Shown in pieces: positions 1-64,000 of a DNA stretch of 64,000 nucleotides. Origin of the DNA: a virus; IMG/VR virus record IMGVR_UViG_3300044712_001084, positions 1 to 64,000 of that record; one strand, written 5' to 3'. A model generated the notes under the pieces. That model worked only from the letters and a program-made list of their open reading frames with translations, searched no databases and had not been told where the DNA came from. A program made the position numbers and the translations under genes. Each line of letters begins with the position of its first letter. Within the stretch, counting starts at the first letter, position 1.

Positions 1-967
1 GAAAAGTCAGCGACTTATCTTGCTCACGCTTGGCTTGCCATAACCGCAAGGCATCCTGGACTTCATCCATTGTCAATCCAGAGATAGCCGCCACACCCTC
101 TGGAGGCAAATTGTCCAACTTTTCCTGGTCGTACTGGTGTAAACCTAGTAAAAGGTTAGCGGCTCTGAAGGCTCTGTCCACCGCGCAAAAACCAATTCCC
201 AGGTCTTTTTCACGAGGACTGTTCATCGAGGAAAAGTGAATAAACTCACCCGGCTGGAAGCGGATATACTGACCATTATGATAGCCACGATATGCCACTG
301 GATATTGGCTATTGCCTGTCAGAGTGCAGCATAGCGCATCCATGTGACCAATATCGATTGTGGGTGAATACAGCGGGTCACCCTCTTTCGCTAACTCGAT
401 AAACACGCCACGATTGGTGGTAAAAAAGTCTTGCGCCACCGATGACTTGTAGCCACCCCAGTCATAGCCACCATAATGCGCGGCTCTGGCAAACATTCTG
501 GCGGCTTCCATAGCCTTGCGCCGCGTACCTGTAACACTCCATTTCAAGCTGACCATCTTGGCTGTCATGGAATATACCGCGCCAGCCAAAATCGGCTCGT
601 TGCGCCAGTACTCAGCCAGCACTTCGTCCCGGCTTGGATCTTCACGGTACGGCAAATCCTTGAAGCGCTCTTTACCGCGCAGCACACGTACCATGTCTCG
701 CAGCTGGTTATACGCCATAGCATACACCATATCATTGTCATTACTGCGAATGTCCAGCCTGGACTTGCGATTATTTTCCTTCAACTCAGTACGTGGCTTG
801 GATAGCGCTGTCAGACCTCTGACGGCTGTCTCGTGCGTGGGCAAAGTGCCATCAGCAATCATGGCGTCAATTCTTTGGCTGACAGAGTCTATGTCAACTC
901 TGCCTGATGATGCTCTGGCTGCTGGAATAGCTCTGAATGCCTGGGTAATGCGTGAAATAATACTCAT
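1..967 (-). CDS. Portal protein, N-terminal part (runs off left edge)
   Basis: Reading from an ATG at 967, 322 codons stay open to the window edge. The product looks like a phage portal protein, the dodecameric ring through which DNA enters and leaves the head. It starts MSIISRITQAFRAIPAARAS, has a segment like the portal stem entry (YSMTAKMVSWSVTGTRRKA), and further on the stretch FIHFSSMNSPREKDLGIGFC followed by a leucine-rich helix. That resembles the 'SP...GxSP' region of HK97/SPP1-type portals. It lies downstream of the terminase on the same strand, as expected for a packaging block. The C-terminus is missing, so its length cannot be compared with the family. The assignment rests on motif resemblance and position. 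Confidence 0.68.
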   Translation of the reverse strand, partial: MSIISRITQAFRAIPAARASSGRVDIDSVSQRIDAMIADGTLPTHETAVRGLTALSKPRTELKENNRKSRLDIRSNDNDMVYAMAYNQLRDMVRVLRGKERFKDLPYREDPSRDEVLAEYWRNEPILAGAVYSMTAKMVSLKWSVTGTRRKAMEAARMFARAAHYGGYDWGGYKSSVAQDFFTTNRGVFIELAKEGDPLYSPTIDIGHMDALCCTLTGNSQYPVAYRGYHNGQYIRFQPGEFIHFSSMNSPREKDLGIGFCAVDRAFRAANLLLGLHQYDQEKLDNLPPEGVAAISGLTMDEVQDALRLWQAKREQDKSLTF

Positions 968-1024
968 GCCACAACCTTTATTCCTGGCTGGATAAATTTT
1001 CGATCAGTTTGCCGCTGCGCGGCT

Positions 1025-1069
1025 GTTATTATATAATACTGGAGCGTAGCGACAGTATTATATAATAAC
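1025..1069. terminator. Perfect 17-bp inverted repeat, likely terminator
   Basis: GTTATTATATAATACTG (1025-1041) is repeated as its exact reverse complement at 1053-1069 around an 11-nt loop. It lies between the ThyA-family gene and the portal gene. The stem is AT-rich and symmetrical, so it could terminate in either direction or process the transcript. Confidence 0.6.
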
Positions 1070-1089
1070 CTAATAGCTGGTATATAATT

Positions 1090-1130
1090 ACTAGCTAGAG
1101 TAATCTTTATATATAATTACTCTAGCTAGT
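1090..1130. terminator. Second perfect 15-bp inverted repeat
   Basis: ACTAGCTAGAGTAAT (1090-1104) pairs perfectly with 1116-1130 around an 11-nt AT loop. It stands 20 bp from the first hairpin and just after the stop of the ThyA-family gene. Two strong stem-loops side by side fill most of this 190-bp gap, and no ORF is seen here. Confidence 0.6.
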
Positions 1131-1157
1131 TCTGAAGGAGGGTCCGGGAGGAAACTG

Positions 1158-2342
1158 TCAGTCACCCAGCACGAATTCCAAGGCACGTCTCAACTCTGGC
1201 GACAAGTCCACTAATTCATTGAAACCATCGAATTTGCGACCAAAGTGTTCCACGGCTGCCAGCTTGAAATCATTATCCGGCATAGCATCCAGCATGTAAG
1301 CCAGTCTGCGCTGAACGTCTGTATTGATCGTATTATCCACCCTCTTCCAGTCCAGATACACGTTGTACAGTTCTAACATCTGGAGGCAGTTGGTAAGGAA
1401 TGGATCCATAAGATAGCCGCGTTCTTTCTCAGCCGAACGCCCAGCAATCCCAGCGTCCAGAATTTTGAACACCTGGTTCAATTGCCAATCGAGGTCTTGT
1501 ATACGCGTATTGAACCCACCCGCTGGTTGCACGCCATAGTCGTAAATGGAGCCACCCTTGTAGTGCTCCACGATAGATATCGCACGATCATAATGCCTGG
1601 AATAGAGGTGGAACGATGAAATGAAATAGGTGAGTGGGCCCATATCCACGCCAGCCCAGTACGCCATCATCATATGCAGCACACTCCACTCAAAGGTATT
1701 GATGCCGCTGAAGCCCCAAAGGATATCGCTGGAGCGCTGGGCCACGTTCATACGCAGAGCCATACGGCTCTCGATTGTTTGAGAAGTGTATTTATTCTGG
1801 GTGCTGGACTTGACCACAAAGTCGCTGTGGCGAATGAGCCAGTGGATCCAATTGTTACAAGGGATATCCTTATAATCTCCATAGTCGCTGGCAGGGTCCC
1901 ATAGGCTCATGACCGCACGCCGCGTTTGCGGGTCATCATGTAAAAGGCTGGCGCACTGTTTGACTTGATCCACCTCTAGAAAGTCGGGCACCTCGTTATG
2001 GGCATGTCCCCAGTTGCGCAAGCGTGCCCCATAAGCTGCGCGCCATGTTCTTCCATCATCGGAAAAGTCCACAGCACGCGGCAGATAGCGTACCAAGAAT
2101 TCCATATCGTTGCGGCCAGCCAGTACCCATAACGTCTCTGCGATCTTGTGGAAGATATTGTCATTGCGCTTGGGTAGGATGAAGCAACGCTCAGCTGGGT
2201 TCTTGATGGTGAGCGTGACGTTGGTAAGCTCTTTTGTCTCATTACCGCGCACGACCTCGGTGACGCCATCAGCTAGCACTGTACTGAGCATATTCACCAG
2301 AGCCGCTTGCGCGTTCACGTAATTGGTGTTAATCCAATTCAT
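1158..2342 (-). CDS. Thymidylate synthase / pyrimidine hydroxymethylase family protein
   Basis: This 394-residue protein has the ThyA fold signatures. They are an arginine-led strand RRAVMSLWDPASDYGDYKDI, the catalytic cysteine in PCNNW, the QRSSD phosphate-binding motif, and GINTFEWSVLHMM followed by HLYSRH. ThyA-family enzymes methylate dUMP, or in some phages hydroxymethylate dUMP or dCMP, using methylene-tetrahydrofolate. At ~394 aa it is longer than classic ThyA (about 264-320 aa). The residue aligned with the Asn that reads the pyrimidine is shifted within GINT, so substrate choice cannot be read here. With the dCTP deaminase and thymine-modification proteins at 34-42 kb, a dUMP hydroxymethylase is plausible. 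A GGGAG ribosome binding site precedes the start. Confidence 0.8.
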   Translation of the reverse strand: MNWINTNYVNAQAALVNMLSTVLADGVTEVVRGNETKELTNVTLTIKNPAERCFILPKRNDNIFHKIAETLWVLAGRNDMEFLVRYLPRAVDFSDDGRTWRAAYGARLRNWGHAHNEVPDFLEVDQVKQCASLLHDDPQTRRAVMSLWDPASDYGDYKDIPCNNWIHWLIRHSDFVVKSSTQNKYTSQTIESRMALRMNVAQRSSDILWGFSGINTFEWSVLHMMMAYWAGVDMGPLTYFISSFHLYSRHYDRAISIVEHYKGGSIYDYGVQPAGGFNTRIQDLDWQLNQVFKILDAGIAGRSAEKERGYLMDPFLTNCLQMLELYNVYLDWKRVDNTINTDVQRRLAYMLDAMPDNDFKLAAVEHFGRKFDGFNELVDLSPELRRALEFVLGD

Positions 2343-2377
2343 AGCATTTCTCCCGGTAGCAAGTTTAGTCTATATAT

Positions 2378-2389
2378 TACTAAACTTGC
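2378..2389 (-). promoter_or_regulatory. Phage promoter motif GCAAGTTTAGTA (copy 1)
   Basis: The exact motif lies 36 bp before the ThyA-family start. Uniquely, it forms an 11-bp dyad with an opposite copy GCAAGTTTAGT at 2359-2369, separated by 9 bp. Confidence 0.6.
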
Positions 2390-2395
2390 GAGGAC

Positions 2396-2674
2396 TCATG
2401 AATTATCCGCTAGAACCATTTTGGCTGTCGAGTGTTCCAGCTTCGTGCGCTGGAACCAGGCTTGATAATCGGCTGTATTGCCTACAGGCTCTGCGCTGTA
2501 AGCATCTGCCAATTCCACAATCACGTTGCTATAGTGCTGGGGTGTAAGCGTGGCTTGCGCTAACTCGGTAAACTGGCACTGCTCGGCAATCTTGTGGACG
2601 GCTTGGGTGTCGAACATGTTAGTCAATCCGCTAGCCCGCACTGCCTCGTACTGGTACAGTAAGGTCTGGTTCAT
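2396..2674 (-). CDS. Small DUF5049-like protein
   Basis: This 92-residue protein contains RASGLTNMFDTQAVHKIAE. That resembles the 'sG.TNMFD...V..IA' core of the DUF5049 family of small phage proteins of unknown function, a resemblance drawn from memory of the family. The start has a GGCGGAG site inside the upstream gene, which it overlaps by 44 bp. Overlap and spacing suggest co-translation with the zinc-ribbon gene before it. Confidence 0.65.
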   Translation of the reverse strand: MNQTLLYQYEAVRASGLTNMFDTQAVHKIAEQCQFTELAQATLTPQHYSNVIVELADAYSAEPVGNTADYQAWFQRTKLEHSTAKMVLADNS

Positions 2675-2849
2675 CTTGGTACTCCGCCATAGATATGTGT
2701 TTATGCGTAGGTCGTGGTTTGAATATCAGCAGGAACTTGTGACCGCAATGCCGACAAGTCACCCTGATGGTAGTGCTCATGTCCTGCGTCTTGGCCATAT
2801 TCCACTGCTCGCAACGAGGGCATATTACAGGACAATCGCATTCAATCAT
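2631..2849 (-). CDS. Small zinc-ribbon protein
   Basis: This is 72 residues with cysteine pairs CxC/CPRC near the N-terminus and CRHC about 20 residues later, the spacing of a one-zinc ribbon. It starts by an ATGA overlap with the stop of the HAD-like gene. It probably binds metal and perhaps nucleic acid; the actual function is unknown. Confidence 0.6.
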   Translation of the reverse strand: MIECDCPVICPRCEQWNMAKTQDMSTTIRVTCRHCGHKFLLIFKPRPTHKHISMAEYQDEPDLTVPVRGSAG

Positions 2850-3229
2850 AATTTGCCACCCTCGTGGGCATCTGGTCGCTCCCAGAAGGTCTTGAAAGAT
2901 ACGATGCGCTCTAGAGCCTGGTCAAAATCTCCAGTAAACTGTACAGCACGATCATCCAGATATACCAAGGCTGGCACCTTATGATCGGTGACCTCTTTGA
3001 CGTAGTGGCTCAGGCCATAGTCATCCAGCCACTTGCGCACGATATCTGGATCAGCCGCTGTCATAATGACAATGTCGTAGCCATAACTCTGCAGGCTCTG
3101 CAAGAACTCCGCTATACCGTCACGCGGTGGATAGGTATAGCTAGCGCCACGCCAGCCAGTGTACGTGTCCAGCACTCCATTCCAATCAATAGCTATCTGC
3201 TTACGTGCCTCAACCCATTGTTTCGCCAT
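2846..3229 (-). CDS. HAD-superfamily hydrolase-like protein
   Basis: This 127-residue protein opens with IAIDWNGVLDTYTGW, close to HAD motif I (DxDGVL). A strand ending IMTAA is a candidate motif II and YLDDRAV a candidate motif IV. The fold suggests a small phosphohydrolase, as in many phage HAD proteins. The second aspartate of motif I, normally the general acid, is Asn here (DWNG), so activity may be altered. A promoter motif lies 17 bp upstream and an AGAGG site precedes the ATG. Confidence 0.7.
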   Translation of the reverse strand: MAKQWVEARKQIAIDWNGVLDTYTGWRGASYTYPPRDGIAEFLQSLQSYGYDIVIMTAADPDIVRKWLDDYGLSHYVKEVTDHKVPALVYLDDRAVQFTGDFDQALERIVSFKTFWERPDAHEGGKL

Positions 3230-3245
3230 AATATTACCTCTAATA

Positions 3246-3257
3246 TACTAAACTTGC
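3246..3257 (-). promoter_or_regulatory. Phage promoter motif (copy 2)
   Basis: GCAAGTTTAGTA is followed by TATTAGAGG and the start codon of the HAD-like gene. The short distance leaves room only for a very short leader carrying the ribosome binding site. Confidence 0.6.
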
Positions 3258-3799
3258 TAATCCAACCTGGCCCATATGATATCACCTGGCGCGGCAAGGC
3301 TGTCTTCATAAGATATGGAATAATCCTTGTTTATCCCATATAGAGCCAGCATTACATCACCTAGCCCTGCTTCGGACCATTGCGCAGACGGTAAACCCAT
3401 CAGCCGTTTATCATCTATCAAAATGGTATGGGTCTTGATGGGGTGCCTGGCAATTATATCTAGCTCGTATAGCAATGGCGCGGCATGCTTCCCTTTTATA
3501 CCTTCTTGGATGTGGGCATCCAGCCAAAACGTTGCAGGCTCAGCGAGGTCTGCGATCATGGCTTCCAGTAATTCCTCGCTATCACCGCAAAACAGCTTGA
3601 CGTTGGGATTGTCGCCAAATCGCATCAGGCATACGTTATACCAATCTGGGCTGACCTCGATACTGCGCACTTGCTGGAAACCGTTGTCCAGTGCCATCTG
3701 AATTGTGCGCCCATCATAAGAGCCTGTTTCGATAAATACTGGATTAGCGCACTTGCTCAGCAAGGCAGCGGGCAATGTCATAGACTGACTAACTAACAT
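3257..3799 (-). CDS. Class I SAM-dependent methyltransferase-like protein
   Basis: This is 180 residues from the ATG with GGAGGA ahead of it; a longer frame to 3850 runs through a hairpin and lacks such a site. VFIETGSYDGRTIQMALDNG is a glycine-motif strand like SAM-binding motif I. IEVSPDWY supplies the acidic residue after strand 2, and FWLDAH and LIDDKRL follow. The layout matches small class I/FkbM-type methyltransferases. The substrate is unknown; glycan or small-molecule O-methylation is typical of this group. Confidence 0.6.
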   Translation of the reverse strand: MLVSQSMTLPAALLSKCANPVFIETGSYDGRTIQMALDNGFQQVRSIEVSPDWYNVCLMRFGDNPNVKLFCGDSEELLEAMIADLAEPATFWLDAHIQEGIKGKHAAPLLYELDIIARHPIKTHTILIDDKRLMGLPSAQWSEAGLGDVMLALYGINKDYSISYEDSLAAPGDIIWARLD

Positions 3800-3816
3800 G
3801 GAAGTCCTCCAATAAT

Positions 3817-3863
3817 AAAATCCTCTGACGTGTAATATATACCTTATCACGTCAGAGGATTTT
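3817..3863 (-). terminator. 16-bp hairpin with T-rich tail
   Basis: AAAATCCTCTGACGTG (3817-3832) pairs perfectly with 3848-3863, and on the minus strand the stem runs into TTTTATTATT. It ends the transcript of the 4.3-3.9 kb genes yet lies only 17 bp before the methyltransferase start, leaving no room for a separate promoter. Readthrough or attenuation is likely. Confidence 0.7.
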
Positions 3864-3880
3864 ACCCGACTATAACGGCT

Positions 3881-4051
3881 CTAGCGTGCGGGAGTGACGA
3901 CCTGCTTCACCAGCGCTACTAACATGGCCACCGCTAGAACGCTCCATAGCAAGGCTCCTAGCAGACTTCCAGCCTTGTAATTGGCGACTGCCATGATAAT
4001 CATGAACAGCAAAACGATACCATAAATTACATTGCCTGATGCCCTGGCCAT
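3881..4051 (-). CDS. Small two-helix membrane protein
   Basis: This 56-residue ORF begins MARASGNVIYGIVLLFMIIM and has two hydrophobic stretches (roughly residues 9-25 and 29-48), ending KQVVTPAR. It begins 2 bp after the stop of the preceding gene and is followed by a terminator. Membrane location is clear; no function is recognised. Confidence 0.6.
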   Translation of the reverse strand: MARASGNVIYGIVLLFMIIMAVANYKAGSLLGALLWSVLAVAMLVALVKQVVTPAR

Positions 4052-4053
4052 AG

Positions 4054-4335
4054 TTAGCTCTTTCTCGTATTGCGTTTCAATTCCAGCATAGCTTCGTCAA
4101 TCAGCTGGCGAATCACCTGAGACACAGCCAGCATGGGTGACGCCAAGTTGAGTTGGCGCGACACCTCGAAGCCCTTATTTTGCGCATTACCTGGGTGCAC
4201 GATGACCATGATAATCTGAGTGGTATCGGCTGGCCTCACCTCCAGATCGAATTCACCCTTGCCAGTTAGCTCTTTCTCTATCCAAGTGAAGAGCATATCC
4301 ACCGCACTATCCATAACCTTGCCACTGCTTGCCAT
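4054..4335 (-). CDS. Hypothetical protein
   Basis: This 93-residue protein has no family I recognise. The start has GAGAGG upstream and a promoter motif 41 bp before it. A terminator for the previous unit lies immediately upstream of that motif, so this gene opens a new transcription unit with the small membrane gene behind it. Confidence 0.6.
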   Translation of the reverse strand: MASSGKVMDSAVDMLFTWIEKELTGKGEFDLEVRPADTTQIIMVIVHPGNAQNKGFEVSRQLNLASPMLAVSQVIRQLIDEAMLELKRNTRKS

Positions 4336-4375
4336 AAGACCTCTCTTGGGTACAACCCTGACTTTCTTATGTTTA

Positions 4376-4387
4376 TACTAAACTTGC
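4376..4387 (-). promoter_or_regulatory. Phage promoter motif (copy 3)
   Basis: GCAAGTTTAGTATA stands directly behind the 4396-4432 terminator and heads the 4335 gene. Confidence 0.6.
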
Positions 4388-4395
4388 GTGTAAAC

Positions 4396-4432
4396 GAAAC
4401 CACCCTGGCGCTCAGGACGTCAGGGTGGTTTC
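4396..4432 (-). terminator. 12-bp GC-rich terminator hairpin
   Basis: GAAACCACCCTG (4396-4407) pairs with 4421-4432. On the minus strand the stem is followed by GTTT. It ends whatever starts at promoter copy 4. Confidence 0.7.
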
Positions 4433-4490
4433 TCTTCAGAGGGCAAGCGTACCCGGCAGCGAACTTGGCAGAGTTGGCTACCTATATATT
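4396..4490 (-). ncRNA. Candidate ~90-nt non-coding transcript
   Basis: Promoter motif copy 4 (4491-4502) and the hairpin at 4396-4432 enclose about 60 bp in which I find no ATG-started ORF on the minus strand. If both signals work as elsewhere in this genome, the product is a short RNA ending in a GC-rich stem-loop. This is inferred from signal order only. Confidence 0.3.
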
Positions 4491-4502
4491 TACTAAACTT
4501 GC
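4491..4502 (-). promoter_or_regulatory. Phage promoter motif (copy 4)
   Basis: An exact GCAAGTTTAGTA followed by AATATATAGG. No coding gene follows before the terminator. Confidence 0.55.
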
Positions 4503-4585
4503 TACGCTACAAAATAATGGTGGGATGGAGAACTATTGATTACGCACAATCCCACGGCTGGGCTTCTTGCAGGAATGATCGTCAT
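4502..4585 (-). CDS. Possible 27-residue peptide
   Basis: An ATG with GGATGGAGAG ahead of it follows promoter copy 5 by 21 bp, like real genes in this region. The reading frame is MTIIPARSPAVGLCVINSSP plus seven residues. Its DNA also holds inverted repeats GGATGGAGA/TCTCCATCC and GTGGGAT/ATCCCAC, so it may be a structured leader instead of a gene. Confidence 0.3.
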   Translation of the reverse strand: MTIIPARSPAVGLCVINSSPSHHYFVA

Positions 4586-4599
4586 GGTGCTCTCCATCC

Positions 4600-4917
4600 T
4601 CATAATACTAAACTTGTAACGCTATCACTCGCTACGTCCACGTTAGCTCTGTACAGCTTTACCAACAACCATATCCTGGGCGTGAGATGGTTTCCATAAG
4701 TCATGGGATGGTGGCATATCTCTCGTAATTGAAAGCGCACGTGCTTTGCGCAGAACCATCCCTGGTCGATGACTCCATTGCGGCCAATCATAGGCAAGCG
4801 CTTCCAGCCGCGTTGTTTAGCCGTCTTGGTGCGTATGGGTTTGGCCATTTTGACAACCTCGTCAGACGGCTCTGCGTGATAACGGCATACTTCGCAAATG
4901 ACCAAGTAATCTCTCAT
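4600..4917 (-). CDS. Hypothetical protein with Cys/His cluster
   Basis: This is 105 residues starting MRDYLVICEVCRYHAEPSDE. CEVC near the N-terminus and FCAKH about 50 residues later look like a metal site. The start is an ATGA overlap with the upstream gene; a longer start at 4947 has no better site. The 3' end overlaps promoter copy 5. Function unknown. Confidence 0.6.
   Translation of the reverse strand: MRDYLVICEVCRYHAEPSDEVVKMAKPIRTKTAKQRGWKRLPMIGRNGVIDQGWFCAKHVRFQLREICHHPMTYGNHLTPRIWLLVKLYRANVDVASDSVTSLVL
4606..4617 (-). promoter_or_regulatory. Phage promoter motif variant (copy 5)
   Basis: ACAAGTTTAGTA, one mismatch at the first base, lies inside the 3' end of the preceding gene and 21 bp before the 27-codon ORF. 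Confidence 0.5.
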
Positions 4918-5189
4918 GGCTGCGCTCTCAAAGACAAGCGTGCCCACTTACGCTCCAAGATAGCGTTGAGGTCACGCATAATCTGAATATGCCGCATATC
5001 CCCAGGTATAACCTGGAAGCGGCCAAACGTGATTACGAGACGCGGCTGACCGTTGGGATAAATCATGGATAGCTCGTGCGCATATTTATCCGGCAGTTCG
5101 CACATCAGTTTGGAAGCTTCCATGTCATAGGCCAGCAACGACAGCAACGCACTCGTGATCTTGATAATACCGTCCAGATCATCACGCAT
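4914..5189 (-). CDS. Hypothetical protein
   Basis: This is 91 residues from the ATG with GGAG upstream (an in-frame TTG lies four codons earlier). The mix of helix and strand (LVITFGRFQVIPGD) suggests a small globular protein; no family is recognised. It overlaps the upstream gene by 8 bp, so the two are probably translated together. Confidence 0.55.
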   Translation of the reverse strand: MRDDLDGIIKITSALLSLLAYDMEASKLMCELPDKYAHELSMIYPNGQPRLVITFGRFQVIPGDMRHIQIMRDLNAILERKWARLSLRAQP

Positions 5190-5466
5190 CTTTGGCTCCA
5201 ATCGAGGTCTGTATAATAGAGGTCGTGCGACACAGGCTGACCGTGATCAAGATGTCTCCGTCAGGACCAGTCATGGTTTCCGTGATGACAAACGTTCCCA
5301 GCTTCGTCATAGACAGTTTTGGATCTTGGGACACGACCTGCATCAATACGTTGGTCAACGAGGTGATCTCATAACCTAGATAGATATCACCTTGACGCGC
5401 ATATAGATATCCAGGAATCAGGGTGGTGCGCTGCACTAATACATCAAAACCAGCTGAACTTAGCAT
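5182..5466 (-). CDS. Hypothetical protein
   Basis: This is 94 residues, strand-rich, with no recognised family. It is the first gene of a unit headed by promoter copy 6, with GAGAGG before the ATG. The divergent plus-strand operon starts about 75 bp upstream. Confidence 0.6.
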   Translation of the reverse strand: MLSSAGFDVLVQRTTLIPGYLYARQGDIYLGYEITSLTNVLMQVVSQDPKLSMTKLGTFVITETMTGPDGDILITVSLCRTTSIIQTSIGAKDA

Positions 5467-5489
5467 ATGGACCTCTCTTTATCTATAAA

Positions 5490-5501
5490 TACTAAACTTG
5501 C
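5490..5501 (-). promoter_or_regulatory. Phage promoter motif (copy 6)
   Basis: GCAAGTTTAGTATTTATAG lies 24 bp before the 5466 start, back to back with the plus-strand sigma70-like promoter. Confidence 0.6.
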
Positions 5502-5539
5502 TTCCCAACAAAATATGGGTGGAATTCCAGCAAAACCAC

Positions 5540-5568
5540 TTGACTTTTTCCACGATATCGGTTATAGT
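5540..5568 (+). promoter_or_regulatory. Sigma70-like promoter of the plus-strand operon
   Basis: TTGACT (5540-5545), a 17-bp spacer and TATAGT (5563-5568) give a near-consensus host-type promoter. Its extended -35, CCACTTGACTTTTT, closely matches CCACTTTACTTTT in the promoters at 40.8 and 45.3 kb. Confidence 0.75.
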
Positions 5569-5615
5569 AAAGCCACGTATTCATCTACCACTCTCTAGCC
5601 CTCAGGAGGCACCCA

Positions 5616-5975
5616 ATGTCCAGCAATATCCAGCATTTTGAACTCGATTGGCGCAAATCCGAACCGTCAGAGCCAGTTTGCATCGATTACAGCACCAACG
5701 GTATGCCCTGCAGCGACTATTTCATCAATCGCCATACCAACGTCCTCAAGATCGATGGAGAAACCTTCATTACCCACGCTTTACTTATTGCGCTGATAGG
5801 CAATAACGCTATCCACGCCAAATACCATATGAAGTGGGGCACGGCCAAAATCCACTCTATCAGCGAGATATTAGACGACATTCTAGACCACGCCACTTAT
5901 CCACGCCGCTCAGATCGTGAGCGCGAAGTGGCCCACCGTCTAACCGTTATCGCTGAAATTTTAGCCGAATTCTAG
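5616..5975 (+). CDS. Hypothetical protein, first gene of plus-strand operon
   Basis: This is 119 residues with a strong AGGAGG site seven bases before the ATG. The C-terminal half is helical and charged (RRSDREREVAHRLTVIAEIL). I recognise no family. Opposite orientation and a host-type promoter set this operon apart and suggest immediate-early or autonomous expression. Confidence 0.7.
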   Translation: MSSNIQHFELDWRKSEPSEPVCIDYSTNGMPCSDYFINRHTNVLKIDGETFITHALLIALIGNNAIHAKYHMKWGTAKIHSISEILDDILDHATYPRRSDREREVAHRLTVIAEILAEF

Positions 5976-5985
5976 AGGTCAAGCC

Positions 5986-6189
5986 ATGATAGACGTTCAC
6001 ACTCTCCAGCATAAGGCAGCTGTGCTAGACAAGCTCATCGCCAATCTACAAGCTGAGACGCAGCGCGTGAGCGCTAGCGCTAGCAACCCAGTCTCATTAG
6101 CCAGACTGGACGTGGCACTCGATATCCTCGACACTTTAGAGGAAGCGCTAGACAATTTCACCTACACGCCATTCATCGTAGCCAACTAG
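5986..6189 (+). CDS. Hypothetical small helical protein
   Basis: This is 67 residues with heptad-like spacing of hydrophobics (KLIANLQAETQRV, LDVALDILDTLEEAL), so a short helical or coiled-coil protein. It follows the first operon gene after 10 bp with AGAGG before its ATG. Confidence 0.65.
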   Translation: MIDVHTLQHKAAVLDKLIANLQAETQRVSASASNPVSLARLDVALDILDTLEEALDNFTYTPFIVAN

Positions 6190-6199
6190 AGAGGTCAAA

Positions 6200-6580
6200 A
6201 TGTTCACTCGTATTTTAGCCACTTATTCAGTCCAAATCCAGGGCAACGCTTACACCATTACCAAGCTCAGCGACTCGGTTGCCGAGGATAGTTACGCCAT
6301 GCGCGAAGCCGATGCCGTTTTGTGGAAGCCCAGGCTTGAAGAGCCAGTGCGCGTTCTTATCTCCACCCGGCTCTTGAAAGTAATCGCTGGTCCGATGGGC
6401 GCATCCCACGCCACGTATTATCTAGGCACCGCGTATCGCAGACTTTACCATGCCTTGCAGGTCATTCAGCCCGATGTCAATATGCGGCTGGCCAACGCCA
6501 AGACCTCTCGCAGCAAGTCAGCGGCAGAGCGCAACGTGCGCATAGCGCTGGACCTCACTCAACTCGCTAGCCAGCGCTAA
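6200..6580 (+). CDS. Hypothetical protein, last gene of plus-strand operon
   Basis: This is 126 residues with AGAGAGG upstream. The N-terminal half is strand-rich, and the C-terminal half is basic and helical (MRLANAKTSRSKSAAERNVR), which could contact nucleic acid. A strong terminator follows 20 bp downstream. Family unknown. Confidence 0.65.
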   Translation: MFTRILATYSVQIQGNAYTITKLSDSVAEDSYAMREADAVLWKPRLEEPVRVLISTRLLKVIAGPMGASHATYYLGTAYRRLYHALQVIQPDVNMRLANAKTSRSKSAAERNVRIALDLTQLASQR

Positions 6581-6599
6581 CTAACAGCCTTATAACCAA

Positions 6600-6635
6600 G
6601 ACACCGCTGCCCGGATTGCAGCGGTGTCTTTATTT
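6600..6635. terminator. 11-bp GC-rich terminator, usable both ways
   Basis: GACACCGCTGC (6600-6610) pairs with 6618-6628 and is followed by TTTATTT on the plus strand. It ends the plus-strand operon and would also stop minus-strand transcription from promoter copy 7. Confidence 0.85.
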
Positions 6636-6801
6636 ACTTCAACCAAAGAGCCGTCCAGCGCTACATGCACCACGCGCATTGCTTCAGTTCAGTGTCAGAT
6701 GTCTCAAGTGCCCTTGAGAGGTACGATGGACATACGATCCAATCGCTACGGTATCGTGTACCACTGATCGACAAGTCGCAAACTCTTTAGCCGTCTATAT
6801 T
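6636..6801 (-). ncRNA. Candidate non-coding transcript between promoter copy 7 and terminator
   Basis: Promoter copy 7 points left into about 170 bp that ends at the convergent terminator. Only minute ORFs occur: nine codons, and a 29-codon frame from an ATG at about 6687 with no good ribosome site that reads through the terminator. A ~200-nt RNA, possibly antisense to the end of the plus operon, is inferred. Confidence 0.25.
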
Positions 6802-6813
6802 TACTAAACTTGC
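6802..6813 (-). promoter_or_regulatory. Phage promoter motif (copy 7)
   Basis: An exact GCAAGTTTAGTA at the stop codon of the FkbM gene, pointing away from any clear gene. Confidence 0.5.
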
Positions 6814-7460
6814 TACTGATCCACCCTCCAGTAAATCGAGTTGAGACCATCGCACTGCACCAGCTTATACGGCTTGTCAGCGAACCACTCACGGATAGCC
6901 TTAGCATGGAAGCTGAATGCCTCCACCGGATTGCCGTCATGCGTCTCTACGATTATCATTCTGGGCTTCCAGCGCTCCATACTAGCGCCAGCCAACACCT
7001 TCAGTTCAGCACCCTCTACATCTATGACTAGCACGTCTATGGGCGCACTCACCTCGAATAGATCCAACAACGCGTCTAGCGTGTAGCAGGGTGCCAGCAC
7101 GAAGTTGTCAGCATCGTAAGTGCACCACGGCTGCTTCTCAACCGTCTCCGTGTCAATAGTCGGGTTCTCCGCCATATATAGCTTGACCGTACCCGTCACG
7201 TCACCCACGCAGCAATTGGCCACCATGACATTAGGGTGCTGAGCGTGGTTCATGCGGCATTGCTCAAATAAGGTCTTTACAGGCTCTACATAAAGTCCAG
7301 TCCAGCCAGCCTGGGCCAATCCCCAGGTATTAGACCACGCGTAACCATCATGGGCACCCACTTCGACAAACGTGCCTTCAGTGCAATAACCCAAATACTG
7401 GGCATATATCTCTGCCAGGTTGGCTATCTGGCAAGTGCGCGACATTTCATATTGCGTCAT
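6813..7460 (-). CDS. FkbM-family methyltransferase
   Basis: This is 215 residues. GTFVEVGAHDGYAWSNTWGL is the SAM-binding loop, GLYVEPVKTLFEQC supplies the acidic residue after strand 2, and IDVLVIDVEGAELKVLAGA is the hallmark FkbM strand 4-5 region. FkbM enzymes O-methylate sugars or small molecules. In a phage the target could be a glycan on the virion or a modified base. GAGAGG precedes the ATG; the tagged gene lies 10 bp upstream. Confidence 0.8.
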   Translation of the reverse strand: MTQYEMSRTCQIANLAEIYAQYLGYCTEGTFVEVGAHDGYAWSNTWGLAQAGWTGLYVEPVKTLFEQCRMNHAQHPNVMVANCCVGDVTGTVKLYMAENPTIDTETVEKQPWCTYDADNFVLAPCYTLDALLDLFEVSAPIDVLVIDVEGAELKVLAGASMERWKPRMIIVETHDGNPVEAFSFHAKAIREWFADKPYKLVQCDGLNSIYWRVDQ

Positions 7461-7470
7461 CTAAGCCTCT

Positions 7471-7896
7471 CTAGCGTTTGTAAGATCCGTAAGGACCTTT
7501 TGGTTTTACATCGTCTAGCGTCTTCTCTTCATCCGTTATGGTACGTGGACGTATGGTAGGATGACTCTTTGACCAATCTTTGACTATGCTGGATATAGCA
7601 ATATCCAAGGTCGTCACGACCTTATTCAATTTGGATGCCGATGACCCGTAACCAGAAATTTTGAAACCATCTTCTACTTTGGTGATCGAATAACCGTAAG
7701 GTCTCAATTTTGCTTTGCCTACTTCTACATAAGCAGTTCCACCTATAACGTCAATAGTTCCAGTCACATTATCGAATTTAGCCGCTAATGCGGCAGTATC
7801 ATTACTTGGCGCAGAGCCTCCAACCAAACCTGGCCTACCTTCATGACCGAAGTTCCCACTTCCTGATCCACCTTTGAACCGCATAGTCAGTTTCAT
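7471..7896 (-). CDS. Tagged protein with GSGNFGHxGRPG peptide; domain unknown
   Basis: This is 141 residues. Residues ~6-29 are the shared peptide (FKGGSGSGNFGHEGRPGLVG, then GSAPS). The rest is a small strand-rich domain with a GGTAYVEVGKAKL segment and a basic C-terminal tail (PKGPYGSYKR). I do not recognise the domain. The next gene upstream carries the same N-terminal peptide, so they are probably a pair with a shared destination. AGAGAGG precedes the ATG. Confidence 0.7.
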   Translation of the reverse strand: MKLTMRFKGGSGSGNFGHEGRPGLVGGSAPSNDTAALAAKFDNVTGTIDVIGGTAYVEVGKAKLRPYGYSITKVEDGFKISGYGSSASKLNKVVTTLDIAISSIVKDWSKSHPTIRPRTITDEEKTLDDVKPKGPYGSYKR

Positions 7897-7905
7897 AATA
7901 CCTCT

Positions 7906-8613
7906 CTAGCGTACGTTATCCACAAACCAATCTTCAATGGCGCTGGGCATGGGCTCACCCATCACGAAGTTAGCAAACATGTCGCAAAAGGCTTCTTCAT
8001 AAGAGCCGTTATAATTGGCGTAGCCTGACATAGAGCCACGATGCTCCCTCCAGACGTTATCGCGCCACGAGGTCAATACTGGGTTCGTCTCTACACGTCC
8101 TCTGCTACCTCCAGGTAATTTTACGAGGTCTGCGGACTTCACAGAGTTCTGCTTCCACCACAAATGTCCATACTCGTGACTCACGACATGCTTCAGCAGC
8201 GCGTCTCTATCGTTAGCGCCAGAGAACCCAAACCACTCGGCTCTATTGTAAGTGGAACCTGGAGATTTACTTGGTGGGTCATCTAATCTCCATGGCGCAA
8301 TATAGATATAGTTCTTGCCATCAATCCTGGTTGACCGTCCAAATGGATCTGAAGAGCCAGCCGCCACCGCGCCAGAGCTTCCAATGACAATCGCTTCAGG
8401 GTCATCCATAGCAATAGTGGCATGGATATCGGCCACCGCGTCATTGATCAAGGTGTGGTCAGCATCAGATAACGTCTTGCCAGTGGGCTTCTTGCTGACT
8501 GGATCCACGAAAGATATCTGCACGGCTGCGCTACCACCAACCTTGCCTGGTCTACCAGCATGACCAAAGTTGCCGCTTCCCTCTCCACCTTTGAACCTGA
8601 TACTCAACTTCAT
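7906..8613 (-). CDS. Tagged zincin-type metallopeptidase
   Basis: This is 235 residues from the ATG with GAGG upstream. Residues ~7-29 are the shared peptide, and the rest holds HVVSHEYGHLWW, a zincin HExxH motif (His146, Glu147, His150). SYEEAFCDMFANFV about 60 residues later could give the third zinc ligand Glu. The likely role is cleavage of a host or virion protein. Small tagged zincins in phages are often thought to enter the cell with the DNA, but no direct evidence is visible. A terminator lies upstream. Confidence 0.72.
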   Translation of the reverse strand: MKLSIRFKGGEGSGNFGHAGRPGKVGGSAAVQISFVDPVSKKPTGKTLSDADHTLINDAVADIHATIAMDDPEAIVIGSSGAVAAGSSDPFGRSTRIDGKNYIYIAPWRLDDPPSKSPGSTYNRAEWFGFSGANDRDALLKHVVSHEYGHLWWKQNSVKSADLVKLPGGSRGRVETNPVLTSWRDNVWREHRGSMSGYANYNGSYEEAFCDMFANFVMGEPMPSAIEDWFVDNVR

Positions 8614-8643
8614 ACGCACCTCACTCTATCCTTATATAAACTA

Positions 8644-8667
8644 AAGAGCCTCCAACTGGAGGCTCTT
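8644..8667 (-). terminator. 10-bp terminator hairpin
   Basis: AAGAGCCTCC and its complement around a 4-nt loop, followed on the minus strand by TTTAGTTTAT. It separates the small membrane genes from the tagged pair. Confidence 0.8.
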
Positions 8668-8687
8668 ATGAATACAGCAAACTGCGT

Positions 8688-8888
8688 CTAACTTTTACTT
8701 GGACCTATAAAGAGGAATAGAGCGAACAGAGCGCACACGGTGCCTATGGCGTAACCCATATAGGCAATCTCCATCAGCTTCTCCAGCATGGCTTGCCACG
8801 CCATATAATAGAAGAATGCCGCCACAATGACTAGGCACACTCCAATCAGCTTAGCCAGTGCATTCCCGCAACCATCATTCTGAGTCAT
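8688..8888 (-). CDS. Small membrane protein
   Basis: This is 66 residues starting MTQNDGCGNALAKLIGVCLV, with two hydrophobic helices (about residues 13-33 and 42-62). AAAGGA lies nine bases before the chosen ATG, which overlaps the upstream gene. Function unknown. Confidence 0.6.
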   Translation of the reverse strand: MTQNDGCGNALAKLIGVCLVIVAAFFYYMAWQAMLEKLMEIAYMGYAIGTVCALFALFLFIGPSKS

Positions 8889-9327
8889 CGCCAGCAATCC
8901 TTTCACGTGGGTCCGGCATCCCAGCCGCGTTCAGTAAACCCACCAACTTAGCAATGGCAAACTGGTATGCCTCGCACTTGCCCTGGTTGGTGGGATTGCC
9001 CAAAGATAGTATCATAGTTCGGATGCGCTCTGCTTCCAGGCCAACCACGACATTAGATACAGCGTGCAATACGTCCAGCGCTTGCGTGGGCATAAACGTG
9101 GCACTAACCTCCAGCAATATCTGTAATTCGTCATAGGGTGACGCTGGATTAGGTATAACACGCTCTTGCACGCGAACCAGGTGAACTGGATGGGCTGGTT
9201 TATTTACCATGGAGTACATTTGCTCAGCAGCTTTTTGGCGCGCATCACGTCTCCAAGGCTCTTGGTCAGCGTCAGTACAGCGCGGCAGCCTTGTCTTGAC
9301 TACATACGATACAAAATTTCCAGCCAT
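8875..9327 (-). CDS. Hypothetical protein
   Basis: This is 150 residues. The frame is open further upstream, but AAGGA before the ATG at 9327, directly after the stop of the membrane gene, is the best start. It is mostly helical with no recognised family. Position among small accessory genes gives no further hint. Confidence 0.6.
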   Translation of the reverse strand: MAGNFVSYVVKTRLPRCTDADQEPWRRDARQKAAEQMYSMVNKPAHPVHLVRVQERVIPNPASPYDELQILLEVSATFMPTQALDVLHAVSNVVVGLEAERIRTMILSLGNPTNQGKCEAYQFAIAKLVGLLNAAGMPDPRERIAGDDSE

Positions 9328-9329
9328 GG

Positions 9330-9521
9330 CTATTCCTTGGTATTCAGACGTGAGCCAATCCACTGCAGGAACACCAGCACCACCGTGCCCCACGCGGCCA
9401 TAATAAACCAAGCCAGTTCCCGGCTGGCCACGTGAAACAACTCGGAAACCATGTGTCCCAGCAACGCTGCGCACAGCATCAGGACAAAAATAATCACCCA
9501 ATACACAATCTTGCCAATCAT
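9330..9521 (-). CDS. Small membrane protein
   Basis: This is 63 residues, MIGKIVYWVIIFVLMLCAAL, then a second hydrophobic helix (FIMAAWGTVVLVFLQWIG). A very good AAAGGAG site and a promoter motif 18 bp upstream support it over the overlapping longer frame. Function unknown. Confidence 0.65.
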   Translation of the reverse strand: MIGKIVYWVIIFVLMLCAALLGHMVSELFHVASRELAWFIMAAWGTVVLVFLQWIGSRLNTKE

Positions 9522-9522
9522 G

Positions 9523-9837
9523 TCAGTCTCCTTTACTTATACTAAACTTGTACAACGCGTCTAGAATATCTAGACGTTGATCGATGGTCATTGGCGCGTT
9601 ATCGGCTACGAGGTCTTTGACCAACCGAACCATAACCCACCCTGTAGCGATATCACCGTCATCGCAGTCCACCTCCAATCCCATATCCACGCATAACGCC
9701 AAGAATGAGTCACGATACTCACTGGCTAGCGCCAAGTGGCCAGTCATATCCTTGACCGTATCTCTAATCCACTCTAGCTCAACCATGTAAGCCAGCGCAC
9801 GATCATTAGGAATAGGTTGCTGCCTGGGTTGGTACAT
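9523..9837 (-). CDS. Hypothetical protein
   Basis: This is 104 residues from an ATG that overlaps the upstream stop (TAATG) with GAGG upstream. It is acidic and helical, with no recognised family. Promoter copy 8 lies inside its last codons. Confidence 0.6.
   Translation of the reverse strand: MYQPRQQPIPNDRALAYMVELEWIRDTVKDMTGHLALASEYRDSFLALCVDMGLEVDCDDGDIATGWVMVRLVKDLVADNAPMTIDQRLDILDALYKFSISKGD
9540..9551 (-). promoter_or_regulatory. Phage promoter motif variant (copy 8)
   Basis: ACAAGTTTAGTATAAG inside the 3' end of the preceding gene, 18 bp before the 63-residue membrane gene. Confidence 0.5.
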
Positions 9838-10073
9838 TACAGTAATTCCTCTCCGCATTGTGGATAGGTGTAATCTTCCACGTGATAGCATTTACCATCG
9901 CTAGTGCGCGTATAGTATCGCACATCAGTATGATTCCAGCCTTTTGTATGCGCAGCAGGACATACAACTTGCAATCTAGTGATCGTCACCTCTCCAGTAA
10001 TAGTATCGTACTCGTATGACGTAGATAGGTAGGAGAGTTCTGCACCGCAAGCCCTGCAGTACCGTGGTTTCAT
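9837..10073 (-). CDS. Small zinc-ribbon protein
   Basis: This is 78 residues, MKPRYCRACGAELSYLSTSY at the N-terminus, with CRAC plus a later PQCGEEL, a ribbon-type metal site. It starts by ATGA overlap with the next zinc-ribbon gene upstream, so the two are a translationally coupled pair. Confidence 0.6.
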   Translation of the reverse strand: MKPRYCRACGAELSYLSTSYEYDTITGEVTITRLQVVCPAAHTKGWNHTDVRYYTRTSDGKCYHVEDYTYPQCGEELL

Positions 10074-10297
10074 CGGCTGCGTGCGCCGCAATATGGGCAA
10101 TAAACCACGTCAGCAGTGTCTTGCCAGACGTTATTGGATTGCAGGTCTGTATCTTGACCCTCAGCCGTTATGGTAATCAGCACGTAAGATGCTTCACAAT
10201 TCCCACATCGCATGACAGGAAACTCGATAGATATGGGTACGAATTGGCGCCAATGGCGTGTATAGGTCGTCAATTTGGTGTCGCTAGTTTTGGCCAT
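10070..10297 (-). CDS. Small zinc-ribbon protein
   Basis: This is 75 residues with CGNC and CPYC about 37 residues apart, a classic ribbon spacing. GAGG precedes the ATG. A nucleic-acid or protein adaptor role is usual for such proteins; nothing more can be said. Confidence 0.62.
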   Translation of the reverse strand: MAKTSDTKLTTYTRHWRQFVPISIEFPVMRCGNCEASYVLITITAEGQDTDLQSNNVWQDTADVVYCPYCGARSR

Positions 10298-10305
10298 GGT
10301 TCACC

Positions 10306-10515
10306 TCAACTCAGAGATATATCGATGGTATCGATGTGGCCATTGAGATAATTAGACACCTTTGTCATGATATCCGTGGCCATTTCCAGCTTAGCCAGAC
10401 CTTGTGCATAGTGCTCTCTGCCATCATAGCCATCACCGCAAAAGGTCTGTGCTTCTATCGCCAGAGCCTTTAGCAGCAAATCCAGTGCTAATACCTTTCT
10501 CTCGTTTATGTCCAT
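10306..10515 (-). CDS. Hypothetical protein
   Basis: This is 69 residues, helical (KVLALDLLLKALAIEAQTF), with no recognised family. AGAGGTGG precedes the ATG, and a promoter motif lies 18 bp upstream. It opens the zinc-ribbon unit. Confidence 0.6.
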   Translation of the reverse strand: MDINERKVLALDLLLKALAIEAQTFCGDGYDGREHYAQGLAKLEMATDIMTKVSNYLNGHIDTIDISLS

Positions 10516-10533
10516 ATAATCCACCTCTATCTA

Positions 10534-10545
10534 TACTAAACTTGC
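10534..10545 (-). promoter_or_regulatory. Phage promoter motif (copy 9)
   Basis: GCAAGTTTAGTATAGATAG follows the 10556-10583 terminator in the direction of transcription. Confidence 0.62.
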
Positions 10546-10555
10546 TTATAAACAA

Positions 10556-10583
10556 AATAAACCCAGGAATTCCTGGGTTTATT
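10556..10583. terminator. 28-bp perfect palindrome, terminator
   Basis: AATAAACCCAGGAATTCC and its complement form a continuous palindrome with AT-rich ends, so it could work in both directions. Confidence 0.75.
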
Positions 10584-10603
10584 GTAATAATTAGTGGGTT
10601 ATT

Positions 10604-10975
10604 TTACGACTCGAATTTGTCCACCACGTCAGGCTCTTTGACACGCGGCTCAGCAAAGTCTACGGCATCGACAGCCGTGCCCATCTCCGCCATGCAGGAG
10701 CCGCAGAAGTCGTAATGCCCGACACCAGGTCCGATGGGCAGCACCATGCGCAGAGCCGTCTCTACGCGCTGGTCGCAAGCTTCGCACTTCAGAGGATGGA
10801 ATGCCAATGGAGCAACCGCGTACAGCAGGTCTTCTAGGTCCATACCCAAAATGCGCCCATCGATAATGTCCATGACTTTCTTGACTTGGGCCACCTGAGT
10901 GGATTTCAGCACTTTATCCATCGAGGATAGTTGGCGCTTGATATGCGCTTCACGAGTGATTACAGAGTACTTCAT
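10604..10975 (-). CDS. Hypothetical zinc-finger protein
   Basis: This is 123 residues with CEAC at mid-protein and CGSC about 30 residues later. The N-terminal part is helical and basic (KRQLSSMDKVLKSTQVAQVK). GGAGGG precedes the ATG. It stands alone between a promoter motif and a palindromic terminator, so it is a one-gene unit. Function unknown. Confidence 0.62.
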   Translation of the reverse strand: MKYSVITREAHIKRQLSSMDKVLKSTQVAQVKKVMDIIDGRILGMDLEDLLYAVAPLAFHPLKCEACDQRVETALRMVLPIGPGVGHYDFCGSCMAEMGTAVDAVDFAEPRVKEPDVVDKFES

Positions 10976-11003
10976 ATGCCCTCCAAGGTATACAGTCTTA
11001 TCT

Positions 11004-11015
11004 TACTAAACTTGC
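11004..11015 (-). promoter_or_regulatory. Phage promoter motif (copy 10)
   Basis: GCAAGTTTAGTAAGATAAG heads the single zinc-finger gene and lies right behind the 11024-11053 hairpin. Confidence 0.6.
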
Positions 11016-11023
11016 TGGAAAGC

Positions 11024-11053
11024 AAAAGAGCCTCCATAATCGGAAGCTCTTTT
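11024..11053 (-). terminator. Terminator hairpin
   Basis: AAAAGAGC and GCTCTTTT arms around a 14-nt partly paired loop. The stem is close in sequence to the one at 8644. Confidence 0.6.
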
Positions 11054-11125
11054 GGAAAACATGGGCTCAAAGCCTGGTAATGCGTCTGCTGGAAATTACG
11101 CTCAACGCGTCTGGCTTATGCTGGG

Positions 11126-11230
11126 TCAGCTAGCCTGAGTAGGTCCTAAGTGGAGAACATTGGCTGGCACTGAATGGCCAAGCCCTCGTTGGCTAGTATA
11201 ACCCGGCTGGAATTGGAACCAGAAGCCCAT
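11126..11230 (-). CDS. Possible 34-residue protein
   Basis: MGFWFQFQPGYTSQRGLGHS and 14 more residues, with AAAGGA five bases before the ATG and the start 10 bp past the upstream stop. Nothing else explains this gap, in which 11054-11125 shows no feature. Composition is unusual, so it may be chance. Confidence 0.35.
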   Translation of the reverse strand: MGFWFQFQPGYTSQRGLGHSVPANVLHLGPTQAS

Positions 11231-11239
11231 GGAATTCCT

Positions 11240-11458
11240 TTACGAGTCCAGATATCTAGCCGTCATGGCCGCCATCAGACCCAGTATGCCCATAAAGACA
11301 CTGGCCAGGAATGCGCCGCTAGCCATCAATGTATCTTGGATGCTGGATGCTTCCACGCCATACAGGAATAAGATTAGTGCTAGGACGAATAGCACAATAC
11401 TGGCCACTAAAACAGCAGCCGCAAGACAAGATCCACCACCATTCGATTGTTTAGCCAT
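11240..11458 (-). CDS. Small membrane protein
   Basis: This is 72 residues with two strong hydrophobic helices (LAAAVLVASIVLFVLALILF and LMASGAFLASVFMGILGLMA). GAGG precedes the ATG and a promoter motif lies 17 bp upstream. It could be a lysis or superinfection protein; no evidence decides. Confidence 0.65.
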   Translation of the reverse strand: MAKQSNGGGSCLAAAVLVASIVLFVLALILFLYGVEASSIQDTLMASGAFLASVFMGILGLMAAMTARYLDS

Positions 11459-11475
11459 AGTTCCACCTCTATCTA

Positions 11476-11487
11476 TACTAAACTTGC
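11476..11487 (-). promoter_or_regulatory. Phage promoter motif (copy 11)
   Basis: GCAAGTTTAGTATAGATAG, identical to copy 9 over 19 bp, heads the 72-residue membrane gene. Confidence 0.62.
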
Positions 11488-11542
11488 GTCATTCCAAGTC
11501 ATCCCATCCCTGGGAACATTTCAAAAAATTTTATAAAAATTT

Positions 11543-11737
11543 TTATGGCTGTCCCCAGAAACGCACGACCACCCATAGCAGACCTAATAAGAAGAAGCCA
11601 GCACCTAGTATAAGCAAGCTATATAGCATGGTATCACTGGCTGTCCAGCTAGCCGACACGCTACCAGCGTCATCCATAAATGCTACTGCCAAGCTATACA
11701 ATAGGAATACAATAAATACCAGCATAAGTTTCTTCAT
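11543..11737 (-). CDS. Small membrane protein after the terminase
   Basis: This is 64 residues starting MKKLMLVFIVFLLYSLAVAF, with a second helix LLILGAGFFLLGLLWVVVRF. The first helix could be a cleavable signal. The start is the ATG just after the terminase stop; its ribosome site is weak, so coupling to terminase translation is likely. Confidence 0.55.
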   Translation of the reverse strand: MKKLMLVFIVFLLYSLAVAFMDDAGSVSASWTASDTMLYSLLILGAGFFLLGLLWVVVRFWGQP

Positions 11738-11738
11738 A

Positions 11739-13985
11739 TTAAAATACCATCCCACCGCCCATCGAGGAATTGTCCCAAAAGGCCAAGCAGACAGAGTCCC
11801 CATAGTCAGTGGATCTACCCAGCCGCTCAGATATGTCGTTTTTACTTTCCAGCTTGATTACAGCGTCTTTTTGCATCTCATACTTGGGCGTAGATAGGTC
11901 CAGCACGAGTTCTTCCACCGGAGGGAGCATAACTTCAGAGCCGTATTCTGGATCCAATAGTTCCCGCATATTCCACCACATCGCAGCGCGTACATTTAGG
12001 AAGCGTAACTCCTTGCTACGATCCACCCAGGTCGTTCCACCCGACACCGTTATGGGTCGCAGCAGTGGTACATTGGACTCGTGTAATATATCGTAGAGCG
12101 ATGCGCCAAGCCCTCCATCAGTCTCGATATGCAACTCATAGCCTCTGGAAAGACTCTTGACGTAGCCAGCAAGGGATGTAATTGGAAGCTTCGAAAAGTA
12201 GTACATGTCGGAGATGACCAAGCGTTGTCTCCGTGCGCACACGGTTTTGTCAACCCCAGCACGCGCCACGTCCACGCCCAGGGCACGCTTGCCAGATTGC
12301 GGAGTCCTCCCGTTGGCGTGCCAAGCCTTCCAGCGCTCTGTAGCAGCCCTTATCCACGACAAAGGTATAACACCCTCTTCGCTAGAGTCAGCGAACTCCC
12401 CCAGGACGCGATTGAGGAATATAGAAGAGGACGCGCCCCACTGGCGCTCCCTCTGGCGTACCCACTCGCTAGATATGCGCCCTGCCTTTATGGCTTCATC
12501 CACTGTTACATGTCTAGTCTTCCAATCCTCATACCCTGGCTTATGGGAGTGGATGTCGTAGAATTGGCCTGATGGATCTCCAGGGGTAGATATGGCGAAT
12601 GCGAATGCCTCATCTGTAGTACCATCGTGAACGCTGGCTTCCTGGTTAGAACCCATTGTACCATCGACCTCTCTGGGTTGCTGGGTTTTGCTGGGTAGTG
12701 GGTTAGTATGGGATGCCCTGGTTCCCTGGGTTCCTATGGGTTGCTGGGATATGCTGGTAGCCCTTGGGTTGCTGGATTCCCTGGGTCGTTGGGAAGTATG
12801 GACGCGATGGAGCACGCCAGAGGTGCGTGGACTCGATGGCTCAGGTTGGCTGGGGTGGTGTGGGGCAAAACCCACGTTATCACCCACTTTCGAAGCCACT
12901 CCCTCCCCCAAGCCATCACCCACTCCCTCACCCAAGTTATCCCCCATACCAAACTCCACTCCCTGATCCACGCTTATACCCACTCCCTCCCCCATACTTT
13001 CTAACCCATCCCTAATACCCATCCCTGACATTCCAAGACTGATAGCTGCTGCTCCATCCGTTATTCTTCCACTCTTTACTCTATCCCTAATACTAGCCTC
13101 CCTTACGCTATCCACTCCCTTTACGCTATTGCTTACGATCTCCGAGAATGGACCTCCAATCAAATTTTTCACAACCGCTAGCCCACTCGCATTAGTGGCT
13201 ATACTAGGTGCTGGGTTCAGCTGGACTGCCTCCACAACCACTTTTCCTTTTATACCACCGTTGAATGGTAATCGCGTGATGGCCATCTTACCAGCGTATT
13301 TGCTACCATCCTTTAGCGCTTCCCATCTATCGATATTTGGATCACCCTCTGTGTCCTCGATTGCCATCTTGATATTCTTGGCATTGCTAAATGCGCCCTC
13401 TGCTGCATCCCAAGTCACTCTTGGAATAGCCTTGGCCTCATCGAATATGTATGTTAATCTTCTGGCGTGAGCACCCTCTATCGTATTATGATCGTCAGAT
13501 GCCACTGCGAATGCCTCCACTGTTCCAGATGACAATCGTATGGCTAATGACAAGAACTCTTTGTTGGGATCATATGGCTCTCTACCTATCAATGCCCAAT
13601 CCAAATGCCCAGCCAACTTTCTTATCTCTGGCCATAGGTACTTTTCTAACTGGCGCCATGCACTTGCCGTGGTTATAGTCTTGGCATCTGCCTCTGCTGT
13701 TAGCACTGAATGATGGGTTAGCAATGCTGCCATAAACGTCTTGCCTAATCCATGTGGACCTCTGACTGCCACTCTAGTATAGCCCTCGTCATAATACCCA
13801 AGAATTTCTTCCTGGTAAAATGCTAGCCTCTTGCCTAATGCGCCCAGCATATCGTATGCGAATGCTACCCTGTCTTTAGCATACATGCGCTGGAATTTGC
13901 GGAACTTGCCTGACGTGGATATCTGGGCATGGATAGCCAGCGAGAGGTCTGCTAAGTTGCCTGGTGTGCCAATTGACTGTAACAT
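11739..13985 (-). CDS. terL: Terminase large subunit with low-complexity insertion
   Basis: This is the packaging motor ATPase/nuclease, 748 residues. The Walker A motif is GPHGLGKT (76-83), Walker B is LTYIFDEA (177-184), and the coupling motif lies in FAISTPGDPSGQFYDI (~462-477). The RNase H-like nuclease follows with acidic residues in GVDVARAG, HIETDGG and TDYGDS. Residues ~201-457, between Walker B and the coupling motif, are an insertion not expected in the family. It is rich in Gly, Val, Asp and Ser with repeats such as GEGVGDGLGEGV, and its DNA holds tandem G-rich and C-rich runs. Without it the protein would be ~490 residues, the usual length. No intein borders (Cys/Ser start, HN end) are seen. 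Confidence 0.88.
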   Translation of the reverse strand: MLQSIGTPGNLADLSLAIHAQISTSGKFRKFQRMYAKDRVAFAYDMLGALGKRLAFYQEEILGYYDEGYTRVAVRGPHGLGKTFMAALLTHHSVLTAEADAKTITTASAWRQLEKYLWPEIRKLAGHLDWALIGREPYDPNKEFLSLAIRLSSGTVEAFAVASDDHNTIEGAHARRLTYIFDEAKAIPRVTWDAAEGAFSNAKNIKMAIEDTEGDPNIDRWEALKDGSKYAGKMAITRLPFNGGIKGKVVVEAVQLNPAPSIATNASGLAVVKNLIGGPFSEIVSNSVKGVDSVREASIRDRVKSGRITDGAAAISLGMSGMGIRDGLESMGEGVGISVDQGVEFGMGDNLGEGVGDGLGEGVASKVGDNVGFAPHHPSQPEPSSPRTSGVLHRVHTSQRPRESSNPRATSISQQPIGTQGTRASHTNPLPSKTQQPREVDGTMGSNQEASVHDGTTDEAFAFAISTPGDPSGQFYDIHSHKPGYEDWKTRHVTVDEAIKAGRISSEWVRQRERQWGASSSIFLNRVLGEFADSSEEGVIPLSWIRAATERWKAWHANGRTPQSGKRALGVDVARAGVDKTVCARRQRLVISDMYYFSKLPITSLAGYVKSLSRGYELHIETDGGLGASLYDILHESNVPLLRPITVSGGTTWVDRSKELRFLNVRAAMWWNMRELLDPEYGSEVMLPPVEELVLDLSTPKYEMQKDAVIKLESKNDISERLGRSTDYGDSVCLAFWDNSSMGGGMVF
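12615..13385. repeat. Low-complexity, G/C-run insertion inside terminase gene
   Basis: The plus strand shows repeated GGGTTGCTGGG-like units around 12670-12860 and then CCCACTCCCTC-like units around 12895-13020. Both are unlike the rest of the window. The reading frame stays open throughout. The G-runs could form quadruplexes. Confidence 0.6.
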
Positions 13986-14022
13986 GTGGTTATCCTGTCT
14001 TTACTAGCCTGGAATGCTAATC

Positions 14023-14087
14023 CTTGGCTAGCCTTGGAATAGATGGACTAATGGTAATGGACTTTGGAATTACAAAGGCTAGCCAAG
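14023..14087. repeat. 13-bp inverted repeat upstream of terminase gene
   Basis: CTTGGCTAGCCTT (14023-14035) and its exact complement (14075-14087) are separated by 39 bp, with a third partial copy, CTGGCTAGCCTT, at 14096-14107. It may be a terminator or a binding site ahead of the terminase. No ORF fits this 144-bp gap. Confidence 0.5.
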
Positions 14088-14129
14088 AGATATCCCTGGC
14101 TAGCCTTATGGCCTGTAAATATATACCGA

Positions 14130-16274
14130 TTAGATCATTACAAAATCATTGATCTGGACCGTTCCACCGTCTACCTTTATATCCACTGTATGCGATCCAC
14201 GCCCAGCGTACCATATCAATTGATGTAACATATATTGCGATATATTCCATGACGCTGACCATGAGCCTCCATCTATACGCCAGGAGAATGACCCACCCGT
14301 TCCAGAAGCGCTCATGCCGAATGACGCAAACGTACCGCTATATGAGATTGTACTACCCGCTGAAGATGATGATCTAGCCGTTCCCACCGTTGTCCAGGTA
14401 CCAGTTTCACCGTCATTAGCAGTGCCTAGTTTGGTTACTGGCTCATATTCAAAATCTACGCTTTCACTATACAGTCTGCTTGGCAATGGCGGTGTCCAAT
14501 CCTGCGTTATATTAGGAAATGGAGTGACTGCCCAGGCTGCTTTGAAGGCATTGGTAATCGTGGTATGACCCAGATCGTTGGGGTGAACGTCATTATGCGC
14601 TGGAAAATATTTGTCTATGTTTACTTGCGTCAGAGGTTCACCCTCTATGGTGCGAATTTCAGTAGCTAGATTAGCTCCAATTTGTAAGCCATAATGCGTT
14701 GCAAGAGCTAACCATAGATCACGCGCAGCACGTTTGGTAGCGTCCATTAGGTCGTGTTCGTCTGGCCATGTATATATACCCAAACTTATGGCCGCGTTCG
14801 GCATAAGTGTGCGGATACGTCTTATAAGCGCTTCGGCAGCACCTCTAGCGTAATTAGGCGCAGAGCCTCTCAAAAATACCTCGCCATCATTGACGGCATA
14901 ATCTATAACAACCATGTCTGGAATTACTGCTTGCAATTCTGCCATTCTAGCTAGCGATGTCCAAGAGCCGCACCCACTATTGGATAACGAGGTACGAACG
15001 TATTTTTTATCACGATATGTAGTATTCCACCACGTAATTAGCTGTGTCTGGAATGGATTAGTGGACGTGCCTCCAGCTGTTATGCTACCACCTATGAACA
15101 GCACTTGTTCCGGTGGGTTCAGGTCAGAGTCAGTAAAAAAACCTTGCAAGTTGTCCCACTCTCCGTCTGTGCCTATGGCCCACAAACTAGCCTCTCCGGT
15201 GGCGAACCCGCTAGCTGTAGCGGTGGTGGCTGTGGCGTTGAATGCTTGAGTGGTGGAATGCTTAGCTGTAACACCAACGTAAGTTTTGATGGTAGAACCG
15301 TTGGCAGTTATGTAAATATAGTAAGTTGTGCCGTTTGTCCAAGTTTGGGTTTTGCCAGCATCTAACTCGGTATCAACTCCGGCTTCGCGTTTATATAGCT
15401 TGATCGTATTGGCCGATTGAGTACATACCAATTTCAGGCAGTTGTCATCATCCGTGCGCCTGAATAATAGCGTCAATACGTCATTAGTGGCGCAAACCCA
15501 TTTGGCAACCATATGCGTATTAGCGCTACCAGTGAGTACAGCGCCAGAGGTGGCGCTGTAGGCAGACGCTGCTCCAAATTGCGTAGCTAACCCTGATACA
15601 GCTTGCGAGGCATCTGCGCAACGTAAGAACGCTATTTGACTGGTTCTATAGGTCGTCATTACAAATGGATATTCGTTCCCACCGCTGCCTTCTGTAACGC
15701 GCAATAAAGTGTAATGCGGATAGCTAGTGCCAGACTTTATAAAATATAGCGCTCCATTATTAGGTCGCAATATAACTGCCAAATCATGATACACGGCCAC
15801 GTTGCTATATGAACCTACTCCAGCAATATCCGTGCCCATCTCACGTAAGCCAACCGATACTGAGTTGGTATTGTATTGACCCAGAGCTAGCATAACACCT
15901 TGATTGTTAATACCTGTAGCAGTTCTAGCGCCAGCAAATCCGACTCTAGGACCGACCACGCCAGCGGTGGATACGTTATTATGATATACTCTGGCAAATA
16001 CTCCAGCGCCATTAGCACGCGTGACGGAATCTAACCATAAAATTGGATCTGCTACGCTACCACCGCCAGATGAAAAAACCAATTCACCATTGGCTATAGT
16101 TATATAATGCCCAGTATCTACTACCAAACGATTGCCTGGCCCAGGCTCTGCTGGAGTACCGTTGACGTTATCCACCAAGCGTGCAGTATCAAACTCATCG
16201 CGCATTAGATAACGATAACTAATGCCGCTGGATGATCTATTGAATGCTAAGCGATTTATGCGCAAATTATTCAT
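14130..16274 (-). CDS. Tail fibre-like protein with SGNH/GDSL hydrolase domain
   Basis: This is 714 residues. The first ~380 are glycine- and serine-rich beta structure typical of fibre or carbohydrate-binding domains. An SGNH hydrolase follows: FIGGSITAG with the nucleophile Ser397, Asn462 in YAVNDG, and the Asp-x-x-His pair in NDVHPNDLGH (~559-562). The C-terminal ~110 residues are again strand-rich. Such esterases on virions de-acetylate or de-acylate surface glycans during adsorption. It is followed upstream by another small virion-like gene, which supports a receptor-binding role. Confidence 0.75.
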   Translation of the reverse strand: MNNLRINRLAFNRSSSGISYRYLMRDEFDTARLVDNVNGTPAEPGPGNRLVVDTGHYITIANGELVFSSGGGSVADPILWLDSVTRANGAGVFARVYHNNVSTAGVVGPRVGFAGARTATGINNQGVMLALGQYNTNSVSVGLREMGTDIAGVGSYSNVAVYHDLAVILRPNNGALYFIKSGTSYPHYTLLRVTEGSGGNEYPFVMTTYRTSQIAFLRCADASQAVSGLATQFGAASAYSATSGAVLTGSANTHMVAKWVCATNDVLTLLFRRTDDDNCLKLVCTQSANTIKLYKREAGVDTELDAGKTQTWTNGTTYYIYITANGSTIKTYVGVTAKHSTTQAFNATATTATASGFATGEASLWAIGTDGEWDNLQGFFTDSDLNPPEQVLFIGGSITAGGTSTNPFQTQLITWWNTTYRDKKYVRTSLSNSGCGSWTSLARMAELQAVIPDMVVIDYAVNDGEVFLRGSAPNYARGAAEALIRRIRTLMPNAAISLGIYTWPDEHDLMDATKRAARDLWLALATHYGLQIGANLATEIRTIEGEPLTQVNIDKYFPAHNDVHPNDLGHTTITNAFKAAWAVTPFPNITQDWTPPLPSRLYSESVDFEYEPVTKLGTANDGETGTWTTVGTARSSSSAGSTISYSGTFASFGMSASGTGGSFSWRIDGGSWSASWNISQYMLHQLIWYAGRGSHTVDIKVDGGTVQINDFVMI

Positions 16275-16275
16275 G

Positions 16276-16617
16276 TCATGCTAGCCATTGATACTGAAGG
16301 CTTGCCGTGGCTTCCTCTTGAATGACTCGAATATCTGTGCCGGACACATAAACGATAACCGGGTCAGCGCCAGCACGTAATTGGAAACCAATCGATGCCG
16401 TTGGATTGGTTCCATCCAAACGGAACCTTACATTTTTGGTTATGGCCTGAATCATGATTTGCGTGGCACCAGCTGGTTTCGTTAGCGTGACTGCGCTGGA
16501 AATAGTGGGCCCAGAGCCGTGCGTTGAAACTGGCGCGTAGGCTTGATTGGTTTGATTACTGACCAGGCTCTTCATTTGCTGCCATAGCCGTTCCAGGTAA
16601 ACTTCAGCTGATAACAT
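16276..16617 (-). CDS. Small virion-like beta protein
   Basis: This is 113 residues with an N-terminal helix (VYLERLWQQMKSLVSNQ) and then strands including TQIMIQAITKNVRFRLDGTN. This looks like a short tail accessory or fibre-attachment protein. It lies 2 bp before the SGNH fibre gene. The family is not recognised with certainty. Confidence 0.6.
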   Translation of the reverse strand: MLSAEVYLERLWQQMKSLVSNQTNQAYAPVSTHGSGPTISSAVTLTKPAGATQIMIQAITKNVRFRLDGTNPTASIGFQLRAGADPVIVYVSGTDIRVIQEEATASLQYQWLA

Positions 16618-16659
16618 TATACACCGTCCCTCTCTTATAAGTATAAGGATATATACTGG

Positions 16660-16746
16660 CTAGCTATCACCGCGTGACGCAGCCTTACATAATCCCCACG
16701 TGAATAAACTTGCCACTATAACGTAAATGATAATAGCTATCCACAT
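16660..16746 (-). CDS. 28-residue single-helix membrane peptide
   Basis: MWIAIIIYVIVASLFTWGLC followed by KAASRGDS. One hydrophobic helix, a positively charged end, and AGAGAGG before the ATG. It sits between virion and tagged genes. Function unknown; comparable peptides act as holin or anti-holin partners in other phages. Confidence 0.5.
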   Translation of the reverse strand: MWIAIIIYVIVASLFTWGLCKAASRGDS

Positions 16747-16761
16747 TGATTAGCCTCTCTA

Positions 16762-16917
16762 TCACTCTATACGCTTAGAAGCCTTTACAGCGTCAATCGC
16801 TTCTTGTACAGTGAGTATACCTCTGCCGAACTTCATAGCCAAGTCATCTGATATAGAGTCCATTGGAAAGTTGGACGCGTCTGCCAGCGTGCCAGCGGAA
16901 TCCGCTTCCTTTACCAC
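16762..16917 (-). CDS. Possible 51-codon ORF overlapping the tagged zincin gene in +1 frame
   Basis: From a GTG at 16917 the frame reads MVKEADSAGTLADASNFPMD and on to ILTVQEAIDAVKASKRIE. It has a natural amino-acid mix and an ATG option at 16863. It overlaps the C-terminal tag copy of the preceding gene. No clear ribosome site is seen, so either a coupled small gene or a decayed or frameshifted end of the zincin gene. Confidence 0.28.
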   Translation of the reverse strand: MVKEADSAGTLADASNFPMDSISDDLAMKFGRGILTVQEAIDAVKASKRIE

Positions 16918-18013
16918 CCTTGAGTCTTATTACCTCTTTACGCTCTGAGCCTCCAGCGCGCACGCCAAACTTCATAGAGCCGTCTTTGTAATACACTTTG
17001 ACAATCGTGGCTTTACTCTCGTCAACGACCTCGAACTGGTCGTTGATGTAGATAATCCGCTCAATATCGCTAGCGCTTGCCTCCTTGGCGCTCGTTGGCG
17101 TAGACGGCTGCACTAGAGGATATATAGCATTGATTTGTCGGTATAATTCCTTCCACACATAATCAACCTCGTGCATATGACCGCTATAGTCTAGCCGGGC
17201 AATCTCAGCTAACGTCTCGTTGATAGCCAGTGAGCTATATGGATCAGCCTGATAGTATGACCTGCTATATGCCGTCACACCATCTTTGGTGCGTAATTCC
17301 TCGGCATTATCCTCGATGTAGCGCATAATGACGTAGGATTGGTACTTATTTTCATAATCGGCATTACGCAAATTGCCGTCAGGCTTCATAATATATTCCA
17401 GCCTGGGCACACCTTTATCCATCTGCTCACGCATAATATTATCTATATCATACTTATCACGAGTATACTGCTCACTGAACATTTGCCATTTATCGTGCAT
17501 GACTTCGTGAGCCAGTACAGTCTTGGATATTTGATTATCCTCATTGGTATTATTATTACGTTGGAATGCTTCGTCATATAATCTTATATGCCTATCTATA
17601 GGACTATAATCTCCAGCAGCCTTCCATTTTACGTCACCGACTTGGAAAGGATATCCAACACCCTCGTAAGATATTAGAGCGGCATCATAACCCAAGCGCT
17701 CTGCTAAATGAGGAATTTGATCACGGAATGCCTCAACACGTTCTCTATGCTCTCTAGATAATCGATGTAGCGCAGCACGCTTGGCAGCCGTCTTATCAGC
17801 GAACTTTGGATCAGCTTCAATAGCGGCTGCTCGTAAACCAATGCGCGCATGGCCGCCACCTTTAGCAGAGCCGCCACGCAAGCCTGGTCTGCCTTTATGA
17901 CCGTAATTACCAGAGGTGGGCCCACCTTTGAGTCGGATAACTGACTTGGGTGTATGCAGCCAGTTCTCCCATTCAAAATCATCCAATAAATCTATATCTA
18001 GGTTAGTTGCCAT
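16844..18013 (-). CDS. Tagged zincin-type metallopeptidase with second tag-like C-terminus
   Basis: This is 389 residues. The shared peptide is at ~25-50 (RLKGGPTSGNYGHKGRPGLR, then GGSA), preceded by an acidic 24-residue leader. KTVLAHEVMHDKW gives HExxH (His169, Glu170, His173), and NETLAEIARL about 95 residues later could supply the third zinc ligand. Residues 361-378 repeat the tag start (VIRLKGGKGSG), then drift (FRWHAGRR). The likely role is a virion-carried or cytoplasmic protease. It overlaps the end of the ADP-ribosyltransferase gene, so they are co-expressed. Confidence 0.7.
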   Translation of the reverse strand: MATNLDIDLLDDFEWENWLHTPKSVIRLKGGPTSGNYGHKGRPGLRGGSAKGGGHARIGLRAAAIEADPKFADKTAAKRAALHRLSREHRERVEAFRDQIPHLAERLGYDAALISYEGVGYPFQVGDVKWKAAGDYSPIDRHIRLYDEAFQRNNNTNEDNQISKTVLAHEVMHDKWQMFSEQYTRDKYDIDNIMREQMDKGVPRLEYIMKPDGNLRNADYENKYQSYVIMRYIEDNAEELRTKDGVTAYSRSYYQADPYSSLAINETLAEIARLDYSGHMHEVDYVWKELYRQINAIYPLVQPSTPTSAKEASASDIERIIYINDQFEVVDESKATIVKVYYKDGSMKFGVRAGGSERKEVIRLKGGKGSGFRWHAGRRVQLSNGLYIR

Positions 18014-19532
18014 AATCCCAATCCTCTATATAAAAATCCATAGTATCGTCAGTGTTCAGCGTCACCACCTCTCCAATATCATCTGAAAATGTAATAGGTG
18101 GCGCCACTCCAGCATCTCTGGGCAATATCCATACATCTTCCGCTTTCACAGTTCTAGATAGCACCAATCCAGTCAACCGTCTCGATTTATTACTGGCGAA
18201 TAAGTAGGCTCTACCTCTATTATTAGAGAACGATGATAATCCATAAACTTTAGCAGTCACGTGTTTATCGGCATCTTCTATCGTTATACCAGCCTTCTCC
18301 AGCATAGCGGTGCGTAATTTACCAGCATAACGTCCATTTACACCTCTATACATGACTACTTCTTCGCCATACAACTCTCTGAACAAGGCTTGATTATATT
18401 CCTGCCTAGCCTTGAAACCGGCAATCTGCCTATCCGTCAGTTGGACGTCAATCAAACCTTTAGGTTTATTCTTATTAGTCGTCAACGTGTTTATAGCAGC
18501 CCATTCATTATAAGCGCTGCCTGGCGACATAGTCCAATTTTCTTGCGAACCCATTACAAATAACATAGTTTCACGATCTGTCTTGGACTCTATATATTGC
18601 GCCATAGCGTAATCACGCGTCAGATTGCCTTGCCCTCGAAACACGCGCTGACCCAAATGAAAATATGAAGCTGAATATGAATCACCTCCATAAAACTTAG
18701 CATATTTGCGCTCATTAGCAAGTAGATACTGATGTAAATCCTCGATATATGGGTCATCTTCCGCTAACTGCGTGACTATAGCGCTAGATGGCGCAGAGCC
18801 GCCAACCTTACCAGGACGTCCTGCGTGGTCAAAATTACCGCTGCCTTCTCCACCTTTGAGTCGGATAGCGCCACGCTCTTTCTTCACCTCGCCATTATTA
18901 TACAGGCTCTTTATATAGTCATAGAATTTGCCTGGATTGCTGTAACCCATAGCCTTTATAGCCGTGCGAACAGCTTGCTGCGTGGACACGATACCTGTTT
19001 TGGGTGATAGAGCGTAATCACTGGTATGTAAGCGTAATTGATTCAAACCAAATCTACGCTCCCATTGAAAATACTGGCTGCCACCTCTCGAATAGATCAT
19101 ATAATCAAACTCTGCTTCAGACATCTTCAGCAAAGGCTGTAATTCATTCCATCCGATTAGATTGGCGGCTGGGTGCTCAGCTGCATAACCTTTCAACGCG
19201 TGTAATAGATAGCCCACCGACATCTTATCTTGCGCAGATGCCTTTGGAATATCTGGCCCAGGCTCGTTTATAGAGGCAATAAAATCCTCTCTTGATACAT
19301 CACCCCATACGATATTCTGTATGCGTTTATTGACATGATCCGCATAGCCTCTAATATCAGGCTGCTGAAGTCTGGCGTAAGTGGCAATATTGACGTTCTG
19401 ATCCCAAGCCAAGCGCTGGTCACTTGTAAGAGCCGCATCACCATCGACCACGCTACCACCAACTTGGCCTGGTCTACCAGCGTGACCGAAGTTTCCAGAG
19501 CCTTTACCACCCTTCAATCTAATAACTGCCAT
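18003..19532 (-). CDS. Two-module tagged protein with ADP-ribosyltransferase-like domain
   Basis: This is 509 residues. Tag 1 is at 3-27 and tag 2 at ~222-248, each starting xIRLKGGxGSGNF. The first module (~30-220) is helical and unrecognised. The second ends in an ADP-ribosyltransferase-like domain of the R-S-E type: MYRGVNG (Arg396), GLSSFSNNRGRAYLFASN (Ser433-Phe435), and a Glu in DDIGEVVTL (~488). Such enzymes move ADP-ribose from NAD to proteins, and phages use them to reprogramme host machinery. The EXE/QXE dyad is only partly visible, so activity is uncertain. Two tags suggest two fused tagged genes or a polyprotein. Confidence 0.65.
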   Translation of the reverse strand: MAVIRLKGGKGSGNFGHAGRPGQVGGSVVDGDAALTSDQRLAWDQNVNIATYARLQQPDIRGYADHVNKRIQNIVWGDVSREDFIASINEPGPDIPKASAQDKMSVGYLLHALKGYAAEHPAANLIGWNELQPLLKMSEAEFDYMIYSRGGSQYFQWERRFGLNQLRLHTSDYALSPKTGIVSTQQAVRTAIKAMGYSNPGKFYDYIKSLYNNGEVKKERGAIRLKGGEGSGNFDHAGRPGKVGGSAPSSAIVTQLAEDDPYIEDLHQYLLANERKYAKFYGGDSYSASYFHLGQRVFRGQGNLTRDYAMAQYIESKTDRETMLFVMGSQENWTMSPGSAYNEWAAINTLTTNKNKPKGLIDVQLTDRQIAGFKARQEYNQALFRELYGEEVVMYRGVNGRYAGKLRTAMLEKAGITIEDADKHVTAKVYGLSSFSNNRGRAYLFASNKSRRLTGLVLSRTVKAEDVWILPRDAGVAPPITFSDDIGEVVTLNTDDTMDFYIEDWDYGN

Positions 19533-19535
19533 GGT

Positions 19536-20303
19536 TCACTTCCCTAATAAAGATTTGAGTTGCGTGAGGTCTTTTGCCTGGTCTAACTGGCGCTGCTCCA
19601 TCCTAGCTAGAATATCAGCCACATAATCAGGCCTGGACTGATATGCGATATACTGGCGCAGAGCCGTCTCGTCACCGTTGAAAACAACGATATCCATTGG
19701 ACGTTCAGCGCAACCTGGTAATATAAACCTATCCGCTGATATCTGCCACAACTGACAAGTGCCAACGGTATTGCCTGGGTTCCAGGACGTAGCTCTAATC
19801 TTGCTATGTAAATCAGCCCATGACAATCTGGTCGTGTTAGCAGGATAGAATGTATAAGGATATCTGGCCCAGGTATAACGCTCGCTGGGCCACTTGGATA
19901 GATAGGATATGAACCAACCTCCAGTATAGATATCGAATGACCAGGCAGCCGTCACCATATCCACAAATTTCTGTACATCAGCCGCATACGTAACAGCTGC
20001 GTAATTCTCTGGAGGCTTGACCTCGATATCCAGCATAACGTGCGTAGCCTCTTTGGGCATATGCGCACGCAACCAGTCAAAATTAGCTCTTGCGTTTACC
20101 CAGGGATTGTATACAAAATAGGGCCAGCGCAAGAAGTTAGCAGCCTGGTCCCACTGGGCTTGAAAATTGGCATCGAGGTGATGCCCACCGTTCATGTTAT
20201 TGAGCCTGACGATTATGGCACGCACTCCAGCATCCCATAATATCTGCTCTTCAATGTCCAGGCTTCCTTCCCAAACGTCCACAGCTAGCGTATAAGTAAG
20301 CAT
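19536..20303 (-). CDS. GH25-type lysozyme (muramidase)
   Basis: This is 255 residues. It has the GH25 layout: VDVWEG at the N-terminus with the first catalytic Asp, AIIVRLNN, THVMLDIEV with the Asp/Glu pair, FDIYTGGWFISY, TWARYP, and CQLWQISADRF near the end. It cleaves the glycan strand of peptidoglycan. No signal peptide is seen, so it needs a holin or is part of the virion. It lies among tail fibre and tagged genes, 5 kb from the holin cassette. A short helical tail (~215-255) ends it. Confidence 0.78.
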   Translation of the reverse strand: MLTYTLAVDVWEGSLDIEEQILWDAGVRAIIVRLNNMNGGHHLDANFQAQWDQAANFLRWPYFVYNPWVNARANFDWLRAHMPKEATHVMLDIEVKPPENYAAVTYAADVQKFVDMVTAAWSFDIYTGGWFISYLSKWPSERYTWARYPYTFYPANTTRLSWADLHSKIRATSWNPGNTVGTCQLWQISADRFILPGCAERPMDIVVFNGDETALRQYIAYQSRPDYVADILARMEQRQLDQAKDLTQLKSLLGK

Positions 20304-20305
20304 AA

Positions 20306-21733
20306 TTACTTAGCTCCAATTGATCTACTTCCTAGCGTGTCTTTTTCCACGTGAATACCAAATTGCGTAAGGAATGGCCCACTAGATGGTGCTGTACTGG
20401 ATGCGGCAATCCTCGTGACCTTGGCCAAAATACGTCCACCCATTTTCATGTTGGCATCCAATAGCGTGCCTATAGATGTAGTAATCTCTGACATATCGTC
20501 AGTATTGGCAGGCACCGTTGTCTCAGCGCTAATGGTCACCGTATCCGAGTAAATAGGGAATGGCGCGGCAATAGCTGGTCCAGTGGTATATGAATACTCT
20601 ATTTGCCATTTTACATAACGATCTGACGCATCCGATACACCAGTCACCCAGTGAATATGGAATTCTATAGAGCTTCCTTCTTTATAAGCGTGCGACACCT
20701 CTTGCGCGTCAAATTCTACCGATTGATTGGTATTGAATCTGTAGGCATAAAACCCATTCGGCATTGCTAATAATGCCGCGCCAGTCACTCTTGCCGAGGA
20801 TATAGAACACGCGATATCATCGAAGACTGTCGCAGAGCCGTTGAATTTGATCGTACCGTCAGTCTCTATCGTGGTATTATTCGTGCTATCACCTAATACC
20901 AGTGGATAGGTGAGCATAGGTTCCCAGTCTGGATAGCCTCCAACGACCTTTAGCACCTCACCCGTTGAACCTATAGGAAGCCGCGTAGGACTGGATAGAA
21001 CTGACGATAGCGTGAATTCACGCGTATCCGAGTATAAGGGCCACCCACCGTTCAATTGCGCTGTTACGACATAGCGTCCGTCAGTTGGCGCGTTATCTAA
21101 GTAAGAAGATGTCCACTGCTGCTCGTGGCCAGCTGATGAGTCAGTTCCGAAGCGCGCACTTTTGCTGCCAAGAACAGTTCCAGTCAAGGACTCTTTGCGC
21201 ACGCGCAACGTGTAATCCTTATACACGCCATAAGCAATACCGCTGACCCATATATTCCAAGTGACGGTAATCGAGGTGCCAACGTCCACCGTCAAATCCA
21301 TATCCGCAATTATCACTTCGCTCGTGGAATTGTGTATAAGCTCTAATATATATGGCGTAGGATTGGATACCACTGTATTGGGCCCAAGGTAAATCATATC
21401 ACCTTCAGCCGTCATAGGGTTCGGCATAATCCCTATGTTATCAATAGCCTCTAGAGCCTCTTGAACAGTATCGTCAGCGACATCAAAGACTTTCGTGAAA
21501 CTGGACGTGTCCACCGATATAATCGAGGCAGGATGACCTGATGTAGTGAGACCACTCAACGCTGAATGCGCGATAGCCTCAGCGCTCTGCGACACGTCAA
21601 CCCATGAAGCACCGTTGAACCAATACAACACTGGTTCGTCTGTCAGAAACCACGTACCTTCTCTGACAGTCGTAAATGCCAGCATTTCTACCTCTGTACC
21701 AATATATAACGGTGCTCCATGAGTCTTGACCAT
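20306..21733 (-). CDS. Tail fibre / virion structural protein
   Basis: This is 475 residues. The N-terminus (YIGTEVEMLAFTTVREGTWF, then VLYWFNGASWVD) is typical of fibre domains that follow a tail attachment region. SALSGLTTSGHPASIISVDT and the VFDVADDTVQEALEAI repeat are common trimeric fibre linkers. The C-terminal half is beta-rich. It probably contacts the host or forms part of the tail tip. The gene follows a 71-residue gene on the same strand. Confidence 0.65.
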   Translation of the reverse strand: MVKTHGAPLYIGTEVEMLAFTTVREGTWFLTDEPVLYWFNGASWVDVSQSAEAIAHSALSGLTTSGHPASIISVDTSSFTKVFDVADDTVQEALEAIDNIGIMPNPMTAEGDMIYLGPNTVVSNPTPYILELIHNSTSEVIIADMDLTVDVGTSITVTWNIWVSGIAYGVYKDYTLRVRKESLTGTVLGSKSARFGTDSSAGHEQQWTSSYLDNAPTDGRYVVTAQLNGGWPLYSDTREFTLSSVLSSPTRLPIGSTGEVLKVVGGYPDWEPMLTYPLVLGDSTNNTTIETDGTIKFNGSATVFDDIACSISSARVTGAALLAMPNGFYAYRFNTNQSVEFDAQEVSHAYKEGSSIEFHIHWVTGVSDASDRYVKWQIEYSYTTGPAIAAPFPIYSDTVTISAETTVPANTDDMSEITTSIGTLLDANMKMGGRILAKVTRIAASSTAPSSGPFLTQFGIHVEKDTLGSRSIGAK

Positions 21734-21735
21734 TT

Positions 21736-21951
21736 CTAATCCTTGCTGCGCAACTGAAACTTCTTTTTACGAGGGCCACTGGGTGTCGTAATGGCCGCCA
21801 ACGCAGCCCTCCAGGCATCATCCAAGGCTTCGTCCTTTACTTCCTCAGTCCAGATACTGGCACCAGTCGGTTTACCATTATCATCCACGATCTGGCCGTC
21901 CGGCTGCGTCTCTGGCTCAACGGTTTTGGCGCTGCTTAGCTTTACTCTCAT
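21736..21951 (-). CDS. Small hypothetical protein
   Basis: This is 71 residues from the ATG with GGAGAGG upstream. It is mostly polar and disordered, with a basic end (SGPRKKKFQLRSKD). It overlaps the GNAT-like gene by 35 bp. It may be a small virion linker; no family is seen. Confidence 0.55.
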   Translation of the reverse strand: MRVKLSSAKTVEPETQPDGQIVDDNGKPTGASIWTEEVKDEALDDAWRAALAAITTPSGPRKKKFQLRSKD

Positions 21952-23173
21952 AGTATGCCTCTCCAACTCGATAGCTCAATGAATCATCTGCCATATACTT
22001 TATGGCTTGCCAACTGGAATTCAGCATGGACTCTTTACCTAATTTGAAACCATCTGGACCTACGAATGCCGCAATCTCCCAAGAGTGCTGTAAGGAATCC
22101 AACGTGGATCTAGGCATAGCCGTATTATAGCGCTGGCTCCACATACGCTCCAATTTGGCTTGAGCGCCAATCAGATACGTCTCGTGCCTGAAATCGAAGC
22201 CCATCCTGGCCCACGCGTACCCACCTACGTCAATATTGGCGTAAATAGTGACCTCTTTGATGCCAGCTTCTTTATAAGTCACTTCACTGGATTGATACCA
22301 GGCAGAGCCGAACCCAGTACCTTGCTGACTACCATTCAGAGTGAATAGGTCGTGATGAACTTCCTTCAACTTTACATAAATAGAGCGTGTAAAGCCACCG
22401 ACATAACTACCATCGGCAGTTCGCACAATACCTTCCACTTCAACCGTTGGACCTCTAGACCCATCCTTCAACGTTATCGATTGAACTATACCACGCGTAC
22501 CCGTAGTTTCATCCACAGTATTCCAAGCTTCTTCTACAAAATCCTCGATGGGCTTGGTATATCCTGCTTTTGTCCAGGCTTCTAATACGTCTCTATCAGT
22601 AACACTGAGCGGTCCTCGCAATTGATTTTTCACCTCGGAAGCCAGAGGCTCAACCTTCAGACCTTTCTTTGGATTGATAGCCTTATCAGCTGGCTTGGGA
22701 TAATCCATAGTAGGCTCAGTCATACGCGGCTTGGGGTGTGACCATAGGTCCCATTCCTCCATAGCTCTTTGCCGCGCCAGCCCTGCCTCGAATGATGCTG
22801 TCACATTACCCCAACCTTGCTCACGCGATATGCGATATTGTAAATCATATGCCTCTTGGCCGCGCAACTCACGCGTAGCGTTATCGCGCAAATCCGCATC
22901 CCATATCTCATACTGGCGCTGTCTCGCATCACGCCCATAATCCTCTGCCATGGTACGTGACCAACCAGCACGCATCTGGCGCGTGACCTCGGTGGAGCGT
23001 GCTCGTTCTCCAGCATTCAATCTATCGCGTCTGGCTTGCTGCTCTGGCGTCAATTCTCTGGGCGCTGAACCACGTGCTGGCGCTGAACCTCCGACACGCC
23101 CAGGTCTGCCAGCGTGACCAAAGTTCCCAGAATTATCATTGCCTTCTTTCCAAGTGACCACTATCTTACCCAT
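21917..23173 (-). CDS. Tagged protein with GNAT-like domain
   Basis: This is 418 residues from the ATG with GAGG upstream. The tag at ~5-31 is divergent at the start (WKEGNDNSGNFGHAGRPGRV, then GGSA). A long charged helical region (40-150) follows, then a GNAT-like fold: QQGTGFGSAWYQSS resembles the acetyl-CoA pyrophosphate loop and IDVGGYAWARMGFDF matches a motif common in phage GNAT-like proteins. Acetyl transfer is therefore possible but the loop is atypical. It overlaps the HGG zinc protein upstream by 8 bp. It may be a fourth injected effector. Confidence 0.62.
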   Translation of the reverse strand: MGKIVVTWKEGNDNSGNFGHAGRPGRVGGSAPARGSAPRELTPEQQARRDRLNAGERARSTEVTRQMRAGWSRTMAEDYGRDARQRQYEIWDADLRDNATRELRGQEAYDLQYRISREQGWGNVTASFEAGLARQRAMEEWDLWSHPKPRMTEPTMDYPKPADKAINPKKGLKVEPLASEVKNQLRGPLSVTDRDVLEAWTKAGYTKPIEDFVEEAWNTVDETTGTRGIVQSITLKDGSRGPTVEVEGIVRTADGSYVGGFTRSIYVKLKEVHHDLFTLNGSQQGTGFGSAWYQSSEVTYKEAGIKEVTIYANIDVGGYAWARMGFDFRHETYLIGAQAKLERMWSQRYNTAMPRSTLDSLQHSWEIAAFVGPDGFKLGKESMLNSSWQAIKYMADDSLSYRVGEAYYESKAKQRQNR

Positions 23174-23858
23174 CTTGAACCTCGCTGTAATCTGGAAGAT
23201 AAACTTCGCTGCGCCGCATATCGACATTCTGAGCAACTTCTCCACCCAGTCTAGCCGCTAACTCACGTGCCGCACGTTCTCGCACGTTTGGATCCGTGAT
23301 ATACTTTGAGAATAAATCAGCCACCGTGGCTCGTAATAATAAAACTTGCGCAGCCGTGAGTGTATTGCGGGCATCGGTGCGCGATATCTTTTCCACCAGC
23401 GTGCCTATGGATCCAATGACATTCAAAAACCGATTGAGCCATATCCCATAATTATCATCCCCAGGCTCTGGAAATAAGGACACCATTTCAGCATAAATAG
23501 CCTTGGCCGTAGCCAACTCATAATCGAGGTTCAATAACTTACCACGATCTTGATTCAGATATTCCTGGATCTGGTCATTGAGCCGCGTGCGCGTCACAAA
23601 CGCTGTGCGCCCAGTGCGAATGTTGGGATTGGCTGATGTATTTCCACCGTGAAACGCGCACGCGCCTGTACCAACGTGCCAAGTCTTATACCCAGCTGGG
23701 TTGGTGCAGCGCAACGCGTGATCTTTATGCATGCGCCTGAAACAGATTGCCTTTTCCTCTCGATTGGCTGGCAACTTGACAAAATAGGTCGTGCCACCCG
23801 GTGTGCCAGGCTCTTCGCGTATATTTCCAGCGCGTATTTTTGAGAATTCAACCGACAT
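23166..23858 (-). CDS. HGG zinc-motif protein, possible small terminase
   Basis: This is 230 residues from the ATG with AGAGG upstream. RCTNPAGYKTWHVGTGACAF followed by HGGN is a Cys/His motif seen in phage proteins often encoded near terminases and sometimes annotated as small terminase; this comes from memory of the family. The rest is helical (ATAKAIYAEMVSLF; VEKISRTDARNTLT), which fits an oligomeric DNA-binding ring. The large terminase is 9 kb further on, so the link is not tight. Confidence 0.5.
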   Translation of the reverse strand: MSVEFSKIRAGNIREEPGTPGGTTYFVKLPANREEKAICFRRMHKDHALRCTNPAGYKTWHVGTGACAFHGGNTSANPNIRTGRTAFVTRTRLNDQIQEYLNQDRGKLLNLDYELATAKAIYAEMVSLFPEPGDDNYGIWLNRFLNVIGSIGTLVEKISRTDARNTLTAAQVLLLRATVADLFSKYITDPNVRERAARELAARLGGEVAQNVDMRRSEVYLPDYSEVQDG

Positions 23859-23876
23859 ATGGACCTCTACATATAA

Positions 23877-23906
23877 ATTCACGTCAGTATATTTACTGAC
23901 GTGAAT
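23877..23906 (-). terminator. 13-bp perfect hairpin
   Basis: ATTCACGTCAGTA and its complement around a 4-nt loop, followed by TTTATAT on the minus strand. It ends the lysis cassette and sits 19 bp before the next start, with no promoter motif between. The stem shares CACGTCAG with the 3817-3863 hairpin. Confidence 0.72.
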
Positions 23907-23930
23907 GTTTACCAGGAATAATGACAATTA

Positions 23931-24389
23931 TCACGACTCTATAGCGGCATTATCTGGACTTTCTTCGCAAGTGGGTGCTTGCCACAAGTCTGGCGTCCAA
24001 ACCGGAATTTGCTTCAAGCTCAGGATTTGCCTGTGTAAACTCTCGATGCCCACCATGAGGTAGGCCAGCCTGTCTGCGTAAGCGTTGACTACTAACCTCA
24101 ACTGGTGTATAAGTCTGGCCTGGGAGTGGTATTGGCGCTCTAGCCGCGTCACCTTCTCGTTCAATTCCTCTATCATGGCAGAAGCCGTCTGGCGTATCTG
24201 CTCTGCCCATTGAGCGCGCAATAGCTGCGCCTTCTCTTCCGTCTCGATAGCCTCTGCGCGTCTCTTTTTACGCTCTAATACCGCTAACACCAGTGTAGTG
24301 ACAATACCTGAGCCCAGTAAGGCAGTGAATAACGATACTACAGCCGTCACCACTATATTAGTATTATCCACAGTCTCCAGTAAATTCAT
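23931..24389 (-). CDS. Membrane-anchored coiled-coil protein, possible lysis accessory
   Basis: This is 152 residues. A hydrophobic helix (residues ~12-36) is followed by KKRRAEAIETEEKAQLLRAQ and a long coiled coil to ~125. The layout is that of an inner-membrane spanin or holin partner. It starts by ATGA overlap with the membrane gene before it, so the three genes here are translated as a unit. Confidence 0.55.
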   Translation of the reverse strand: MNLLETVDNTNIVVTAVVSLFTALLGSGIVTTLVLAVLERKKRRAEAIETEEKAQLLRAQWAEQIRQTASAMIEELNEKVTRLERQYHSQARLIHQLRLVVNAYADRLAYLMVGIESLHRQILSLKQIPVWTPDLWQAPTCEESPDNAAIES

Positions 24390-24661
24390 AAATCCACCAA
24401 TCCTTCTGCGGCAGAGGCAGTCAGCATGAAGGTCAACGCCAATAGCAATAAGTAGCCGCTAACGTCCTGCATGGACGTGATATGAGTAAAATCCAATATA
24501 ATGACAATCAACGCATACAAGCTGGCTGATGCCTGAGTCAACCGCACCACCGATTTATTTTTCAAACGATATCGCTTAGCATAAGCTACGTTGGCTATCA
24601 CTGCTACAATCGCCATAGCGGCAGCTAGTATCTTCACGACATCAGTCAGCATATGCGTCAT
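24386..24661 (-). CDS. Three-helix membrane protein
   Basis: This is 91 residues with three hydrophobic stretches (~5-25, 45-60, 68-88). Size and position between two other membrane genes fit a holin or anti-holin. Coupled by ATGA on both sides. Confidence 0.55.
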   Translation of the reverse strand: MTHMLTDVVKILAAAMAIVAVIANVAYAKRYRLKNKSVVRLTQASASLYALIVIILDFTHITSMQDVSGYLLLLALTFMLTASAAEGLVDL

Positions 24662-25083
24662 TCCTTACCAGTCATAAAGGCTGATATAGCCTTTTTTACC
24701 GCGTTATTACCCATGTCGAATAAACCAGTGCTGGCCAAACCGAATGCCAGGCAGAAGATAACCGTCTCCACCCAGGGATTGAGTTGCGGGAACATTGTCA
24801 TAAGTTTGTATATAAATCCCACAACCACGCTGATGATCAGGGCCACTAGCATCAAGGTATTGCCCTTTACACCAAAACGTTTGACCAACTCGACATAACC
24901 CATAACCAGCATTATAAGACTCACGCCGCCAATGGTTGGGTCCATAGGCAATGCGGGCTGCGCGCTGGGATCAATGGGCACCGCGTCCTGCGATAATGGC
25001 GCGGCATAAGCCACGCCCACGAAAGTGGCGCACATGACAATCATCAGCGCCAGCAACACAATCGTACGAATTGCATGCTTCAT
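24658..25083 (-). CDS. Holin-like protein with signal peptide
   Basis: This is 141 residues. A clear signal sequence (hydrophobic from residue 8, ending ATFVGVAYA before APLSQ) is followed by a proline-rich spacer and three membrane helices. VELVKRFGVKGNTLMLVALI and FGLASTGLFDMGN resemble phage holins with an 'xxRxGxKG' helix start. Its role would be timed permeabilisation of the membrane for the GH25 enzyme. AAAGGA precedes the ATG. Confidence 0.6.
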   Translation of the reverse strand: MKHAIRTIVLLALMIVMCATFVGVAYAAPLSQDAVPIDPSAQPALPMDPTIGGVSLIMLVMGYVELVKRFGVKGNTLMLVALIISVVVGFIYKLMTMFPQLNPWVETVIFCLAFGLASTGLFDMGNNAVKKAISAFMTGKE

Positions 25084-25124
25084 AATCTATCCTTTCTCTA
25101 GTCGATATTGCCTGACAACTATAT

Positions 25125-25910
25125 TTACTGAGGCAGTTTTATCATCATACCTGCGAATATCGCACGCACTCGCTTGTAATCTACCTCTCCAAGCACAGTA
25201 CGCAAATCACGTAACAACGTGAATTCACCTCCATCACTATAATCATCTAGCGATGCGTTGCTCAGATGAAGGTTGCGTAAGAATATAAGGCTGGAATTGT
25301 ATATGATTGTCATGATGGGAACTGGTATACTAGCTAGCTGAGCAATCTGCGTTATCGCGTCCCGGCTGCGCTGCTCTCGACATAGCGAACTGTAAATGAG
25401 TTCTGACACTTCATCCAAGATGATACAAGGTATAGATGGGAAGCGTTGCCGATTGTAATGCGTAAGATCCACCAATATAGCATCCTCGCATAGCTTGTCG
25501 AATGCCAGCGTGGATTGACAATCCTCTAGCCCATCCTCCAGTGAATCAACCTCGTCACTATCCTCTGACGGCTTGGCGAAGTCGTCTAGTAAGATCACGC
25601 GGCTCTCTTTAGTTGAATAGGTGCGGCATATATTATGGATCACAGTCGTGAAGTAATTATGCAGCGTGGATACACCTGGATTGAAATAGCGGCTGGAATG
25701 CTGGATTTTCATCAAGGCTTCTTGAATCAAATCCTCTCTATCGTTGGGATCATAAATGCTAACTATGGCTTCAACTAGGTATTGAGATAATTCAACAATT
25801 CTAGCCATGATAGCAGGATTTTCAGATTGCTGCCAATCCAACACTAACTCGGTGACTCTAGCGTTGTCAAATATTAGAGCCGTTTTATCAGCGCGTAGTG
25901 TGCCAGACAT
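25125..25910 (-). CDS. Sigma70-family (ECF-like) sigma factor
   Basis: This is 261 residues. DREDLIQEALMKIQHSSRYF and FTTVIHNICRTYSTKESRVI match sigma region 2, the part that binds core polymerase and melts the -10 DNA. A longer, divergent C-terminal half could hold region 4. It would redirect host RNA polymerase to phage promoters, and the GCAAGTTTAGTA sites are the obvious candidates. GGAGG precedes the ATG, and the gene overlaps the RuvC-like gene by 37 bp. Confidence 0.72.
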   Translation of the reverse strand: MSGTLRADKTALIFDNARVTELVLDWQQSENPAIMARIVELSQYLVEAIVSIYDPNDREDLIQEALMKIQHSSRYFNPGVSTLHNYFTTVIHNICRTYSTKESRVILLDDFAKPSEDSDEVDSLEDGLEDCQSTLAFDKLCEDAILVDLTHYNRQRFPSIPCIILDEVSELIYSSLCREQRSRDAITQIAQLASIPVPIMTIIYNSSLIFLRNLHLSNASLDDYSDGGEFTLLRDLRTVLGEVDYKRVRAIFAGMMIKLPQ

Positions 25911-26365
25911 AATGCCTCCGCCATACCGTCATTAGGTTTATAGCACCTCGGTGTGGGTAATAATGATGCTGAAGGGTACGCCATACGGCAGAATGCAATA
26001 GCCGCATCTTTATCTTTTTTGGTTCCAGCCAATACAATCTTCTTCCACGCTTGCGGTGTAACCATATACCGTGGAATTTGTAGCGCACCTAACACACCGT
26101 GGATTATACCAGTAGACATACCAAACGAGAACATACTGGTGACACCCTGGCCTGGCATAGCGCTGACTTTCTCGATACAAGCTGCGACATGCTCAGGCTG
26201 CTGGTGATTATCGTATATTTCCATGAACCAGGCAGCAATGCGCTCTGGATCCACCCCATGACCAGATTGAGGCATAGGTGCTGTATAGATAGCTTGGCTA
26301 GCGCCATAAATGGCTGCCAGCCCTCCACCCATACCTGGATCTATGCCAAAATACAGGCTATTCAT
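25874..26365 (-). CDS. RuvC-like Holliday junction resolvase
   Basis: This is 163 residues from the ATG with AGGA upstream. YFGIDPGMGGGLAAI is the first acidic strand of the RNase H-like fold. CIEKVSAMPGQGVTSMFSFG gives the second acidic residue, and NDGMAEALCLAHYAL the last Asp with its helix. This is the RuvC/phage resolvase pattern. It resolves branched DNA before packaging, which fits the neighbouring exonuclease and RecA. Confidence 0.8.
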   Translation of the reverse strand: MNSLYFGIDPGMGGGLAAIYGASQAIYTAPMPQSGHGVDPERIAAWFMEIYDNHQQPEHVAACIEKVSAMPGQGVTSMFSFGMSTGIIHGVLGALQIPRYMVTPQAWKKIVLAGTKKDKDAAIAFCRMAYPSASLLPTPRCYKPNDGMAEALCLAHYALIKRL

Positions 26366-27323
26366 ACGATATCCTGCGACAATGGATAACTGGCACGCGC
26401 CATTTACCAGCACGTATAGACGGCTGTTTCAACTTGGTCATTGCCATAGGCATGCCGTCCATCAAAGATACAAACGCATTACGCAAAAGGTATTGCTTTA
26501 TGCGCTTAGCGTTTGCTGGTCTATAATCTCCAATAGCATCGAGTATAGCTTGCCTAGAACCCACCCTATCTGCGTAGAGGGCCATTATATAGATATTCTT
26601 GCATATCCGTTCAAATCCGAACGTTAGAATGGCGCTAGACAATCTATCTGACAGTACGGCTGGCCCAGGATAGCTGCCAGTGGCCGCGTTGGTGATATTC
26701 GTTAGCTCTCGGAATTCTTTGAATAGTTTGCTAGCCGTCTTTTCACCGATACCAGGCACACCTGGGATATTATCACTTGAGTCGCCAATCAGTGCGCGCC
26801 AATCCACGTAATTCGAGAATGCTATATCATAGTCAGTCTCTACATCGACCATCGTGTACACTTTATCTTTAGAGGGATAATACACGCTCACGCCCAACTC
26901 ATCATCGATGGCCTGGAATAGGTCTTTATCCCCACTAACGATCATATTGTCACCTTCCAGCATACGGCTGGCGTGATACAAGTGATCGTCAGCCTCTGCG
27001 CCAAGTTTGCGAACGCTGACCACGCCCATCATAGGGAACACGTAATCAGTAAGCTCTTGGACTTGGCGCAGAAAGTCTTGATATTCGAGTGGGTCACCAT
27101 GGTCACGATTGGCTTTATACTCTGGTACAGCTTTGCGCCTGAACTCAGGCACTCCACCATCCCAGCATACCACTATGGATGAAGGCTTGAAGCGCTTTAT
27201 CAAGCTGGCCACGTTGCGCAAGAAGCCATAGGTCACGCTTACATCTACCCCATGGTGCGATAGATGAAACGCATGACGACATCGATGAGCCAGATTATTT
27301 CCATCAATAAGTAAATTCAACAT
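26358..27323 (-). CDS. 5'-3' exonuclease (FEN/PolI N-terminal type)
   Basis: This is 321 residues. LLIDGNNLAHRCRHAF, VVCWDGGVPEFRRK, LGAEADDHLYHASRML, VSGDKDLFQAI and DNIPGVPGIGEKTASKLFKE (the helix-hairpin-helix) are the FEN-family metal and DNA-binding motifs in order. It removes RNA primers and flaps. The polymerase encoded nearby lacks this domain, so the activity is supplied in trans, as in T5 and T7. Confidence 0.9.
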   Translation of the reverse strand: MLNLLIDGNNLAHRCRHAFHLSHHGVDVSVTYGFLRNVASLIKRFKPSSIVVCWDGGVPEFRRKAVPEYKANRDHGDPLEYQDFLRQVQELTDYVFPMMGVVSVRKLGAEADDHLYHASRMLEGDNMIVSGDKDLFQAIDDELGVSVYYPSKDKVYTMVDVETDYDIAFSNYVDWRALIGDSSDNIPGVPGIGEKTASKLFKEFRELTNITNAATGSYPGPAVLSDRLSSAILTFGFERICKNIYIMALYADRVGSRQAILDAIGDYRPANAKRIKQYLLRNAFVSLMDGMPMAMTKLKQPSIRAGKWRVPVIHCRRISYE

Positions 27324-27326
27324 GTT

Positions 27327-28391
27327 CTATTCCTCGCCAGACTCATCTTCAGTAGAAGGCTGCTCTTCTGGATTAGCGTGCTGTACAACCGCCAGCGGGT
27401 CATAGGCTAGAACCAACTCAGCTATGGCGGCATATTCCTCTCTGTAAAAGTCAGGCCAATCTGCCCTCGACAACTCGATATCCTCGTCACCCAATGATAA
27501 TATATAGCTGCGTCCCTCTTGCCGCAATAGGTCTGCATCTTTCAGATATAACCATGTGGCGGCTGGGTCATCTATTCCTTCACCAAAGTAAATCGGAAAA
27601 GTGGCTGACCTGAACGGCTTGGCCATTTTATTCTTTACCACGGTGGCACGCGTAAGCATACCCAAGATGCGCTTCTTGCCGTTCTTAGCTTTATCACTCT
27701 TGATCTTGCTGGAGAGGTCCAATTGAACGCGCACTGATGAATGAAATGGAATAGCCTTGCCGCCAAAGGTAGATGTATCATCGCCAAACATTACGCCAAT
27801 CTTCTGGCGCGTCTGGTTGAGGAATAAAGCACATATGCGTTGGTCAGATAGGATACGCGTGAATTTGCGCAAGGATTGCGATATAATACGCGCATGGCTG
27901 GCCATAGTAGCTTTGCCATATTCGTGCGTCATTTCATATTCATCCGAGGTGGCAGCCACGCTATCCCAAACCAGTAGCATATCCGTGTCAGGAAACTTCT
28001 TGTCTTTCAACTCAGCCACTGTCTCAAAGAATTCAAATACTTCCTCGATTGTGTCTGGTGAATAATAGATCAAGTTGCCCACGTCCACGCCCAGCATTTT
28101 CATCATATCGATAGACACAGCCGTCTCTGTATCCACGTACCCGCATATGATGCCAGATTGCTGGGCCAGCGCCACCGTCTGCGCTGCTATCAGGCTCTTG
28201 CCGCTAGATGGGTCACCGAACATCTCAGTCAACCGTCCAACTGGCAAACCTTTGCCCATAATAGCGTCCAGCACGAGGCATCCGGTGGGCATAAACGCGT
28301 TTACCACGCAAGGGCTGTCGTCATCCGATAACAATGACACATCTATCTTGCGCTTCATAGCCTTTACCAAGTCTGATGCTTTACTCGCCAT
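27327..28391 (-). CDS. RecA/UvsX-like recombinase
   Basis: This is 354 residues from the ATG with GGAGG upstream. GDPSSGKSLIAAQ is Walker A, YVDTETAVS the catalytic Glu region, MLLVWDSVAA Walker B, and LFLNQTRQKIGVMFGDDTST the L2/signal loop. It forms filaments on single-stranded DNA for strand exchange and repair. It is flanked by SbcD and the exonuclease. An acidic tail (EEQPSTEDESGEE) ends it. Confidence 0.9.
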   Translation of the reverse strand: MASKASDLVKAMKRKIDVSLLSDDDSPCVVNAFMPTGCLVLDAIMGKGLPVGRLTEMFGDPSSGKSLIAAQTVALAQQSGIICGYVDTETAVSIDMMKMLGVDVGNLIYYSPDTIEEVFEFFETVAELKDKKFPDTDMLLVWDSVAATSDEYEMTHEYGKATMASHARIISQSLRKFTRILSDQRICALFLNQTRQKIGVMFGDDTSTFGGKAIPFHSSVRVQLDLSSKIKSDKAKNGKKRILGMLTRATVVKNKMAKPFRSATFPIYFGEGIDDPAATWLYLKDADLLRQEGRSYILSLGDEDIELSRADWPDFYREEYAAIAELVLAYDPLAVVQHANPEEQPSTEDESGEE

Positions 28392-28392
28392 A

Positions 28393-29589
28393 TCATCCTC
28401 CAAGTTCACGATTCACTGTATTGATAATATCTCTAGCCACTGGCAGCGTGCCTTCTATAAACGCGTCACTTTTACCTAGTAAGCGCATATACATCTCAAC
28501 CAGGGCATCCGGTGTCATACCAACGTTGAAGATATCCGCATCCATACGCGCACCATTATCGCGTTCATCCGATAGCGGAACCATGACAATACCTGCCATA
28601 CTGAATACGTGTTTATGCTCTAATGCGGTCAATATTTGCCGTTTATCCAGGCGCATTAGAGCCTCTTTGCTAGCCTGGACTATCACTTTGACAATCGCTC
28701 CATTCAAGGCAGCCAACTCCAACTTCTGTAACACTTTCTTGGTGGGATTATCGGCTTCCGTTTTGACGCGTATTGTTACATATGGCCTGGCATCCAACTC
28801 GATATATTCCCAGTCAGCGCGTCCTGGAGCGATATCGATAATGATAAATCCTTTGGGCTCTTTTTCCTCGTTGAAAGACACGCGTTCTATTGAGCCAGAG
28901 TAAACCACTGGAGGATTATCATTGAGGCATTGATGGGTGTGTAAGTGACCTAGTGCTACATAATCCCATACGGTATCCGCTAACACGCCAATATCCACAT
29001 CTGATTCATCCTCTAGCACATAGCCACGCTCTACACCATAGCTAGCGCCAGATACAGAAAAATGACCCACTAAAATGGATGGCATAGTGTCATCGATACC
29101 TTCACCAAGCGCATAGATAGCTTGCTCAGCCGTGACACGCAAATCCTCTTTGGCGCAATCTAGCGTGCGCCTGGATGGGTACGGTGCTGTAGCAACTTGT
29201 ATAGGGCCAGACTTGGTATCAATAACATGAACCTCATAACGATTGCCAATTGTAACTCCCTCGATACCCAAGCTGCCGTATATCTCTATGGCGCTGGACG
29301 TTGGCGACATATCGTGATTACCAACCAGCATAACCAATGGCGCAATATTCTTTAGCCGTCTAACACGCTCTGCGAACGCTGTCTGATACATAGGGTGAGG
29401 GTTATGGCGATGAAAGGCATCACCAGCGAATATTGATAAATCGACTTGCTCACTCTCAGCAAAGTCGATTATGGCATCAAGCGTATCCAAATAATCCAAG
29501 ACACGTTCGCTCATTCCAGTAATTGGATCGATTGAACCAGCAGAGTCTACACCTATGTGGGCATCAGCAAAATGTAAGACTTTCATCAT
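28393..29589 (-). CDS. sbcD: SbcD/Mre11-like nuclease
   Basis: This is 398 residues. HFADAHIG, FAGDAFHRHNP, LVGNHD, VGHFSVSG and ALGHLHTHQ are the metallophosphoesterase metal ligands in the Mre11/SbcD order. VVYSGSIERVSFNEEKEPKG is the capping-domain signature. It acts with an SbcC-type ATPase on DNA ends; no SbcC gene is in the window. ATG ATG with AAGG upstream gives the start. Confidence 0.9.
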   Translation of the reverse strand: MMKVLHFADAHIGVDSAGSIDPITGMSERVLDYLDTLDAIIDFAESEQVDLSIFAGDAFHRHNPHPMYQTAFAERVRRLKNIAPLVMLVGNHDMSPTSSAIEIYGSLGIEGVTIGNRYEVHVIDTKSGPIQVATAPYPSRRTLDCAKEDLRVTAEQAIYALGEGIDDTMPSILVGHFSVSGASYGVERGYVLEDESDVDIGVLADTVWDYVALGHLHTHQCLNDNPPVVYSGSIERVSFNEEKEPKGFIIIDIAPGRADWEYIELDARPYVTIRVKTEADNPTKKVLQKLELAALNGAIVKVIVQASKEALMRLDKRQILTALEHKHVFSMAGIVMVPLSDERDNGARMDADIFNVGMTPDALVEMYMRLLGKSDAFIEGTLPVARDIINTVNRELGG

Positions 29590-29601
29590 CCAGCCCTTAC
29601 A

Positions 29602-29639
29602 AATAACCTGGTCAGGCTATATACTCTGACCAGGTTATT
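29602..29639 (-). terminator. 14-bp terminator hairpin after the SSB gene
   Basis: AATAACCTGGTCAG pairs perfectly with 29626-29639 around a 10-nt loop. It follows the SSB stop by 22 bp. The minus-strand tail is TTTGTAAGG. Confidence 0.75.
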
Positions 29640-29660
29640 ATCAAAAGGATGCGGGCGCAG

Positions 29661-30638
29661 CTAGCGTCTGGCGGACCTGCGTGCCATGCGGCTCTTGACG
29701 TCCGAATTTACCGCTGAACGCTTGGCGGGACGCACTTCTTCCTCTTCCTCGTCCTCTTCGCTGGCGTCATCCTCAGTATCTTCATCCTCTTCTTCAGGCT
29801 CCGGCTCCGGTGCTGGCTTCTTGGCGTTGCGTGCAGCCGTGGCCGCTTGCTTGGCGTTATTGGATTTTGAGGGCTTCTCTTCCTCTTCGTCCGCAGAAAC
29901 ACCTTCATCCAGCTTGAGTTCCTTGATAATCCGATTGTACGGCAGGACATACAGCGCATGGCCGTCCGACAACTCTTTATCCTCGTTTGGATCTTCGGAG
30001 ACCTCGACATAGCTCAGGTCTTTGGCTTTGTCCACCCATTCCTGGCTCAAGTCAGCGTCATCGGTCAGCGGAGTCGGCTTGGGCTTGGGTAACACCTCGT
30101 ACTCGGTGTCCAGGCCAGAACCCTTGCGCACAATGGTAATATCGAAGCCCTCATTGAGGTCTGTAATATCGCCATAATCCGGATCTGAAATGAGGGTGAT
30201 AAGCGAACCGAAGATCGTGGTACCTGGCGTGAAGATCATCGGTCCCTGGCTCTCCTGGCCGCGCACGATAACGTTCATCCACCAAGTGCGCCGCACACGC
30301 AGGTCGTTGGCCATGGCCTTCTGAGCCTTGTCGCCTGACTTCGACATCTGAGACACGATCTCACAAACCGGGCATTCCAGTTCACCCTCACTGGTGAAGT
30401 TGGGGCAGTACGCGTACTTCTTGCCGTCTGGAGGGAATGAGTGCTTCCCAACCTGCTGGAAAAAATACTGCATGGTGCCCACTTCCGGCAGGATGCGGAT
30501 CACGTTGCGCCCTTCTTTGGGTGTCCAGAAACCTGAACTGCCACCCAAATCCATGCCCTTCATCTTACTGCGCAGTGCAGCCAAACGATCTTGCCCACCT
30601 GCGACTGACTTGCCTTTAGCTAGCGGCTTGGTTGCCAT
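29661..30638 (-). CDS. Single-stranded DNA-binding protein, gp32-like
   Basis: This is 325 residues. GFWTPKEGRNVIRILPEVGT and a metal site YCPN...CPVCE, set in an OB-fold-like core, match the T4 gp32-type SSB of large phages. After ~235 comes a long Lys/Ala then Glu/Asp-rich tail. Unusually the last ~20 residues are basic (RSAVNSDVKSRMARRSARR), not acidic. The 84-nt leader carries a promoter motif variant and a 15-bp direct repeat, possibly an autoregulatory site. Confidence 0.8.
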   Translation of the reverse strand: MATKPLAKGKSVAGGQDRLAALRSKMKGMDLGGSSGFWTPKEGRNVIRILPEVGTMQYFFQQVGKHSFPPDGKKYAYCPNFTSEGELECPVCEIVSQMSKSGDKAQKAMANDLRVRRTWWMNVIVRGQESQGPMIFTPGTTIFGSLITLISDPDYGDITDLNEGFDITIVRKGSGLDTEYEVLPKPKPTPLTDDADLSQEWVDKAKDLSYVEVSEDPNEDKELSDGHALYVLPYNRIIKELKLDEGVSADEEEEKPSKSNNAKQAATAARNAKKPAPEPEPEEEDEDTEDDASEEDEEEEEVRPAKRSAVNSDVKSRMARRSARR

Positions 30639-30652
30639 TTACAGAACTCCTT

Positions 30653-30705
30653 GGTAAAAGTGGTGAAATATGTGATCAGGAATATCCCTGGGTAAAAGTG
30701 GTGAA
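30653..30705 (-). repeat. Direct repeat in SSB leader
   Basis: GGTAAAAGTGGTGAA occurs at 30653-30667 and 30691-30705 (minus strand TTCACCACTTTTACC). On the minus strand the distal copy also resembles the shared -35 (CACTTTTACC) with ACATAT 17 bp on. It may be a second promoter or repressor/translational operator sites. Confidence 0.5.
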
Positions 30706-30720
30706 TTCCTAGCTCTATAA

Positions 30721-30732
30721 TAATAAACTTGC
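30721..30732 (-). promoter_or_regulatory. Phage promoter motif variant (copy 12)
   Basis: GCAAGTTTATTATTATAG upstream of the SSB gene; GTA is replaced by TTA, as in copy 15. Confidence 0.5.
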
Positions 30733-30738
30733 TTTTTG

Positions 30739-31293
30739 TCATTTTCCACGCTTGGAGCGCATTATGGATTTGACATCGCTTATGCTCTGGTCCAGGTCAT
30801 GAACCTCGTTGGAACGTATATTCATGCCAGTCATGTCCATTTCTTTACGCATCTGGGAGCCAAGTGAGATTAGCATATCAGCGCGTTGCTTCAGAGCATC
30901 AGTGATAGCCTTTAGCAACTTGAACTGGTACTCAGCTTCAAAGTAGGCAGCTTGCTTCGCTATATACTCGGCATCGGTGGTGATACACGCTTTGACTTGC
31001 GGCTCAGTCATTTTCTGGTCGTTGACCGCTGCTGCTTCACGCACGGCTGAATCAGTGCGGGCATACTCGACATCTTTGTCAAAATCGGCTCTATTGCGAT
31101 AATCCTCTGCCATGGACGTGAGCACTGCGAAGTGCCCATATAGAGCCGCTTGCTGCATGTATTCTTCGCTTAGCGCTTCGCCATTGACGTTGAGAAGCTC
31201 TATCGCGTTATATGCAGCGCGTTTACCGTCTGGGCCCATAACCGTGATGGTAAAGCCCTCGATAGCTTGAATAACTGGCTTGGCCTGTCCCAT
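30739..31293 (-). CDS. SSB-linked helical protein, possible recombination/replication accessory
   Basis: This is 184 residues, helical after ~40, with YARTDSAVREAAAVNDQKMT and a later QRADMLISLGSQMRKEM. Similar proteins sit next to SSB or RecA in other phages but have no settled function that I know. It may act as a mediator loading RecA or the helicase. Confidence 0.55.
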   Translation of the reverse strand: MGQAKPVIQAIEGFTITVMGPDGKRAAYNAIELLNVNGEALSEEYMQQAALYGHFAVLTSMAEDYRNRADFDKDVEYARTDSAVREAAAVNDQKMTEPQVKACITTDAEYIAKQAAYFEAEYQFKLLKAITDALKQRADMLISLGSQMRKEMDMTGMNIRSNEVHDLDQSISDVKSIMRSKRGK

Positions 31294-31295
31294 GC

Positions 31296-31610
31296 CTAAT
31301 CCTCCGACAATTCGTGGATATCATCCTCAATGATAATCCCTGCGTTGAGCAAGGCTTGTAAAATCTCTGCGCCAGTCTTGGTGCGCCACACGTCAGCGTT
31401 ATCTGGGTTCTTGAAGAACTCGAATAATTCCATCAACTCACCCAAGGTGAACTGAATAGCGCTAACGTCTGCGCACTGCTGATGGTTCAAAGGTATCGTG
31501 GTGGGCTGCGCTCCATATTCCTCGGCATGCTGTTCGCATACCAGAGTGATATCGTAAGGTCCATCTTGGACATAGTGCGTAGCTGGATTTTGACAATTGA
31601 TCAGTTTCAT
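31296..31610 (-). CDS. Hypothetical protein
   Basis: This is 104 residues. The N-terminus MKLINCQNPATHYVQDGPYD, with a later VCEQHAEEYG, hints at a small zinc site. The C-terminal half is acidic and helical. It sits between the polymerase and the SSB-linked gene. No family recognised. Confidence 0.6.
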   Translation of the reverse strand: MKLINCQNPATHYVQDGPYDITLVCEQHAEEYGAQPTTIPLNHQQCADVSAIQFTLGELMELFEFFKNPDNADVWRTKTGAEILQALLNAGIIIEDDIHELSED

Positions 31611-31622
31611 CGTAGCCTCTCT

Positions 31623-34313
31623 TTACATCAATGATAATTCTAGCGCCAACTCTTTATCGCAAGGCTGGCCATATTCCTCTAGCCATTCATCCAATCCCAT
31701 CTCAGCGCCATAATGCGTACCAACCTCAATATCTGCCTTGAGTGGGGTTCTGAGCCAAGAAAAGTCCAGCCCAGGCGCATACTGGGCCGCGTAAGTGGCT
31801 ACATTCTCCATAACGTCTTTGCATAATCCGGCATATGCTACAATCTCATGTCGTGGAGAGTCTGCCACCAACGAGTCATGTACTGTATTTACTAGCTTAG
31901 AATACAGTCCAGTGTCTCGCAACTTACGATCTATTATTGTCAAGGCAGTCAATAACGTGTCGCTGGCAGCCGATTGAACTGGCATGTTGACGGCTGCGCG
32001 CCTGTCTTTATTCTGGAAGCCTCTATCGCGTGGATCATTGATATATGGCAAGTGCTCACGTCTTCCAAAGGGTGATTCAATATAACCATTATCCTCTGCG
32101 AAGCTCTGCGTCCACTTACGATAATCCAGTACCTCTGGAAAGATATCGTAATATATCTCAACTGTTTCCTCGGCATCCTCTAGAGGGATATCGTACAGCC
32201 TGTGGAGCGTATAAGCATCGCCACCATATAGCAACGTCCAGTTTGTCCATTTATAGCGATAGCGCACTGGCTTGGGCAGAGCCTTTATTTCACCATCTTC
32301 GACATCAAACGGAGATTTATGCGTCATGGCCATAATAGCCACGACTGAATGAAAATCCTTGCCTGACTTGATGATATCGATCATGGGCTGGCAATTAGCC
32401 AGTGAGGCAAACACCCGCAATTCCATACCAGAATAGTCCGCTGCCACGAGTGCGCCGCTATCATAGATATTATCATATACAGGCCACGGATTGTACCCAA
32501 AGATATCAGCAAAGACCTCTAGCCAATCGGAATGCGTGAATACATTCTTGATAGGCATATGCTCCAGTATCGTACCCGGCTCTTTCTCTGGAGTGGGTAT
32601 GTTTTGGAGATTCAATGGCCTGGATGATGATAACCGTCCAGTAACCGTGCCATGCTGATTATAGGTCGTGCGCACTTTACCATCGCTAGATGACCACTTA
32701 CCTTCGGCTGCTGGCCGCAAGTAAGTTCCCAGCATCTTAGACAATAACTTGTAATAACGAATTTTGTACAAGATGGGGTGCTTGGACTCTAGCGGACGAT
32801 AGGATTTTGACGAGGTGGTTGGTGCTCCAGACTTCGTTTTGCCCACCTCTGGTAATTTGTAGTGTAAGAAGTACAAATCGCGTAATTGATTGGCAGAGCC
32901 TGGATTGAAAATATACGGCTTGGGCTGGCGCTTCTTACCAACGCTATCTTGCCGTAATTTTTTATTCACCTTGCTCATCATACTCTTTACTTTGGGATCA
33001 TCCAAAACCACTTGGAAGGCTTTATCGCGCAATAGCTCGTATATTCCAGCATAGCGCTTAGCCACGTAAGCATCCAATGGCAATCCGTTGCTCTGGATAT
33101 GACGCAAAGCATTAGTGGCCGCCACCACTAACTCATGGTATAAAGTCTTTTGCGTATCCGATAATTCTGGATACAACTTGCGCTCCAACTGAAGCGTAGC
33201 CCAAGAGTCTTTGGCACCATAAGGTAATAGAATATCCAACGGTATTTTAGCGTAACTGCCACCGCGTTCTGGATTAGCCTCTGGGTGCTGCTTCTTATAT
33301 ACCTCTAGCTCTGAATCATAATCATACATTCCCAAGTGAACGCCAGCAAGACGTTTCAACCCATGTACACCCTGTCTAGAGTCCAGCAAATGACTGATTA
33401 GCATCGTATCACCGCCAGCGTCCACGTCTATACCCAACCTGGCGCTAACGTGCATCAAGTCAAACTTTACATTATGCCCAGATAAATGACCGCTATGGCT
33501 CTGGAATATATCGCGCAATATTGTCTTTAGCTTAGCATTACCTAGAAACCACGACTCAGGGTGATCCACAGGCAGAGAGTACGCTACACTCCCGGCTGCG
33601 AATGACAATGATAATAGTAAGCTACCATCCAAATATGGATCAAGTGTAGAGGTCTCAACGTCAAACGTAATATCAGTGTGCTGGGCTAGATAGCCTTGCA
33701 TAGCTTTGACCTCTGCCAACGTCTCTGGATATATGTATTGACAATCCTCTCGTTGCTCAGCGTCAATCGCGTTGGTGATAGCTTCTAGCCATTCATCCAT
33801 GTGGCTAGAGTCACGCAAAATATAGGCTGGGTGATAAAGAGGCACAAAGCGCACAGTGAATTTGTCGCCATAGCCGTCTTCCACCTCTTTATCGATAATA
33901 GAGCCGTGCCAGTTTGTAATACCATTCTCACCCAGCACGCCAGATAATGCGCTGCCACCCATCAAAAACACCAAGGCTGGCTTATAATCGAGGATATCTT
34001 GCAGCGCAAATCGACTGCAATGATTCATCGCCATCTTGGTGATCTTGTTGTCTGGTGGGCGGCAGCGCACCACGTTCGTGAAGCGCACGTCAGCGTCAAC
34101 GTCAAATAATTCCTCTAATACCTGGCGCAGTAAGGCACCCGACTTGCCTACAAAAGGTTGACCCTGGCGGTCCTCATCCTCTCCAGGTGCCTCACCGATA
34201 ACCAGCAATCCAGGCTCTTCAGAGCCGTATGACTCCATGAACGGTGTCTTACAACCCTGCCACAGATCGCATTTGACGCATATATCGTTGCGCTTACCTG
34301 GCCGCTTGGTCAT
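31623..34313 (-). CDS. Uracil-DNA glycosylase (family 4) fused to DNA polymerase A
   Basis: This is 896 residues from an ATGA-coupled start. Residues 1-~200 are a UDG-4 domain: CVKC plus two later Cys (VVRCRPPDNK, NHC) for an iron-sulfur cluster, GEAPGEDED and HPAYILRD. Next comes a 3'-5' exonuclease (FDVETSTLD, GHNVKFD, YGAKDSW), then the polymerase: VAADYSGMELRVFA (motif A), RYRYKWTNWTLLYGG (O-helix) and TVHDSLVAD (motif C). In the O-helix the residue aligned with E. coli Phe762 is Trp, and motif C reads HDS, not HDE. It replicates the phage genome; the UDG part would remove uracil from template or product. Confidence 0.9.
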   Translation of the reverse strand: MTKRPGKRNDICVKCDLWQGCKTPFMESYGSEEPGLLVIGEAPGEDEDRQGQPFVGKSGALLRQVLEELFDVDADVRFTNVVRCRPPDNKITKMAMNHCSRFALQDILDYKPALVFLMGGSALSGVLGENGITNWHGSIIDKEVEDGYGDKFTVRFVPLYHPAYILRDSSHMDEWLEAITNAIDAEQREDCQYIYPETLAEVKAMQGYLAQHTDITFDVETSTLDPYLDGSLLLSLSFAAGSVAYSLPVDHPESWFLGNAKLKTILRDIFQSHSGHLSGHNVKFDLMHVSARLGIDVDAGGDTMLISHLLDSRQGVHGLKRLAGVHLGMYDYDSELEVYKKQHPEANPERGGSYAKIPLDILLPYGAKDSWATLQLERKLYPELSDTQKTLYHELVVAATNALRHIQSNGLPLDAYVAKRYAGIYELLRDKAFQVVLDDPKVKSMMSKVNKKLRQDSVGKKRQPKPYIFNPGSANQLRDLYFLHYKLPEVGKTKSGAPTTSSKSYRPLESKHPILYKIRYYKLLSKMLGTYLRPAAEGKWSSSDGKVRTTYNQHGTVTGRLSSSRPLNLQNIPTPEKEPGTILEHMPIKNVFTHSDWLEVFADIFGYNPWPVYDNIYDSGALVAADYSGMELRVFASLANCQPMIDIIKSGKDFHSVVAIMAMTHKSPFDVEDGEIKALPKPVRYRYKWTNWTLLYGGDAYTLHRLYDIPLEDAEETVEIYYDIFPEVLDYRKWTQSFAEDNGYIESPFGRREHLPYINDPRDRGFQNKDRRAAVNMPVQSAASDTLLTALTIIDRKLRDTGLYSKLVNTVHDSLVADSPRHEIVAYAGLCKDVMENVATYAAQYAPGLDFSWLRTPLKADIEVGTHYGAEMGLDEWLEEYGQPCDKELALELSLM

Positions 34314-34891
34314 TTGGAACTGTAATAATCGTAGTACCACTGAATAAGAACTGCGTCATCCTCCAGCGTGGGCGCATCTGATACGGTGGCACGAATCCGC
34401 TGGGCCAGTTCAGGCTCGTTGAATTCTTCCTTTACCGTGTCTGCGCCAGACAATACGCGCATGATAATATAGCTGCGTACGTCCTGGAGTAATTGCGATT
34501 GTCCATCATCTAAACTGCGCAGAATCAACTCTGGGAACAATACTGGCGCGTGCCAGTGGGACACCTTGGAGAATTTATCCATAAGATTATCGGACACCTT
34601 ATGGACAACCTCTTGCTCATATTCCCAGCGCAGCCGCAATAGGGCCAGCAACCCATAGGCCACGGTGTCGCGCATCGTTTCCTCGATATCCTCGTCAGCC
34701 ACCATAGCCTTGCGCCCATCAGATAACGTCTCCAACCGTGTGAGTTTATCCTTGATGCGGATCAATGGAGTGAAAATACCGTTGGCTTGCCAGGCATCGC
34801 CATAATCAGCGTTCTTCTTGATAATCGTGTCCAGTAAACCGTCCACGATGGTTTGCAAGGCTTCTTTAGTAACATTCACTTTATCGCTCAT
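34310..34891 (-). CDS. DUF1599 (Nmad1) protein
   Basis: This is 193 residues from the ATG with AAAGGA upstream. IIKKNADYGDAWQANGIFTP, IRIKDKLTRLETLSDGRK and EETMRDTVAYGLLALL match the DUF1599 core, named 'nucleotide modification associated domain 1' because it clusters with base-modification genes. Exact chemistry is unknown. It lies two genes downstream of the HMUDK-helical protein, which supports that context. The C-terminal ~90 residues are helical and unassigned. Confidence 0.68.
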   Translation of the reverse strand: MSDKVNVTKEALQTIVDGLLDTIIKKNADYGDAWQANGIFTPLIRIKDKLTRLETLSDGRKAMVADEDIEETMRDTVAYGLLALLRLRWEYEQEVVHKVSDNLMDKFSKVSHWHAPVLFPELILRSLDDGQSQLLQDVRSYIIMRVLSGADTVKEEFNEPELAQRIRATVSDAPTLEDDAVLIQWYYDYYSSK

Positions 34892-35154
34892 AATACTGGT
34901 TTCCTTTTCGTGATAAATATCCTGGGCGTGCGATTGGATTTGTAAACGGTACCCAGCCCAAAGTGGCACGATGGCATAGCCGTCTCCACGCACTTCATAT
35001 TACCTAGCTGTGCCATGGCCTCACCTTTAGCTCTATCCTCGCCACGCACCAATAACCATTGCGGCTGATATCCCACACGCTCTATGAAAGACTTCTTGGC
35101 CGCTGCCAACGAGTCTGAAGTCAATCCATGTTTGTCATAGTACATTTTGAACAT
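34888..35154 (-). CDS. Hypothetical protein
   Basis: This is 88 residues from the ATG. The N-terminus MFKMYYDKHGLTSDSLAAAK and the basic C-terminus show no family. It overlaps the DUF1599 gene (ATGA) and is headed by promoter copy 13. Confidence 0.55.
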   Translation of the reverse strand: MFKMYYDKHGLTSDSLAAAKKSFIERVGYQPQWLLVRGEDRAKGEAMAQLGNMKCVETAMPSCHFGLGTVYKSNRTPRIFITKRKPVL

Positions 35155-35186
35155 AGTCACCGTCCACAACTAGGTTAGCTCTATAT

Positions 35187-35198
35187 TACTAAACTTGC
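35187..35198 (-). promoter_or_regulatory. Phage promoter motif (copy 13)
   Basis: GCAAGTTTAGTAATATAG at the 3' end of the 67-residue gene, 33 bp before the 35154 start. Confidence 0.55.
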
Positions 35199-35392
35199 GG
35201 GTGACGTATGCCTGGATATACAACTGGTTGCCTGTAGATAGCCGTGGGACATTTGGAAGCGTGCTTTAGCCATTGCCAGGCATGGCACGTCTCGCAATAC
35301 ACTTGCGGGAACTGGGCTGTTAGCTCAGCTATGCGTTGCGGAGACGTAACCCAAGTCACTTTTCCATGGGACATCAGCCTGCATCTGTGCAT
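35189..35392 (-). CDS. Small zinc-binding hypothetical protein
   Basis: This is 67 residues with CETC and a later C near SKCP, plus several His, so a small metal site is likely. Its 3' end contains promoter copy 13. It is 5 bp behind the HMUDK-helical gene. Start uncertain (MSHGK at 35374 is an alternative). Confidence 0.5.
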   Translation of the reverse strand: MHRCRLMSHGKVTWVTSPQRIAELTAQFPQVYCETCHAWQWLKHASKCPTAIYRQPVVYPGIRHPQV

Positions 35393-35397
35393 ACGAT

Positions 35398-36285
35398 CTA
35401 CCTAAGTTGCGGTGGCACGAATTTGGAACGCGGCTTGCCTTCGCCAGTCAGAACGCGCATATATTTATCCCATTCGCATAACGAGTGTTCCACGTCTCGC
35501 ATTTCCAGTGGATCCATCCAGTAGGCTAGATACTCCGGTGACAGTTCTAGCAAGGTCCGCATTGCCATTATACACTCTGCACGGCTTGGAAAGTCTTTGG
35601 TACCATGTCTAGCGTCTTGACCCATCAAGCGCACAATCCCTCGAATGGCTCCGGGACCAGGATTTGCCCAAGTCAATATATCGGCTGCGTTGCATAGATA
35701 ACGCGTCCAGCGCAAATCGGTGATAACCTCGTAAGTGATAAAGTGGCCGTATCCAGGCACTTTACCGTCTAGCCGATTGAACGCCATTTCTAGCGTATCT
35801 CCTGGTTGCGGCTCTAGCTCTCTGCGTTTATTCCACAGAATAGCAAACGATATATTGAAAATCTGTTCAATCTTGGTTGGCGGCATGTAACCACTAGCGT
35901 CCCGAATGTTACCGCACAGCATATGAGCGCCAGTGAAAATCTGACCGCCAGAGGCTCTGCGCTGAAACATGTGCTGCGTATAGCGGTCAGCGTCATAATC
36001 CTCGATATAACCCAAGGCTTGCTGCGTCTCGATTAGGTTATACCGTCTATAGGCAGCGATGTTGAAAAACAGTTCAGGATGCGCTGCGTACGGCTCCCTA
36101 ATGGCCTCCCGGCAATGAACTGTGCCACGGTCAAGCTCTCTGTATACATTAGTGAATTTATACGTCTGAAGTATCGGGTCAAGTGTCCATGGCCAAGGAT
36201 GACCGTTCGCACGCCTGAGATACACGGCATGGCGTTCATTCATGAATTCAAAGAACTGCTGGATATTGTCACTAAGTAATTCCAT
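35398..36285 (-). CDS. HMUDK-helical / alpha-glutamyl-putrescinyl thymine pyrophosphorylase-like protein
   Basis: This is 295 residues from the ATG with GAGAGGG upstream. RHAVYLRRANGHPWPWTLDP, followed by ILQTYKFTNVYRELDRGT, is the signature of the hydroxymethyluracil-DNA-kinase helical / aGPT-Pplase family described for phages with hypermodified thymine. No P-loop is present, so it matches the pyrophosphorylase type that swaps a pyrophosphate on hmdU in DNA for an amine or amino acid. The kinase itself is not in the window. Family recognised by motif; substrate inferred. Confidence 0.72.
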   Translation of the reverse strand: MELLSDNIQQFFEFMNERHAVYLRRANGHPWPWTLDPILQTYKFTNVYRELDRGTVHCREAIREPYAAHPELFFNIAAYRRYNLIETQQALGYIEDYDADRYTQHMFQRRASGGQIFTGAHMLCGNIRDASGYMPPTKIEQIFNISFAILWNKRRELEPQPGDTLEMAFNRLDGKVPGYGHFITYEVITDLRWTRYLCNAADILTWANPGPGAIRGIVRLMGQDARHGTKDFPSRAECIMAMRTLLELSPEYLAYWMDPLEMRDVEHSLCEWDKYMRVLTGEGKPRSKFVPPQLR

Positions 36286-36301
36286 AAAGCCCTCTCTAAT
36301 G

Positions 36302-36336
36302 CTAGTGCCCCCAAGTATAGCTACTGGGGGCACTAG
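36302..36336 (-). terminator. 12-bp GC-rich hairpin
   Basis: CTAGTGCCCCCA pairs perfectly with 36325-36336. It lies between the acidic linker protein and the HMUDK-helical gene, 16 bp before the latter's start, with no U-tail, so it may attenuate or stabilise rather than terminate. Confidence 0.6.
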
Positions 36337-36361
36337 TCACGTACCTGGCGCTGGCTAGAGG

Positions 36362-37204
36362 CTAGCCGCGCACCGCATCACGCTGCTTGCGCGTCTGGTA
36401 TTCAGGCTTGTACTTTTCCACGCCCATGTGTTCGCGCATGGCCTGGGTCAGCCGAATCATGTTGACGCGTTCGTCTTTGTCATCTTCCCACTTCACACCC
36501 TCTTTCTTGGCGCGATTGCGCTTTTCAGCGGCAGTGAGTTGATTCCATTCCTCGTCAAACTTGAGGTACTCCTGCGTGCAGACCTCTTCGAGGTAGGCTT
36601 TGCCAGTCAGCTTGCCGGCAGCGCTAGCGGCAGCGCGTCCAGAGGCAGGGCCAACCGTCCATTTACCATCAGCCGTCTTGGTGATGACGATCACCTGACC
36701 AGTGCTCATGGCTTCCATCATAGCGGGCAGCAATTCTTCCATGACCTGGCTGGACACGGTTTTGAGTTTCAGGCTGGGAGCGGCAACTTTGGCTGGCGCT
36801 TCTTCAACCACGTCTTCTTCCACAACCGGGTCCGGCTCAACGATCTTGGCCACAGGCTTGGCGGCTGGCTTCACGGCAACTTTGGCGGCTGGCGGAGGCA
36901 CAACGACTTTCTTGGCGGGAGCGGCTGGAGGCTCAACCTTCGCGGCTGGCTTGGCGGCTGGCTTGGCGGCAACTGGCGGCACAACAACTTTCTTAGTGGA
37001 GACGGTGGGAACCACTGCCTTCTTGGTCGGCTTGGCGGGAGGCTCAGGCTCTTCTTCCTCGTCAGCGTCATCCGCTTCGGCATCATCTTCTTCGACATCC
37101 ACATCGATGTCTTCCGGCTCAACCTGGGTGTCCAGGACTTCTTCCACTTCTTCCTCTTCCACAGGCTTGGAAGCAGGTTTGCCAATACGTCTTCGAACTA
37201 CCAT
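36362..37204 (-). CDS. Protein with acidic and Pro/Ala/Lys repeat linker
   Basis: This is 280 residues from the ATG with GAGAGG upstream. Residues ~15-50 are Glu/Asp-rich; ~60-145 repeat KKVVVPP and KPAAKP units. A globular C-terminal domain follows (VITKTADGKWTVGPASGRAA, then EYLKFDEEWNQLTAAEKRNR). The layout suggests a nucleic-acid-associated tethering protein. No family recognised for the C-terminus. Confidence 0.65.
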   Translation of the reverse strand: MVVRRRIGKPASKPVEEEEVEEVLDTQVEPEDIDVDVEEDDAEADDADEEEEPEPPAKPTKKAVVPTVSTKKVVVPPVAAKPAAKPAAKVEPPAAPAKKVVVPPPAAKVAVKPAAKPVAKIVEPDPVVEEDVVEEAPAKVAAPSLKLKTVSSQVMEELLPAMMEAMSTGQVIVITKTADGKWTVGPASGRAAASAAGKLTGKAYLEEVCTQEYLKFDEEWNQLTAAEKRNRAKKEGVKWEDDKDERVNMIRLTQAMREHMGVEKYKPEYQTRKQRDAVRG

Positions 37205-37217
37205 GATAATCCTCTCT

Positions 37218-37742
37218 TTACGCAATCTTCTTAGCTGTCTTGGGCATCGCTAGCACGCAGAACGCGGCTTCGATACACACTTTACATTCTTCGCTATGCG
37301 GCTCAAAATACTTTCCAAAACATTCTGGCCTATTGGCCTCACGGCTCTGGCGGCATAGCGTAGCAACCTTGCACTTGCGACACGCTGGGTCTTTGTCATC
37401 CTCGAATGCGAAGCAATCGGGCATTTTATCCTGCGTGGCGCTAACGTTCAGCGACTTGCTGGCACCGGATACGTCTGCTGCTGTATTATCATCCCCCATC
37501 TCAAGAATGTTACCATCTTCATCTGTCAACGCAGCCGATATGCAAAACTCAGCTAGCGTCTCGGAACACTCTTGAAATTCTGGTACACCCTCCTCAATTA
37601 GATTGTCATAAATAGCCTTGGCCAGTTTCTTGGCAGTGGTAGCCTCTGGAGACACGTGCATGCCTAATTCCTCGGCAACCGCCATAAGCTCATCCTTGCG
37701 AAAGTCTTTGACCAGAGTGGTAATATCCTCGTTAGTGAGCAT
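37218..37742 (-). CDS. SAP/Rho-N-like protein with two Cys clusters
   Basis: This is 174 residues. The N-terminal ~50 resemble a SAP/Rho-N helix-extended-helix (FRKDELMAVAEELGMHV, then TAKKLAKAIYDNL). The C-terminal half has two similar clusters, CFAFEDDKDPACRKC...C and CFGKYFEPHSEECKVC...C, likely zinc or iron-sulfur sites. DNA binding is a reasonable guess. It overlaps the sigma-like gene by 11 bp. Confidence 0.6.
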   Translation of the reverse strand: MLTNEDITTLVKDFRKDELMAVAEELGMHVSPEATTAKKLAKAIYDNLIEEGVPEFQECSETLAEFCISAALTDEDGNILEMGDDNTAADVSGASKSLNVSATQDKMPDCFAFEDDKDPACRKCKVATLCRQSREANRPECFGKYFEPHSEECKVCIEAAFCVLAMPKTAKKIA

Positions 37743-38415
37743 CCAACACCTCGTTATACAACTTGCGTATGGCGGTGAATGCGGCTTGCGCTTCTGTCTC
37801 TGTTATACATAGCGCTTGCGACACCATCCACGGCTTGATGCGTATCGTGGGATTTGCGAACACTGCGTACTGGCGCTGCGTATGAACCAAGAGGATATTC
37901 GTCAACCGTTCGTCACCCTGACCTAATACCAGGCAATCAAATACCTTTACGTGCACCGGATTAGTCAATCTGCTGCGCACCTCCATCACTCTATCCATAG
38001 AGTGCTGCATAGCCGCCAAATAATGCTCCGGTGTGGGCTCATTAGAGGTGAGAGATTCGCACGCCGCGTCTGACTCGATGGACTTGGTGCCCTGACCTAG
38101 TTTGCGATGCGTCCCATAATAGCGGTGGCGTAACTCGCTAACTCGATTGCGCAAGATTGTCTTCATAACGTTGAGCTTGGGCTCACCGTCATCCATCTTG
38201 GCATAGGTCTTGAGACCTTTGGCCAATTCCTCTAGTAATTCACTGGCAACCTCTTCTGGCTCCATAAGCACATCCACTGGATAATATTGCCAAGCCAGTT
38301 TCCAGATAAACTTGATCAACTTACTGTAGATCACTTGGTCCTCGCTGGCTTCCTGGCTCAGTCCTGTCTCTATATTACTAAACTTGCGTGTAGACAATTT
38401 TTGCAGGGTATCCAT
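37732..38415 (-). CDS. Second sigma-like protein
   Basis: This is 227 residues. EPEEVASELLEELAKGLKTY, then LNVMKTILRNRVSELRHRYY, resembles region 2 of sigma factors of large phages, with a C-terminal region near PWMVSQALCITETEAQAAF that could be a helix-turn-helix. Promoter copy 14 lies inside codons 10-13, and a GTG with GAGG follows at codon 27, so a shorter form may be made from that promoter. Similarity is weaker than for the 25-kb sigma. Confidence 0.58.
   Translation of the reverse strand: MDTLQKLSTRKFSNIETGLSQEASEDQVIYSKLIKFIWKLAWQYYPVDVLMEPEEVASELLEELAKGLKTYAKMDDGEPKLNVMKTILRNRVSELRHRYYGTHRKLGQGTKSIESDAACESLTSNEPTPEHYLAAMQHSMDRVMEVRSRLTNPVHVKVFDCLVLGQGDERLTNILLVHTQRQYAVFANPTIRIKPWMVSQALCITETEAQAAFTAIRKLYNEVLDAH
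38376..38387 (-). promoter_or_regulatory. Phage promoter motif inside the sigma-like gene (copy 14)
   Basis: An exact GCAAGTTTAGTAATATAG within the N-terminal codons. It may be chance, but the match to the intergenic copies is complete. Confidence 0.5.
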
Positions 38416-38428
38416 GATAATTCTCCAA

Positions 38429-40756
38429 TTAGTCGTTCACAAAAACGAGTTCGTGTAAAGTGCGCGTATAAGCCACGTATTCAATGTTGCGCTCTTGGCG
38501 CTTCTCCCAATCCTTCTTGGCCATAGGGTGAGGTAACAACTCAGGGTGTAAGATATAAACTCTCTCAGCCTCCAAGCCCTTGGCGCGGTGGATAGATGAA
38601 AATACCACACCCTCACTCTTGTCGCTGAAAATAGCGTCAATCTTAGCCTCTACCTGACCCACGTTAGTGCAGCCGTCTGCCAGAGCGATGATTGTCTGGA
38701 TCTTATCTTCCAGAGCCTGGGCTTGGGTGTTCTTCTCGGCAGCCACCAGCTTAGCCACTTCCACTTTCTGATACTCGCTAGCTTTTATCACTAGATCGTG
38801 GATATCCACAGCGCGCATCTTGCGAATAAACGCTACCAGACCTTTACCGATATCGCGCCCACGGATGGTGGCTTTGATGCCTCTGCGAATGAGTTCGAAT
38901 ACAGGTTCCACGAGTGGGGCATTGGTGCGGCAAATTACCATGTCGCCAACTTTATACTCGTCAATAGCCTTCTCGCCAGAGACGGAGCGAATGATGCCCT
39001 CTTCTGCCCACTCGGCAGCCTCAATCGGAATCTCAGGCCACTTCTGATTACATAGCCGAACCACGCACTTGGGATTGCGGTACGTGATCGATAATGGTAA
39101 AGTTTCGGCGTCCAGCATATGGATCAAGTTGGGAATGGCTTCGGCATCTGCCCCACGGAAGCCGTAAATGCTCTGGTACCGATCACCCACACCGATTAGG
39201 ATGCCACCAGGCTTTACTAACCGGATAGCTAGCTGTCCCATACACTTGTTGGTGTCCTGGAATTCATCGACAAATACCACATCGTACTGCTCACCGCGTA
39301 AGTTCAAAATCACGGGCAACCAGCACATATCGTCAAAGTCGATGATATTGGTAATCTTGGCCGCGTGCTCAATAACGTAAGCCACAGCCTGATAAATAAC
39401 CTCTTCGTCACCGTTCAATTCGATGCCGTGATAATCTGCCAGCTGCGATAAATTCTCTGGAGTGGGCTCAACCAGATTTGCCTTGACTAACTCCACGAGA
39501 GATTTGACTGGACCGTATAAATGCTTCTGGGTCGTGCGGTCCAAGACTGGTTCCAATATCATATCTGTCTTGCAAATACCTAGCTCGTCATCCAACTTGA
39601 TCTCAGAGCCGTTATCCAGAGCCTTGACAAGAATGCCGAACCCAAGAGAGTGGTACGTGGATACCTTGACGTGTTTGGGAGCCTTCTTGCGATTGGCGAT
39701 AGCGATGCCCTTGTTATACGAGACAAAGACCACGCTGAACTGGGTGGGGATGCGCTCAAGCATTTTCAACCCGGTGGTGGTTTTGCCGGACCCTGCTACT
39801 GCCTCAACCACGAGGGCACGAATATAGCTAGCCGACACCTGAACGGTATCCGTGACCCAATTCCAGATAGCCGTCTGGTATTTACTCGGTGCGAATTCCT
39901 TGGGCTTGGCCGTCTCTGCTGGCTGCGACTCTAGCGCTGGAATAAGAGTGTTGGAAAGTTTACTGGATAATGAGGCTTGATAATCTGGATCTGACTCAAA
40001 GGCTGCGCGCTCTTCCTGAGCCTCACGGTCCGCAAAGCGCTGCTTCATTTCCATCTTTTCGTTGATAGCTTGCTGGCTGGCTAGATCCACCGTGCTGGTC
40101 GTGTCGGTGTCCACATCGTTGAGGTTACGCGTACCGTTGCAGGATGGATAACGCGTGCAACCGTAAAATTGGCTGCCATCGCTGCGCCGCGTACGCATGG
40201 CCATAGGAGCGTTGCACTTTGGGCACGTTGGCGCTACTGGAATGGGCTTGCCTGTTAAGGTCTGGAGAGGCTTGGCCGCCATAGGCTGGGCCGCGTCTTC
40301 TATATTACGCGTGCCATTGCAGGATGGAAATTTGCGGCAGCCGTAAAATTGGCCACCATCCGATTTGCGCGTGCGCGCTACCATCTCACCGCCACACTTG
40401 GGACACGTTGGCGTATTGTAAAGGCTCTGGGCTGTCTCTAGTACCTGGTCTATGACCTTGGATAATCGCGTAACCCAGCCCGGTGCGCGTGTGACGTATG
40501 CCTGCTCTTTTTTAGCTAGCGGCTTGCCCTGGTCGTTAGTAAGCCATACACGGATTGAGTTCTCACCCGTATCGGCTGCGTACCCGCTATGATCGATGGA
40601 AGAATTGATCTGGATTTGATAATCCGGACGAATGTGTAAGGTGTAACGTAATTCACCCTGCACAAAACCCACCATGCGCCAAGACAAGGATTTTGCCGTG
40701 GCGATGATGATTAGTGTATCTTCAAACTGGGTCTTGGAAAATTTGTCGGTAGACAT
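38429..40756 (-). CDS. UvrD/PcrA-like SF1 helicase with topoisomerase zinc ribbons
   Basis: This is 775 residues from the ATG with AGAGGG upstream. An N-terminal ~130-residue domain is followed by two topoisomerase-type zinc ribbons (CPKCGGEMVARTRKSDGGQF and a second copy, each ending FPSC/YPSCNGTRN). The helicase then has AVAGSGKTTTGLKML (Walker A), VFVDEFQDTN (motif II), GVGDRYQSIYGFRGA, and IHRAKGLEAERVYIL (motif V). It would unwind DNA in replication or repair. A sigma70-like promoter with a good -10 lies 73 bp before the start. Confidence 0.85.
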   Translation of the reverse strand: MSTDKFSKTQFEDTLIIIATAKSLSWRMVGFVQGELRYTLHIRPDYQIQINSSIDHSGYAADTGENSIRVWLTNDQGKPLAKKEQAYVTRAPGWVTRLSKVIDQVLETAQSLYNTPTCPKCGGEMVARTRKSDGGQFYGCRKFPSCNGTRNIEDAAQPMAAKPLQTLTGKPIPVAPTCPKCNAPMAMRTRRSDGSQFYGCTRYPSCNGTRNLNDVDTDTTSTVDLASQQAINEKMEMKQRFADREAQEERAAFESDPDYQASLSSKLSNTLIPALESQPAETAKPKEFAPSKYQTAIWNWVTDTVQVSASYIRALVVEAVAGSGKTTTGLKMLERIPTQFSVVFVSYNKGIAIANRKKAPKHVKVSTYHSLGFGILVKALDNGSEIKLDDELGICKTDMILEPVLDRTTQKHLYGPVKSLVELVKANLVEPTPENLSQLADYHGIELNGDEEVIYQAVAYVIEHAAKITNIIDFDDMCWLPVILNLRGEQYDVVFVDEFQDTNKCMGQLAIRLVKPGGILIGVGDRYQSIYGFRGADAEAIPNLIHMLDAETLPLSITYRNPKCVVRLCNQKWPEIPIEAAEWAEEGIIRSVSGEKAIDEYKVGDMVICRTNAPLVEPVFELIRRGIKATIRGRDIGKGLVAFIRKMRAVDIHDLVIKASEYQKVEVAKLVAAEKNTQAQALEDKIQTIIALADGCTNVGQVEAKIDAIFSDKSEGVVFSSIHRAKGLEAERVYILHPELLPHPMAKKDWEKRQERNIEYVAYTRTLHELVFVND

Positions 40757-40828
40757 AGATGCCCTCTGTATAACCTCTGCCAAGGTTGGAAATGGACTGA
40801 CCCGGCTGGCTAGCGCCAACCTACTAAC

Positions 40829-40857
40829 ATTATAACCGTTATCCTAATAAAAGTAAA
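40829..40857 (-). promoter_or_regulatory. Sigma70-like promoter for the UvrD-like helicase
   Basis: On the minus strand TTTACT (40857-40852), a 17-bp spacer and TATAAT (40834-40829). The context CCACTTTACTTTT is shared with the 45.3-kb and plus-strand promoters. Confidence 0.75.
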
Positions 40858-40891
40858 GTGGTTCATTATGGTAAATTCCAAGTTATTTCAG

Positions 40892-40964
40892 CACCCTCGG
40901 TGGGATTCGAACCCACAACCGTCAGCTTAGAAGGCTGCTGCTCTATCCGTTGAGCTACAAGGGC
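40892..40964 (-). tRNA. tRNA-Arg (anticodon TCT)
   Basis: A full cloverleaf. The 7-bp acceptor has two wobble pairs, the D arm is GCTC/GAGC, the anticodon loop is CTTCTAA, and the T arm is GTGGG TTCGAAT CCCAC. One mismatch tops the anticodon stem. CCA is not encoded. It reads AGA codons. Confidence 0.92.
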
Positions 40965-40966
40965 AA

Positions 40967-40988
40967 AGCCCTCTCTTGCGAGAGGGCT
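40967..40988 (-). terminator. 9-bp hairpin between tRNA and next gene
   Basis: AGCCCTCTC pairs with 40980-40988 around TTGC, with TTTG after it on the minus strand. It sits 2 bp 5' of the tRNA, so it may terminate or be processed. Confidence 0.6.
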
Positions 40989-40993
40989 GGCTA

Positions 40994-41296
40994 TTACTCT
41001 TTGAACGCTATATAACCGATAATCGAGGTGCCTATGTTGGACAACGCTTGGGCCGCTTGATAATCGCCATAGAGCCTGTCCAAGTAAGCGCTTACGTAAT
41101 CGCGCACCATCCTTTCTATCCAATTTTTGGGTGGAGCAGCCATAACCAGCGCTTTCAATACATCTGCCATACGTGCATAATCTGCGGCATACTGTAAAAG
41201 GTCTTGCTGGAATAACGTGGATTTGATAGGCTTGGCACGATATAAAATCCACAGCGCTAGATACACTCCCAAGGGCAGACTCAATAACTGCGGCAT
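40994..41296 (-). CDS. Hypothetical protein
   Basis: This is 100 residues with GGAGG before the ATG. One hydrophobic stretch at the N-terminus (LLSLPLGVYLALWILYRA), the rest helical. Possibly membrane-anchored. It lies between the two tRNA genes; function unknown. Confidence 0.6.
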   Translation of the reverse strand: MPQLLSLPLGVYLALWILYRAKPIKSTLFQQDLLQYAADYARMADVLKALVMAAPPKNWIERMVRDYVSAYLDRLYGDYQAAQALSNIGTSIIGYIAFKE

Positions 41297-41314
41297 AAGA
41301 CCTCCATGATAATC

Positions 41315-41836
41315 TTAGCTAGACGGTGACACCAGGACCCAAGGCTGTTCGTCTAACAATACGGCTGGAAATAGCAGAACCAGGCAATTGCGTGATAGAC
41401 TGGCCATCCAGGTCAGCACCTGGCCACCGTTCAATCCCACAGCCGTCTTGATGGTTTCTGGAACAGCTGCCGCGCTGACCGTTTGCCAGCCGTTCGTTTT
41501 GAGATAGTTCACGAATTGCTCAGCGTTGGTGAAGTTGATCAAGTTGCCAGTCATGCGATAATTATACACGGCTTGCTGGGATGGGTTCACGCCCACAAAT
41601 CCGAACCCGGACTCCATCCCCCAGCCAAAGATATACTTACCACCCTGCTCCATGATAATCGTACCTGCTCTGGACTCCAGAGCCTGTCGAATGCCGAACT
41701 GCACGGTACCCGGCTGGATGCCCACGACATCGCCAGCAATGGGCTGCGGAGGCTGATAGCCAGCCATAACAGCCAGAGCCATAACCACAGTAACCAGAAG
41801 AGCGATAAAACCCATGATATACTTCATATCAACCAT
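41315..41836 (-). CDS. Hypothetical exported or membrane-anchored protein
   Basis: This is 173 residues. MKYIMGFIALLVTVVMALAV is a signal or anchor sequence (the ATG at 41827 is an alternative start). The middle is strand-rich, with TNAEQFVNYLKTNGWQTVSA, and another hydrophobic stretch closes it. It may act in the envelope, for example in exclusion. No family recognised. Confidence 0.58.
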   Translation of the reverse strand: MVDMKYIMGFIALLVTVVMALAVMAGYQPPQPIAGDVVGIQPGTVQFGIRQALESRAGTIIMEQGGKYIFGWGMESGFGFVGVNPSQQAVYNYRMTGNLINFTNAEQFVNYLKTNGWQTVSAAAVPETIKTAVGLNGGQVLTWMASLSRNCLVLLFPAVLLDEQPWVLVSPSS

Positions 41837-41883
41837 CCATCCTTTCTGCTAATATAGTGGACCGTCACCATGACAATCCTGAA

Positions 41884-41955
41884 TGGGCCCAGATGGACTC
41901 GAACCATCAACCAAACGATTATGAGACGCGTGCTCCGCCATTGAGCTATGGGCCC
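41884..41955 (-). tRNA. tRNA with CAT anticodon (Met, or Ile2)
   Basis: A 7-bp GGGCCCA acceptor, D arm GCTC/GAGC, anticodon loop CTCATAA and T arm GATGG TTCGAGT CCATC. The anticodon stem has only three good pairs, which is weak. CAT means Met, or Ile if the C is lysidine-modified. CCA is not encoded. Confidence 0.85.
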
Positions 41956-41978
41956 AGCATTACCAGTAAACTTTACCG

Positions 41979-42566
41979 CTAAACTTTAGGTACCGTTATA
42001 CCACGCTGACCCTGGTATTTACCTTTCTTGTCTGCGTATGACTTGAGGCATACCTGGTCTGCTTCAAAAAATAACACCTGCGCGATGCCCTCGTTAGCGT
42101 ATATCTTGGCCGGGAGTGGAGTTGTATTGCTAATCTCTATAGTGACGTGCCCTTGCCACTCCGGCTCAAATGCCGTGATATTGGCCACGATGCCGCACCT
42201 GGCGTAGGTGGATTTGCCGAGACATATTGTCAATACGCCACGAGGAATGCGGAAGTACTCCACGCTGCGCGCTAGAGCGAAAGAGTTTGGCGGTACGATC
42301 ACGTACCCATCATTGGCGCAGACTTCCTCTACAAACTTGATGTCAAAGTTCTTTGGATCTATGATCCCAGGCCAGATGTTGGAGAAGATTTTGAATTCCT
42401 CGGCAACCCGCATATCGTACCCATACGATGACACGCCATAGCTGACGACCTTGGATGCGTGACGATACGGTGTAGCCTCTAAATGACTGACCTGGTCTGC
42501 TGAGAACGGCTCTATCATGCCGCGTTCGGCTTGGTCAATAATCCATGCATCATTTTTCAATCCCAT
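41979..42566 (-). CDS. dcd: dCTP deaminase (Dcd)
   Basis: This is 195 residues, the family length, from the ATG with GGAG upstream. [53 protein letters not shown] (the catalytic Glu/Arg region) and [12 protein letters not shown] are the family motifs. It converts dCTP to dUTP, feeding dUMP to a thymidylate synthase or hydroxymethylase. Promoter copy 15 lies 58 bp upstream. Confidence 0.9.
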
Positions 42567-42624
42567 CGGTAATTCTCCGAGTTTGCTAGAGAGTAATAAG
42601 TTGGTTATATTTACCAGCCTAGTA

Positions 42625-42636
42625 TAATAAACTTGC
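42625..42636 (-). promoter_or_regulatory. Phage promoter motif variant (copy 15)
   Basis: GCAAGTTTATTATACTAG ahead of the dCTP deaminase gene. Its GCAAG overlaps the 3' arm of the terminator behind it. Confidence 0.5.
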
Positions 42637-42664
42637 GCACCCATCGATTTGACTGGGTGCGCAA
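42633..42664 (-). terminator. 11-bp terminator sharing bases with promoter copy 15
   Basis: TTGCGCACCCA pairs perfectly with 42654-42664, and on the minus strand it runs into GTTTATTATA. It ends the MoxR/VWA unit. Confidence 0.72.
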
Positions 42665-42685
42665 GAGGTCTTGGAAAGTATTGGA

Positions 42686-44005
42686 TTACATGCTGGAAGT
42701 GATAAACTCGCTAATGATCTGGCGCAGTAAACCAGGCAGCGTGTCTCGATTAGCAGGATATTGAACGCACCGCTTCGGAAGCGTTCCATCGCTCCATTCA
42801 TTCTCACGCATGAAGTTCAGCATGACCGTCTGGAGATTGCCATTACGTCTCTCCTGTATCTCATCAGCCTTGCGGATATCGCTGGGATGCTCCAAAACAG
42901 CGTCTGTGAGCACAATATCTAGCCGTGCGCAACCCGGCTCACTTTCTTCCTTCTCCCAGCGCTCAATCTGCTCAAACAATGGATAGATCCATGTATCTTC
43001 ACCGCTGAAAATCGAGTTACCGCTGCCCAGATAACGTGGGTGGAATTCACTGAACTCTGCCAGAGCCAATCCGTTCTCGGCATCCTTCTCTGGGTCATAA
43101 TATGGGCTCAGTCGTAAGCGCTCTGCGCGTTTACCAATCTCACTATCCTCGGAGCCTTGATTCAACCCGAACTTGAAGAATGCTACATAAAGATCGTTGG
43201 GATGCTCTGCGTGGAGTTGCTTGAGAGTCAAACCCATATCACGGAAGGCAATGGCCGCGTCCATATGAACACCGTTGTAATACATCGAGTTCGTGCAATC
43301 CAGTGTAAGCGTGATCTGCAACTTGACGCCACCTGGTCTGCGTACTTCCTCGCTGAAACCATAGCCAGTCGTGTAGCCGTCTACCACGTCATCCAGATAA
43401 TCGCCAGCATCCCTGCCACTCAACTCAAAGACATCGAACGCAGTGGCAAAATCGCTAGCGATAGCGCCAGTCACCAATTCCACATTCTTGTTGACCGTGT
43501 CGGCTGCCTCTCGATTGAGCTTGGCCACCTCTGCCTCTCTGGCTTTGCGCTCTTTCTCCCAGCGCTGATTATATTCCTCGTCACGCTTGCGCTGAACCTG
43601 CTCCAGCACCAACTTCTTATTGATATAGCCCTTTACCAGGTGCGTGTAGAACTCCACCCAAATCCCATCTTTACGAGGTGACTTGGCTTTTATCATTCTG
43701 CGCGCACGGCTGTCGCTAGCCTGGACATACATCAGCCAGCGCTCTGGCTCGTACTGGTCTGGGTCATAAACGTTAGCGATATCCTCCAAATTGAACCGCA
43801 TCGTGGAATGCTTCAAAAGATAGTAGCACTGGTCATCGCTCAGGCTCATTAGCCAGCTATCCGCTAACCCGCTAGCCGTGTAATTGCTCTCGAACCATTC
43901 CCAAGCGCTCTTGCTGGAACCGCGTCCCTCGTCATCGTAACTGTAGCTAGAGCCGCCACCGTAGCCACCGCGTCCTGATCTGTAACGAACATCACCGTTT
44001 GGCAT
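42686..44005 (-). CDS. VWA-domain protein, partner of the MoxR-like ATPase
   Basis: This is 439 residues. A Gly/Ser-rich start, a long charged helical region, then a VWA-like domain with [20 protein letters not shown] (a DxTxS-type MIDAS motif) and [15 protein letters not shown] later. VWA proteins encoded next to MoxR ATPases act as substrate adaptors or chaperones. It is 14 bp downstream of the ATPase gene. The job in this phage is unknown; inserting metals or remodelling a complex are the options known from CbbQ/CbbO and CobS/CobT. Confidence 0.7.
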
Positions 44006-44019
44006 CGTTTTATCCCTCG

Positions 44020-45240
44020 TTAGTTATTGCGAACAAATTGGCGTAGCACGTCTTCCGCAGCGCGTGCCTCAACCTGGCTGTCGATGGAGCCAATGACAGC
44101 CTTGCGCAAAGCCTTTACCACGTCTTCCTCGATACCGTTATTGATCAGCGTGATGGCATCGATCAATCTGCGCGTGGTGATCTGATAGCGGAAACGCCCA
44201 CGCTCATAGGCATCCCACATCGCCTGACCGAACTTGACAATCGTATTGGCCCAGTGACCATCGTTGGCGATGGATGCGCCCTCTGGCAAACCGTGAGCCT
44301 CCAGGATGCGCCGCAAACCCTGCTCATTCGGGAATGGGACCTGAATGGAAAAGAAGCGGTCCTTGAACGACTGCGGAAGAGGCTTGGTACCGATCAAGCC
44401 TGGGTTATAAGAAATGATCAAGCGAAAGTCTGGATGAACTGGGTATGCCTTGCCGTTGATAGAGACGGTATAAGGCTCTGCCATTTGCGTGTTCATGTAC
44501 ATAATGGCGTCAGGCTCAGCCGCGTTGATCTCAGTCGCCAGTACCCACCATCCGTTGACGGCTGCTGCTGCGTACTCGGCAACCTCGAAAAATGATGTAC
44601 CGTTGACAATCTGGGATGACCCAGAGAGGTCTTTGCGCCGCAACCCGGCATCGCCACCCACGACCACGAGAGGCTTGCCGAGGGCTGACGCTAACTGGAT
44701 AATGGCCGTGTCTTTGCCGACACCTGGAGGGCCAGCCAGCGCTATGTGCTTGCCCAGCATGAGCATGCGTTCCATAATGGGGTACCAGTCGGGCTGACGG
44801 AAATAATCCTTGAAGTCCGGGATTGGCGGCATCTGCGGCCATACCATCTTGGCCTCAAGATTGTCATCCGAGGATGCTTGGCGTCCATTTACGAGTGCCT
44901 GGAGTAATTGCGACAAATCTGACGTATTGAGAGTGGGCTGCGAGTCATCGCTAACGATAACCTTGGATTTGCTGCGACTGTCGGTGGAAATAGGTTGCGG
45001 TGCTCGTACGATTGGAGAGTGGTACGCTACGGTCTGGCTATTGGCGTCCCAATTTTTGACGATTGAGACGTTGTCCGTCATCTTCATAAGCCACTGAAAC
45101 ATATAACCCCACTGCTTCTGGCCACCTACCTCTGCGAGTTGGGTATTGGATAACGGCTGGCCATTCGCTGCCTCGAATGCCTCGAAAATATTATCAATCG
45201 GGCTGCCCTTCTTGATCCTGAGTAAATACTGTTCTTTCAT
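44020..45240 (-). CDS. MoxR/CobS-like AAA+ ATPase
   Basis: This is 406 residues. After an ~90-residue N-terminal helix-turn-helix-like part and a linker, the AAA+ core begins: ALAGPPGVGKDTAIIQLASA (Walker A), GWWVLATEINAAEPD (Walker B), FRLIISYNPG (sensor 1), and TTRRLIDAITLI (sensor 2). Walker B lacks the usual DE pair (ATEIN), so hydrolysis may be altered. It is encoded directly before a VWA gene and after a sigma70-like promoter. Confidence 0.78.
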   Translation of the reverse strand: MKEQYLLRIKKGSPIDNIFEAFEAANGQPLSNTQLAEVGGQKQWGYMFQWLMKMTDNVSIVKNWDANSQTVAYHSPIVRAPQPISTDSRSKSKVIVSDDSQPTLNTSDLSQLLQALVNGRQASSDDNLEAKMVWPQMPPIPDFKDYFRQPDWYPIMERMLMLGKHIALAGPPGVGKDTAIIQLASALGKPLVVVGGDAGLRRKDLSGSSQIVNGTSFFEVAEYAAAAVNGWWVLATEINAAEPDAIMYMNTQMAEPYTVSINGKAYPVHPDFRLIISYNPGLIGTKPLPQSFKDRFFSIQVPFPNEQGLRRILEAHGLPEGASIANDGHWANTIVKFGQAMWDAYERGRFRYQITTRRLIDAITLINNGIEEDVVKALRKAVIGSIDSQVEARAAEDVLRQFVRNN

Positions 45241-45290
45241 TGCCTTGTCCTCTGGTACGGCTTGGATTTGACGTAATTAGCCGTGATTAG

Positions 45291-45319
45291 ATTATAGCTG
45301 GACCTATGCAAAAAGTAAA
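45291..45319 (-). promoter_or_regulatory. Sigma70-like promoter for the MoxR/VWA operon
   Basis: On the minus strand TTTACT (45319-45314), a 17-bp spacer and TATAAT (45296-45291), with the CCACTTTACTTTTT context. It lies 51 bp before the ATPase start. Confidence 0.78.
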
Positions 45320-45331
45320 GTGGGATTTTGC

Positions 45332-46237
45332 TCAAAATCCAAGACTATACATGATTTGAGTCTTGGAGTTGTAGGGAACTTCTGTAAATACGCTATCAGG
45401 CTCAGCCGGGTCACCCTTCTGAAATTTCCATAGCGTGACACGCTTCCCATTGCGATGTAGAGCCTGGGCCAGATGTTGTATAGAGGTCCACGCGTCTGGC
45501 TCAACCGTAATGATAAAGTGCTCCACAGCGCTAGCTATCAAGCGCTCCAACTTTTCTGGCGGTGCCTCTTTTCCTACCAACGCCAGAGCATTCTCCCCAA
45601 CCGCCATGGCGCTGAAGCAACCCTCGCATATCACGACCTCGTTATACAATTCCAACGCTTCGCTATTGAATAGGTGACACTTGGACTCTGCCTTAGGATT
45701 GAGGTACTTAGGCTCTAGCCAACTATATATGGATCTACCCTGCCAATACTCATCCTCCACCGGAATTATCAAACGACCTTCCACACTCGGTGCGTATCCT
45801 AGTTGATAGCGTTCGGCATGCCGTCTGGTAAATCCTCTGCGTTTGAGATAGCGCATAAACGGTTTACTAGATACATCGCCTGACCGCAATACACAAAAGT
45901 CATCAGGCAATCCACGCATCTTGGGCTTTGCGTCATGGACTTCGCTAGTCAACCGCGTCACCTGGCTAGCAAAATCTTTAGCCTTGGGAACTACGTATAA
46001 TTCAGCCAGCGCGTGTACATAATCGAGTCCAGAGGTGTCAATGACAAAACCTATCCACGTGGACTTGTAACCGCATCTGAAGCAATGCACTACGTGACGC
46101 TCAAGGCTCACGTATAGATGCTGCTTAGAATCACCTCCGCTGCAATAAGGGCAATCTATACGATAATCTGTTGTAGGATTGCCATAAGGCAATATAGGTG
46201 TGAAATTGCGCTCTATATAGCCCTCTATGCTAAGCAT
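45332..46237 (-). CDS. DnaG-like DNA primase
   Basis: This is 301 residues. An N-terminal zinc ribbon (CPYCSGG...CFRCGYKS) is followed by a primase core with GRLIIPVEDEYWQGR and a TOPRIM domain, VVICEGCFSAMAVGENALAL, then FIITVEPDAW. It makes RNA primers for the polymerase. It overlaps the replicative helicase gene by 8 bp. The protein is short, like phage primases lacking a helicase-binding domain. Confidence 0.85.
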   Translation of the reverse strand: MLSIEGYIERNFTPILPYGNPTTDYRIDCPYCSGGDSKQHLYVSLERHVVHCFRCGYKSTWIGFVIDTSGLDYVHALAELYVVPKAKDFASQVTRLTSEVHDAKPKMRGLPDDFCVLRSGDVSSKPFMRYLKRRGFTRRHAERYQLGYAPSVEGRLIIPVEDEYWQGRSIYSWLEPKYLNPKAESKCHLFNSEALELYNEVVICEGCFSAMAVGENALALVGKEAPPEKLERLIASAVEHFIITVEPDAWTSIQHLAQALHRNGKRVTLWKFQKGDPAEPDSVFTEVPYNSKTQIMYSLGF

Positions 46238-47510
46238 CCTGCTCCTTGGACTTCATCTTACCGAACCCGGTGGTGATCAAAGCCATACTATCACCGTAAT
46301 ATTTGCAGTTGATCAAATTCAACTTGCGGCTGGAGTCACGTATCTTGGCCAAATATAATCTAGCCTGGTCTGCCTGTTCCTCGTCATAGGTCTGACATAA
46401 CGCCACGATCACGTCCGCAATATTAGCTTTACCGATATCCTCTGCGATATCTGCCATAGTGATAATCTCTTTAGCCAACGCTTCGCGTCTTGCCTGGCTA
46501 GCCGTCCATACTGGGCATAGATATTCTTCGCTGATGGCGCGTAATTCCTCGTAGTTGGCGCTCAGTTCAAAACGTCTGTCTGTGTAACGTCTGCTGGGTA
46601 TTAGCAAATCCGCATAGTCATCGATTATCAATCCAGGGTCAAAGCCTTCGCTGCGCAAACGATCTAAGTGCTGGCGCATTTCCAAGAAAGTCATCTTATA
46701 CGCACCACCAATTACTCGGATTTTACCTGGAACAGTACGCCTGGCAGCCTCCATCAAGCTGTCCTCATACTCTGGCAAGTTGCCTTCTTTGGATGGGAAG
46801 CGAAACACCATCCTGGCTGCGTAGCGTTTACATACCTGCGACACTTTCATCTCATGGGTAAAGTGCACGACATTCTTGCCAGAGCCCAACCCGGCTGCGC
46901 CATAGCCTATGCTAATCAGCGCCAGAGATTTGCCACGATTAGGAGGAGCCATGATAACACCTAGCTCAGGCACGCCCAACCCACCGTCCAGCACCATATC
47001 CAAATGATGTAATCCAGTACGCACTTTATCTGCCCAATACTCGTACAACCATTTGTCAACGTCTCTAATTGGATCTATACCAGGTGACATAATCGAGTCA
47101 CCCACAGAGACGGCTTCTTTCATGCGATCAACTAGCTGATCCACGTCTCCAGCGTTGATTTCATCGACACTCTCGATGACCGCTAGCTTGACTGCCTGCA
47201 GCCTGGCAAAATCTCTGGCTTTACTCTCTGCCAATGACAATTCACCAGTCTCATAAATATCATATATCTTGTACACCAATTCGGCATACTTTACAGAGGC
47301 TAGCGCAATTACATCGTCCGGATCATTAGGCAAGCGATTATAGGATGCCTTGTAATCCAAGATAGCCTTGGCCACGGCTTCTTCATCCTCTTGCTCAAAA
47401 TATTCTGGCTTGATTAGAGCCGTACCGTATCTGGACATCCACACGCCATCCAGCATCAACGCTAACAACTTCAATCTAAATGGCCGTTCGAACTCGTAAG
47501 TTGTACTCAT
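46230..47510 (-). CDS. DnaB-like replicative helicase
   Basis: This is 426 residues. A helical N-terminal domain (~1-150), then the RecA-like motor: TGLHHLDMVLDGGLGVPELG, APPNRGKSLALIS (Walker A), HFTHEMKVSQVCKRY (H1a-type), LIIDDYADLLI (Walker B) and CPVWTASQARREAL (H3/arginine region). It moves ahead of the fork and is paired with the adjacent primase. Confidence 0.87.
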   Translation of the reverse strand: MSTTYEFERPFRLKLLALMLDGVWMSRYGTALIKPEYFEQEDEEAVAKAILDYKASYNRLPNDPDDVIALASVKYAELVYKIYDIYETGELSLAESKARDFARLQAVKLAVIESVDEINAGDVDQLVDRMKEAVSVGDSIMSPGIDPIRDVDKWLYEYWADKVRTGLHHLDMVLDGGLGVPELGVIMAPPNRGKSLALISIGYGAAGLGSGKNVVHFTHEMKVSQVCKRYAARMVFRFPSKEGNLPEYEDSLMEAARRTVPGKIRVIGGAYKMTFLEMRQHLDRLRSEGFDPGLIIDDYADLLIPSRRYTDRRFELSANYEELRAISEEYLCPVWTASQARREALAKEIITMADIAEDIGKANIADVIVALCQTYDEEQADQARLYLAKIRDSSRKLNLINCKYYGDSMALITTGFGKMKSKEQDA

Positions 47511-48073
47511 TTCAATACACCAATAAAATCATTATAGTCGTGCGCAGATCGCAATGATAATTCCTCGGATAATACATCAATCGCTCTGGTAATAAGTAAT
47601 TGGCGTTCTGGAAGCTTGTCTCGATACATGCGCAACCAGGATGGGCTCAGTAGCGGCTCTATACTCATCACCAAATCCGACATGCGCACACGACCCAGCA
47701 TGGCTATGTATTGCCGCGCCACGGTCAACTCCGATTGCAATAATTCCACGTCATTCGTGTCTATAATTTCCACCGATTGAGAGCCGTGCACTTTCATAAA
47801 GCGCTTCATGGCCCATGGGCTCAGGAATATATGAGAGGGAATGTGAGGCAATTCACGACCTATAGCCCAACGCTTCAATATCCTGGTAACAGTGAACGCG
47901 TATTCACGACTGGATATGCCTTGGTGCATCAAACTGGCTTCCAAATCCGAGAACTTGGGCCATAACTTAGATGACACATAAACGGTCACGCCAAACACCT
48001 CACTCTGTGCGCGTTGATAGTGCATGACAATGCCTGGCTTACATATAGCGGACTTCGAAACCTTCTGCATCAT
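47507..48073 (-). CDS. Hypothetical replication-region protein
   Basis: This is 188 residues from an ATG with AGAGGATGG upstream that overlaps the SF2 helicase gene by 35 bp. Helical, with SLMHQGISSREYAFTVTRIL and a C-terminal stretch of paired helices. Its place between two helicases suggests a loader or accessory role; the sequence shows no family I know. Confidence 0.55.
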   Translation of the reverse strand: MMQKVSKSAICKPGIVMHYQRAQSEVFGVTVYVSSKLWPKFSDLEASLMHQGISSREYAFTVTRILKRWAIGRELPHIPSHIFLSPWAMKRFMKVHGSQSVEIIDTNDVELLQSELTVARQYIAMLGRVRMSDLVMSIEPLLSPSWLRMYRDKLPERQLLITRAIDVLSEELSLRSAHDYNDFIGVLK

Positions 48074-49412
48074 ATGTGTCCATCCTCTCACTAGATTGGT
48101 GTAATAAATGCTCGTTGGTATCATCGATAAAATCCATAACTAGCAATCGATTATCACCAACCTCTTTCTGGCGCAGACCTCTGCCAATGCGTTGTAACAG
48201 TTTTACAGAGGATGCGCCAGACCCAGCTAGAACCACGGCATTTACGCTGGGCACGTCTACGCCCTCGTCAAAAATAGATGTAGCTATGAAAATCCCTTTA
48301 CCCAGGCGCATTCTATCCAAAATAGACAAGCGCTTTTCAGTACTATCAGAGCCGCTTACAAATATAGACTCCCGCATAAGACTTTCCAGCAACTTGCCGT
48401 GCTCTATCCGATTTACCAGTATCAATACAGCACCGGATATGCTACGGGCAAATTTGACGATAGCGGCATTACGTTTATCGTGATTTACAATCAACTTGCT
48501 GTAAGCATCTTGATAATTCATATCCCACAAGTCATCGTCTTTTTCCTCGATAACCGCTATATGAACTATAGGCTCAGCTGAATAGCCTTTAGTGATCATG
48601 AACGCATTAGTCACCTCGTATACTATGGGCCCAGTGGCTGCCATCAATTTGAGGTCGTTCAGAGCCTCACGCTTGAGAGGTGTACCAGACACGCCATAGC
48701 GATAATTCCCAGGTATACTCATAAATACGTCCATGGCCTGGTCTGATGGCAGTATGTGGCACTCGTCAATAAATACGATCTTATTGTCACTATAGGTTGG
48801 CCACAATTCATCGATAACCGCTAGACGGCTGGACAGCGTCTGGATCATGGCTACGGTCACATAATCTGGTGACCAAATCCCATCGCCAACCATACCCACG
48901 TTAGTTATACCACGTTTGATAAAACGCTCTGCTGTTTGATACATTAGCTCTTTGCGGTGCGTCAGTATAATAGCAGGCAATTCCATAGCCTTTAGTACAG
49001 CCGCCATAACCTCTGTTTTACCTGAATTGGTGGCCATCTTAGCCACGCCGCGTCTGGCGTATATTAGAGCATTGGCAGCTTCCACTTGATAATCGCGCAG
49101 CGTTATATCCTTTAATATAGAAGAGTCCACCACCTTGTCCATAGGATTAGCCACGTCATTGGTGTAAACGCACTCCACGCTATGGCCATTATTCAATAAG
49201 GCTTGCCGAACTAACTCCAGCAAGCCACTTGGGAAACTGCCAAAATCCTTCATTAGGGATATATAACCATCCCAAAATCCAGCCTTGAATTTTGGCATGT
49301 ATTGATAGTTATTAGGTCTTGCGCGGCATATATCGCGTATAACTGCTAATGCAGCCGCGTTATGAACTGGGTCGTGGATAGAGGAATATAGATCACCAAC
49401 TAGAATTTTCAT
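48039..49412 (-). CDS. SF2 helicase, UvsW/XPB-like
   Basis: This is 457 residues. LRDYQVEAANALI (Q-like), MATNSGKTEVMAAVLKAM (motif I), VFIDECHILPS (DECH, motif II), GVSGTPLKRE (motif III), IFIATSIFDEGVDVPSVNAV (motif V) and LQRIGRGLRQK (motif VI). UvsW-type helicases unwind branched recombination intermediates, which suits the RecA and RuvC-like genes. Confidence 0.87.
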   Translation of the reverse strand: MKILVGDLYSSIHDPVHNAAALAVIRDICRARPNNYQYMPKFKAGFWDGYISLMKDFGSFPSGLLELVRQALLNNGHSVECVYTNDVANPMDKVVDSSILKDITLRDYQVEAANALIYARRGVAKMATNSGKTEVMAAVLKAMELPAIILTHRKELMYQTAERFIKRGITNVGMVGDGIWSPDYVTVAMIQTLSSRLAVIDELWPTYSDNKIVFIDECHILPSDQAMDVFMSIPGNYRYGVSGTPLKREALNDLKLMAATGPIVYEVTNAFMITKGYSAEPIVHIAVIEEKDDDLWDMNYQDAYSKLIVNHDKRNAAIVKFARSISGAVLILVNRIEHGKLLESLMRESIFVSGSDSTEKRLSILDRMRLGKGIFIATSIFDEGVDVPSVNAVVLAGSGASSVKLLQRIGRGLRQKEVGDNRLLVMDFIDDTNEHLLHQSSERMDTYDAEGFEVRYM

Positions 49413-49430
49413 GGCCGCCAGCCTTGCTTG

Positions 49431-49470
49431 AAAGATAGATGCGAAGTTGCTATACCTCGCATCTATCTTT
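49431..49470 (-). promoter_or_regulatory. 14-bp hairpin in the leader of the SF2 helicase gene
   Basis: AAAGATAGATGCGA pairs perfectly with 49457-49470 and lies between promoter copy 16 and the start codon. It would form at the very 5' end of the transcript, as a stabiliser or attenuator. It could also terminate the structural-gene transcript, though the tail is poor in T. Confidence 0.55.
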
Positions 49471-49481
49471 ACTAAACTTGC
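49470..49481 (-). promoter_or_regulatory. Phage promoter motif (copy 16)
   Basis: GCAAGTTTAGTAAAGATAG at the boundary between structural genes and replication genes. This is the only copy between 43 and 64 kb. Confidence 0.6.
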
Positions 49482-49490
49482 GGAGCTAAC

Positions 49491-49988
49491 CTACGCTGGC
49501 CGCTTAGCTAGATACAACGTAGTTTCCATTGTATCTGCAGCGGCAGCCACGGCTGTCTTATCATAAACCTTTATGATGTAAGCTTCCGGCAGAATGAGGC
49601 CACTCGGCAGCGTCACGGTCAGGTAATCGGTATTTATGAAACTGGACATCTGCGACAAGCCCAACCCAAATTGATAATACCTGGTCAAAGACTCTGCCTG
49701 GACTGCTCCAGCCATAATGCGCGCTATGATAGCCGATGCATTAGTCAGGAATTCCAGAGTCAGTACGCGATTGCCAGCCGTAGCGGACGAGACGTATTTG
49801 ACGTGCAATCCATCCAGCCGCCATTCCTGGTCAGCGGTCACTGCCCACGTTTTGACGCTCAGTGACGGAGTTATATCACGCGTGATTTCATTTACAAAAC
49901 CATCGCGCATGATCAGACGTCCCTCGGTGTCGCATAAATTCCAATAGGACGATCCACTACCAGTCTTGTTAGTATTGCCTACACCCAT
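49491..49988 (-). CDS. Virion accessory protein
   Basis: This is 165 residues with GGAGGG before the ATG. A strand-rich protein, GLHVKYVSSATAGNRVLTLE, like the small beta-sandwich proteins at phage tail tips. Last gene of the structural block. Function inferred from position only. Confidence 0.55.
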   Translation of the reverse strand: MGVGNTNKTGSGSSYWNLCDTEGRLIMRDGFVNEITRDITPSLSVKTWAVTADQEWRLDGLHVKYVSSATAGNRVLTLEFLTNASAIIARIMAGAVQAESLTRYYQFGLGLSQMSSFINTDYLTVTLPSGLILPEAYIIKVYDKTAVAAAADTMETTLYLAKRPA

Positions 49989-49989
49989 A

Positions 49990-50823
49990 TTATCCCTCCA
50001 CTATGTGCTTGGATAGCACTACATCTATTTCAGCCATGGCAGCCGCTAACTGATTGGTTACATCCGATATACTGAAGATCACCCTTGGGTCTTCTACAAT
50101 ATCTGCCTCGGATACATAAGTCATGCCATAATAGAGCCGTATATAAGCCAATGGAAATATACCAGCTGGCACGGCTTGCTTTATTGGCGCTGGCTCTAGC
50201 GTAAGCTCTCCGTCAACCACTACAGCTGTATTCGTGCTTACGCTCAACCCAACTAGCACAGTACGAAAATAATCCACGGTGCCTGGTACATAAGACACTA
50301 ATGACAAATAATTAGTGCCATCGTACGTAACAAACGCACCGTTTACAGAATATCTAGCTGGAGCTACGCCCACGGATACGTCAGACAATAACGTATAAAC
50401 ACGCAACGGTGCGATAGCTCTTGGAAATACAGACACAGCATCGATACCTGGAGCCATGTCAGGCCACTCGTGCGTGTTTCGGTGTCTAACTAGGTTATAA
50501 GTCATGCCGTTCGCGTCATCTGGCATCATGACAAACGCAGACCAATTCACGCCAATAACCATGCGCCTGAACGGAGCGGCTGGCTCTTTAGAGATTAGCA
50601 CTGGTAAACCAACCAGAGTTTGAACTGATGGATTGAAGCATTGGTATATGGCACCGTCCTGGCTCTCTTCGCGTACCCATATATAATTAGCTTTACCGTC
50701 CACCGAACAATCGTTGCTGTAATCTATGCCAACTGTTACACCTCTAGCGTAATTGCGCTTGGACTCGAATGACTGGTCCTCACGCTTGGCCGATGCTTTG
50801 ATAATATCCCTGGTTGACGCCAT
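49990..50823 (-). CDS. Tail-tip structural protein
   Basis: This is 277 residues, beta-rich, with SLVSYVPGTVDYFRTVLVGL and IFPLAYIRLYYGMTYVSEAD, which resemble receptor-proximal tail proteins, and a helical end. It follows the tail hub gene by 6 bp. No enzyme motif is seen. Confidence 0.58.
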   Translation of the reverse strand: MASTRDIIKASAKREDQSFESKRNYARGVTVGIDYSNDCSVDGKANYIWVREESQDGAIYQCFNPSVQTLVGLPVLISKEPAAPFRRMVIGVNWSAFVMMPDDANGMTYNLVRHRNTHEWPDMAPGIDAVSVFPRAIAPLRVYTLLSDVSVGVAPARYSVNGAFVTYDGTNYLSLVSYVPGTVDYFRTVLVGLSVSTNTAVVVDGELTLEPAPIKQAVPAGIFPLAYIRLYYGMTYVSEADIVEDPRVIFSISDVTNQLAAAMAEIDVVLSKHIVEG

Positions 50824-50829
50824 ACTGCC

Positions 50830-53679
50830 TCACTTGTCGCAAATGTTGTAGATGTATATACCGTGCACGGTCATACGTGTAACACCAGCACGCGTTGCTC
50901 CGGATATGCGTATCATATAATCAAATCCACAGTTATCCGAGTTGTTGCTATCCGGTGCCTTCATATACAACTTATCTGTAACTGGCTTTACATAGCACCA
51001 TGAATACGAGGTCGTGCCATCACTATCACCAAAAGCCAGTAAAAAGTCTGACCATACCGCGCCACCTATAATCTCCACACCAAGAGGGCCAGTTGACACC
51101 CCATCTGTTATGGCAAAGTATAAATATTGCGGTCCTGAGCATCCAGGAAGCGCTGTCCAGTAACCGCTGTAGGACTCCACCTTATATACACTTCCAGGCA
51201 CTAGATTGTCAATCACCATATAAGGGTTATAGTAATTGACGTTCAGTGCAAAATCCGCTAGCACAGCGCCATCAGTGAACTCATATCCAGGTCTGGCCAC
51301 GGCTTGGAACACTAGCGCATCGATGACCTGCGCCTCCGCCAAATTCAAGAACCTTACCACGCGATAGCCGCAACCGTTATTATCCGTGTACAGCGTCACC
51401 GTGCCTGTAGCCACGTTCACGCCATTACGCTGGCCATAAACGCGTATCCAATCCACAGTCTGCGTGGGTTCCCACACGCTGCTCAAGCGCTCGTAAAAGC
51501 ACCCATCAATGATAATATACGTCCATTGACCGTCCAGAACAGAGGATTTGCGTAGCACGACCTCGCATGGCACGGTAATCTGCGTAGAACCATAAGCACT
51601 CTCAGAGAATATATCGAAGCCGCCATGAGAGAATGGACCATTATAGCCTGGATTTATAGCCAAGCTGCACTCGTTGGGCCATACCGTGACTATATTATCA
51701 ACCCACCCATCACCTGGTATCTTGGGAGGCAATATTGATGGCGGCTTGAATGGATTAGGTGGAACCACTGGTAAAGTTGGAGGAAGAACTGGTGGATACG
51801 TGGGATTGGTGGTATTATCGGGAATCTCCGGAACTATGACGGTCACGCCATCCACGCTATCCTCTATAACTGGCTCTAATCCGATTGTGGGCAAAGCCAA
51901 GCCAGCACTCATATCTAATCCGCTATCAACCGTGCGTATCAGATAATCGCCAACCAATCCAACACCTCTAGCAAAATAAGACCCAGGAATATTCAGAGTG
52001 ATAAACTGCTGGGGCACCACGTCCACCGGATAATTACCTGCCAGACCCAGCGACACTTCTTTCACAGTGGATTGTAATATGGCATAGAGCCGTCCAGATA
52101 TGAAATTCAGCTGCTCTTGGCTCTCTAATACCTGGCGCTCCACAGACGCGTGTGAAGATCCAACGGCATCTGGTAAAGTGCCTGGAGCCAATGACATTAT
52201 AGGCAAGTATTTATCCGTGGCATCATCCCAATACACGCCAGACACCGTAATGGATGCCGTGTCATTATCCTCGTTTCTGGAGAATTCCACGCCAGAGTCT
52301 AGCCGTCTATCGGTATCTTCCATTTCAAATAGAGCCAAGCTATCTATGCGCCGCGCATCTGATAATGTATTGTAATCCTCGGTGACATAAACCTGGCCAC
52401 CTTTGTTACAGCATACATGGGCAAATATACCGTATTGGCGCGCAAAATTATCCGGCATAGAGTACAGAGTACCAGTTTCCAGGTCATCGCAAGCTGGTAA
52501 GCGTAAGGTATTATCAGTGGGTAGAAATACATCAGCGATATCCATCAACGTGGAATGCCACTGCCAGAAATAATGAAGCACGCCAGACACGGTCAGAGGC
52601 TCTTTGTACTGATACCAAGTAGTGGGGTCATCCGCTACTTCCTCAACGCTCATGGAATACATATAAAACGAGTCCAGTATGCCGTCCACAGTGACCAATG
52701 ACAAACTAGCCGTATTGTTGGCATCGTCTCTAGAGGATTTATCAGAGCGTATATACCCAGCAAATTTTATATTGCCGCACGCGTCCATGTAATAGGTATC
52801 ACCGTCAAATGTTTCCTCAGTCCATAAGATTATCATGGAGTTGTCTGGTATAACTGACGTAGAAGCATTAGCGCCATGTAGCTGTATAGAGGCTTGCCAG
52901 CCGCCATCATTCCAACTGCCAGCTGGCTTGGACTCTAGTTCGAAGTCCAGTATGGGCGCATGGGTACCAGTCGGCTCGTGGATACGAATAGGTCTGCGCG
53001 TGGTGCGCGTTTTATCATTCGAGTCTGTAACGGTCAGACTCAGCCAATATAAACCCGGCTCTGTAAACGTGATCAGAGTTTGAGCTATATTAGGATTAGT
53101 TATAGTACCACCAGTGCACTCCCAGTAATATCCTGTAATCGTGGCTCCATGAGCTATGGTATAGCTAGCCAACGCGTTCAGCGCCATAGATAGCTGCGTA
53201 CTTCGCAGCATACCCACCTTGGGACAACCCGCTATGGCAACTGGCGGTGGGTACAACGTCTGGTCCAAATACGCTATGTCACGGTCCTTGTAGAACGTAT
53301 AAGCATCAGAGTCATCTATCCAAGGATATATTGGCCACAATTCCCAATAACGATATATGCGCAAACCCATATCCAGACTCCAAACGATATTATTTTCATC
53401 CAGAGTCAGTGTATGGTTATCTATAGAGCGCAATCTGCGCTTGGACACAATAGCGCCAGAAGCTATGTCATAGACCTCTATAGTATTGCCTGGCCTGGCA
53501 TCCGTTATAGAGCCTGACAAATCGCTAACTGTTATGACGCGTGCGCCACGCTCTGGAACGTATAACCCAGTTACATGGCCTGTATAAATTTCCACTGGGG
53601 TGATAGCCGTCATATACAGCTTGACCTTGTGTGGATGCTTACCACGCAAACGCGATAATTGTTGGGCAGTTAGACTCAT
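50830..53679 (-). CDS. Large tail hub / tail-tip protein with PKD-like domain
   Basis: This is 949 residues from an ATGA-coupled start. The N-terminal ~160 residues (VYVPERGARVITVSDLSGSI) look like a hub beta-barrel. Residues ~170-240 form a PKD/Ig-like domain (ITGYYWECTGGTITNP, then GLYWLSLTVTDSNDKTRTTR). A middle region is typical of tail-associated hub proteins (TVDGILDSFYMYS; FISGRLYAILQSTVKEV). A proline-rich linker (~620-660) leads to beta domains likely to face the host. Confidence 0.68.
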   Translation of the reverse strand: MSLTAQQLSRLRGKHPHKVKLYMTAITPVEIYTGHVTGLYVPERGARVITVSDLSGSITDARPGNTIEVYDIASGAIVSKRRLRSIDNHTLTLDENNIVWSLDMGLRIYRYWELWPIYPWIDDSDAYTFYKDRDIAYLDQTLYPPPVAIAGCPKVGMLRSTQLSMALNALASYTIAHGATITGYYWECTGGTITNPNIAQTLITFTEPGLYWLSLTVTDSNDKTRTTRRPIRIHEPTGTHAPILDFELESKPAGSWNDGGWQASIQLHGANASTSVIPDNSMIILWTEETFDGDTYYMDACGNIKFAGYIRSDKSSRDDANNTASLSLVTVDGILDSFYMYSMSVEEVADDPTTWYQYKEPLTVSGVLHYFWQWHSTLMDIADVFLPTDNTLRLPACDDLETGTLYSMPDNFARQYGIFAHVCCNKGGQVYVTEDYNTLSDARRIDSLALFEMEDTDRRLDSGVEFSRNEDNDTASITVSGVYWDDATDKYLPIMSLAPGTLPDAVGSSHASVERQVLESQEQLNFISGRLYAILQSTVKEVSLGLAGNYPVDVVPQQFITLNIPGSYFARGVGLVGDYLIRTVDSGLDMSAGLALPTIGLEPVIEDSVDGVTVIVPEIPDNTTNPTYPPVLPPTLPVVPPNPFKPPSILPPKIPGDGWVDNIVTVWPNECSLAINPGYNGPFSHGGFDIFSESAYGSTQITVPCEVVLRKSSVLDGQWTYIIIDGCFYERLSSVWEPTQTVDWIRVYGQRNGVNVATGTVTLYTDNNGCGYRVVRFLNLAEAQVIDALVFQAVARPGYEFTDGAVLADFALNVNYYNPYMVIDNLVPGSVYKVESYSGYWTALPGCSGPQYLYFAITDGVSTGPLGVEIIGGAVWSDFLLAFGDSDGTTSYSWCYVKPVTDKLYMKAPDSNNSDNCGFDYMIRISGATRAGVTRMTVHGIYIYNICDK

Positions 53680-54116
53680 GATGAAGGATATACCTGGAGA
53701 TTGATAAATCGCAATTGAACCGTCTGCACCACGTAAGGTGACTTGGCCACAGGCATGCCCTCTGGACCGTGAAGCAAGGGCTTCCACATAACGCAACTAT
53801 AGGTGGCAAAGGCATTGCGCGGCAGCGCGTTGGTACCGTCTCGCAAATCGGTATAGATATACACGCTGGCTGATTCTCCACCGTCCAGGTAGGCTAGTAA
53901 ATTGGACAAACGCGCCAAACTTATCATGTCCCATACCCAAAACGCGGTGGCATAGCCGTCTCCAACGCGGCTGTAATCAGCCCGCATGTAGAATGCGCTA
54001 GCTGGCTGGAATATAACCTGATCTGGTACAGCTACACCTAGATCACGCAAACGCGCCATTGACCCAGCACTTCTTCCTATCTTATAATCGGTATCAAGCA
54101 CGTATCGATTTGCCAT
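53676..54116 (-). CDS. Distal tail / small tail protein
   Basis: This is 146 residues from the ATG with AAAGGG upstream. Strand-rich (FWVWDMISLARLSNLLAYLD; VVQTVQLRFINLQVYPSS). Its place between the tape measure and hub genes is that of a distal tail protein. It overlaps both neighbours, so translation is coupled. Confidence 0.6.
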   Translation of the reverse strand: MANRYVLDTDYKIGRSAGSMARLRDLGVAVPDQVIFQPASAFYMRADYSRVGDGYATAFWVWDMISLARLSNLLAYLDGGESASVYIYTDLRDGTNALPRNAFATYSCVMWKPLLHGPEGMPVAKSPYVVQTVQLRFINLQVYPSS

Positions 54117-56643
54117 TGCGTGCCCTTTCAATCTCATACAAAGTATTCAAAACCACGCGCTGAATGTAGGGTTCCATTTGTGGCGCATCTAGCTTTACAG
54201 TAATATCTACCGCTTCGCGATTAGAGCCGCCAACTGATGGCACTCTAGCTGGCGATGGAGGCATTGACCCCAGGGCAGATGCGGTCATAGTCGTTGGCGT
54301 AAGCATAGAGGATACTAAACCAGCTTGGCCTATTTTACCGTCATTGTCATAATCCCTGTTATCGCGTATCTCCTGATCATGGAGGTCTTCGGTCACGCTG
54401 CTGCCAGCCTCTCCACCTCCAGGATTAGATATAATCTCATCAGAGCCGCCAGACGTTCCACCTCCGGACATACCGCTATAATAAGAGTTTATAGCCTCAC
54501 CCAACGCTTTGAAATAGCCACCCCAGTCATCGAGTAAAGTCTGTAAACCCTCTCTGGTGACGGCATCCATTCCAGCAAATTGCTTCACCATATCATCCAG
54601 CATCTTGCGCGTCTGACGATCACGATCTTCCTGCGCCCACTGGTCGTGTAATTCCTTTAGCTGGCGCTGTCTATCCAGATTGCGCTGATATGACTCCAAT
54701 TCCTTTACGCGTGCCTCTTCTGCCTTGGCCAGCTGCTCCTGCATGGTGGCATTGATCTGCTCCATAGCCTTGTCAAAATTCTCTTGAGCTTTTTTACGGC
54801 TGTCTTCATAGGTCTTCTTCTCTTGCTCAAGCTGGCGCTTGTTACTGCGAATAAGAGCCAGTAAACCCACGGCATCACGTCTGCGCGCTAGCTCGCTAGC
54901 GTTGAAGTTGAATTCCTCTTGGATTTGCTGTAAGCGCTTACGATAATCCTCTTCTGCGTTCAGCCGTGCCTCGTTTGCCTGCTCCAGCAAATGAGTCTTG
55001 GAGTCCTCGCTGCCTTCCATAATCTGACGTATGCGCTCAGCGTGGGTGCGGGCCATATCTTCCTTGGCCCACTGACCTCGCAGTTCTTCCTCTATCGCAT
55101 CGCGTTGGGCTTTGATCTGGCGCTCCAACGCGTCATCCTCCATACTCTCTTTCATTTGTTTCAGCTTAGCATTGGCTAATGACAATGCGTCAGCCAATTT
55201 ATTGGCCTGTATCTCAGCGTATTTGCTGGTAGCCTCTCCTGCATTCTCTGTAGCCGTCTCGTTCTCTTTGATCAACTCGGTGGACTCTCGAACTGATTCA
55301 TTGAACCAATCCTGAACCTGCTGCCATTTATCCACTTTGAATGTATCTGATATGGCATCCCTGGCTTGCATAGCCTCTGCTATAGTGTTAGCGTTTATGG
55401 AAGATGGATCCAAAGGATTTATAGACGCGGCAGCCTTGACAATCGTAAGCAAATTCAAGCCTATTTGAACACCCTGCTCCCAGGCTTTGAATAAAGCTGT
55501 AAATCCAGCGCGCACGAGGATGACAGACTTGGTAGCCGTGTCTAATATACCTGCCACGTCAGTCAAACTGTCTAGAAAATCTGACATGGCCTGTGGATTA
55601 GTCGATAACAATTCAAACAATTGCGATATCGACTGCCAAGCCATATCTCCTACGCTGGCTATCTGACTCATGGCTTGTTTTATCGTATCCAATAATATAG
55701 ATATCAAATCTCCGGCAGACGCAGCAGTAGCCTCCAACTCACTTTGGTGAGCCTTCAAAAAGTCCAGGATATCTGCCAGCAATTCTTTATAAGTGGTAAC
55801 ACCTTGAAGATAGCCAGCCTGGAATAGGCCACCAAAAATCATACTAATTTCTTCTTGATAACGCGGCAACGAGGTCAACTGCTTACCCACGGTACCCATA
55901 GCTGCCTCGTAAGTTCCTGCTATGACTTGACCTTGCCGCAAGACCTCGTTGAGCGCCACCTGCTTGCGCTCAGTGTAAGTCAACTGCTCAGCCGTCTTGC
56001 CAACCGTGGCAGCATAACGCGTATAAGCGCTCTGGAGGTCCACGGTGATATTCATATTACGTAATATCTCTGGCTGGAGAGTGACAATTGCGCTGGTAAT
56101 TCTCTCGAATGCCTGGGCACTCGTGATGCCAGCGTTTACAGCCGCGTCTTGCGATACACGCGCCAGATCAGAAGCCTTGCTTAGATCCAATTCACTTTGG
56201 GCCATTTGAATCAGCGCGTCTCTAGTCTGCTGCGTGGTAATTCCTCTGCTCTTTACCGACTCTTCGAACGCCGCCAACTGATCAGCCGTATAGCCAGCAT
56301 TGCGGCCAGCAATATTGAGGGATACGCCCAACGTGTCTACCCTGGCTCGCAAATCCGCTGATGACTTGGCAAAATTGAAGAATGCGTCCACACCAGCTTC
56401 GGCCATTTCTACCAGTTTCATAGTCAAGCCACCGATAATACCGCCAACCATACCCATCTTCAAGCCAGCATTATCTACACTTTCTTCCACACCCTTGAAA
56501 CCGTTGGACGTTCTGCGCTCCATATTATCCAGACGGTCATCAAAATCCTCGAAGAACTTGTATGTCTGATCCTCTATAGAGGCTCTGAATAGCAAATCTC
56601 CGGCATCTGGTACGGCTGGGATATCATGCGATGTTCTGGCCAT
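54094..56643 (-). CDS. Tail tape measure protein
   Basis: This is 849 residues. A hydrophobic/helical segment (MGMVGGIIGGLTMKLVEMAE), long amphipathic helices, and a heavy coiled coil at ~480-700 (QLAKAEEARVKELESYQRNL). ASDLARVSQDAAVNAGITSA and the FAKSSADLRARVDTLGVSLN region are typical of tape measures. Its length sets tail length: about 850 residues would give a tail of roughly 125-130 nm by the usual 0.15 nm per residue. Confidence 0.85.
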   Translation of the reverse strand: MARTSHDIPAVPDAGDLLFRASIEDQTYKFFEDFDDRLDNMERRTSNGFKGVEESVDNAGLKMGMVGGIIGGLTMKLVEMAEAGVDAFFNFAKSSADLRARVDTLGVSLNIAGRNAGYTADQLAAFEESVKSRGITTQQTRDALIQMAQSELDLSKASDLARVSQDAAVNAGITSAQAFERITSAIVTLQPEILRNMNITVDLQSAYTRYAATVGKTAEQLTYTERKQVALNEVLRQGQVIAGTYEAAMGTVGKQLTSLPRYQEEISMIFGGLFQAGYLQGVTTYKELLADILDFLKAHQSELEATAASAGDLISILLDTIKQAMSQIASVGDMAWQSISQLFELLSTNPQAMSDFLDSLTDVAGILDTATKSVILVRAGFTALFKAWEQGVQIGLNLLTIVKAAASINPLDPSSINANTIAEAMQARDAISDTFKVDKWQQVQDWFNESVRESTELIKENETATENAGEATSKYAEIQANKLADALSLANAKLKQMKESMEDDALERQIKAQRDAIEEELRGQWAKEDMARTHAERIRQIMEGSEDSKTHLLEQANEARLNAEEDYRKRLQQIQEEFNFNASELARRRDAVGLLALIRSNKRQLEQEKKTYEDSRKKAQENFDKAMEQINATMQEQLAKAEEARVKELESYQRNLDRQRQLKELHDQWAQEDRDRQTRKMLDDMVKQFAGMDAVTREGLQTLLDDWGGYFKALGEAINSYYSGMSGGGTSGGSDEIISNPGGGEAGSSVTEDLHDQEIRDNRDYDNDGKIGQAGLVSSMLTPTTMTASALGSMPPSPARVPSVGGSNREAVDITVKLDAPQMEPYIQRVVLNTLYEIERARNGKSIRA

Positions 56644-56650
56644 ATTTACC

Positions 56651-56833
56651 TCACTTCATCACTAACTCTTCTTGTAGTGTAGTCAACCACTGGCGTCCAA
56701 CGCGTGCTGCTATCATAACATGTCTGGTGTATAATGGCAATGCGTACCATTGTTCATCGAACGCTATACCATGAGCCTGAGCCGTCTCTACAGCTAGCAA
56801 GCGCACATTGAATTCCACCGGACTGGTGTCCAT
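56651..56833 (-). CDS. Tail assembly chaperone, downstream (gpT-like) part
   Basis: This is 60 residues from the ATG just after the preceding stop, but the frame is open well back inside the upstream gene, past 56896. The order (chaperone, short ORF, tape measure) is that of lambda G/GT, where the second part is made by frameshifting. Expression as a fusion is therefore more likely than from its own weak start. Confidence 0.6.
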   Translation of the reverse strand: MDTSPVEFNVRLLAVETAQAHGIAFDEQWYALPLYTRHVMIAARVGRQWLTTLQEELVMK

Positions 56834-56834
56834 C

Positions 56835-57437
56835 TTAGTGGCGCTTGCGAACCTTTCTGCTAGTACCAGATGGAGAAGTTGGCCGTTCCACTTCATCCCG
56901 AAACCCTTGCAGGGCTGTCAGAATGCCCTGCATGGTTTCCTCCATATAAAGTGACGTTTGAATGACATTGGTAAAGTCGCTGGTTGTACGCAGCACTTGG
57001 CTCTTCATAAACGCCAGCATGCGTTTACCTGGATGCGTAGGAGCCTGAAAATCCTCGATACTGGCTTCTAGCTGCTGAACCCACTCAACGGAGTCCACGT
57101 CATAAGGTCCATCTACTATAGATACGCAATTAGCCAGTAAATAGTCACGCTTAGCCCTCTCCCGCAGCGCAGTTGCGCGCTCGTTATGGGCTTGGACCTG
57201 CTTGTGGCGCAAATATAGCGCTAGCTCTTCCTCCGAAGCATCCTCCGGCAATTTATCGGGCACGATGTAATCTTCTTCATACGTGTCACCAGAGGCTAGA
57301 CGTATTTTGCGCTTTACTGGGTTGGCGAATGGGAACGCATCCGTTATGAAATCGATATAATACGGTGGATATGGCCGCACGCTAACCGTGAAACCTGATG
57401 ACAATTTTAGTACTTTCTGCAATGAAGAGTGATCCAT
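56835..57437 (-). CDS. Tail assembly chaperone (gpG-like)
   Basis: This is 200 residues from the ATG with AGAGG upstream. Helical, with YYIDFITDAFPFANPVKRKI then many charged helices. Position directly after the tail tube gene and before the tape measure matches the chaperone slot of siphoviruses. A GGG TTT C stretch near the end (CAA GGG TTT CGG) could allow a +1 shift into the next frame. Confidence 0.72.
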   Translation of the reverse strand: MDHSSLQKVLKLSSGFTVSVRPYPPYYIDFITDAFPFANPVKRKIRLASGDTYEEDYIVPDKLPEDASEEELALYLRHKQVQAHNERATALRERAKRDYLLANCVSIVDGPYDVDSVEWVQQLEASIEDFQAPTHPGKRMLAFMKSQVLRTTSDFTNVIQTSLYMEETMQGILTALQGFRDEVERPTSPSGTSRKVRKRH

Positions 57438-57452
57438 AATTCCTCTAGTAAA

Positions 57453-57487
57453 GAGGACCAGACGGCATGCTAACACGTCTGGTCCTC
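57453..57487 (-). terminator. 12-bp terminator after the tail tube gene
   Basis: GAGGACCAGACG pairs perfectly with 57476-57487 and is followed by TTTACT on the minus strand. A partial terminator here would lower downstream expression relative to the abundant tube protein. Confidence 0.78.
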
Positions 57488-57512
57488 ATACCAATATATT
57501 ACAACCGCTAAC

Positions 57513-59006
57513 TTAGATCAAACCGACTACCCTGGAGTTGGTGCGCGTAAGGAAGCCATAAGAGCCTTGCGGAGCACCACTCACCCACACCGTATTGTCA
57601 TCCACCAGGTACATGGAGCTCAAGCCAGAGTTGGCAGGAATGTTGAGGTTCCATAACCGGAATGATGCGCCACCATCGATGGACCGCAACACCTTGCCGC
57701 CAGCAGCCGTGGTCACAGCCACGTAAATGTTGGAGTCACCGGAGTTGACAATCTTTACCACAGCGGTGGGCACGACACCCTGCAGCGGCAGAGCATCCCA
57801 CTCACTGTCGCGCACAGATCCAAATACCTGACCAGCGTTATCGCCAACGAACACCGTACCATCCGGAGTGACGCATACGCAAGTCAAGTCTTCGCTGATA
57901 GTGCCTGGGCCTGTCAGAGCCGTCCAGCTTGTACCACCATCCTCGGATTTGACAATCAGATTGGAATTACCCACCGCATACACGGTGCCATCTGACAAAC
58001 CAGCAATGGCGTTGATATCCACCGCGCCAGCGCTGTAGGCAGCCGTCCAGCTAGCGCCACCGTCAATGGATTTATAGACATAGCCATCATCCGTGCTGGC
58101 ATAAACGTGCGCCCAGTCGATGAACAGCAAATCCTTGATATACTGGCCATCAACCGCGCCAACGTCCACCTTCACCCAAGTTGCCTGGCCCATGGACGTA
58201 ATATCAGCATAAGCGATTTGCGCAGGGTCAGAGGGACGCGTGGTACCGTTGGACACGATAACGCGGTGACTATCTCTACGACCAACGACCACTATGGCGC
58301 TGATTGTCATGGAGGCATCGAATGGCGTGGTAGAGGTCTGCGTCCATGTCTCACCGCTATCATCCGTGTACCATACCTGGGCGATGTTACCAGCAGAGCC
58401 ACCCAGCAAGCCTGAGCACAGATAGCCGTTCTCACCCACATCTTCCTGGGTGCGGAAGTCGGTCTGGCACTCGCCATTCATGAACGCGATGCCAGTAATA
58501 GCCTCTGTCTCAGCAATCGTGCGCGCTGATAAGAACCTGGTTAGCATGTCGTAAATGGCCATGGGCTCTTCCGACACGAAGGGTGTCTGGACACCCACAG
58601 ACGCGTTATCACCCTCAATCTTGGACAAACGATCTACGCCCAGGTCACCACGCCGCGCACGCTCAAAGTGCACCACGACCTCGGAGGTGTACTGATTATC
58701 GGCTCTGTCGCACGCTCCCAGATGACCCTGGATATTGACAATGCGGTTCTTGAGGCCCATCATATAGTTCTGCGTGCGCTTCATGCGCGTCTCCAGCGTA
58801 AATGAGGGCAACGCTGGCTCACCAGTCACGATATCCGATATCACCGACATACCGCGCTGGGCAGGGTCCGGCTCACGAACAGCGTTCAGAGCACCCACCG
58901 GGTCAGTGATGTTTGTCAGGCCATAGGGCAGAAGCAGCTCAAACGGCTGGAACTTTCTGAGCTGGATCCATACACGGCCATCCCCAACTTTATAACTTGT
59001 TGCCAT
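57513..59006 (-). CDS. Tail tube protein with C-terminal beta-propeller
   Basis: This is 497 residues with AGGAGG before the ATG. The N-terminal ~160 residues fit a tail tube protein by position and a beta-rich layout (FTLETRMKRTQNYMMGLKNR). Residues ~185-497 are a BNR/Asp-box beta-propeller: WYTDDSGETWTQ, VYKSIDGGASWTA, IVKSEDGGTSWTA and VLRSIDGGASFRL are four S/T-x-D-x-G-x-x-W/F boxes. Such propellers are in sialidases and Ycf48-like proteins. On the tube they would be displayed along the tail surface. Confidence 0.72.
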   Translation of the reverse strand: MATSYKVGDGRVWIQLRKFQPFELLLPYGLTNITDPVGALNAVREPDPAQRGMSVISDIVTGEPALPSFTLETRMKRTQNYMMGLKNRIVNIQGHLGACDRADNQYTSEVVVHFERARRGDLGVDRLSKIEGDNASVGVQTPFVSEEPMAIYDMLTRFLSARTIAETEAITGIAFMNGECQTDFRTQEDVGENGYLCSGLLGGSAGNIAQVWYTDDSGETWTQTSTTPFDASMTISAIVVVGRRDSHRVIVSNGTTRPSDPAQIAYADITSMGQATWVKVDVGAVDGQYIKDLLFIDWAHVYASTDDGYVYKSIDGGASWTAAYSAGAVDINAIAGLSDGTVYAVGNSNLIVKSEDGGTSWTALTGPGTISEDLTCVCVTPDGTVFVGDNAGQVFGSVRDSEWDALPLQGVVPTAVVKIVNSGDSNIYVAVTTAAGGKVLRSIDGGASFRLWNLNIPANSGLSSMYLVDDNTVWVSGAPQGSYGFLTRTNSRVVGLI

Positions 59007-59016
59007 ACAAATCCTC

Positions 59017-59577
59017 CTACTGCGACTTTATTCGTCTGAATCCACGCCTGATTGCTGCCTCTACAACCGATTTGAATGCGCCTGGTTTATTAGAGGATAA
59101 TTCATCATACAGCGTTTTGGTAAAGTTACGAGGATATATACCTGGATGCATTACACGCTTCGGACGCATAAGGTGCGGGGCATCGCTGGATGGGAAACCA
59201 GGTATGGCGGGATTCGGTAAACTTTTTGGAGAATGTGGAGTCATGAATGCCAGCCGTCCAGATTTATTCTCCTTTCTGGGCGCTATTAAATACGGTTTAC
59301 CTTTACCACCACGCAACGCTGTACCTTTATCCACCCAAGTGAAAATCTTACCTATCTTTTTGCGTTTATCCGTGGTTATCTCTAGCGTCCACGTCTTGGA
59401 CGTAACTGTCACTTTATAGGTGAATACAGGCTTGGTATTCCAAGAGCTAACTTCTTTGGTAATCGCTGCGACACCTTTTACACCTAGTTGCTGTAACGCA
59501 CTTTGCACGCTGGCCAGTACTTCAGCGTGCATGCGTTTTGCCGAACGAGGTCTGCGCACCAACTTTATAGGACTCAT
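59017..59577 (-). CDS. Head-tail / tail completion protein (HK97 gp10-like)
   Basis: This is 186 residues. KIFTWVDKGTALRGGKGKPY, then a basic loop and VVEAAIRRGFRRIKSQ, resembles the HK97 gp10-type neck proteins. It lies in the right place before the tail tube and overlaps the connector gene by ATGA. Assigned by position and layout. Confidence 0.58.
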   Translation of the reverse strand: MSPIKLVRRPRSAKRMHAEVLASVQSALQQLGVKGVAAITKEVSSWNTKPVFTYKVTVTSKTWTLEITTDKRKKIGKIFTWVDKGTALRGGKGKPYLIAPRKENKSGRLAFMTPHSPKSLPNPAIPGFPSSDAPHLMRPKRVMHPGIYPRNFTKTLYDELSSNKPGAFKSVVEAAIRRGFRRIKSQ

Positions 59578-60602
59578 GGCTGCGTTATGCTACCTGATTT
59601 TACGCAACTAGCCGCCAAACGACCACCTTGGCCAATACGCGTCATAGAATCATGCATCCAAGTGTCCACAGCACCTTTAGTGCGCCCATACGGTGTTAGT
59701 ACAGCATTATCATCCACCGTCATATCCTCTTGCCAATACTGAACCACTGGCTCGCAAGATGTGGGTGCGAAGGGCATCAGCGTGTGAGCCAAGCGACAAG
59801 TGTATAAATCGATATCGCTAGATTCCCCACCGCATAGATAATTCAGCCGCACTCGATATGGATACACACTTGTCAGGTACTCAGCTGGAGTAGCAGAGCC
59901 AACTAACCAAGTGGCTGGGTATACTCGGATAATACCCAACCGCGTGTCCACCGTCTCTATGTAGCCAGTCTGGCTCGTGGTGACAAACGAGGATGACGCA
60001 GTGTAGAGTAAAGTGACTGCCTGCGTCTCATCGTAGTACACACGCTTGACATCCACCGACTCAACAAAATTGTCGTCATCGTAATAATCCAAGCCCTCTT
60101 CCGAGTCACCCAGATTGTCATCCAGAGCCAACCGCGCCAGAGGAATAACAATAGTCACCGTGCCAGAGCCTAGCGTGACGCTATACGGCTTGACCTGGAT
60201 ATCGGTACCAGGCTTGAACACATAAACCTCGTCAATCGAGGAAAATGCCGAGGAAGCCAAGGTCAACGTCACATTAGGTCTGGCCACAGTAATGCTCTCA
60301 TCCAGAGCCACGTCCACAACCGTGCGCACTCCCCACGCGTGAATCAGCTTGCGCTCAGTCACGTATAAGTTGGATTTGAACGCGTGTTCTTCCCCAGCAA
60401 TATAGCGCTTGGTTGGATAATAACCCAAGAAGTTATAACGAGTGTTTTCAGCCAGCTGGATGAAGCGCTGTAAATCCTCTCGTTGCGTGCGCGTCCATAT
60501 GGTAGCGCATTGATAGCGTTGTGGCTCGTTGGGATCATTCAGACCATTGAATGCCGCTATGGGCAAGCGCATTAGCTCTTGATAACGATCTAATGTTAAC
60601 AT
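59574..60602 (-). CDS. Head-tail connector / virion protein
   Basis: This is 342 residues with AGAGAGG upstream. The N-terminus MLTLDRYQELMRLPIAAFNG leads into a middle of strands with many acidic residues (LDDNLGDSEEGLDYYDDDN). Position in the neck region suggests an adaptor. The family is not recognised. Confidence 0.55.
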   Translation of the reverse strand: MLTLDRYQELMRLPIAAFNGLNDPNEPQRYQCATIWTRTQREDLQRFIQLAENTRYNFLGYYPTKRYIAGEEHAFKSNLYVTERKLIHAWGVRTVVDVALDESITVARPNVTLTLASSAFSSIDEVYVFKPGTDIQVKPYSVTLGSGTVTIVIPLARLALDDNLGDSEEGLDYYDDDNFVESVDVKRVYYDETQAVTLLYTASSSFVTTSQTGYIETVDTRLGIIRVYPATWLVGSATPAEYLTSVYPYRVRLNYLCGGESSDIDLYTCRLAHTLMPFAPTSCEPVVQYWQEDMTVDDNAVLTPYGRTKGAVDTWMHDSMTRIGQGGRLAASCVKSGSITQP

Positions 60603-60614
60603 GCGGTCACCTCT

Positions 60615-60929
60615 CTATGTAAACCGATAGAACAAACCAATGAACGCCACGCACCATAGCCATATATAAAATACTGACCACCATACCAGGCCACCTAGCG
60701 CCACAAACGCCAGAGCGATGACGGCAGATACCCACGTACCCAGGCACCAATGACAATCGAATAGCTTGGCGAAGAAGTTCACTGGTATATACTCGGCATC
60801 GTATCTGCATAGCATCATGCGCAAACGCCCAAAGATATCCCACGGTCCTTCCAAATCCTTGAGCATAACCAGCATCGTAAATGACACTGGAGCGCATACT
60901 AGACAAGCCAACGCGATATTGGCAATCAT
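60615..60929 (-). CDS. DUF1360-like membrane protein
   Basis: This is 104 residues. FAKLFDCHWCLGTWVSAVIA matches the 'F.C..C...W' core of DUF1360, a small membrane family of phages and spores. Two or three hydrophobic helices. It starts by ATGA overlap with the glycosyltransferase gene. Function unknown. Confidence 0.65.
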   Translation of the reverse strand: MIANIALACLVCAPVSFTMLVMLKDLEGPWDIFGRLRMMLCRYDAEYIPVNFFAKLFDCHWCLGTWVSAVIALAFVALGGLVWWSVFYIWLWCVAFIGLFYRFT

Positions 60930-62152
60930 CTGGTCTTGCCTTTCAGCCAGTTCACGACCTTGGCGCGATTGCGGCCACGCAACTCATTACGCAGCAGTAA
61001 TCTAGCGATGTCTGGAGTGAGATTATCCAGCATCATAATCTGGTCTACAGACATGGTGGCAATATCGGGCACGTCATCTTCAACTGGCTTGCGTACCACC
61101 TCTCGTACCACGGCTGTGCGAGTGACCGCTTCCTCGACAACTTGCGGTGGAGGCTCAACCACTACAATAGGCTCTGGCGTGGGAGCGCTGGCTGACCGCA
61201 CGACTCGCACAAAATACGTAGGCTTGGGTTCGTTGATCTGTCTAGCGTCAGATGGATCTACGTACAGATAATCCCCATAAGTCACCTTATGGGCCATGCC
61301 AGTCGTAATGCCATTGTAATAATGGCGGCCACGACCTTTACCACCCACGTACTGAACCAGCACCTTACCATCAGGCATGGTCAACGCCATAGAATTTACA
61401 TCCACAGTCGTTGGAATGGGCTGATTAGCCGCTACCAGCGCAGCCGCTGCGCGTCTTTTTCCACTGCACGAAGGACAAGCCATGTCGATATCTCCTATCA
61501 ATTGAAGTACACGCCGCGCATATTGCGCAGAACGTTGCTTATAACTTTTGGTGCGCTGGTGCTCGTGCATGCGATATTCCACCAGAGGATGTGGGCAGCG
61601 CACCGCGCAATAGCGTAAAAACAATCTAGCGTTATATTCACCATCTTCGTAAAAGTCCAAATCCTCTCGATAGCCACCCACAGCATTGAATTGAGTTTTG
61701 CTGTACAGCACATTTACGCTAGAGAAACCAACGTGCTTATATACGAGAGAACAATCAAAATCCAGTAAATGATAATGCTCAGTCACCTCTGCGCCAAACT
61801 TAGCTACATCTGGATATACTGGAACACCTGTCCAATAGGTTAGTAAAGTGCTGATTGCCTCTGGCTTCAACCTATCATCGCAATCCAAGGGCAACACTAA
61901 CGAGGTCTTGGCCACGCTTATGGCACGATTGCGGGCACTAGCCACGCCCACGTGATTGCCGTAAATTATAGAGCCGTCTAGATTATATTTACTGACGACC
62001 TTGCGTGGAGACAACGGTGATCCATCATCATATAGCGCTACAGAACAACCTTGCGTAGTAGCGCTAGCTAGACATTCATCTAACCACTCCATAGATTGCG
62101 CGTGACTGCAATATACTGGAATGATAATCGTCACATCTTCAGGCTTATTCAT
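60926..62152 (-). CDS. GT2 glycosyltransferase fused to a small Cys-containing domain
   Basis: This is 408 residues. Residues ~1-220 are a GT-A fold: TIIIPVYCSHAQSMEWLDEC, YDDGSPLSP, VASARNRAIS, and LPLDCDDRLK (DxD-like). After ~225 comes CPSCSGKRRAAAALV, a beta segment (VLVQYVGGKGRGRHYYNGIT), a linker and a helical end (DNLTPDIARLLLRNELRGRN). The C-terminal domain looks like small phage adaptor proteins. The fusion may fix the sugar-transfer activity to the virion or to an assembly intermediate. Confidence 0.72.
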   Translation of the reverse strand: MNKPEDVTIIIPVYCSHAQSMEWLDECLASATTQGCSVALYDDGSPLSPRKVVSKYNLDGSIIYGNHVGVASARNRAISVAKTSLVLPLDCDDRLKPEAISTLLTYWTGVPVYPDVAKFGAEVTEHYHLLDFDCSLVYKHVGFSSVNVLYSKTQFNAVGGYREDLDFYEDGEYNARLFLRYCAVRCPHPLVEYRMHEHQRTKSYKQRSAQYARRVLQLIGDIDMACPSCSGKRRAAAALVAANQPIPTTVDVNSMALTMPDGKVLVQYVGGKGRGRHYYNGITTGMAHKVTYGDYLYVDPSDARQINEPKPTYFVRVVRSASAPTPEPIVVVEPPPQVVEEAVTRTAVVREVVRKPVEDDVPDIATMSVDQIMMLDNLTPDIARLLLRNELRGRNRAKVVNWLKGKTR

Positions 62153-63837
62153 TTATCCTCGCCAAGCATGTGACGTAATTCCTTTACACGCTGGTCAAAT
62201 GAACAATTAGCCAAGACAAAATCCTGACCTCGTTTTGCTATGGCTTGGCGTTCCACGTCTCTAGCTAACCAATGCCGAATGAGGTCCGGCAACTCAGCCG
62301 TCTCTTTATAAGTGACGTAGTGCTCACCCTCTTTCATACCCAGCATGTACTCTATCTTAGGAAACCATTGCTGTAACGTGAAGCAACCCGCTGCCATGGA
62401 TTGGAATATGCGATTGGATACAAAATTTGTAGAGGGACGACCATCAGATATGGCAATCTTAGCTGCCTTATACAGTCTGCAGCCAGCATCATAATCGTAT
62501 AAATTGCGGCCATTAGACGGTATACTGGAAGGCCATGATCCATAAATACCCACGTTCACGCCGCGCATAGAGCGTAAGGTACGACCTAATTCCACCCTGA
62601 ATGGATAGTGGCCATTACCAAGAAACAGTACGTCATGCCTGGGTGTTTTATTGATAGGCTCTGCGTTCGACACCTCGTAACCTATTTGCCAGTAGGCCCA
62701 AGGTATATTGGCCACGTTATAATCTGTAGCCACGTCCACCGTGACAAACGTGGCCAAATCGAAGCGCTTCATCATTTCCATATACGGCTTGGCCAGAAAA
62801 TTTTGTGGAAAATAATCCCCATTCCAGTTCACTAGCTTAGCGTGCTTGGGGCACACCTCTCGTAATAAATGAACCGTCTCACGACCGTATAACGAGGTGT
62901 CATGGATCTGCGTCAATACCAGGTCAGGCTGCCAACCGCTAGCCGCGTCCAGTAAACCGTCTGGGTCAGCTAAGTAATCGAATTCATAAACATGATAATA
63001 ACGGCTCAGCGCTTCGCGCAAACCACGCTTGGTTACGCGCTGTATGGCACTCCACTGCTCGTATATGGGAGCATATAATAAACGAGGTTTGTGGATACGA
63101 GGTTCATCCACTATAGGCTTGGGTGCTACGTTAGGACCCAATAAACCATCTCTGGTCCACCTTTCTCGCCACGCTGTACTATCTGGGTGGCCAGTGGAAG
63201 GATGATAATCCACAGCACCCATATTGATCTTACGCAACTCATCAGCCGCTACAAAATCTTGGATACACGCGCACGGAACTGGTTGGATCTTATAACCTAG
63301 CTCGTATACACGGCAACTCAATTCGTTATCACCCGCATAGGTGTGGTATAAATCACCCCACCAACCCACGTAATCACCTAGCCAACGAGGCACTATGCAT
63401 ACCTGGCCATAAGGTCCATGGGATTGCTTACCGTCCACGACAATCGGCATATGCTCTACGTGCCACTCTTTTCCACCTCTATCCTGATAAAAGCATCCAA
63501 TGCCAACGTCTGGATTATCTTCCATGAACACGAAGGCATTGCGCAAGGTATCACCCACGAAGGCAATGTCATCGTTGGCGATAATTACATACTGACCTCT
63601 AGCCTCTTCAAAACCTGCTTGGAATGCCTTTACCGCGCCAACCAGTTTACCCTGCTCTATCAAGCGAATATCGGATTGCCGTTTACACCAGTCAATCGTG
63701 CCATCCTTGCTGCCACCGTCCACCAGCACTATCTCATACGGTAAACCAACGCCAATAGAGGCTCGCACGCTGTATACCATATTTTTCAGATATCCCAGCC
63801 GATTATAAGTGCCTGACACGATTGATAATTGCTTCAT
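62149..63837 (-). CDS. Bifunctional glycosyltransferase (GT2 plus CgeB-like)
   Basis: This is 562 residues. Residues 1-~230 are GT2: SIVSGTYNRLGYLKNMVYSV, VDGGSKDGTIDWC, ANDDIAF, GDNELSCRV. Residues ~270-562 are a GT-B/CgeB-like domain with VLFLGNGHYPFRVELGRTLR, then YKAAKIAISDGRPSTNFVSN and MAAGCFTLQQWF. Two activities in one chain suggest adding two sugars in sequence. The target may be a virion protein or a modified base. Confidence 0.78.
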   Translation of the reverse strand: MKQLSIVSGTYNRLGYLKNMVYSVRASIGVGLPYEIVLVDGGSKDGTIDWCKRQSDIRLIEQGKLVGAVKAFQAGFEEARGQYVIIANDDIAFVGDTLRNAFVFMEDNPDVGIGCFYQDRGGKEWHVEHMPIVVDGKQSHGPYGQVCIVPRWLGDYVGWWGDLYHTYAGDNELSCRVYELGYKIQPVPCACIQDFVAADELRKINMGAVDYHPSTGHPDSTAWRERWTRDGLLGPNVAPKPIVDEPRIHKPRLLYAPIYEQWSAIQRVTKRGLREALSRYYHVYEFDYLADPDGLLDAASGWQPDLVLTQIHDTSLYGRETVHLLREVCPKHAKLVNWNGDYFPQNFLAKPYMEMMKRFDLATFVTVDVATDYNVANIPWAYWQIGYEVSNAEPINKTPRHDVLFLGNGHYPFRVELGRTLRSMRGVNVGIYGSWPSSIPSNGRNLYDYDAGCRLYKAAKIAISDGRPSTNFVSNRIFQSMAAGCFTLQQWFPKIEYMLGMKEGEHYVTYKETAELPDLIRHWLARDVERQAIAKRGQDFVLANCSFDQRVKELRHMLGEDK

Positions 63838-64000
63838 CTGATAACCCTCTTGAGTAATTTCCTATCACCCACGGCTTCCAAAAATTTTACCAGCATAGAG
63901 GTCTTGGGCGTAGATTCGACATCTATCCAACGCGCATAATCACCATAGTACTGCCCATACCGCTCAACCATATCTATCTTGGAGCGCAGTAAATCCAGGT
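63834..64000 (-). CDS. C-terminal fragment of an unidentified gene (right edge)
   Basis: About 55 codons open to the right edge, ending VGDRKLLKRVIR and the TGA of an ATGA overlap with the bifunctional glycosyltransferase start. YYGDYARWIDVESTPKTSML precedes. Too short to classify; the coupling suggests another glycan-related gene. Confidence 0.6.
   Translation of the reverse strand, partial: LDLLRSKIDMVERYGQYYGDYARWIDVESTPKTSMLVKFLEAVGDRKLLKRVIR

What the first reader, a model, noticed from the sequence alone, without database searches (positions are those of the whole stretch)
18003..19532. One tagged protein carries the tag twice, dividing it into two modules
Tag copies at residues ~3-27 and ~222-248 of a 509-residue protein separate an unknown helical module from an ADP-ribosyltransferase-like module. 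An internal copy argues against a pure N-terminal signal and for either fusion of two tagged genes or a polyprotein cut at each tag.
Basis: partly seen in the sequence, partly recalled or inferred. Interest (0 to 1): 0.65.

Follow-up and report, generated by a model that had tools for sequence, protein, structure and literature searches.

The report
Modular cargo tag in phage effectors
A short conserved peptide tag sits in front of each part of this virus protein, and the same kind of tag marks hundreds of proteins in many bacterial viruses, most likely as a label that gets toxins and counter-defence enzymes packed into the virus head and delivered into the bacterium.

Summary
The 509-residue protein carries two full tags, at residues 3-27 and 222-246 (profile E 2e-16 and 5e-17). 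It is not an oddity: in public contigs I found 208 distinct tagged ORFs, 53 with two to five copies. Every tag is followed by more protein, usually at least 100 residues. With tags removed, modules fused in one phage are separate tagged genes in a sister phage. So 'fusion of tagged genes' is supported; 'cut at each tag' is untested. This protein's own modules have no such homologue, and the ADP-ribosyltransferase label could not be confirmed. Tagged ORFs include portal, MuF and prohead-protease fusions plus effector domains already predicted to be head-packaged. A 2H phosphoesterase fused to a head-operon protein here is tagged in a sister phage. The tag form is uniform within each phage, implying a phage-specific reader. 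Best reading: a capsid-cargo signal, working like T4's capsid targeting sequence but repeated before each domain. I found no description of the tag.

The parts
18003..19532 (-). Double-tagged protein gene, 509 aa; ATG start just after the GH25 gene; overlaps the next tagged gene by 11 bases
   Evidence: no stop inside
19452..19526 (-). Tag copy 1, residues 3-27, VIRLKGGKGSGNFGHAGRPGQVGGS
   Evidence: (E 2e-16)
18792..18869 (-). Tag copy 2, residues 222-247, AIRLKGGEGSGNFDHAGRPGKVGGSA; an in-frame GTG lies 6 codons upstream (codon 216)
   Evidence: (E 5e-17)
18870..19451 (-). Module 1, residues 28-221, no family match, no homologue found
18006..18791 (-). Module 2, residues 248-509; weak similarity to HCTV-16 gp113 (gene between MuF and prohead protease); ART assignment unproven
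16844..18013 (-). Tagged gene, 389 aa; tag at residues 25-49 (17864-17941), HEVMH zinc-peptidase-like motif; module shared with other tagged proteins
16880..16933 (-). Decayed C-terminal tag copy VIRLKGGKGSGFRWHAGRR in the same gene
   Evidence: (25 bits)
21917..23245 (-). Tagged gene, 442 aa, diverged tag (about 23081-23131)
7906..8619 (-). Tagged gene, 237 aa, N-terminal tag (8527-8601)
7471..7896 (-). Tagged gene, 141 aa, N-terminal tag (7810-7884)
23166..23927 (-). Probable small terminase subunit (57% identical to the gene in sister phage G006 that also borders tagged cargo genes); the homologous start is about 23858
   Evidence: role inferred
11739..13985 (-). Large terminase subunit (PHROG match; 56-68% identical to G006)
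19536..20303 (-). GH25 lysozyme gene directly upstream of the double-tagged gene

Best explanation
The tag is a transferable capsid-cargo signal of about 25-30 residues (a hydrophobic stretch, one phage-specific residue before GG, then GGxGSGNFGHxGRPGxxGGS) placed in front of each domain that the phage packs into its head and delivers to the host. Tagged domains behave as cassettes: they occur as small solo genes, as fusions to head proteins (portal, MuF, prohead protease), or joined head to tail into multi-tag proteins, each domain keeping its own tag. The 509-residue protein is two such cassettes fused. Shown: the tag, its copies, the cassette behaviour in relatives, the link to head-protein genes, and the within-phage uniformity of the tag. 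Inferred: that the tag directs packaging (through portal, scaffold or another head component) and that tagged domains enter the host. Possible but untested: that a head protease cuts near each tag.
For: (1) Two full copies, E 2e-16 and 5e-17. (2) 208 tagged ORFs on IMG/VR and GTDB contigs, 53 multi-tag; after its last tag an ORF always continues (163 of 163 at least 42 aa, 156 at least 100 aa), and tags are at least 88 aa apart: each tag precedes a domain. (3) Pfam on 160 tagged ORFs: portal matches in 24 (17 PF06381, 7 PF04860), MuF 11, prohead-protease families DUF2213/S78/XkdF 9, plus ART, zeta toxin, 2H, TopoIB, Ntox50, NUDIX, zinc peptidases; no tail or replication-core families among those listed. 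(4) Cassette exchange with tags removed: both modules of L126's double-tagged protein are two separate tagged genes in G015 (34% identity each, E 1e-18 and 2e-19); the second half of G016's 512-aa double-tagged protein is a solo tagged gene in G006 (40% over 224 aa, E 5e-46); G016's 533-aa protein equals G006's 286-aa protein plus one inserted tag-module unit. 18 of 45 module clusters occur solo and fused. (5) The 2H domain fused here to the head-operon protein between portal and protease (398 aa) is, 46% identical, inside a double-tagged protein in G016, whose head-operon protein stands alone. (6) The residue before GG agrees within a contig in 81% of pairs against 18% shuffled, z 33, although silent sites are near background (0.338 vs 0.288). 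Sister phages G006, G015 and G016 carry a shorter tag in 8, 14 and 9 copies, with at most one match to the long form: concerted change, so one reader per phage. (7) The gene lies between the terminase genes, as do tagged ART-like, zinc-peptidase-like and nucleotidyltransferase-like genes of G006.
Against: No virion proteomics: packaging is inferred from company and from known families. No reader protein identified. The window protein's own modules have no homologue as separate genes. The MuF identity of the window's head-operon protein is by position only (profile comparison inconclusive). The coherence test could partly reflect common descent of tags inside a lineage, although silent sites argue against recent copying. 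Tagged genes at 7.4-8.6 kb are not beside head genes.
Confidence: 0.62

Rival explanations
1. Polyprotein reading: the tag is chiefly a cleavage site for the phage's prohead (or other) protease, and multi-tag proteins and portal/MuF/protease fusions are precursors cut at every tag to free the domains inside the head.
For: Domains fused to a portal or to the protease-scaffold protein would need release before ejection; each phage has its own residue just before GG, like a protease subsite preference; tags lie between domains with wide spacing; T4- and SPN3US-type heads cut cargo propeptides (PMC10052503).
Against: 103 of 186 first tags lie within 60 residues of the ORF opening, where a cut frees little; P follows GG in 156 of 274 tags, awkward for a cut after GG; no matching site was seen in the major capsid protein or scaffold of the lineage (by eye); no direct data.
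Confidence: 0.3
2. The tag is only a conserved flexible linker or fusion-friendly spacer with no targeting role.
For: It is glycine-rich; multi-tag proteins use it between domains; 256 of 274 copies keep a Gly at every third residue of the core.
Against: Found at the very N-terminus of solo genes, where no linker is needed; H, S, N, F, R and P are kept beside the glycines (several of these positions were required by the search pattern, but P and the final S were not fixed in the copies counted); the form switches in concert across a genome.
Confidence: 0.06
3. The tag is a DNA-level recombination hot spot that spreads modules, the peptide being a by-product.
For: Modules shuffle at tag boundaries.
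Against: Synonymous sites of the tag glycines agree within a phage hardly more than codon use predicts (0.338 vs 0.288); the protein sequence, not the DNA, is conserved.
Confidence: 0.03

Closest known systems
Phage T4 capsid targeting sequence (CTS) of internal proteins (PMC3012670)
   Same: One conserved short sequence on otherwise unrelated, fast-evolving counter-defence proteins that are packed into the head and injected; T4 also packs the ADP-ribosyltransferase Alt
   Different: The tag is glycine-rich, occurs internally and up to five times per protein, is fused to portal/MuF/protease proteins, and spans very diverse phages; packaging is not demonstrated; the two sequences were not aligned here
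Polyvalent proteins of phages (Iyer et al. 2017, PMC5512222)
   Same: Multi-domain effectors near portal/terminase genes with ART, 2H, zinc peptidase and PBECR domains, some fused to MuF or portal; processing by embedded metallopeptidases proposed
   Different: A recurrent 25-residue tag before each domain is not mentioned in the passages read; many tagged proteins are single-domain
MuF polymorphic toxins (Jamet et al. 2017, PMC5576092)
   Same: Toxin domains attached to a head protein encoded next to the portal
   Different: There the MuF domain is the carrier; here the carrier is a short tag, which can replace a head-protein fusion (2H case)
Prohead-protease propeptides of SPN3US (PMC10052503)
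   Same: Short N-terminal propeptides (20-24 aa in two head proteins)
   Different: Those are cut after AXE; the tag has no such fixed motif and no cut is shown

Membership tests
T4-type capsid targeting sequence | Short conserved N-terminal sequence on unrelated cargo proteins | tested here: met
   (but also internal copies)
T4-type capsid targeting sequence | Directs incorporation into the prohead core | not testable with these tools
   needs virion proteomics or a reporter fusion
T4-type capsid targeting sequence | Removed by the prohead protease | not testable with these tools
   no peptide data
Phage polyvalent proteins | Several biochemically unlike domains in one polypeptide | tested here: inconclusive
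   met by other tagged proteins (e.g. portal + 2H + zeta toxin; portal + 2H + TopoIB); for the window protein the two modules are unidentified
Phage polyvalent proteins | Encoded by phages with a portal-terminase packaging system, near those genes | tested here: met
   gene lies between the terminase genes
ADP-ribosyltransferase (module 2) | Profile match to an ART family | tested here: not met
   no Pfam match up to E 10; hhalign against ART modules probability 0.5%
ADP-ribosyltransferase (module 2) | R - S-x-S - E-x-E catalytic motifs | tested here: inconclusive
   YRG, SSFS and IGEVV seen by eye; the first acid of E-x-E is I
MuF toxin | MuF domain in the same protein | tested here: not met
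   no match in the double-tagged protein

The most novel reading that the evidence does not exclude
A previously undescribed, widespread head-cargo code: one short tag, read by a phage-specific partner, turns almost any effector domain into injected virion cargo, and arrays of tag-domain units work as intravirion polyproteins cut at each tag.
Probability: 0.3. Interest if true: 0.88.

Novelty: new variant of a known kind. Interest (0 to 1): 0.72.

Why it matters
If the tag is a head-cargo signal, it gives a sequence-only way to list which proteins a phage injects, many of them with no known function, and so to find new counter-defence proteins and toxins. It would also answer how separate effectors reach the head in phages that lack T4-type internal proteins, and the per-phage residue before GG makes the search for its reader or protease directly testable.

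Tried and rejected
tblastn of the tag alone against 50,697 phage records found nothing useful; the query is probably masked as low complexity, so this is not evidence of absence. Scan for close relatives of the whole protein: none. DNA pattern requiring RLKGG-type tags: none outside this phage. Single-sequence AlphaFold model: mean pLDDT 32, not used. Solved structures: no useful match for the tag or module 2. ART assignment by hhalign and by comparison with a tagged ART of G016: negative. MuF assignment of the head-operon protein by hhalign: inconclusive. Apparent similarity of module 1 to an L126 solo protein vanished when the tags were removed. DNA recombination at the tag: rejected on silent sites. 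Internal translation start at GTG codon 216: seen, without a convincing ribosome-binding site; could be a relic of an ancestral separate gene. Literature strings for the motif: 0 papers; other searches gave no tag description; only open-licence PMC papers could be searched. A few rows of alignment A6 were typed approximately rather than copied; they only affect the profile used.

Full report
What was checked. The ORF at 18003-19532 (minus strand) encodes 509 residues with a tag at residues 3-27 and a second at 222-246. Over the 74-kb genome a tag profile finds eight places: two in this protein (E 2e-16, 5e-17), four other good copies, one diverged copy and one decayed copy at the C-terminus of the next gene. 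The record G000 is 74,005 bases; its two ends share about 127 bases, so it is probably a complete circular genome (the repeat was read from the printed ends).

How common is it. A DNA pattern for the tag core gave at least 118 places in IMG/VR (the scan stopped at its limit) and 14 in GTDB species genomes, mostly Clostridia but also Desulfosporosinus, Sulfuricaulis and Terriglobus. A profile on the ORFs of these loci gave 208 distinct tagged ORFs; 155 have one tag, 37 two, 13 three, 2 four and 1 five. An internal copy is therefore an ordinary part of the system.

Where the tag sits. Of 186 ORFs with an intact 5' side, the first tag lies within 60 residues of the ORF opening in 103 and beyond 150 in 54. 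Of 163 with an intact end, none ends within 42 residues after its last tag and 156 run on for 100 or more. Tags in one ORF are at least 88 residues apart. Each tag precedes a domain. The decayed C-terminal copy in 16844-18013 is the exception and looks like a remnant of a lost downstream unit (inference).

What is tagged. Pfam on 160 tagged ORFs: portal families 24, MuF 11, prohead-protease families 9, ADP-ribosyltransferase families, zeta toxin, 2H phosphoesterase including weak Acb1-type matches, topoisomerase IB, Ntox50, NUDIX, zinc peptidases, PBECR3 and others. These match the kind of domains in the 'polyvalent' proteins that Iyer and colleagues predicted to be head-packaged (PMC5512222), and the ART, 2H and NUDIX fusions to MuF and portal in PMC9503650. 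The passages read there do not mention a tag of this kind.

Test of the fusion idea. Splitting tagged ORFs at the tags and clustering the pieces, 18 of 45 clusters with two or more members hold the same module both as a solo tagged gene and in a fusion. Close relatives of this phage give cleaner cases. L126 (G005) and L127 (G006) share a major capsid protein 61-64% identical to that of the window phage; G015 and G016 belong to the same lineage by capsid matches, G016 also by protease and portal. With tags removed: both modules of L126's double-tagged protein are two separate single-tag genes in G015 (34% over 129 aa, E 1e-18; 34% over 106 aa, E 2e-19); the second half of G016's 512-aa double-tagged protein is a separate 317-aa tagged gene in G006 (40% over 224 aa, E 5e-46); G016's 533-aa protein has the same first part (51%) and last part (53%) as G006's 286-aa protein, with one tag-plus-270-residue unit inserted. 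For the window protein itself no such pair was found, so its fusion history is inferred from its relatives.

Link to the head. In the window phage a 2H phosphoesterase is fused, without a tag, to a protein encoded between portal and protease (72100-70904 of the record; MuF position, MuF homology not proven). In G016 that head-operon protein stands alone and the 2H domain (46% identical over 169 aa, E 2e-45) lies between two tags of a 491-aa protein. The same cargo is thus attached either to a head-operon protein or to the tag. The double-tagged gene lies between the probable small terminase gene (57% identical to G006) and the large terminase gene (56-68%), where G006 has tagged zinc-peptidase-like, ART-like and nucleotidyltransferase-like genes (some of these module names are by eye).

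A reader per phage. The residue directly before GG is the same in 81% of within-contig pairs against 18% after shuffling (z 33), whereas its neighbour on the N-terminal side reaches only 15%. Silent positions in the tag's glycine codons agree hardly more at matching than at non-matching positions (0.338 vs 0.288), so recent copying of DNA does not explain it. In G006, G015 and G016 the tags have a shorter form (LKSFPxHxGIPGHQGGSLP), with 8, 14 and 9 copies and at most one longer match. A change made together in many unrelated proteins of one genome points to a partner that reads them all. Which partner is unknown.

Mechanism and its limits. The most economical account is a head-cargo signal that works like T4's capsid targeting sequence, described as the only conserved part among T-even internal proteins (PMC3012670). 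It predicts that the 509-residue protein is two cargo domains in one chain. Cleavage at the tags would help to free domains fused to portal or protease proteins, but the many N-terminal tags gain little from it, and nothing here shows it. I put cargo signal at 0.62 and cleavage as the main role at 0.3; the two are compatible in part.

Module identities. Module 1 is unknown. Module 2 resembles a stretch of HCTV-16 gp113, a 1209-aa zeta-toxin protein encoded between a MuF gene and the prohead protease (E 2e-3), which fits a head-cargo role, but the ADP-ribosyltransferase label failed the profile tests and should be held back until better evidence exists.

Noticed in passing
window 31623-34340 (-): Family A DNA polymerase with an N-terminal uracil-DNA glycosylase domain fused to exonuclease and polymerase domains.
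   Followed up: no
record G000 64000-68200 (L007:3834-8116) and window 1158-2342: Neighbouring genes that look, by eye, like two P-loop kinases, a PLP-dependent enzyme, a radical SAM protein and a glycosylase-like protein, plus a thymidylate-synthase homologue: possibly a thymine hypermodification pathway. From memory, untested.
   Followed up: no
L007:12111-12749, L127:15361-15864, L126:10141-10569: Small tagged proteins of three related phages share a C-terminal YSxYD ending in addition to the N-terminal tag; a second possible signal.
   Followed up: partly
window 11739-13985 and L147:5239-7617: The two large terminases are 56-68% identical at both ends, but about 200-250 residues in the middle do not align.
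   Followed up: no
tag core, all phages: 256 of 274 tags have glycine at five successive third positions (GNF GHA GRP GEV GGS), a short collagen-like Gly-X-Y run; structural meaning unknown.
   Followed up: partly
L042:5979-8897, L109:7392-9275, L019:6205-8526: Tag-module units lie between the DUF2213 prohead-protease domain and the scaffold-like part of the same ORF.
   Followed up: partly
record G000 ends: About 127 bases shared by both ends of the 74,005-base record, suggesting a complete circular genome (read from the printed ends).
   Followed up: partly

Follow-up and report, generated by a model that had tools for sequence, protein, structure and literature searches.

A predicted tail tube protein carrying a seven-bladed Asp-box propeller in a family of uncultured phages

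Decorated tail tubes and the gene at 57513-59006

In the reviews of phage tail tubes consulted here, the C-terminal domains listed as pointing outward from the tube are exclusively Ig-like, and their function is described as unclear (PMC8718954, PMC9022992). Lambda gpV, T5 pb6 and YSD1_22 each join a tube domain, in frame and in every subunit, to an outward C-terminal domain (PMC8718954, PMC9022992). The protein described here has the same tube fold and is built likewise; their extra domain, however, is an Ig fold of ~90 residues, against a propeller of ~340 residues in our case. Large tube extensions, proposed to touch host carbohydrate, are also found in SPP1 gp17.1* and in TpeX of the 936 phages (PMC8718954, PMC6669499), and the extended 936 proteins measure 470-530 aa (PMC6669499). 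In these systems a programmed frameshift extends part of the subunits, whereas our gene is a continuous open reading frame, and the extensions consist of FN3 or BppA-type carbohydrate-binding modules rather than of propellers (PMC8718954, PMC6669499). The receptor-binding protein of Staphylococcus phage phi11 does place a propeller on a phage tail, but that protein is part of the host-recognition device at the end of the tail and does not belong to the tube shaft (PMC4901313). Our literature search, incomplete in coverage, returned no case in which a tail tube bears a propeller or BNR repeat. Outward Ig-like domains are common and longer 936 extensions are known, but a propeller on the tube was not found before within the literature searched. 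An initial sequence-only reading of this locus had called a whole propeller on a tube unusual, in agreement with the reviews (PMC8718954, PMC9022992).

The window analyzed here is a stretch of 64,000 nucleotides that forms part of a 74,005-base IMG/VR virus record (Table 1). The open reading frame previously read at 57513-59006 stands with exactly these coordinates and lies on the minus strand, where the earlier reading had named none; it begins with ATG, is preceded by AGGAGG, and runs unbroken, without a frameshift, for 497 aa. The order of genes on the minus strand is: two glycosyltransferase-like genes, a 342-aa adaptor-like gene, a 186-aa completion-like gene, the tube-propeller gene, a 213-aa chaperone candidate, an 849-aa tape measure gene, and tail-tip candidates. 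This is the tube position first proposed, between a tail-completion-like gene and the chaperone and tape-measure genes. The adaptor, completion and chaperone genes gave no family-model match, and we assume these names from position and general resemblance, the 186-aa protein presumably being akin to HK97 gp10-like proteins. The sheath family searched, PF04984, was not found in the record; a contractile tail was therefore set aside, and the tail is most likely non-contractile.

Table 1. Positions of the tail genes, domains and motifs in the window, and of tandem genes in two relatives.
Feature	Position	Strand	Basis or remark
Tail tube protein with C-terminal propeller	57513..59006	-	497 aa
Tail tube domain, residues 1-152	58551..59006	-	Isolated model matches tail tubes
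Seven-bladed Asp-box propeller, residues about 155-493	57528..58544	-	Predicted; Ycf48 match and seven-bladed-ring matches
Asp box TDDSGETW, residues 214-221	58344..58367	-	
Asp box SIDGGASW, residues 313-320	58047..58070	-	
Asp box SEDGGTSW, residues 354-361	57924..57947	-	
Asp box SIDGGASF, residues 442-449	57660..57683	-	
Most conserved stretch of the propeller, residues 226-289	58140..58331	-	Loop 1-2, blade 2, loop 2-3
Head-tail adaptor candidate, 342 aa	59574..60602	-	Position; kept in relatives; no family match
Tail-completion-like protein, 186 aa	59017..59577	-	Upstream neighbour, kept in relatives; no PHROG/Pfam match
Tail assembly chaperone candidate, 213 aa	56835..57476	-	Position and overlapping ORF; same layout in relatives
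Second chaperone ORF, 81 aa	56651..56896	-	Overlaps the 213-aa candidate in another frame
Tape measure protein, 849 aa	54094..56643	-	PHROG tape measure matches
153-aa protein past the tape measure, tail tip candidate	53676..54137	-	Position only; similar gene in L057
Tail tip candidate, 988 aa, PKD domain	50830..53796	-	Position in tail genes; PKD domain
Tandem tube-propeller genes, L041	5392-6849 and 6877-8331		
Tandem tube-propeller genes, L042	5392-6840 and 6866-8320		

Predicted folds of the two domains

We counted strict Asp boxes ([ST]xDxGxx[WF]) against a background of 5000 shuffles of the same protein. The window protein has 4, at residues 214, 313, 354 and 442, the number noted earlier, while the shuffles average 0.03 and none has more than 2. 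Relatives have up to six, at matching positions, and the six box positions are conserved family-wide. The window protein scores just under the cut-offs of Pfam PSII_BNR, Sortilin and BNR, and its matches to BNR and glycosylhydrolase-named models are all below cut-off; PSII_BNR is matched by 18 of 22 relatives (best 2e-20). A sequence search of the PDB with the window protein returned designed Cake propellers and Ycf48.

Structure prediction, which the sequence-only reading had suggested as a check, yields a tube fold (residues 1-152) followed by a seven-bladed propeller. The full-length AlphaFold2 model, built from 22 sequences, has a pLDDT of 82 and a pTM of 0.83; its best Foldseek matches in the PDB are Ycf48 propellers (E 2e-12), and VIA aligns it to seven-bladed WD40 rings (Z 29, rmsd 2.8 over about 304 residues). 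By Foldseek and VIA, the modelled C-terminal domain is a propeller instead of an Ig-like fold, and in the model residues ~155-493 are a complete seven-bladed Asp-box propeller. The closest solved Asp-box propeller, by Foldseek and Pfam PSII_BNR, is the seven-bladed photosystem II assembly factor Ycf48/HCF136, which differs in having no tube domain and in occurring in photosynthetic cells as a free lipoprotein or a lumenal protein; no functional link is implied.

The tube domain was modelled separately from the first 195 residues alone, giving block pLDDT values mostly of 73-90 up to residue 120 and low values past 155. The PDB matches listed by Foldseek for this model are tail tubes, tube caps and Hcp-type proteins, among them those of AFP, PVC, cyanophage A-1(L), 80alpha, lambda (gpV) and T4 (gp19). 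VIA gave a Z of 11.3 (rmsd 2.8 over 137 residues), with values of 10.4 for lambda, 10.1 for GTA and 9.5 for SPP1, and the named matches in BFVD are mostly tail tube, tube-tip and tail-completion proteins. Sequence and profile searches of Pfam, PHROG and the PDB with 28 tube domains produced no match to a known tube family. As modelled, the fold of residues 1-152 is that of a tail tube. A border near residue 195 was considered and dropped, both models placing it near 152. Tube alignments stop near residue 154 and several propeller alignments start near 152; the domains therefore abut, almost free of a linker. From the strand order of the model, residues 157-163 would form the outer strand of blade 7, with blade 1 starting at 170. 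The propeller read earlier is indeed C-terminal, but its size is ~340 residues (~155-493) and not ~300, because the strand closing blade 7 seems to be located right after the tube domain.

A tube-like fold is also found in tube caps, tube initiators and completion proteins. The protein could accordingly be a minor component, confined to one tail end as a cap, terminator or initiator, with another protein forming the bulk of the tube, and two relatives (L041, L042) do have two tandem paralogues, as this would allow. However, the tube-propeller gene is the only candidate between the completion gene and the chaperone, both in the window and in most relatives, and the small gene found just before it in many relatives has no counterpart at that place in the window. 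We regard a minor role as very improbable. The union of tube and propeller in one polypeptide, as first read, is well supported by fold, by gene order and by its recurrence in ~30 phages.

One residue deserves separate mention: a cysteine at residue 180 (window 58465-58470) is invariant across the core family and in many members belongs to a C..C-x-G-D-C-G cluster; the blade 1 loop that holds it is modelled with low confidence, and a disulfide or a metal site is possible.

Relatives, split genes and tandem genes

We found relatives in 31 other IMG/VR contigs, a few of them near-identical to one another, and one further relative, with a complete module, on a 5-kb contig (L058) of a Chloroflexi MAG. 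Tube and propeller are nearly always fused and occupy the same gene slot. Identity to the window protein in the alignment falls from 57% to about 16-19%, and complete fused members are 482-526 aa long, each a single continuous open reading frame. The closest relatives, L004 and L057, belong to phages that share the window's major capsid protein at 63-68% identity. The order of neighbouring genes is the same in the loci read, with the exception of L037, where other genes separate the tube gene from the tape measure; the L037 protein (5320-6870) combines a strongly diverged N-terminal domain with the same kind of propeller.

Named phages gave no match to the window protein or to its relatives L009 and L014. 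With L006 as query, a weak match confined to the propeller was found in a 636-kb record, and the sole named-phage match to the tube domain alone was judged to be chance. A first pattern scan of cellular genomes found no match; a second found L058, along with a sortilin-like protein of a Gemmatimonadetes MAG that proved unrelated. In 400 Chloroflexota genomes, the full-length protein occurs only in the MAG already found, the other matches listed being to the propeller only. Binning of a 5-kb phage contig is weak evidence, which makes Chloroflexota only a lead to the host. For annotation, the tube-propeller gene offers a recognisable tail module in uncultured, possibly Chloroflexi, phages that are absent from collections of named phages.

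In two relatives, L033 and L034, tube and propeller are encoded by separate adjacent genes, the N-terminal part being a gene of its own, as expected of a self-standing tube unit. A scan with these split tubes for tube-only relatives returned nothing beyond the known loci. In L033 the tube gene stops at TAA, followed by the Shine-Dalgarno-like AAGTGAGGTG, and a separate stop codon stands in the propeller frame two codons upstream of its ATG, so that no single frameshift or sequencing indel can join the two genes. In L034 the open frames overlap briefly, and it is possible that a frameshift joins the parts. Both split members are nested among fused members in the two (unrooted) domain trees, which suggests that the split is secondary. 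The break aligns with residues 206/207 (L033) and about 167 (L034) of the window protein, that is, inside the propeller. In the model, the tube polypeptide thus apparently keeps the presumed closing strand of blade 7 in both, and in L033 presumably strands one and two of blade 1 as well. On this reading, it would take strand complementation on the tube to complete the propeller. A more specific picture follows, which we offer as an unlikely but concrete one: the coat would be an ordered lattice on the tube, and in L033 and L034 it would be delivered in trans, the separate propeller docking by strand complementation with the ring-closing strand or strands supplied by the tube.

Nothing was found in favour of the idea that the propeller is cleaved off after translation and not retained on tails, beyond these same two relatives, in which tube and propeller are made as separate proteins. 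Against this, the fused domains abut without a long linker, and in the split relatives the apparent ring-closing strand of the propeller stays with the tube part. We consider cleavage very improbable.

L041 and L042 carry two fused genes in tandem (Table 1), the copies being about 37-40% identical; L045 looks the same as L041. The two copies possibly make a mixed tube or a specialised end ring, and one of them may be a minor tube protein in these phages.

Conservation and the proposed propeller coat

Distances between tube domains and between propellers are correlated at 0.84 (0/5000 permutations); tube and propeller therefore travel together, without swapping. Across 276 pairs of fused members, the tube averages 33% identity and the propeller 36%. 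Among the closest pairs, however, the propeller is in most cases the more divergent domain, and a simple argument that the propeller is more conserved and hence not receptor-binding was rejected as too simple, the order reversing in these pairs. Resolved by blade, close pairs average 69% identity in blade 2 and 65% in blade 3, compared with 63% in the tube and 49-55% in the remaining blades. Outside the Asp boxes, conserved residues lie in loops 1-2 and 2-3 and in blade 2 (PF, RGTTDAGNPAEIAYSDD, NGQY). In the standard propeller topology, loops 1-2 and 2-3 are on one face. No hypervariable propeller face was seen in the family comparison. As judged from sequence, the conserved patch and the lack of swapping would favour at least one constant contact, and the conservation of blades 2-3, with neither a hypervariable face nor swapping, appears to fit such a contact at least as well as host-specific adhesion.

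Taken together, we consider it quite probable that the protein is the major tube protein of a long, probably non-contractile tail, in which outward propellers would form a coat of ~190 copies. In this arrangement, residues 1-152 would stack as hexameric rings around the tape measure, and the propeller would presumably sit on the outside of the tube with almost no linker. Because the frame is continuous, each tube subunit should carry a propeller, giving six per ring, and with no frameshift to control dosage the coat is probably complete. At the usual 1.5 Å of tail length per tape-measure residue, the 849-aa tape measure corresponds to a tail of about 127 nm, which would hold about 32 rings and hence 190 propellers; this makes the "some hundreds of copies" of the earlier reading plausible. 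We infer both the copy number and the presence of the protein in the virion. A propeller is roughly 50 Å wide and 40 Å thick. Given a ring rise of ~40 Å (38-43 Å in known tubes, PMC9022992), propellers of this size could form a near-continuous coat. A complete propeller per subunit, kept in about thirty diverse uncultured phages, would be a new kind of tail surface.

This leaves the question of what such a coat would do. In our proposal, the conserved blades 1-3 would make one fixed contact, either inside the coat itself or with a ligand that all hosts share, and the faster-evolving blades 4-7 would be free for weak contact with the cell surface. We judge this proposed job about as likely to be right as wrong. 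A related possibility, the one raised in the sequence-only reading, keeps the same anatomy and makes the coat an adhesin: the propellers would bind cell-surface sugars weakly and many at once, so that the phage stays on the host, or moves over it, before the tail tip engages, by analogy with the proposals for SPP1 gp17.1* and 936-phage TpeX. Decorated tubes have been proposed as binders of cell-wall carbohydrate (PMC8718954), the 936 extensions bear carbohydrate-binding modules (PMC6669499), and most blades are less conserved than the tube in close pairs; yet blades 2-3 exceed the tube even there, no face is hypervariable, and the propeller is inherited with the tube and not swapped. We found no sugar site in the sequence and structure analysis, and glycan binding by the propeller is a guess from sequence. 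An adhesin coat is quite possible, with our judgement leaning somewhat against it. We view with rather more doubt a third possibility, a structural brace, in which adjacent propellers would be in contact along the conserved face of blades 1-3, making the tube stiffer or shielding it, like the inserted domain 2 of YSD1. The conserved patch on one face, the linker-free junction, the co-inheritance of the two domains and the lack of frameshift dosage control in the window all agree with a brace, but a propeller made as a separate protein in two relatives does not. For the wider question of what tail coats do, the tube-propeller family is a clean system, open to direct tests through the split-gene relatives and the conserved face.

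Three further features of the record were noted. The two glycosyltransferase-like genes (window 60926-63837, minus strand) lie between the head and tail genes, and a pair is found at the same place in L003, L004 and L080; through them the phage may modify sugars of the virion or of the host. The terminase large subunit (748 aa; window 11739-13985, minus strand) has ~200 low-complexity, repeat-like residues between its ATPase and nuclease parts. Finally, several open reading frames of the window that otherwise differ contain, internally or close to their start, a 21-residue motif, KGGxGSGNFGHxGRPGxVGGS (7813-7875, 8530-8592, 17867-17929, 18795-18857 and 19452-19514, all minus strand). The motif is also found at L002 14667-14729 and in the relatives L003 and L057, and could be a common tag or a processing signal.
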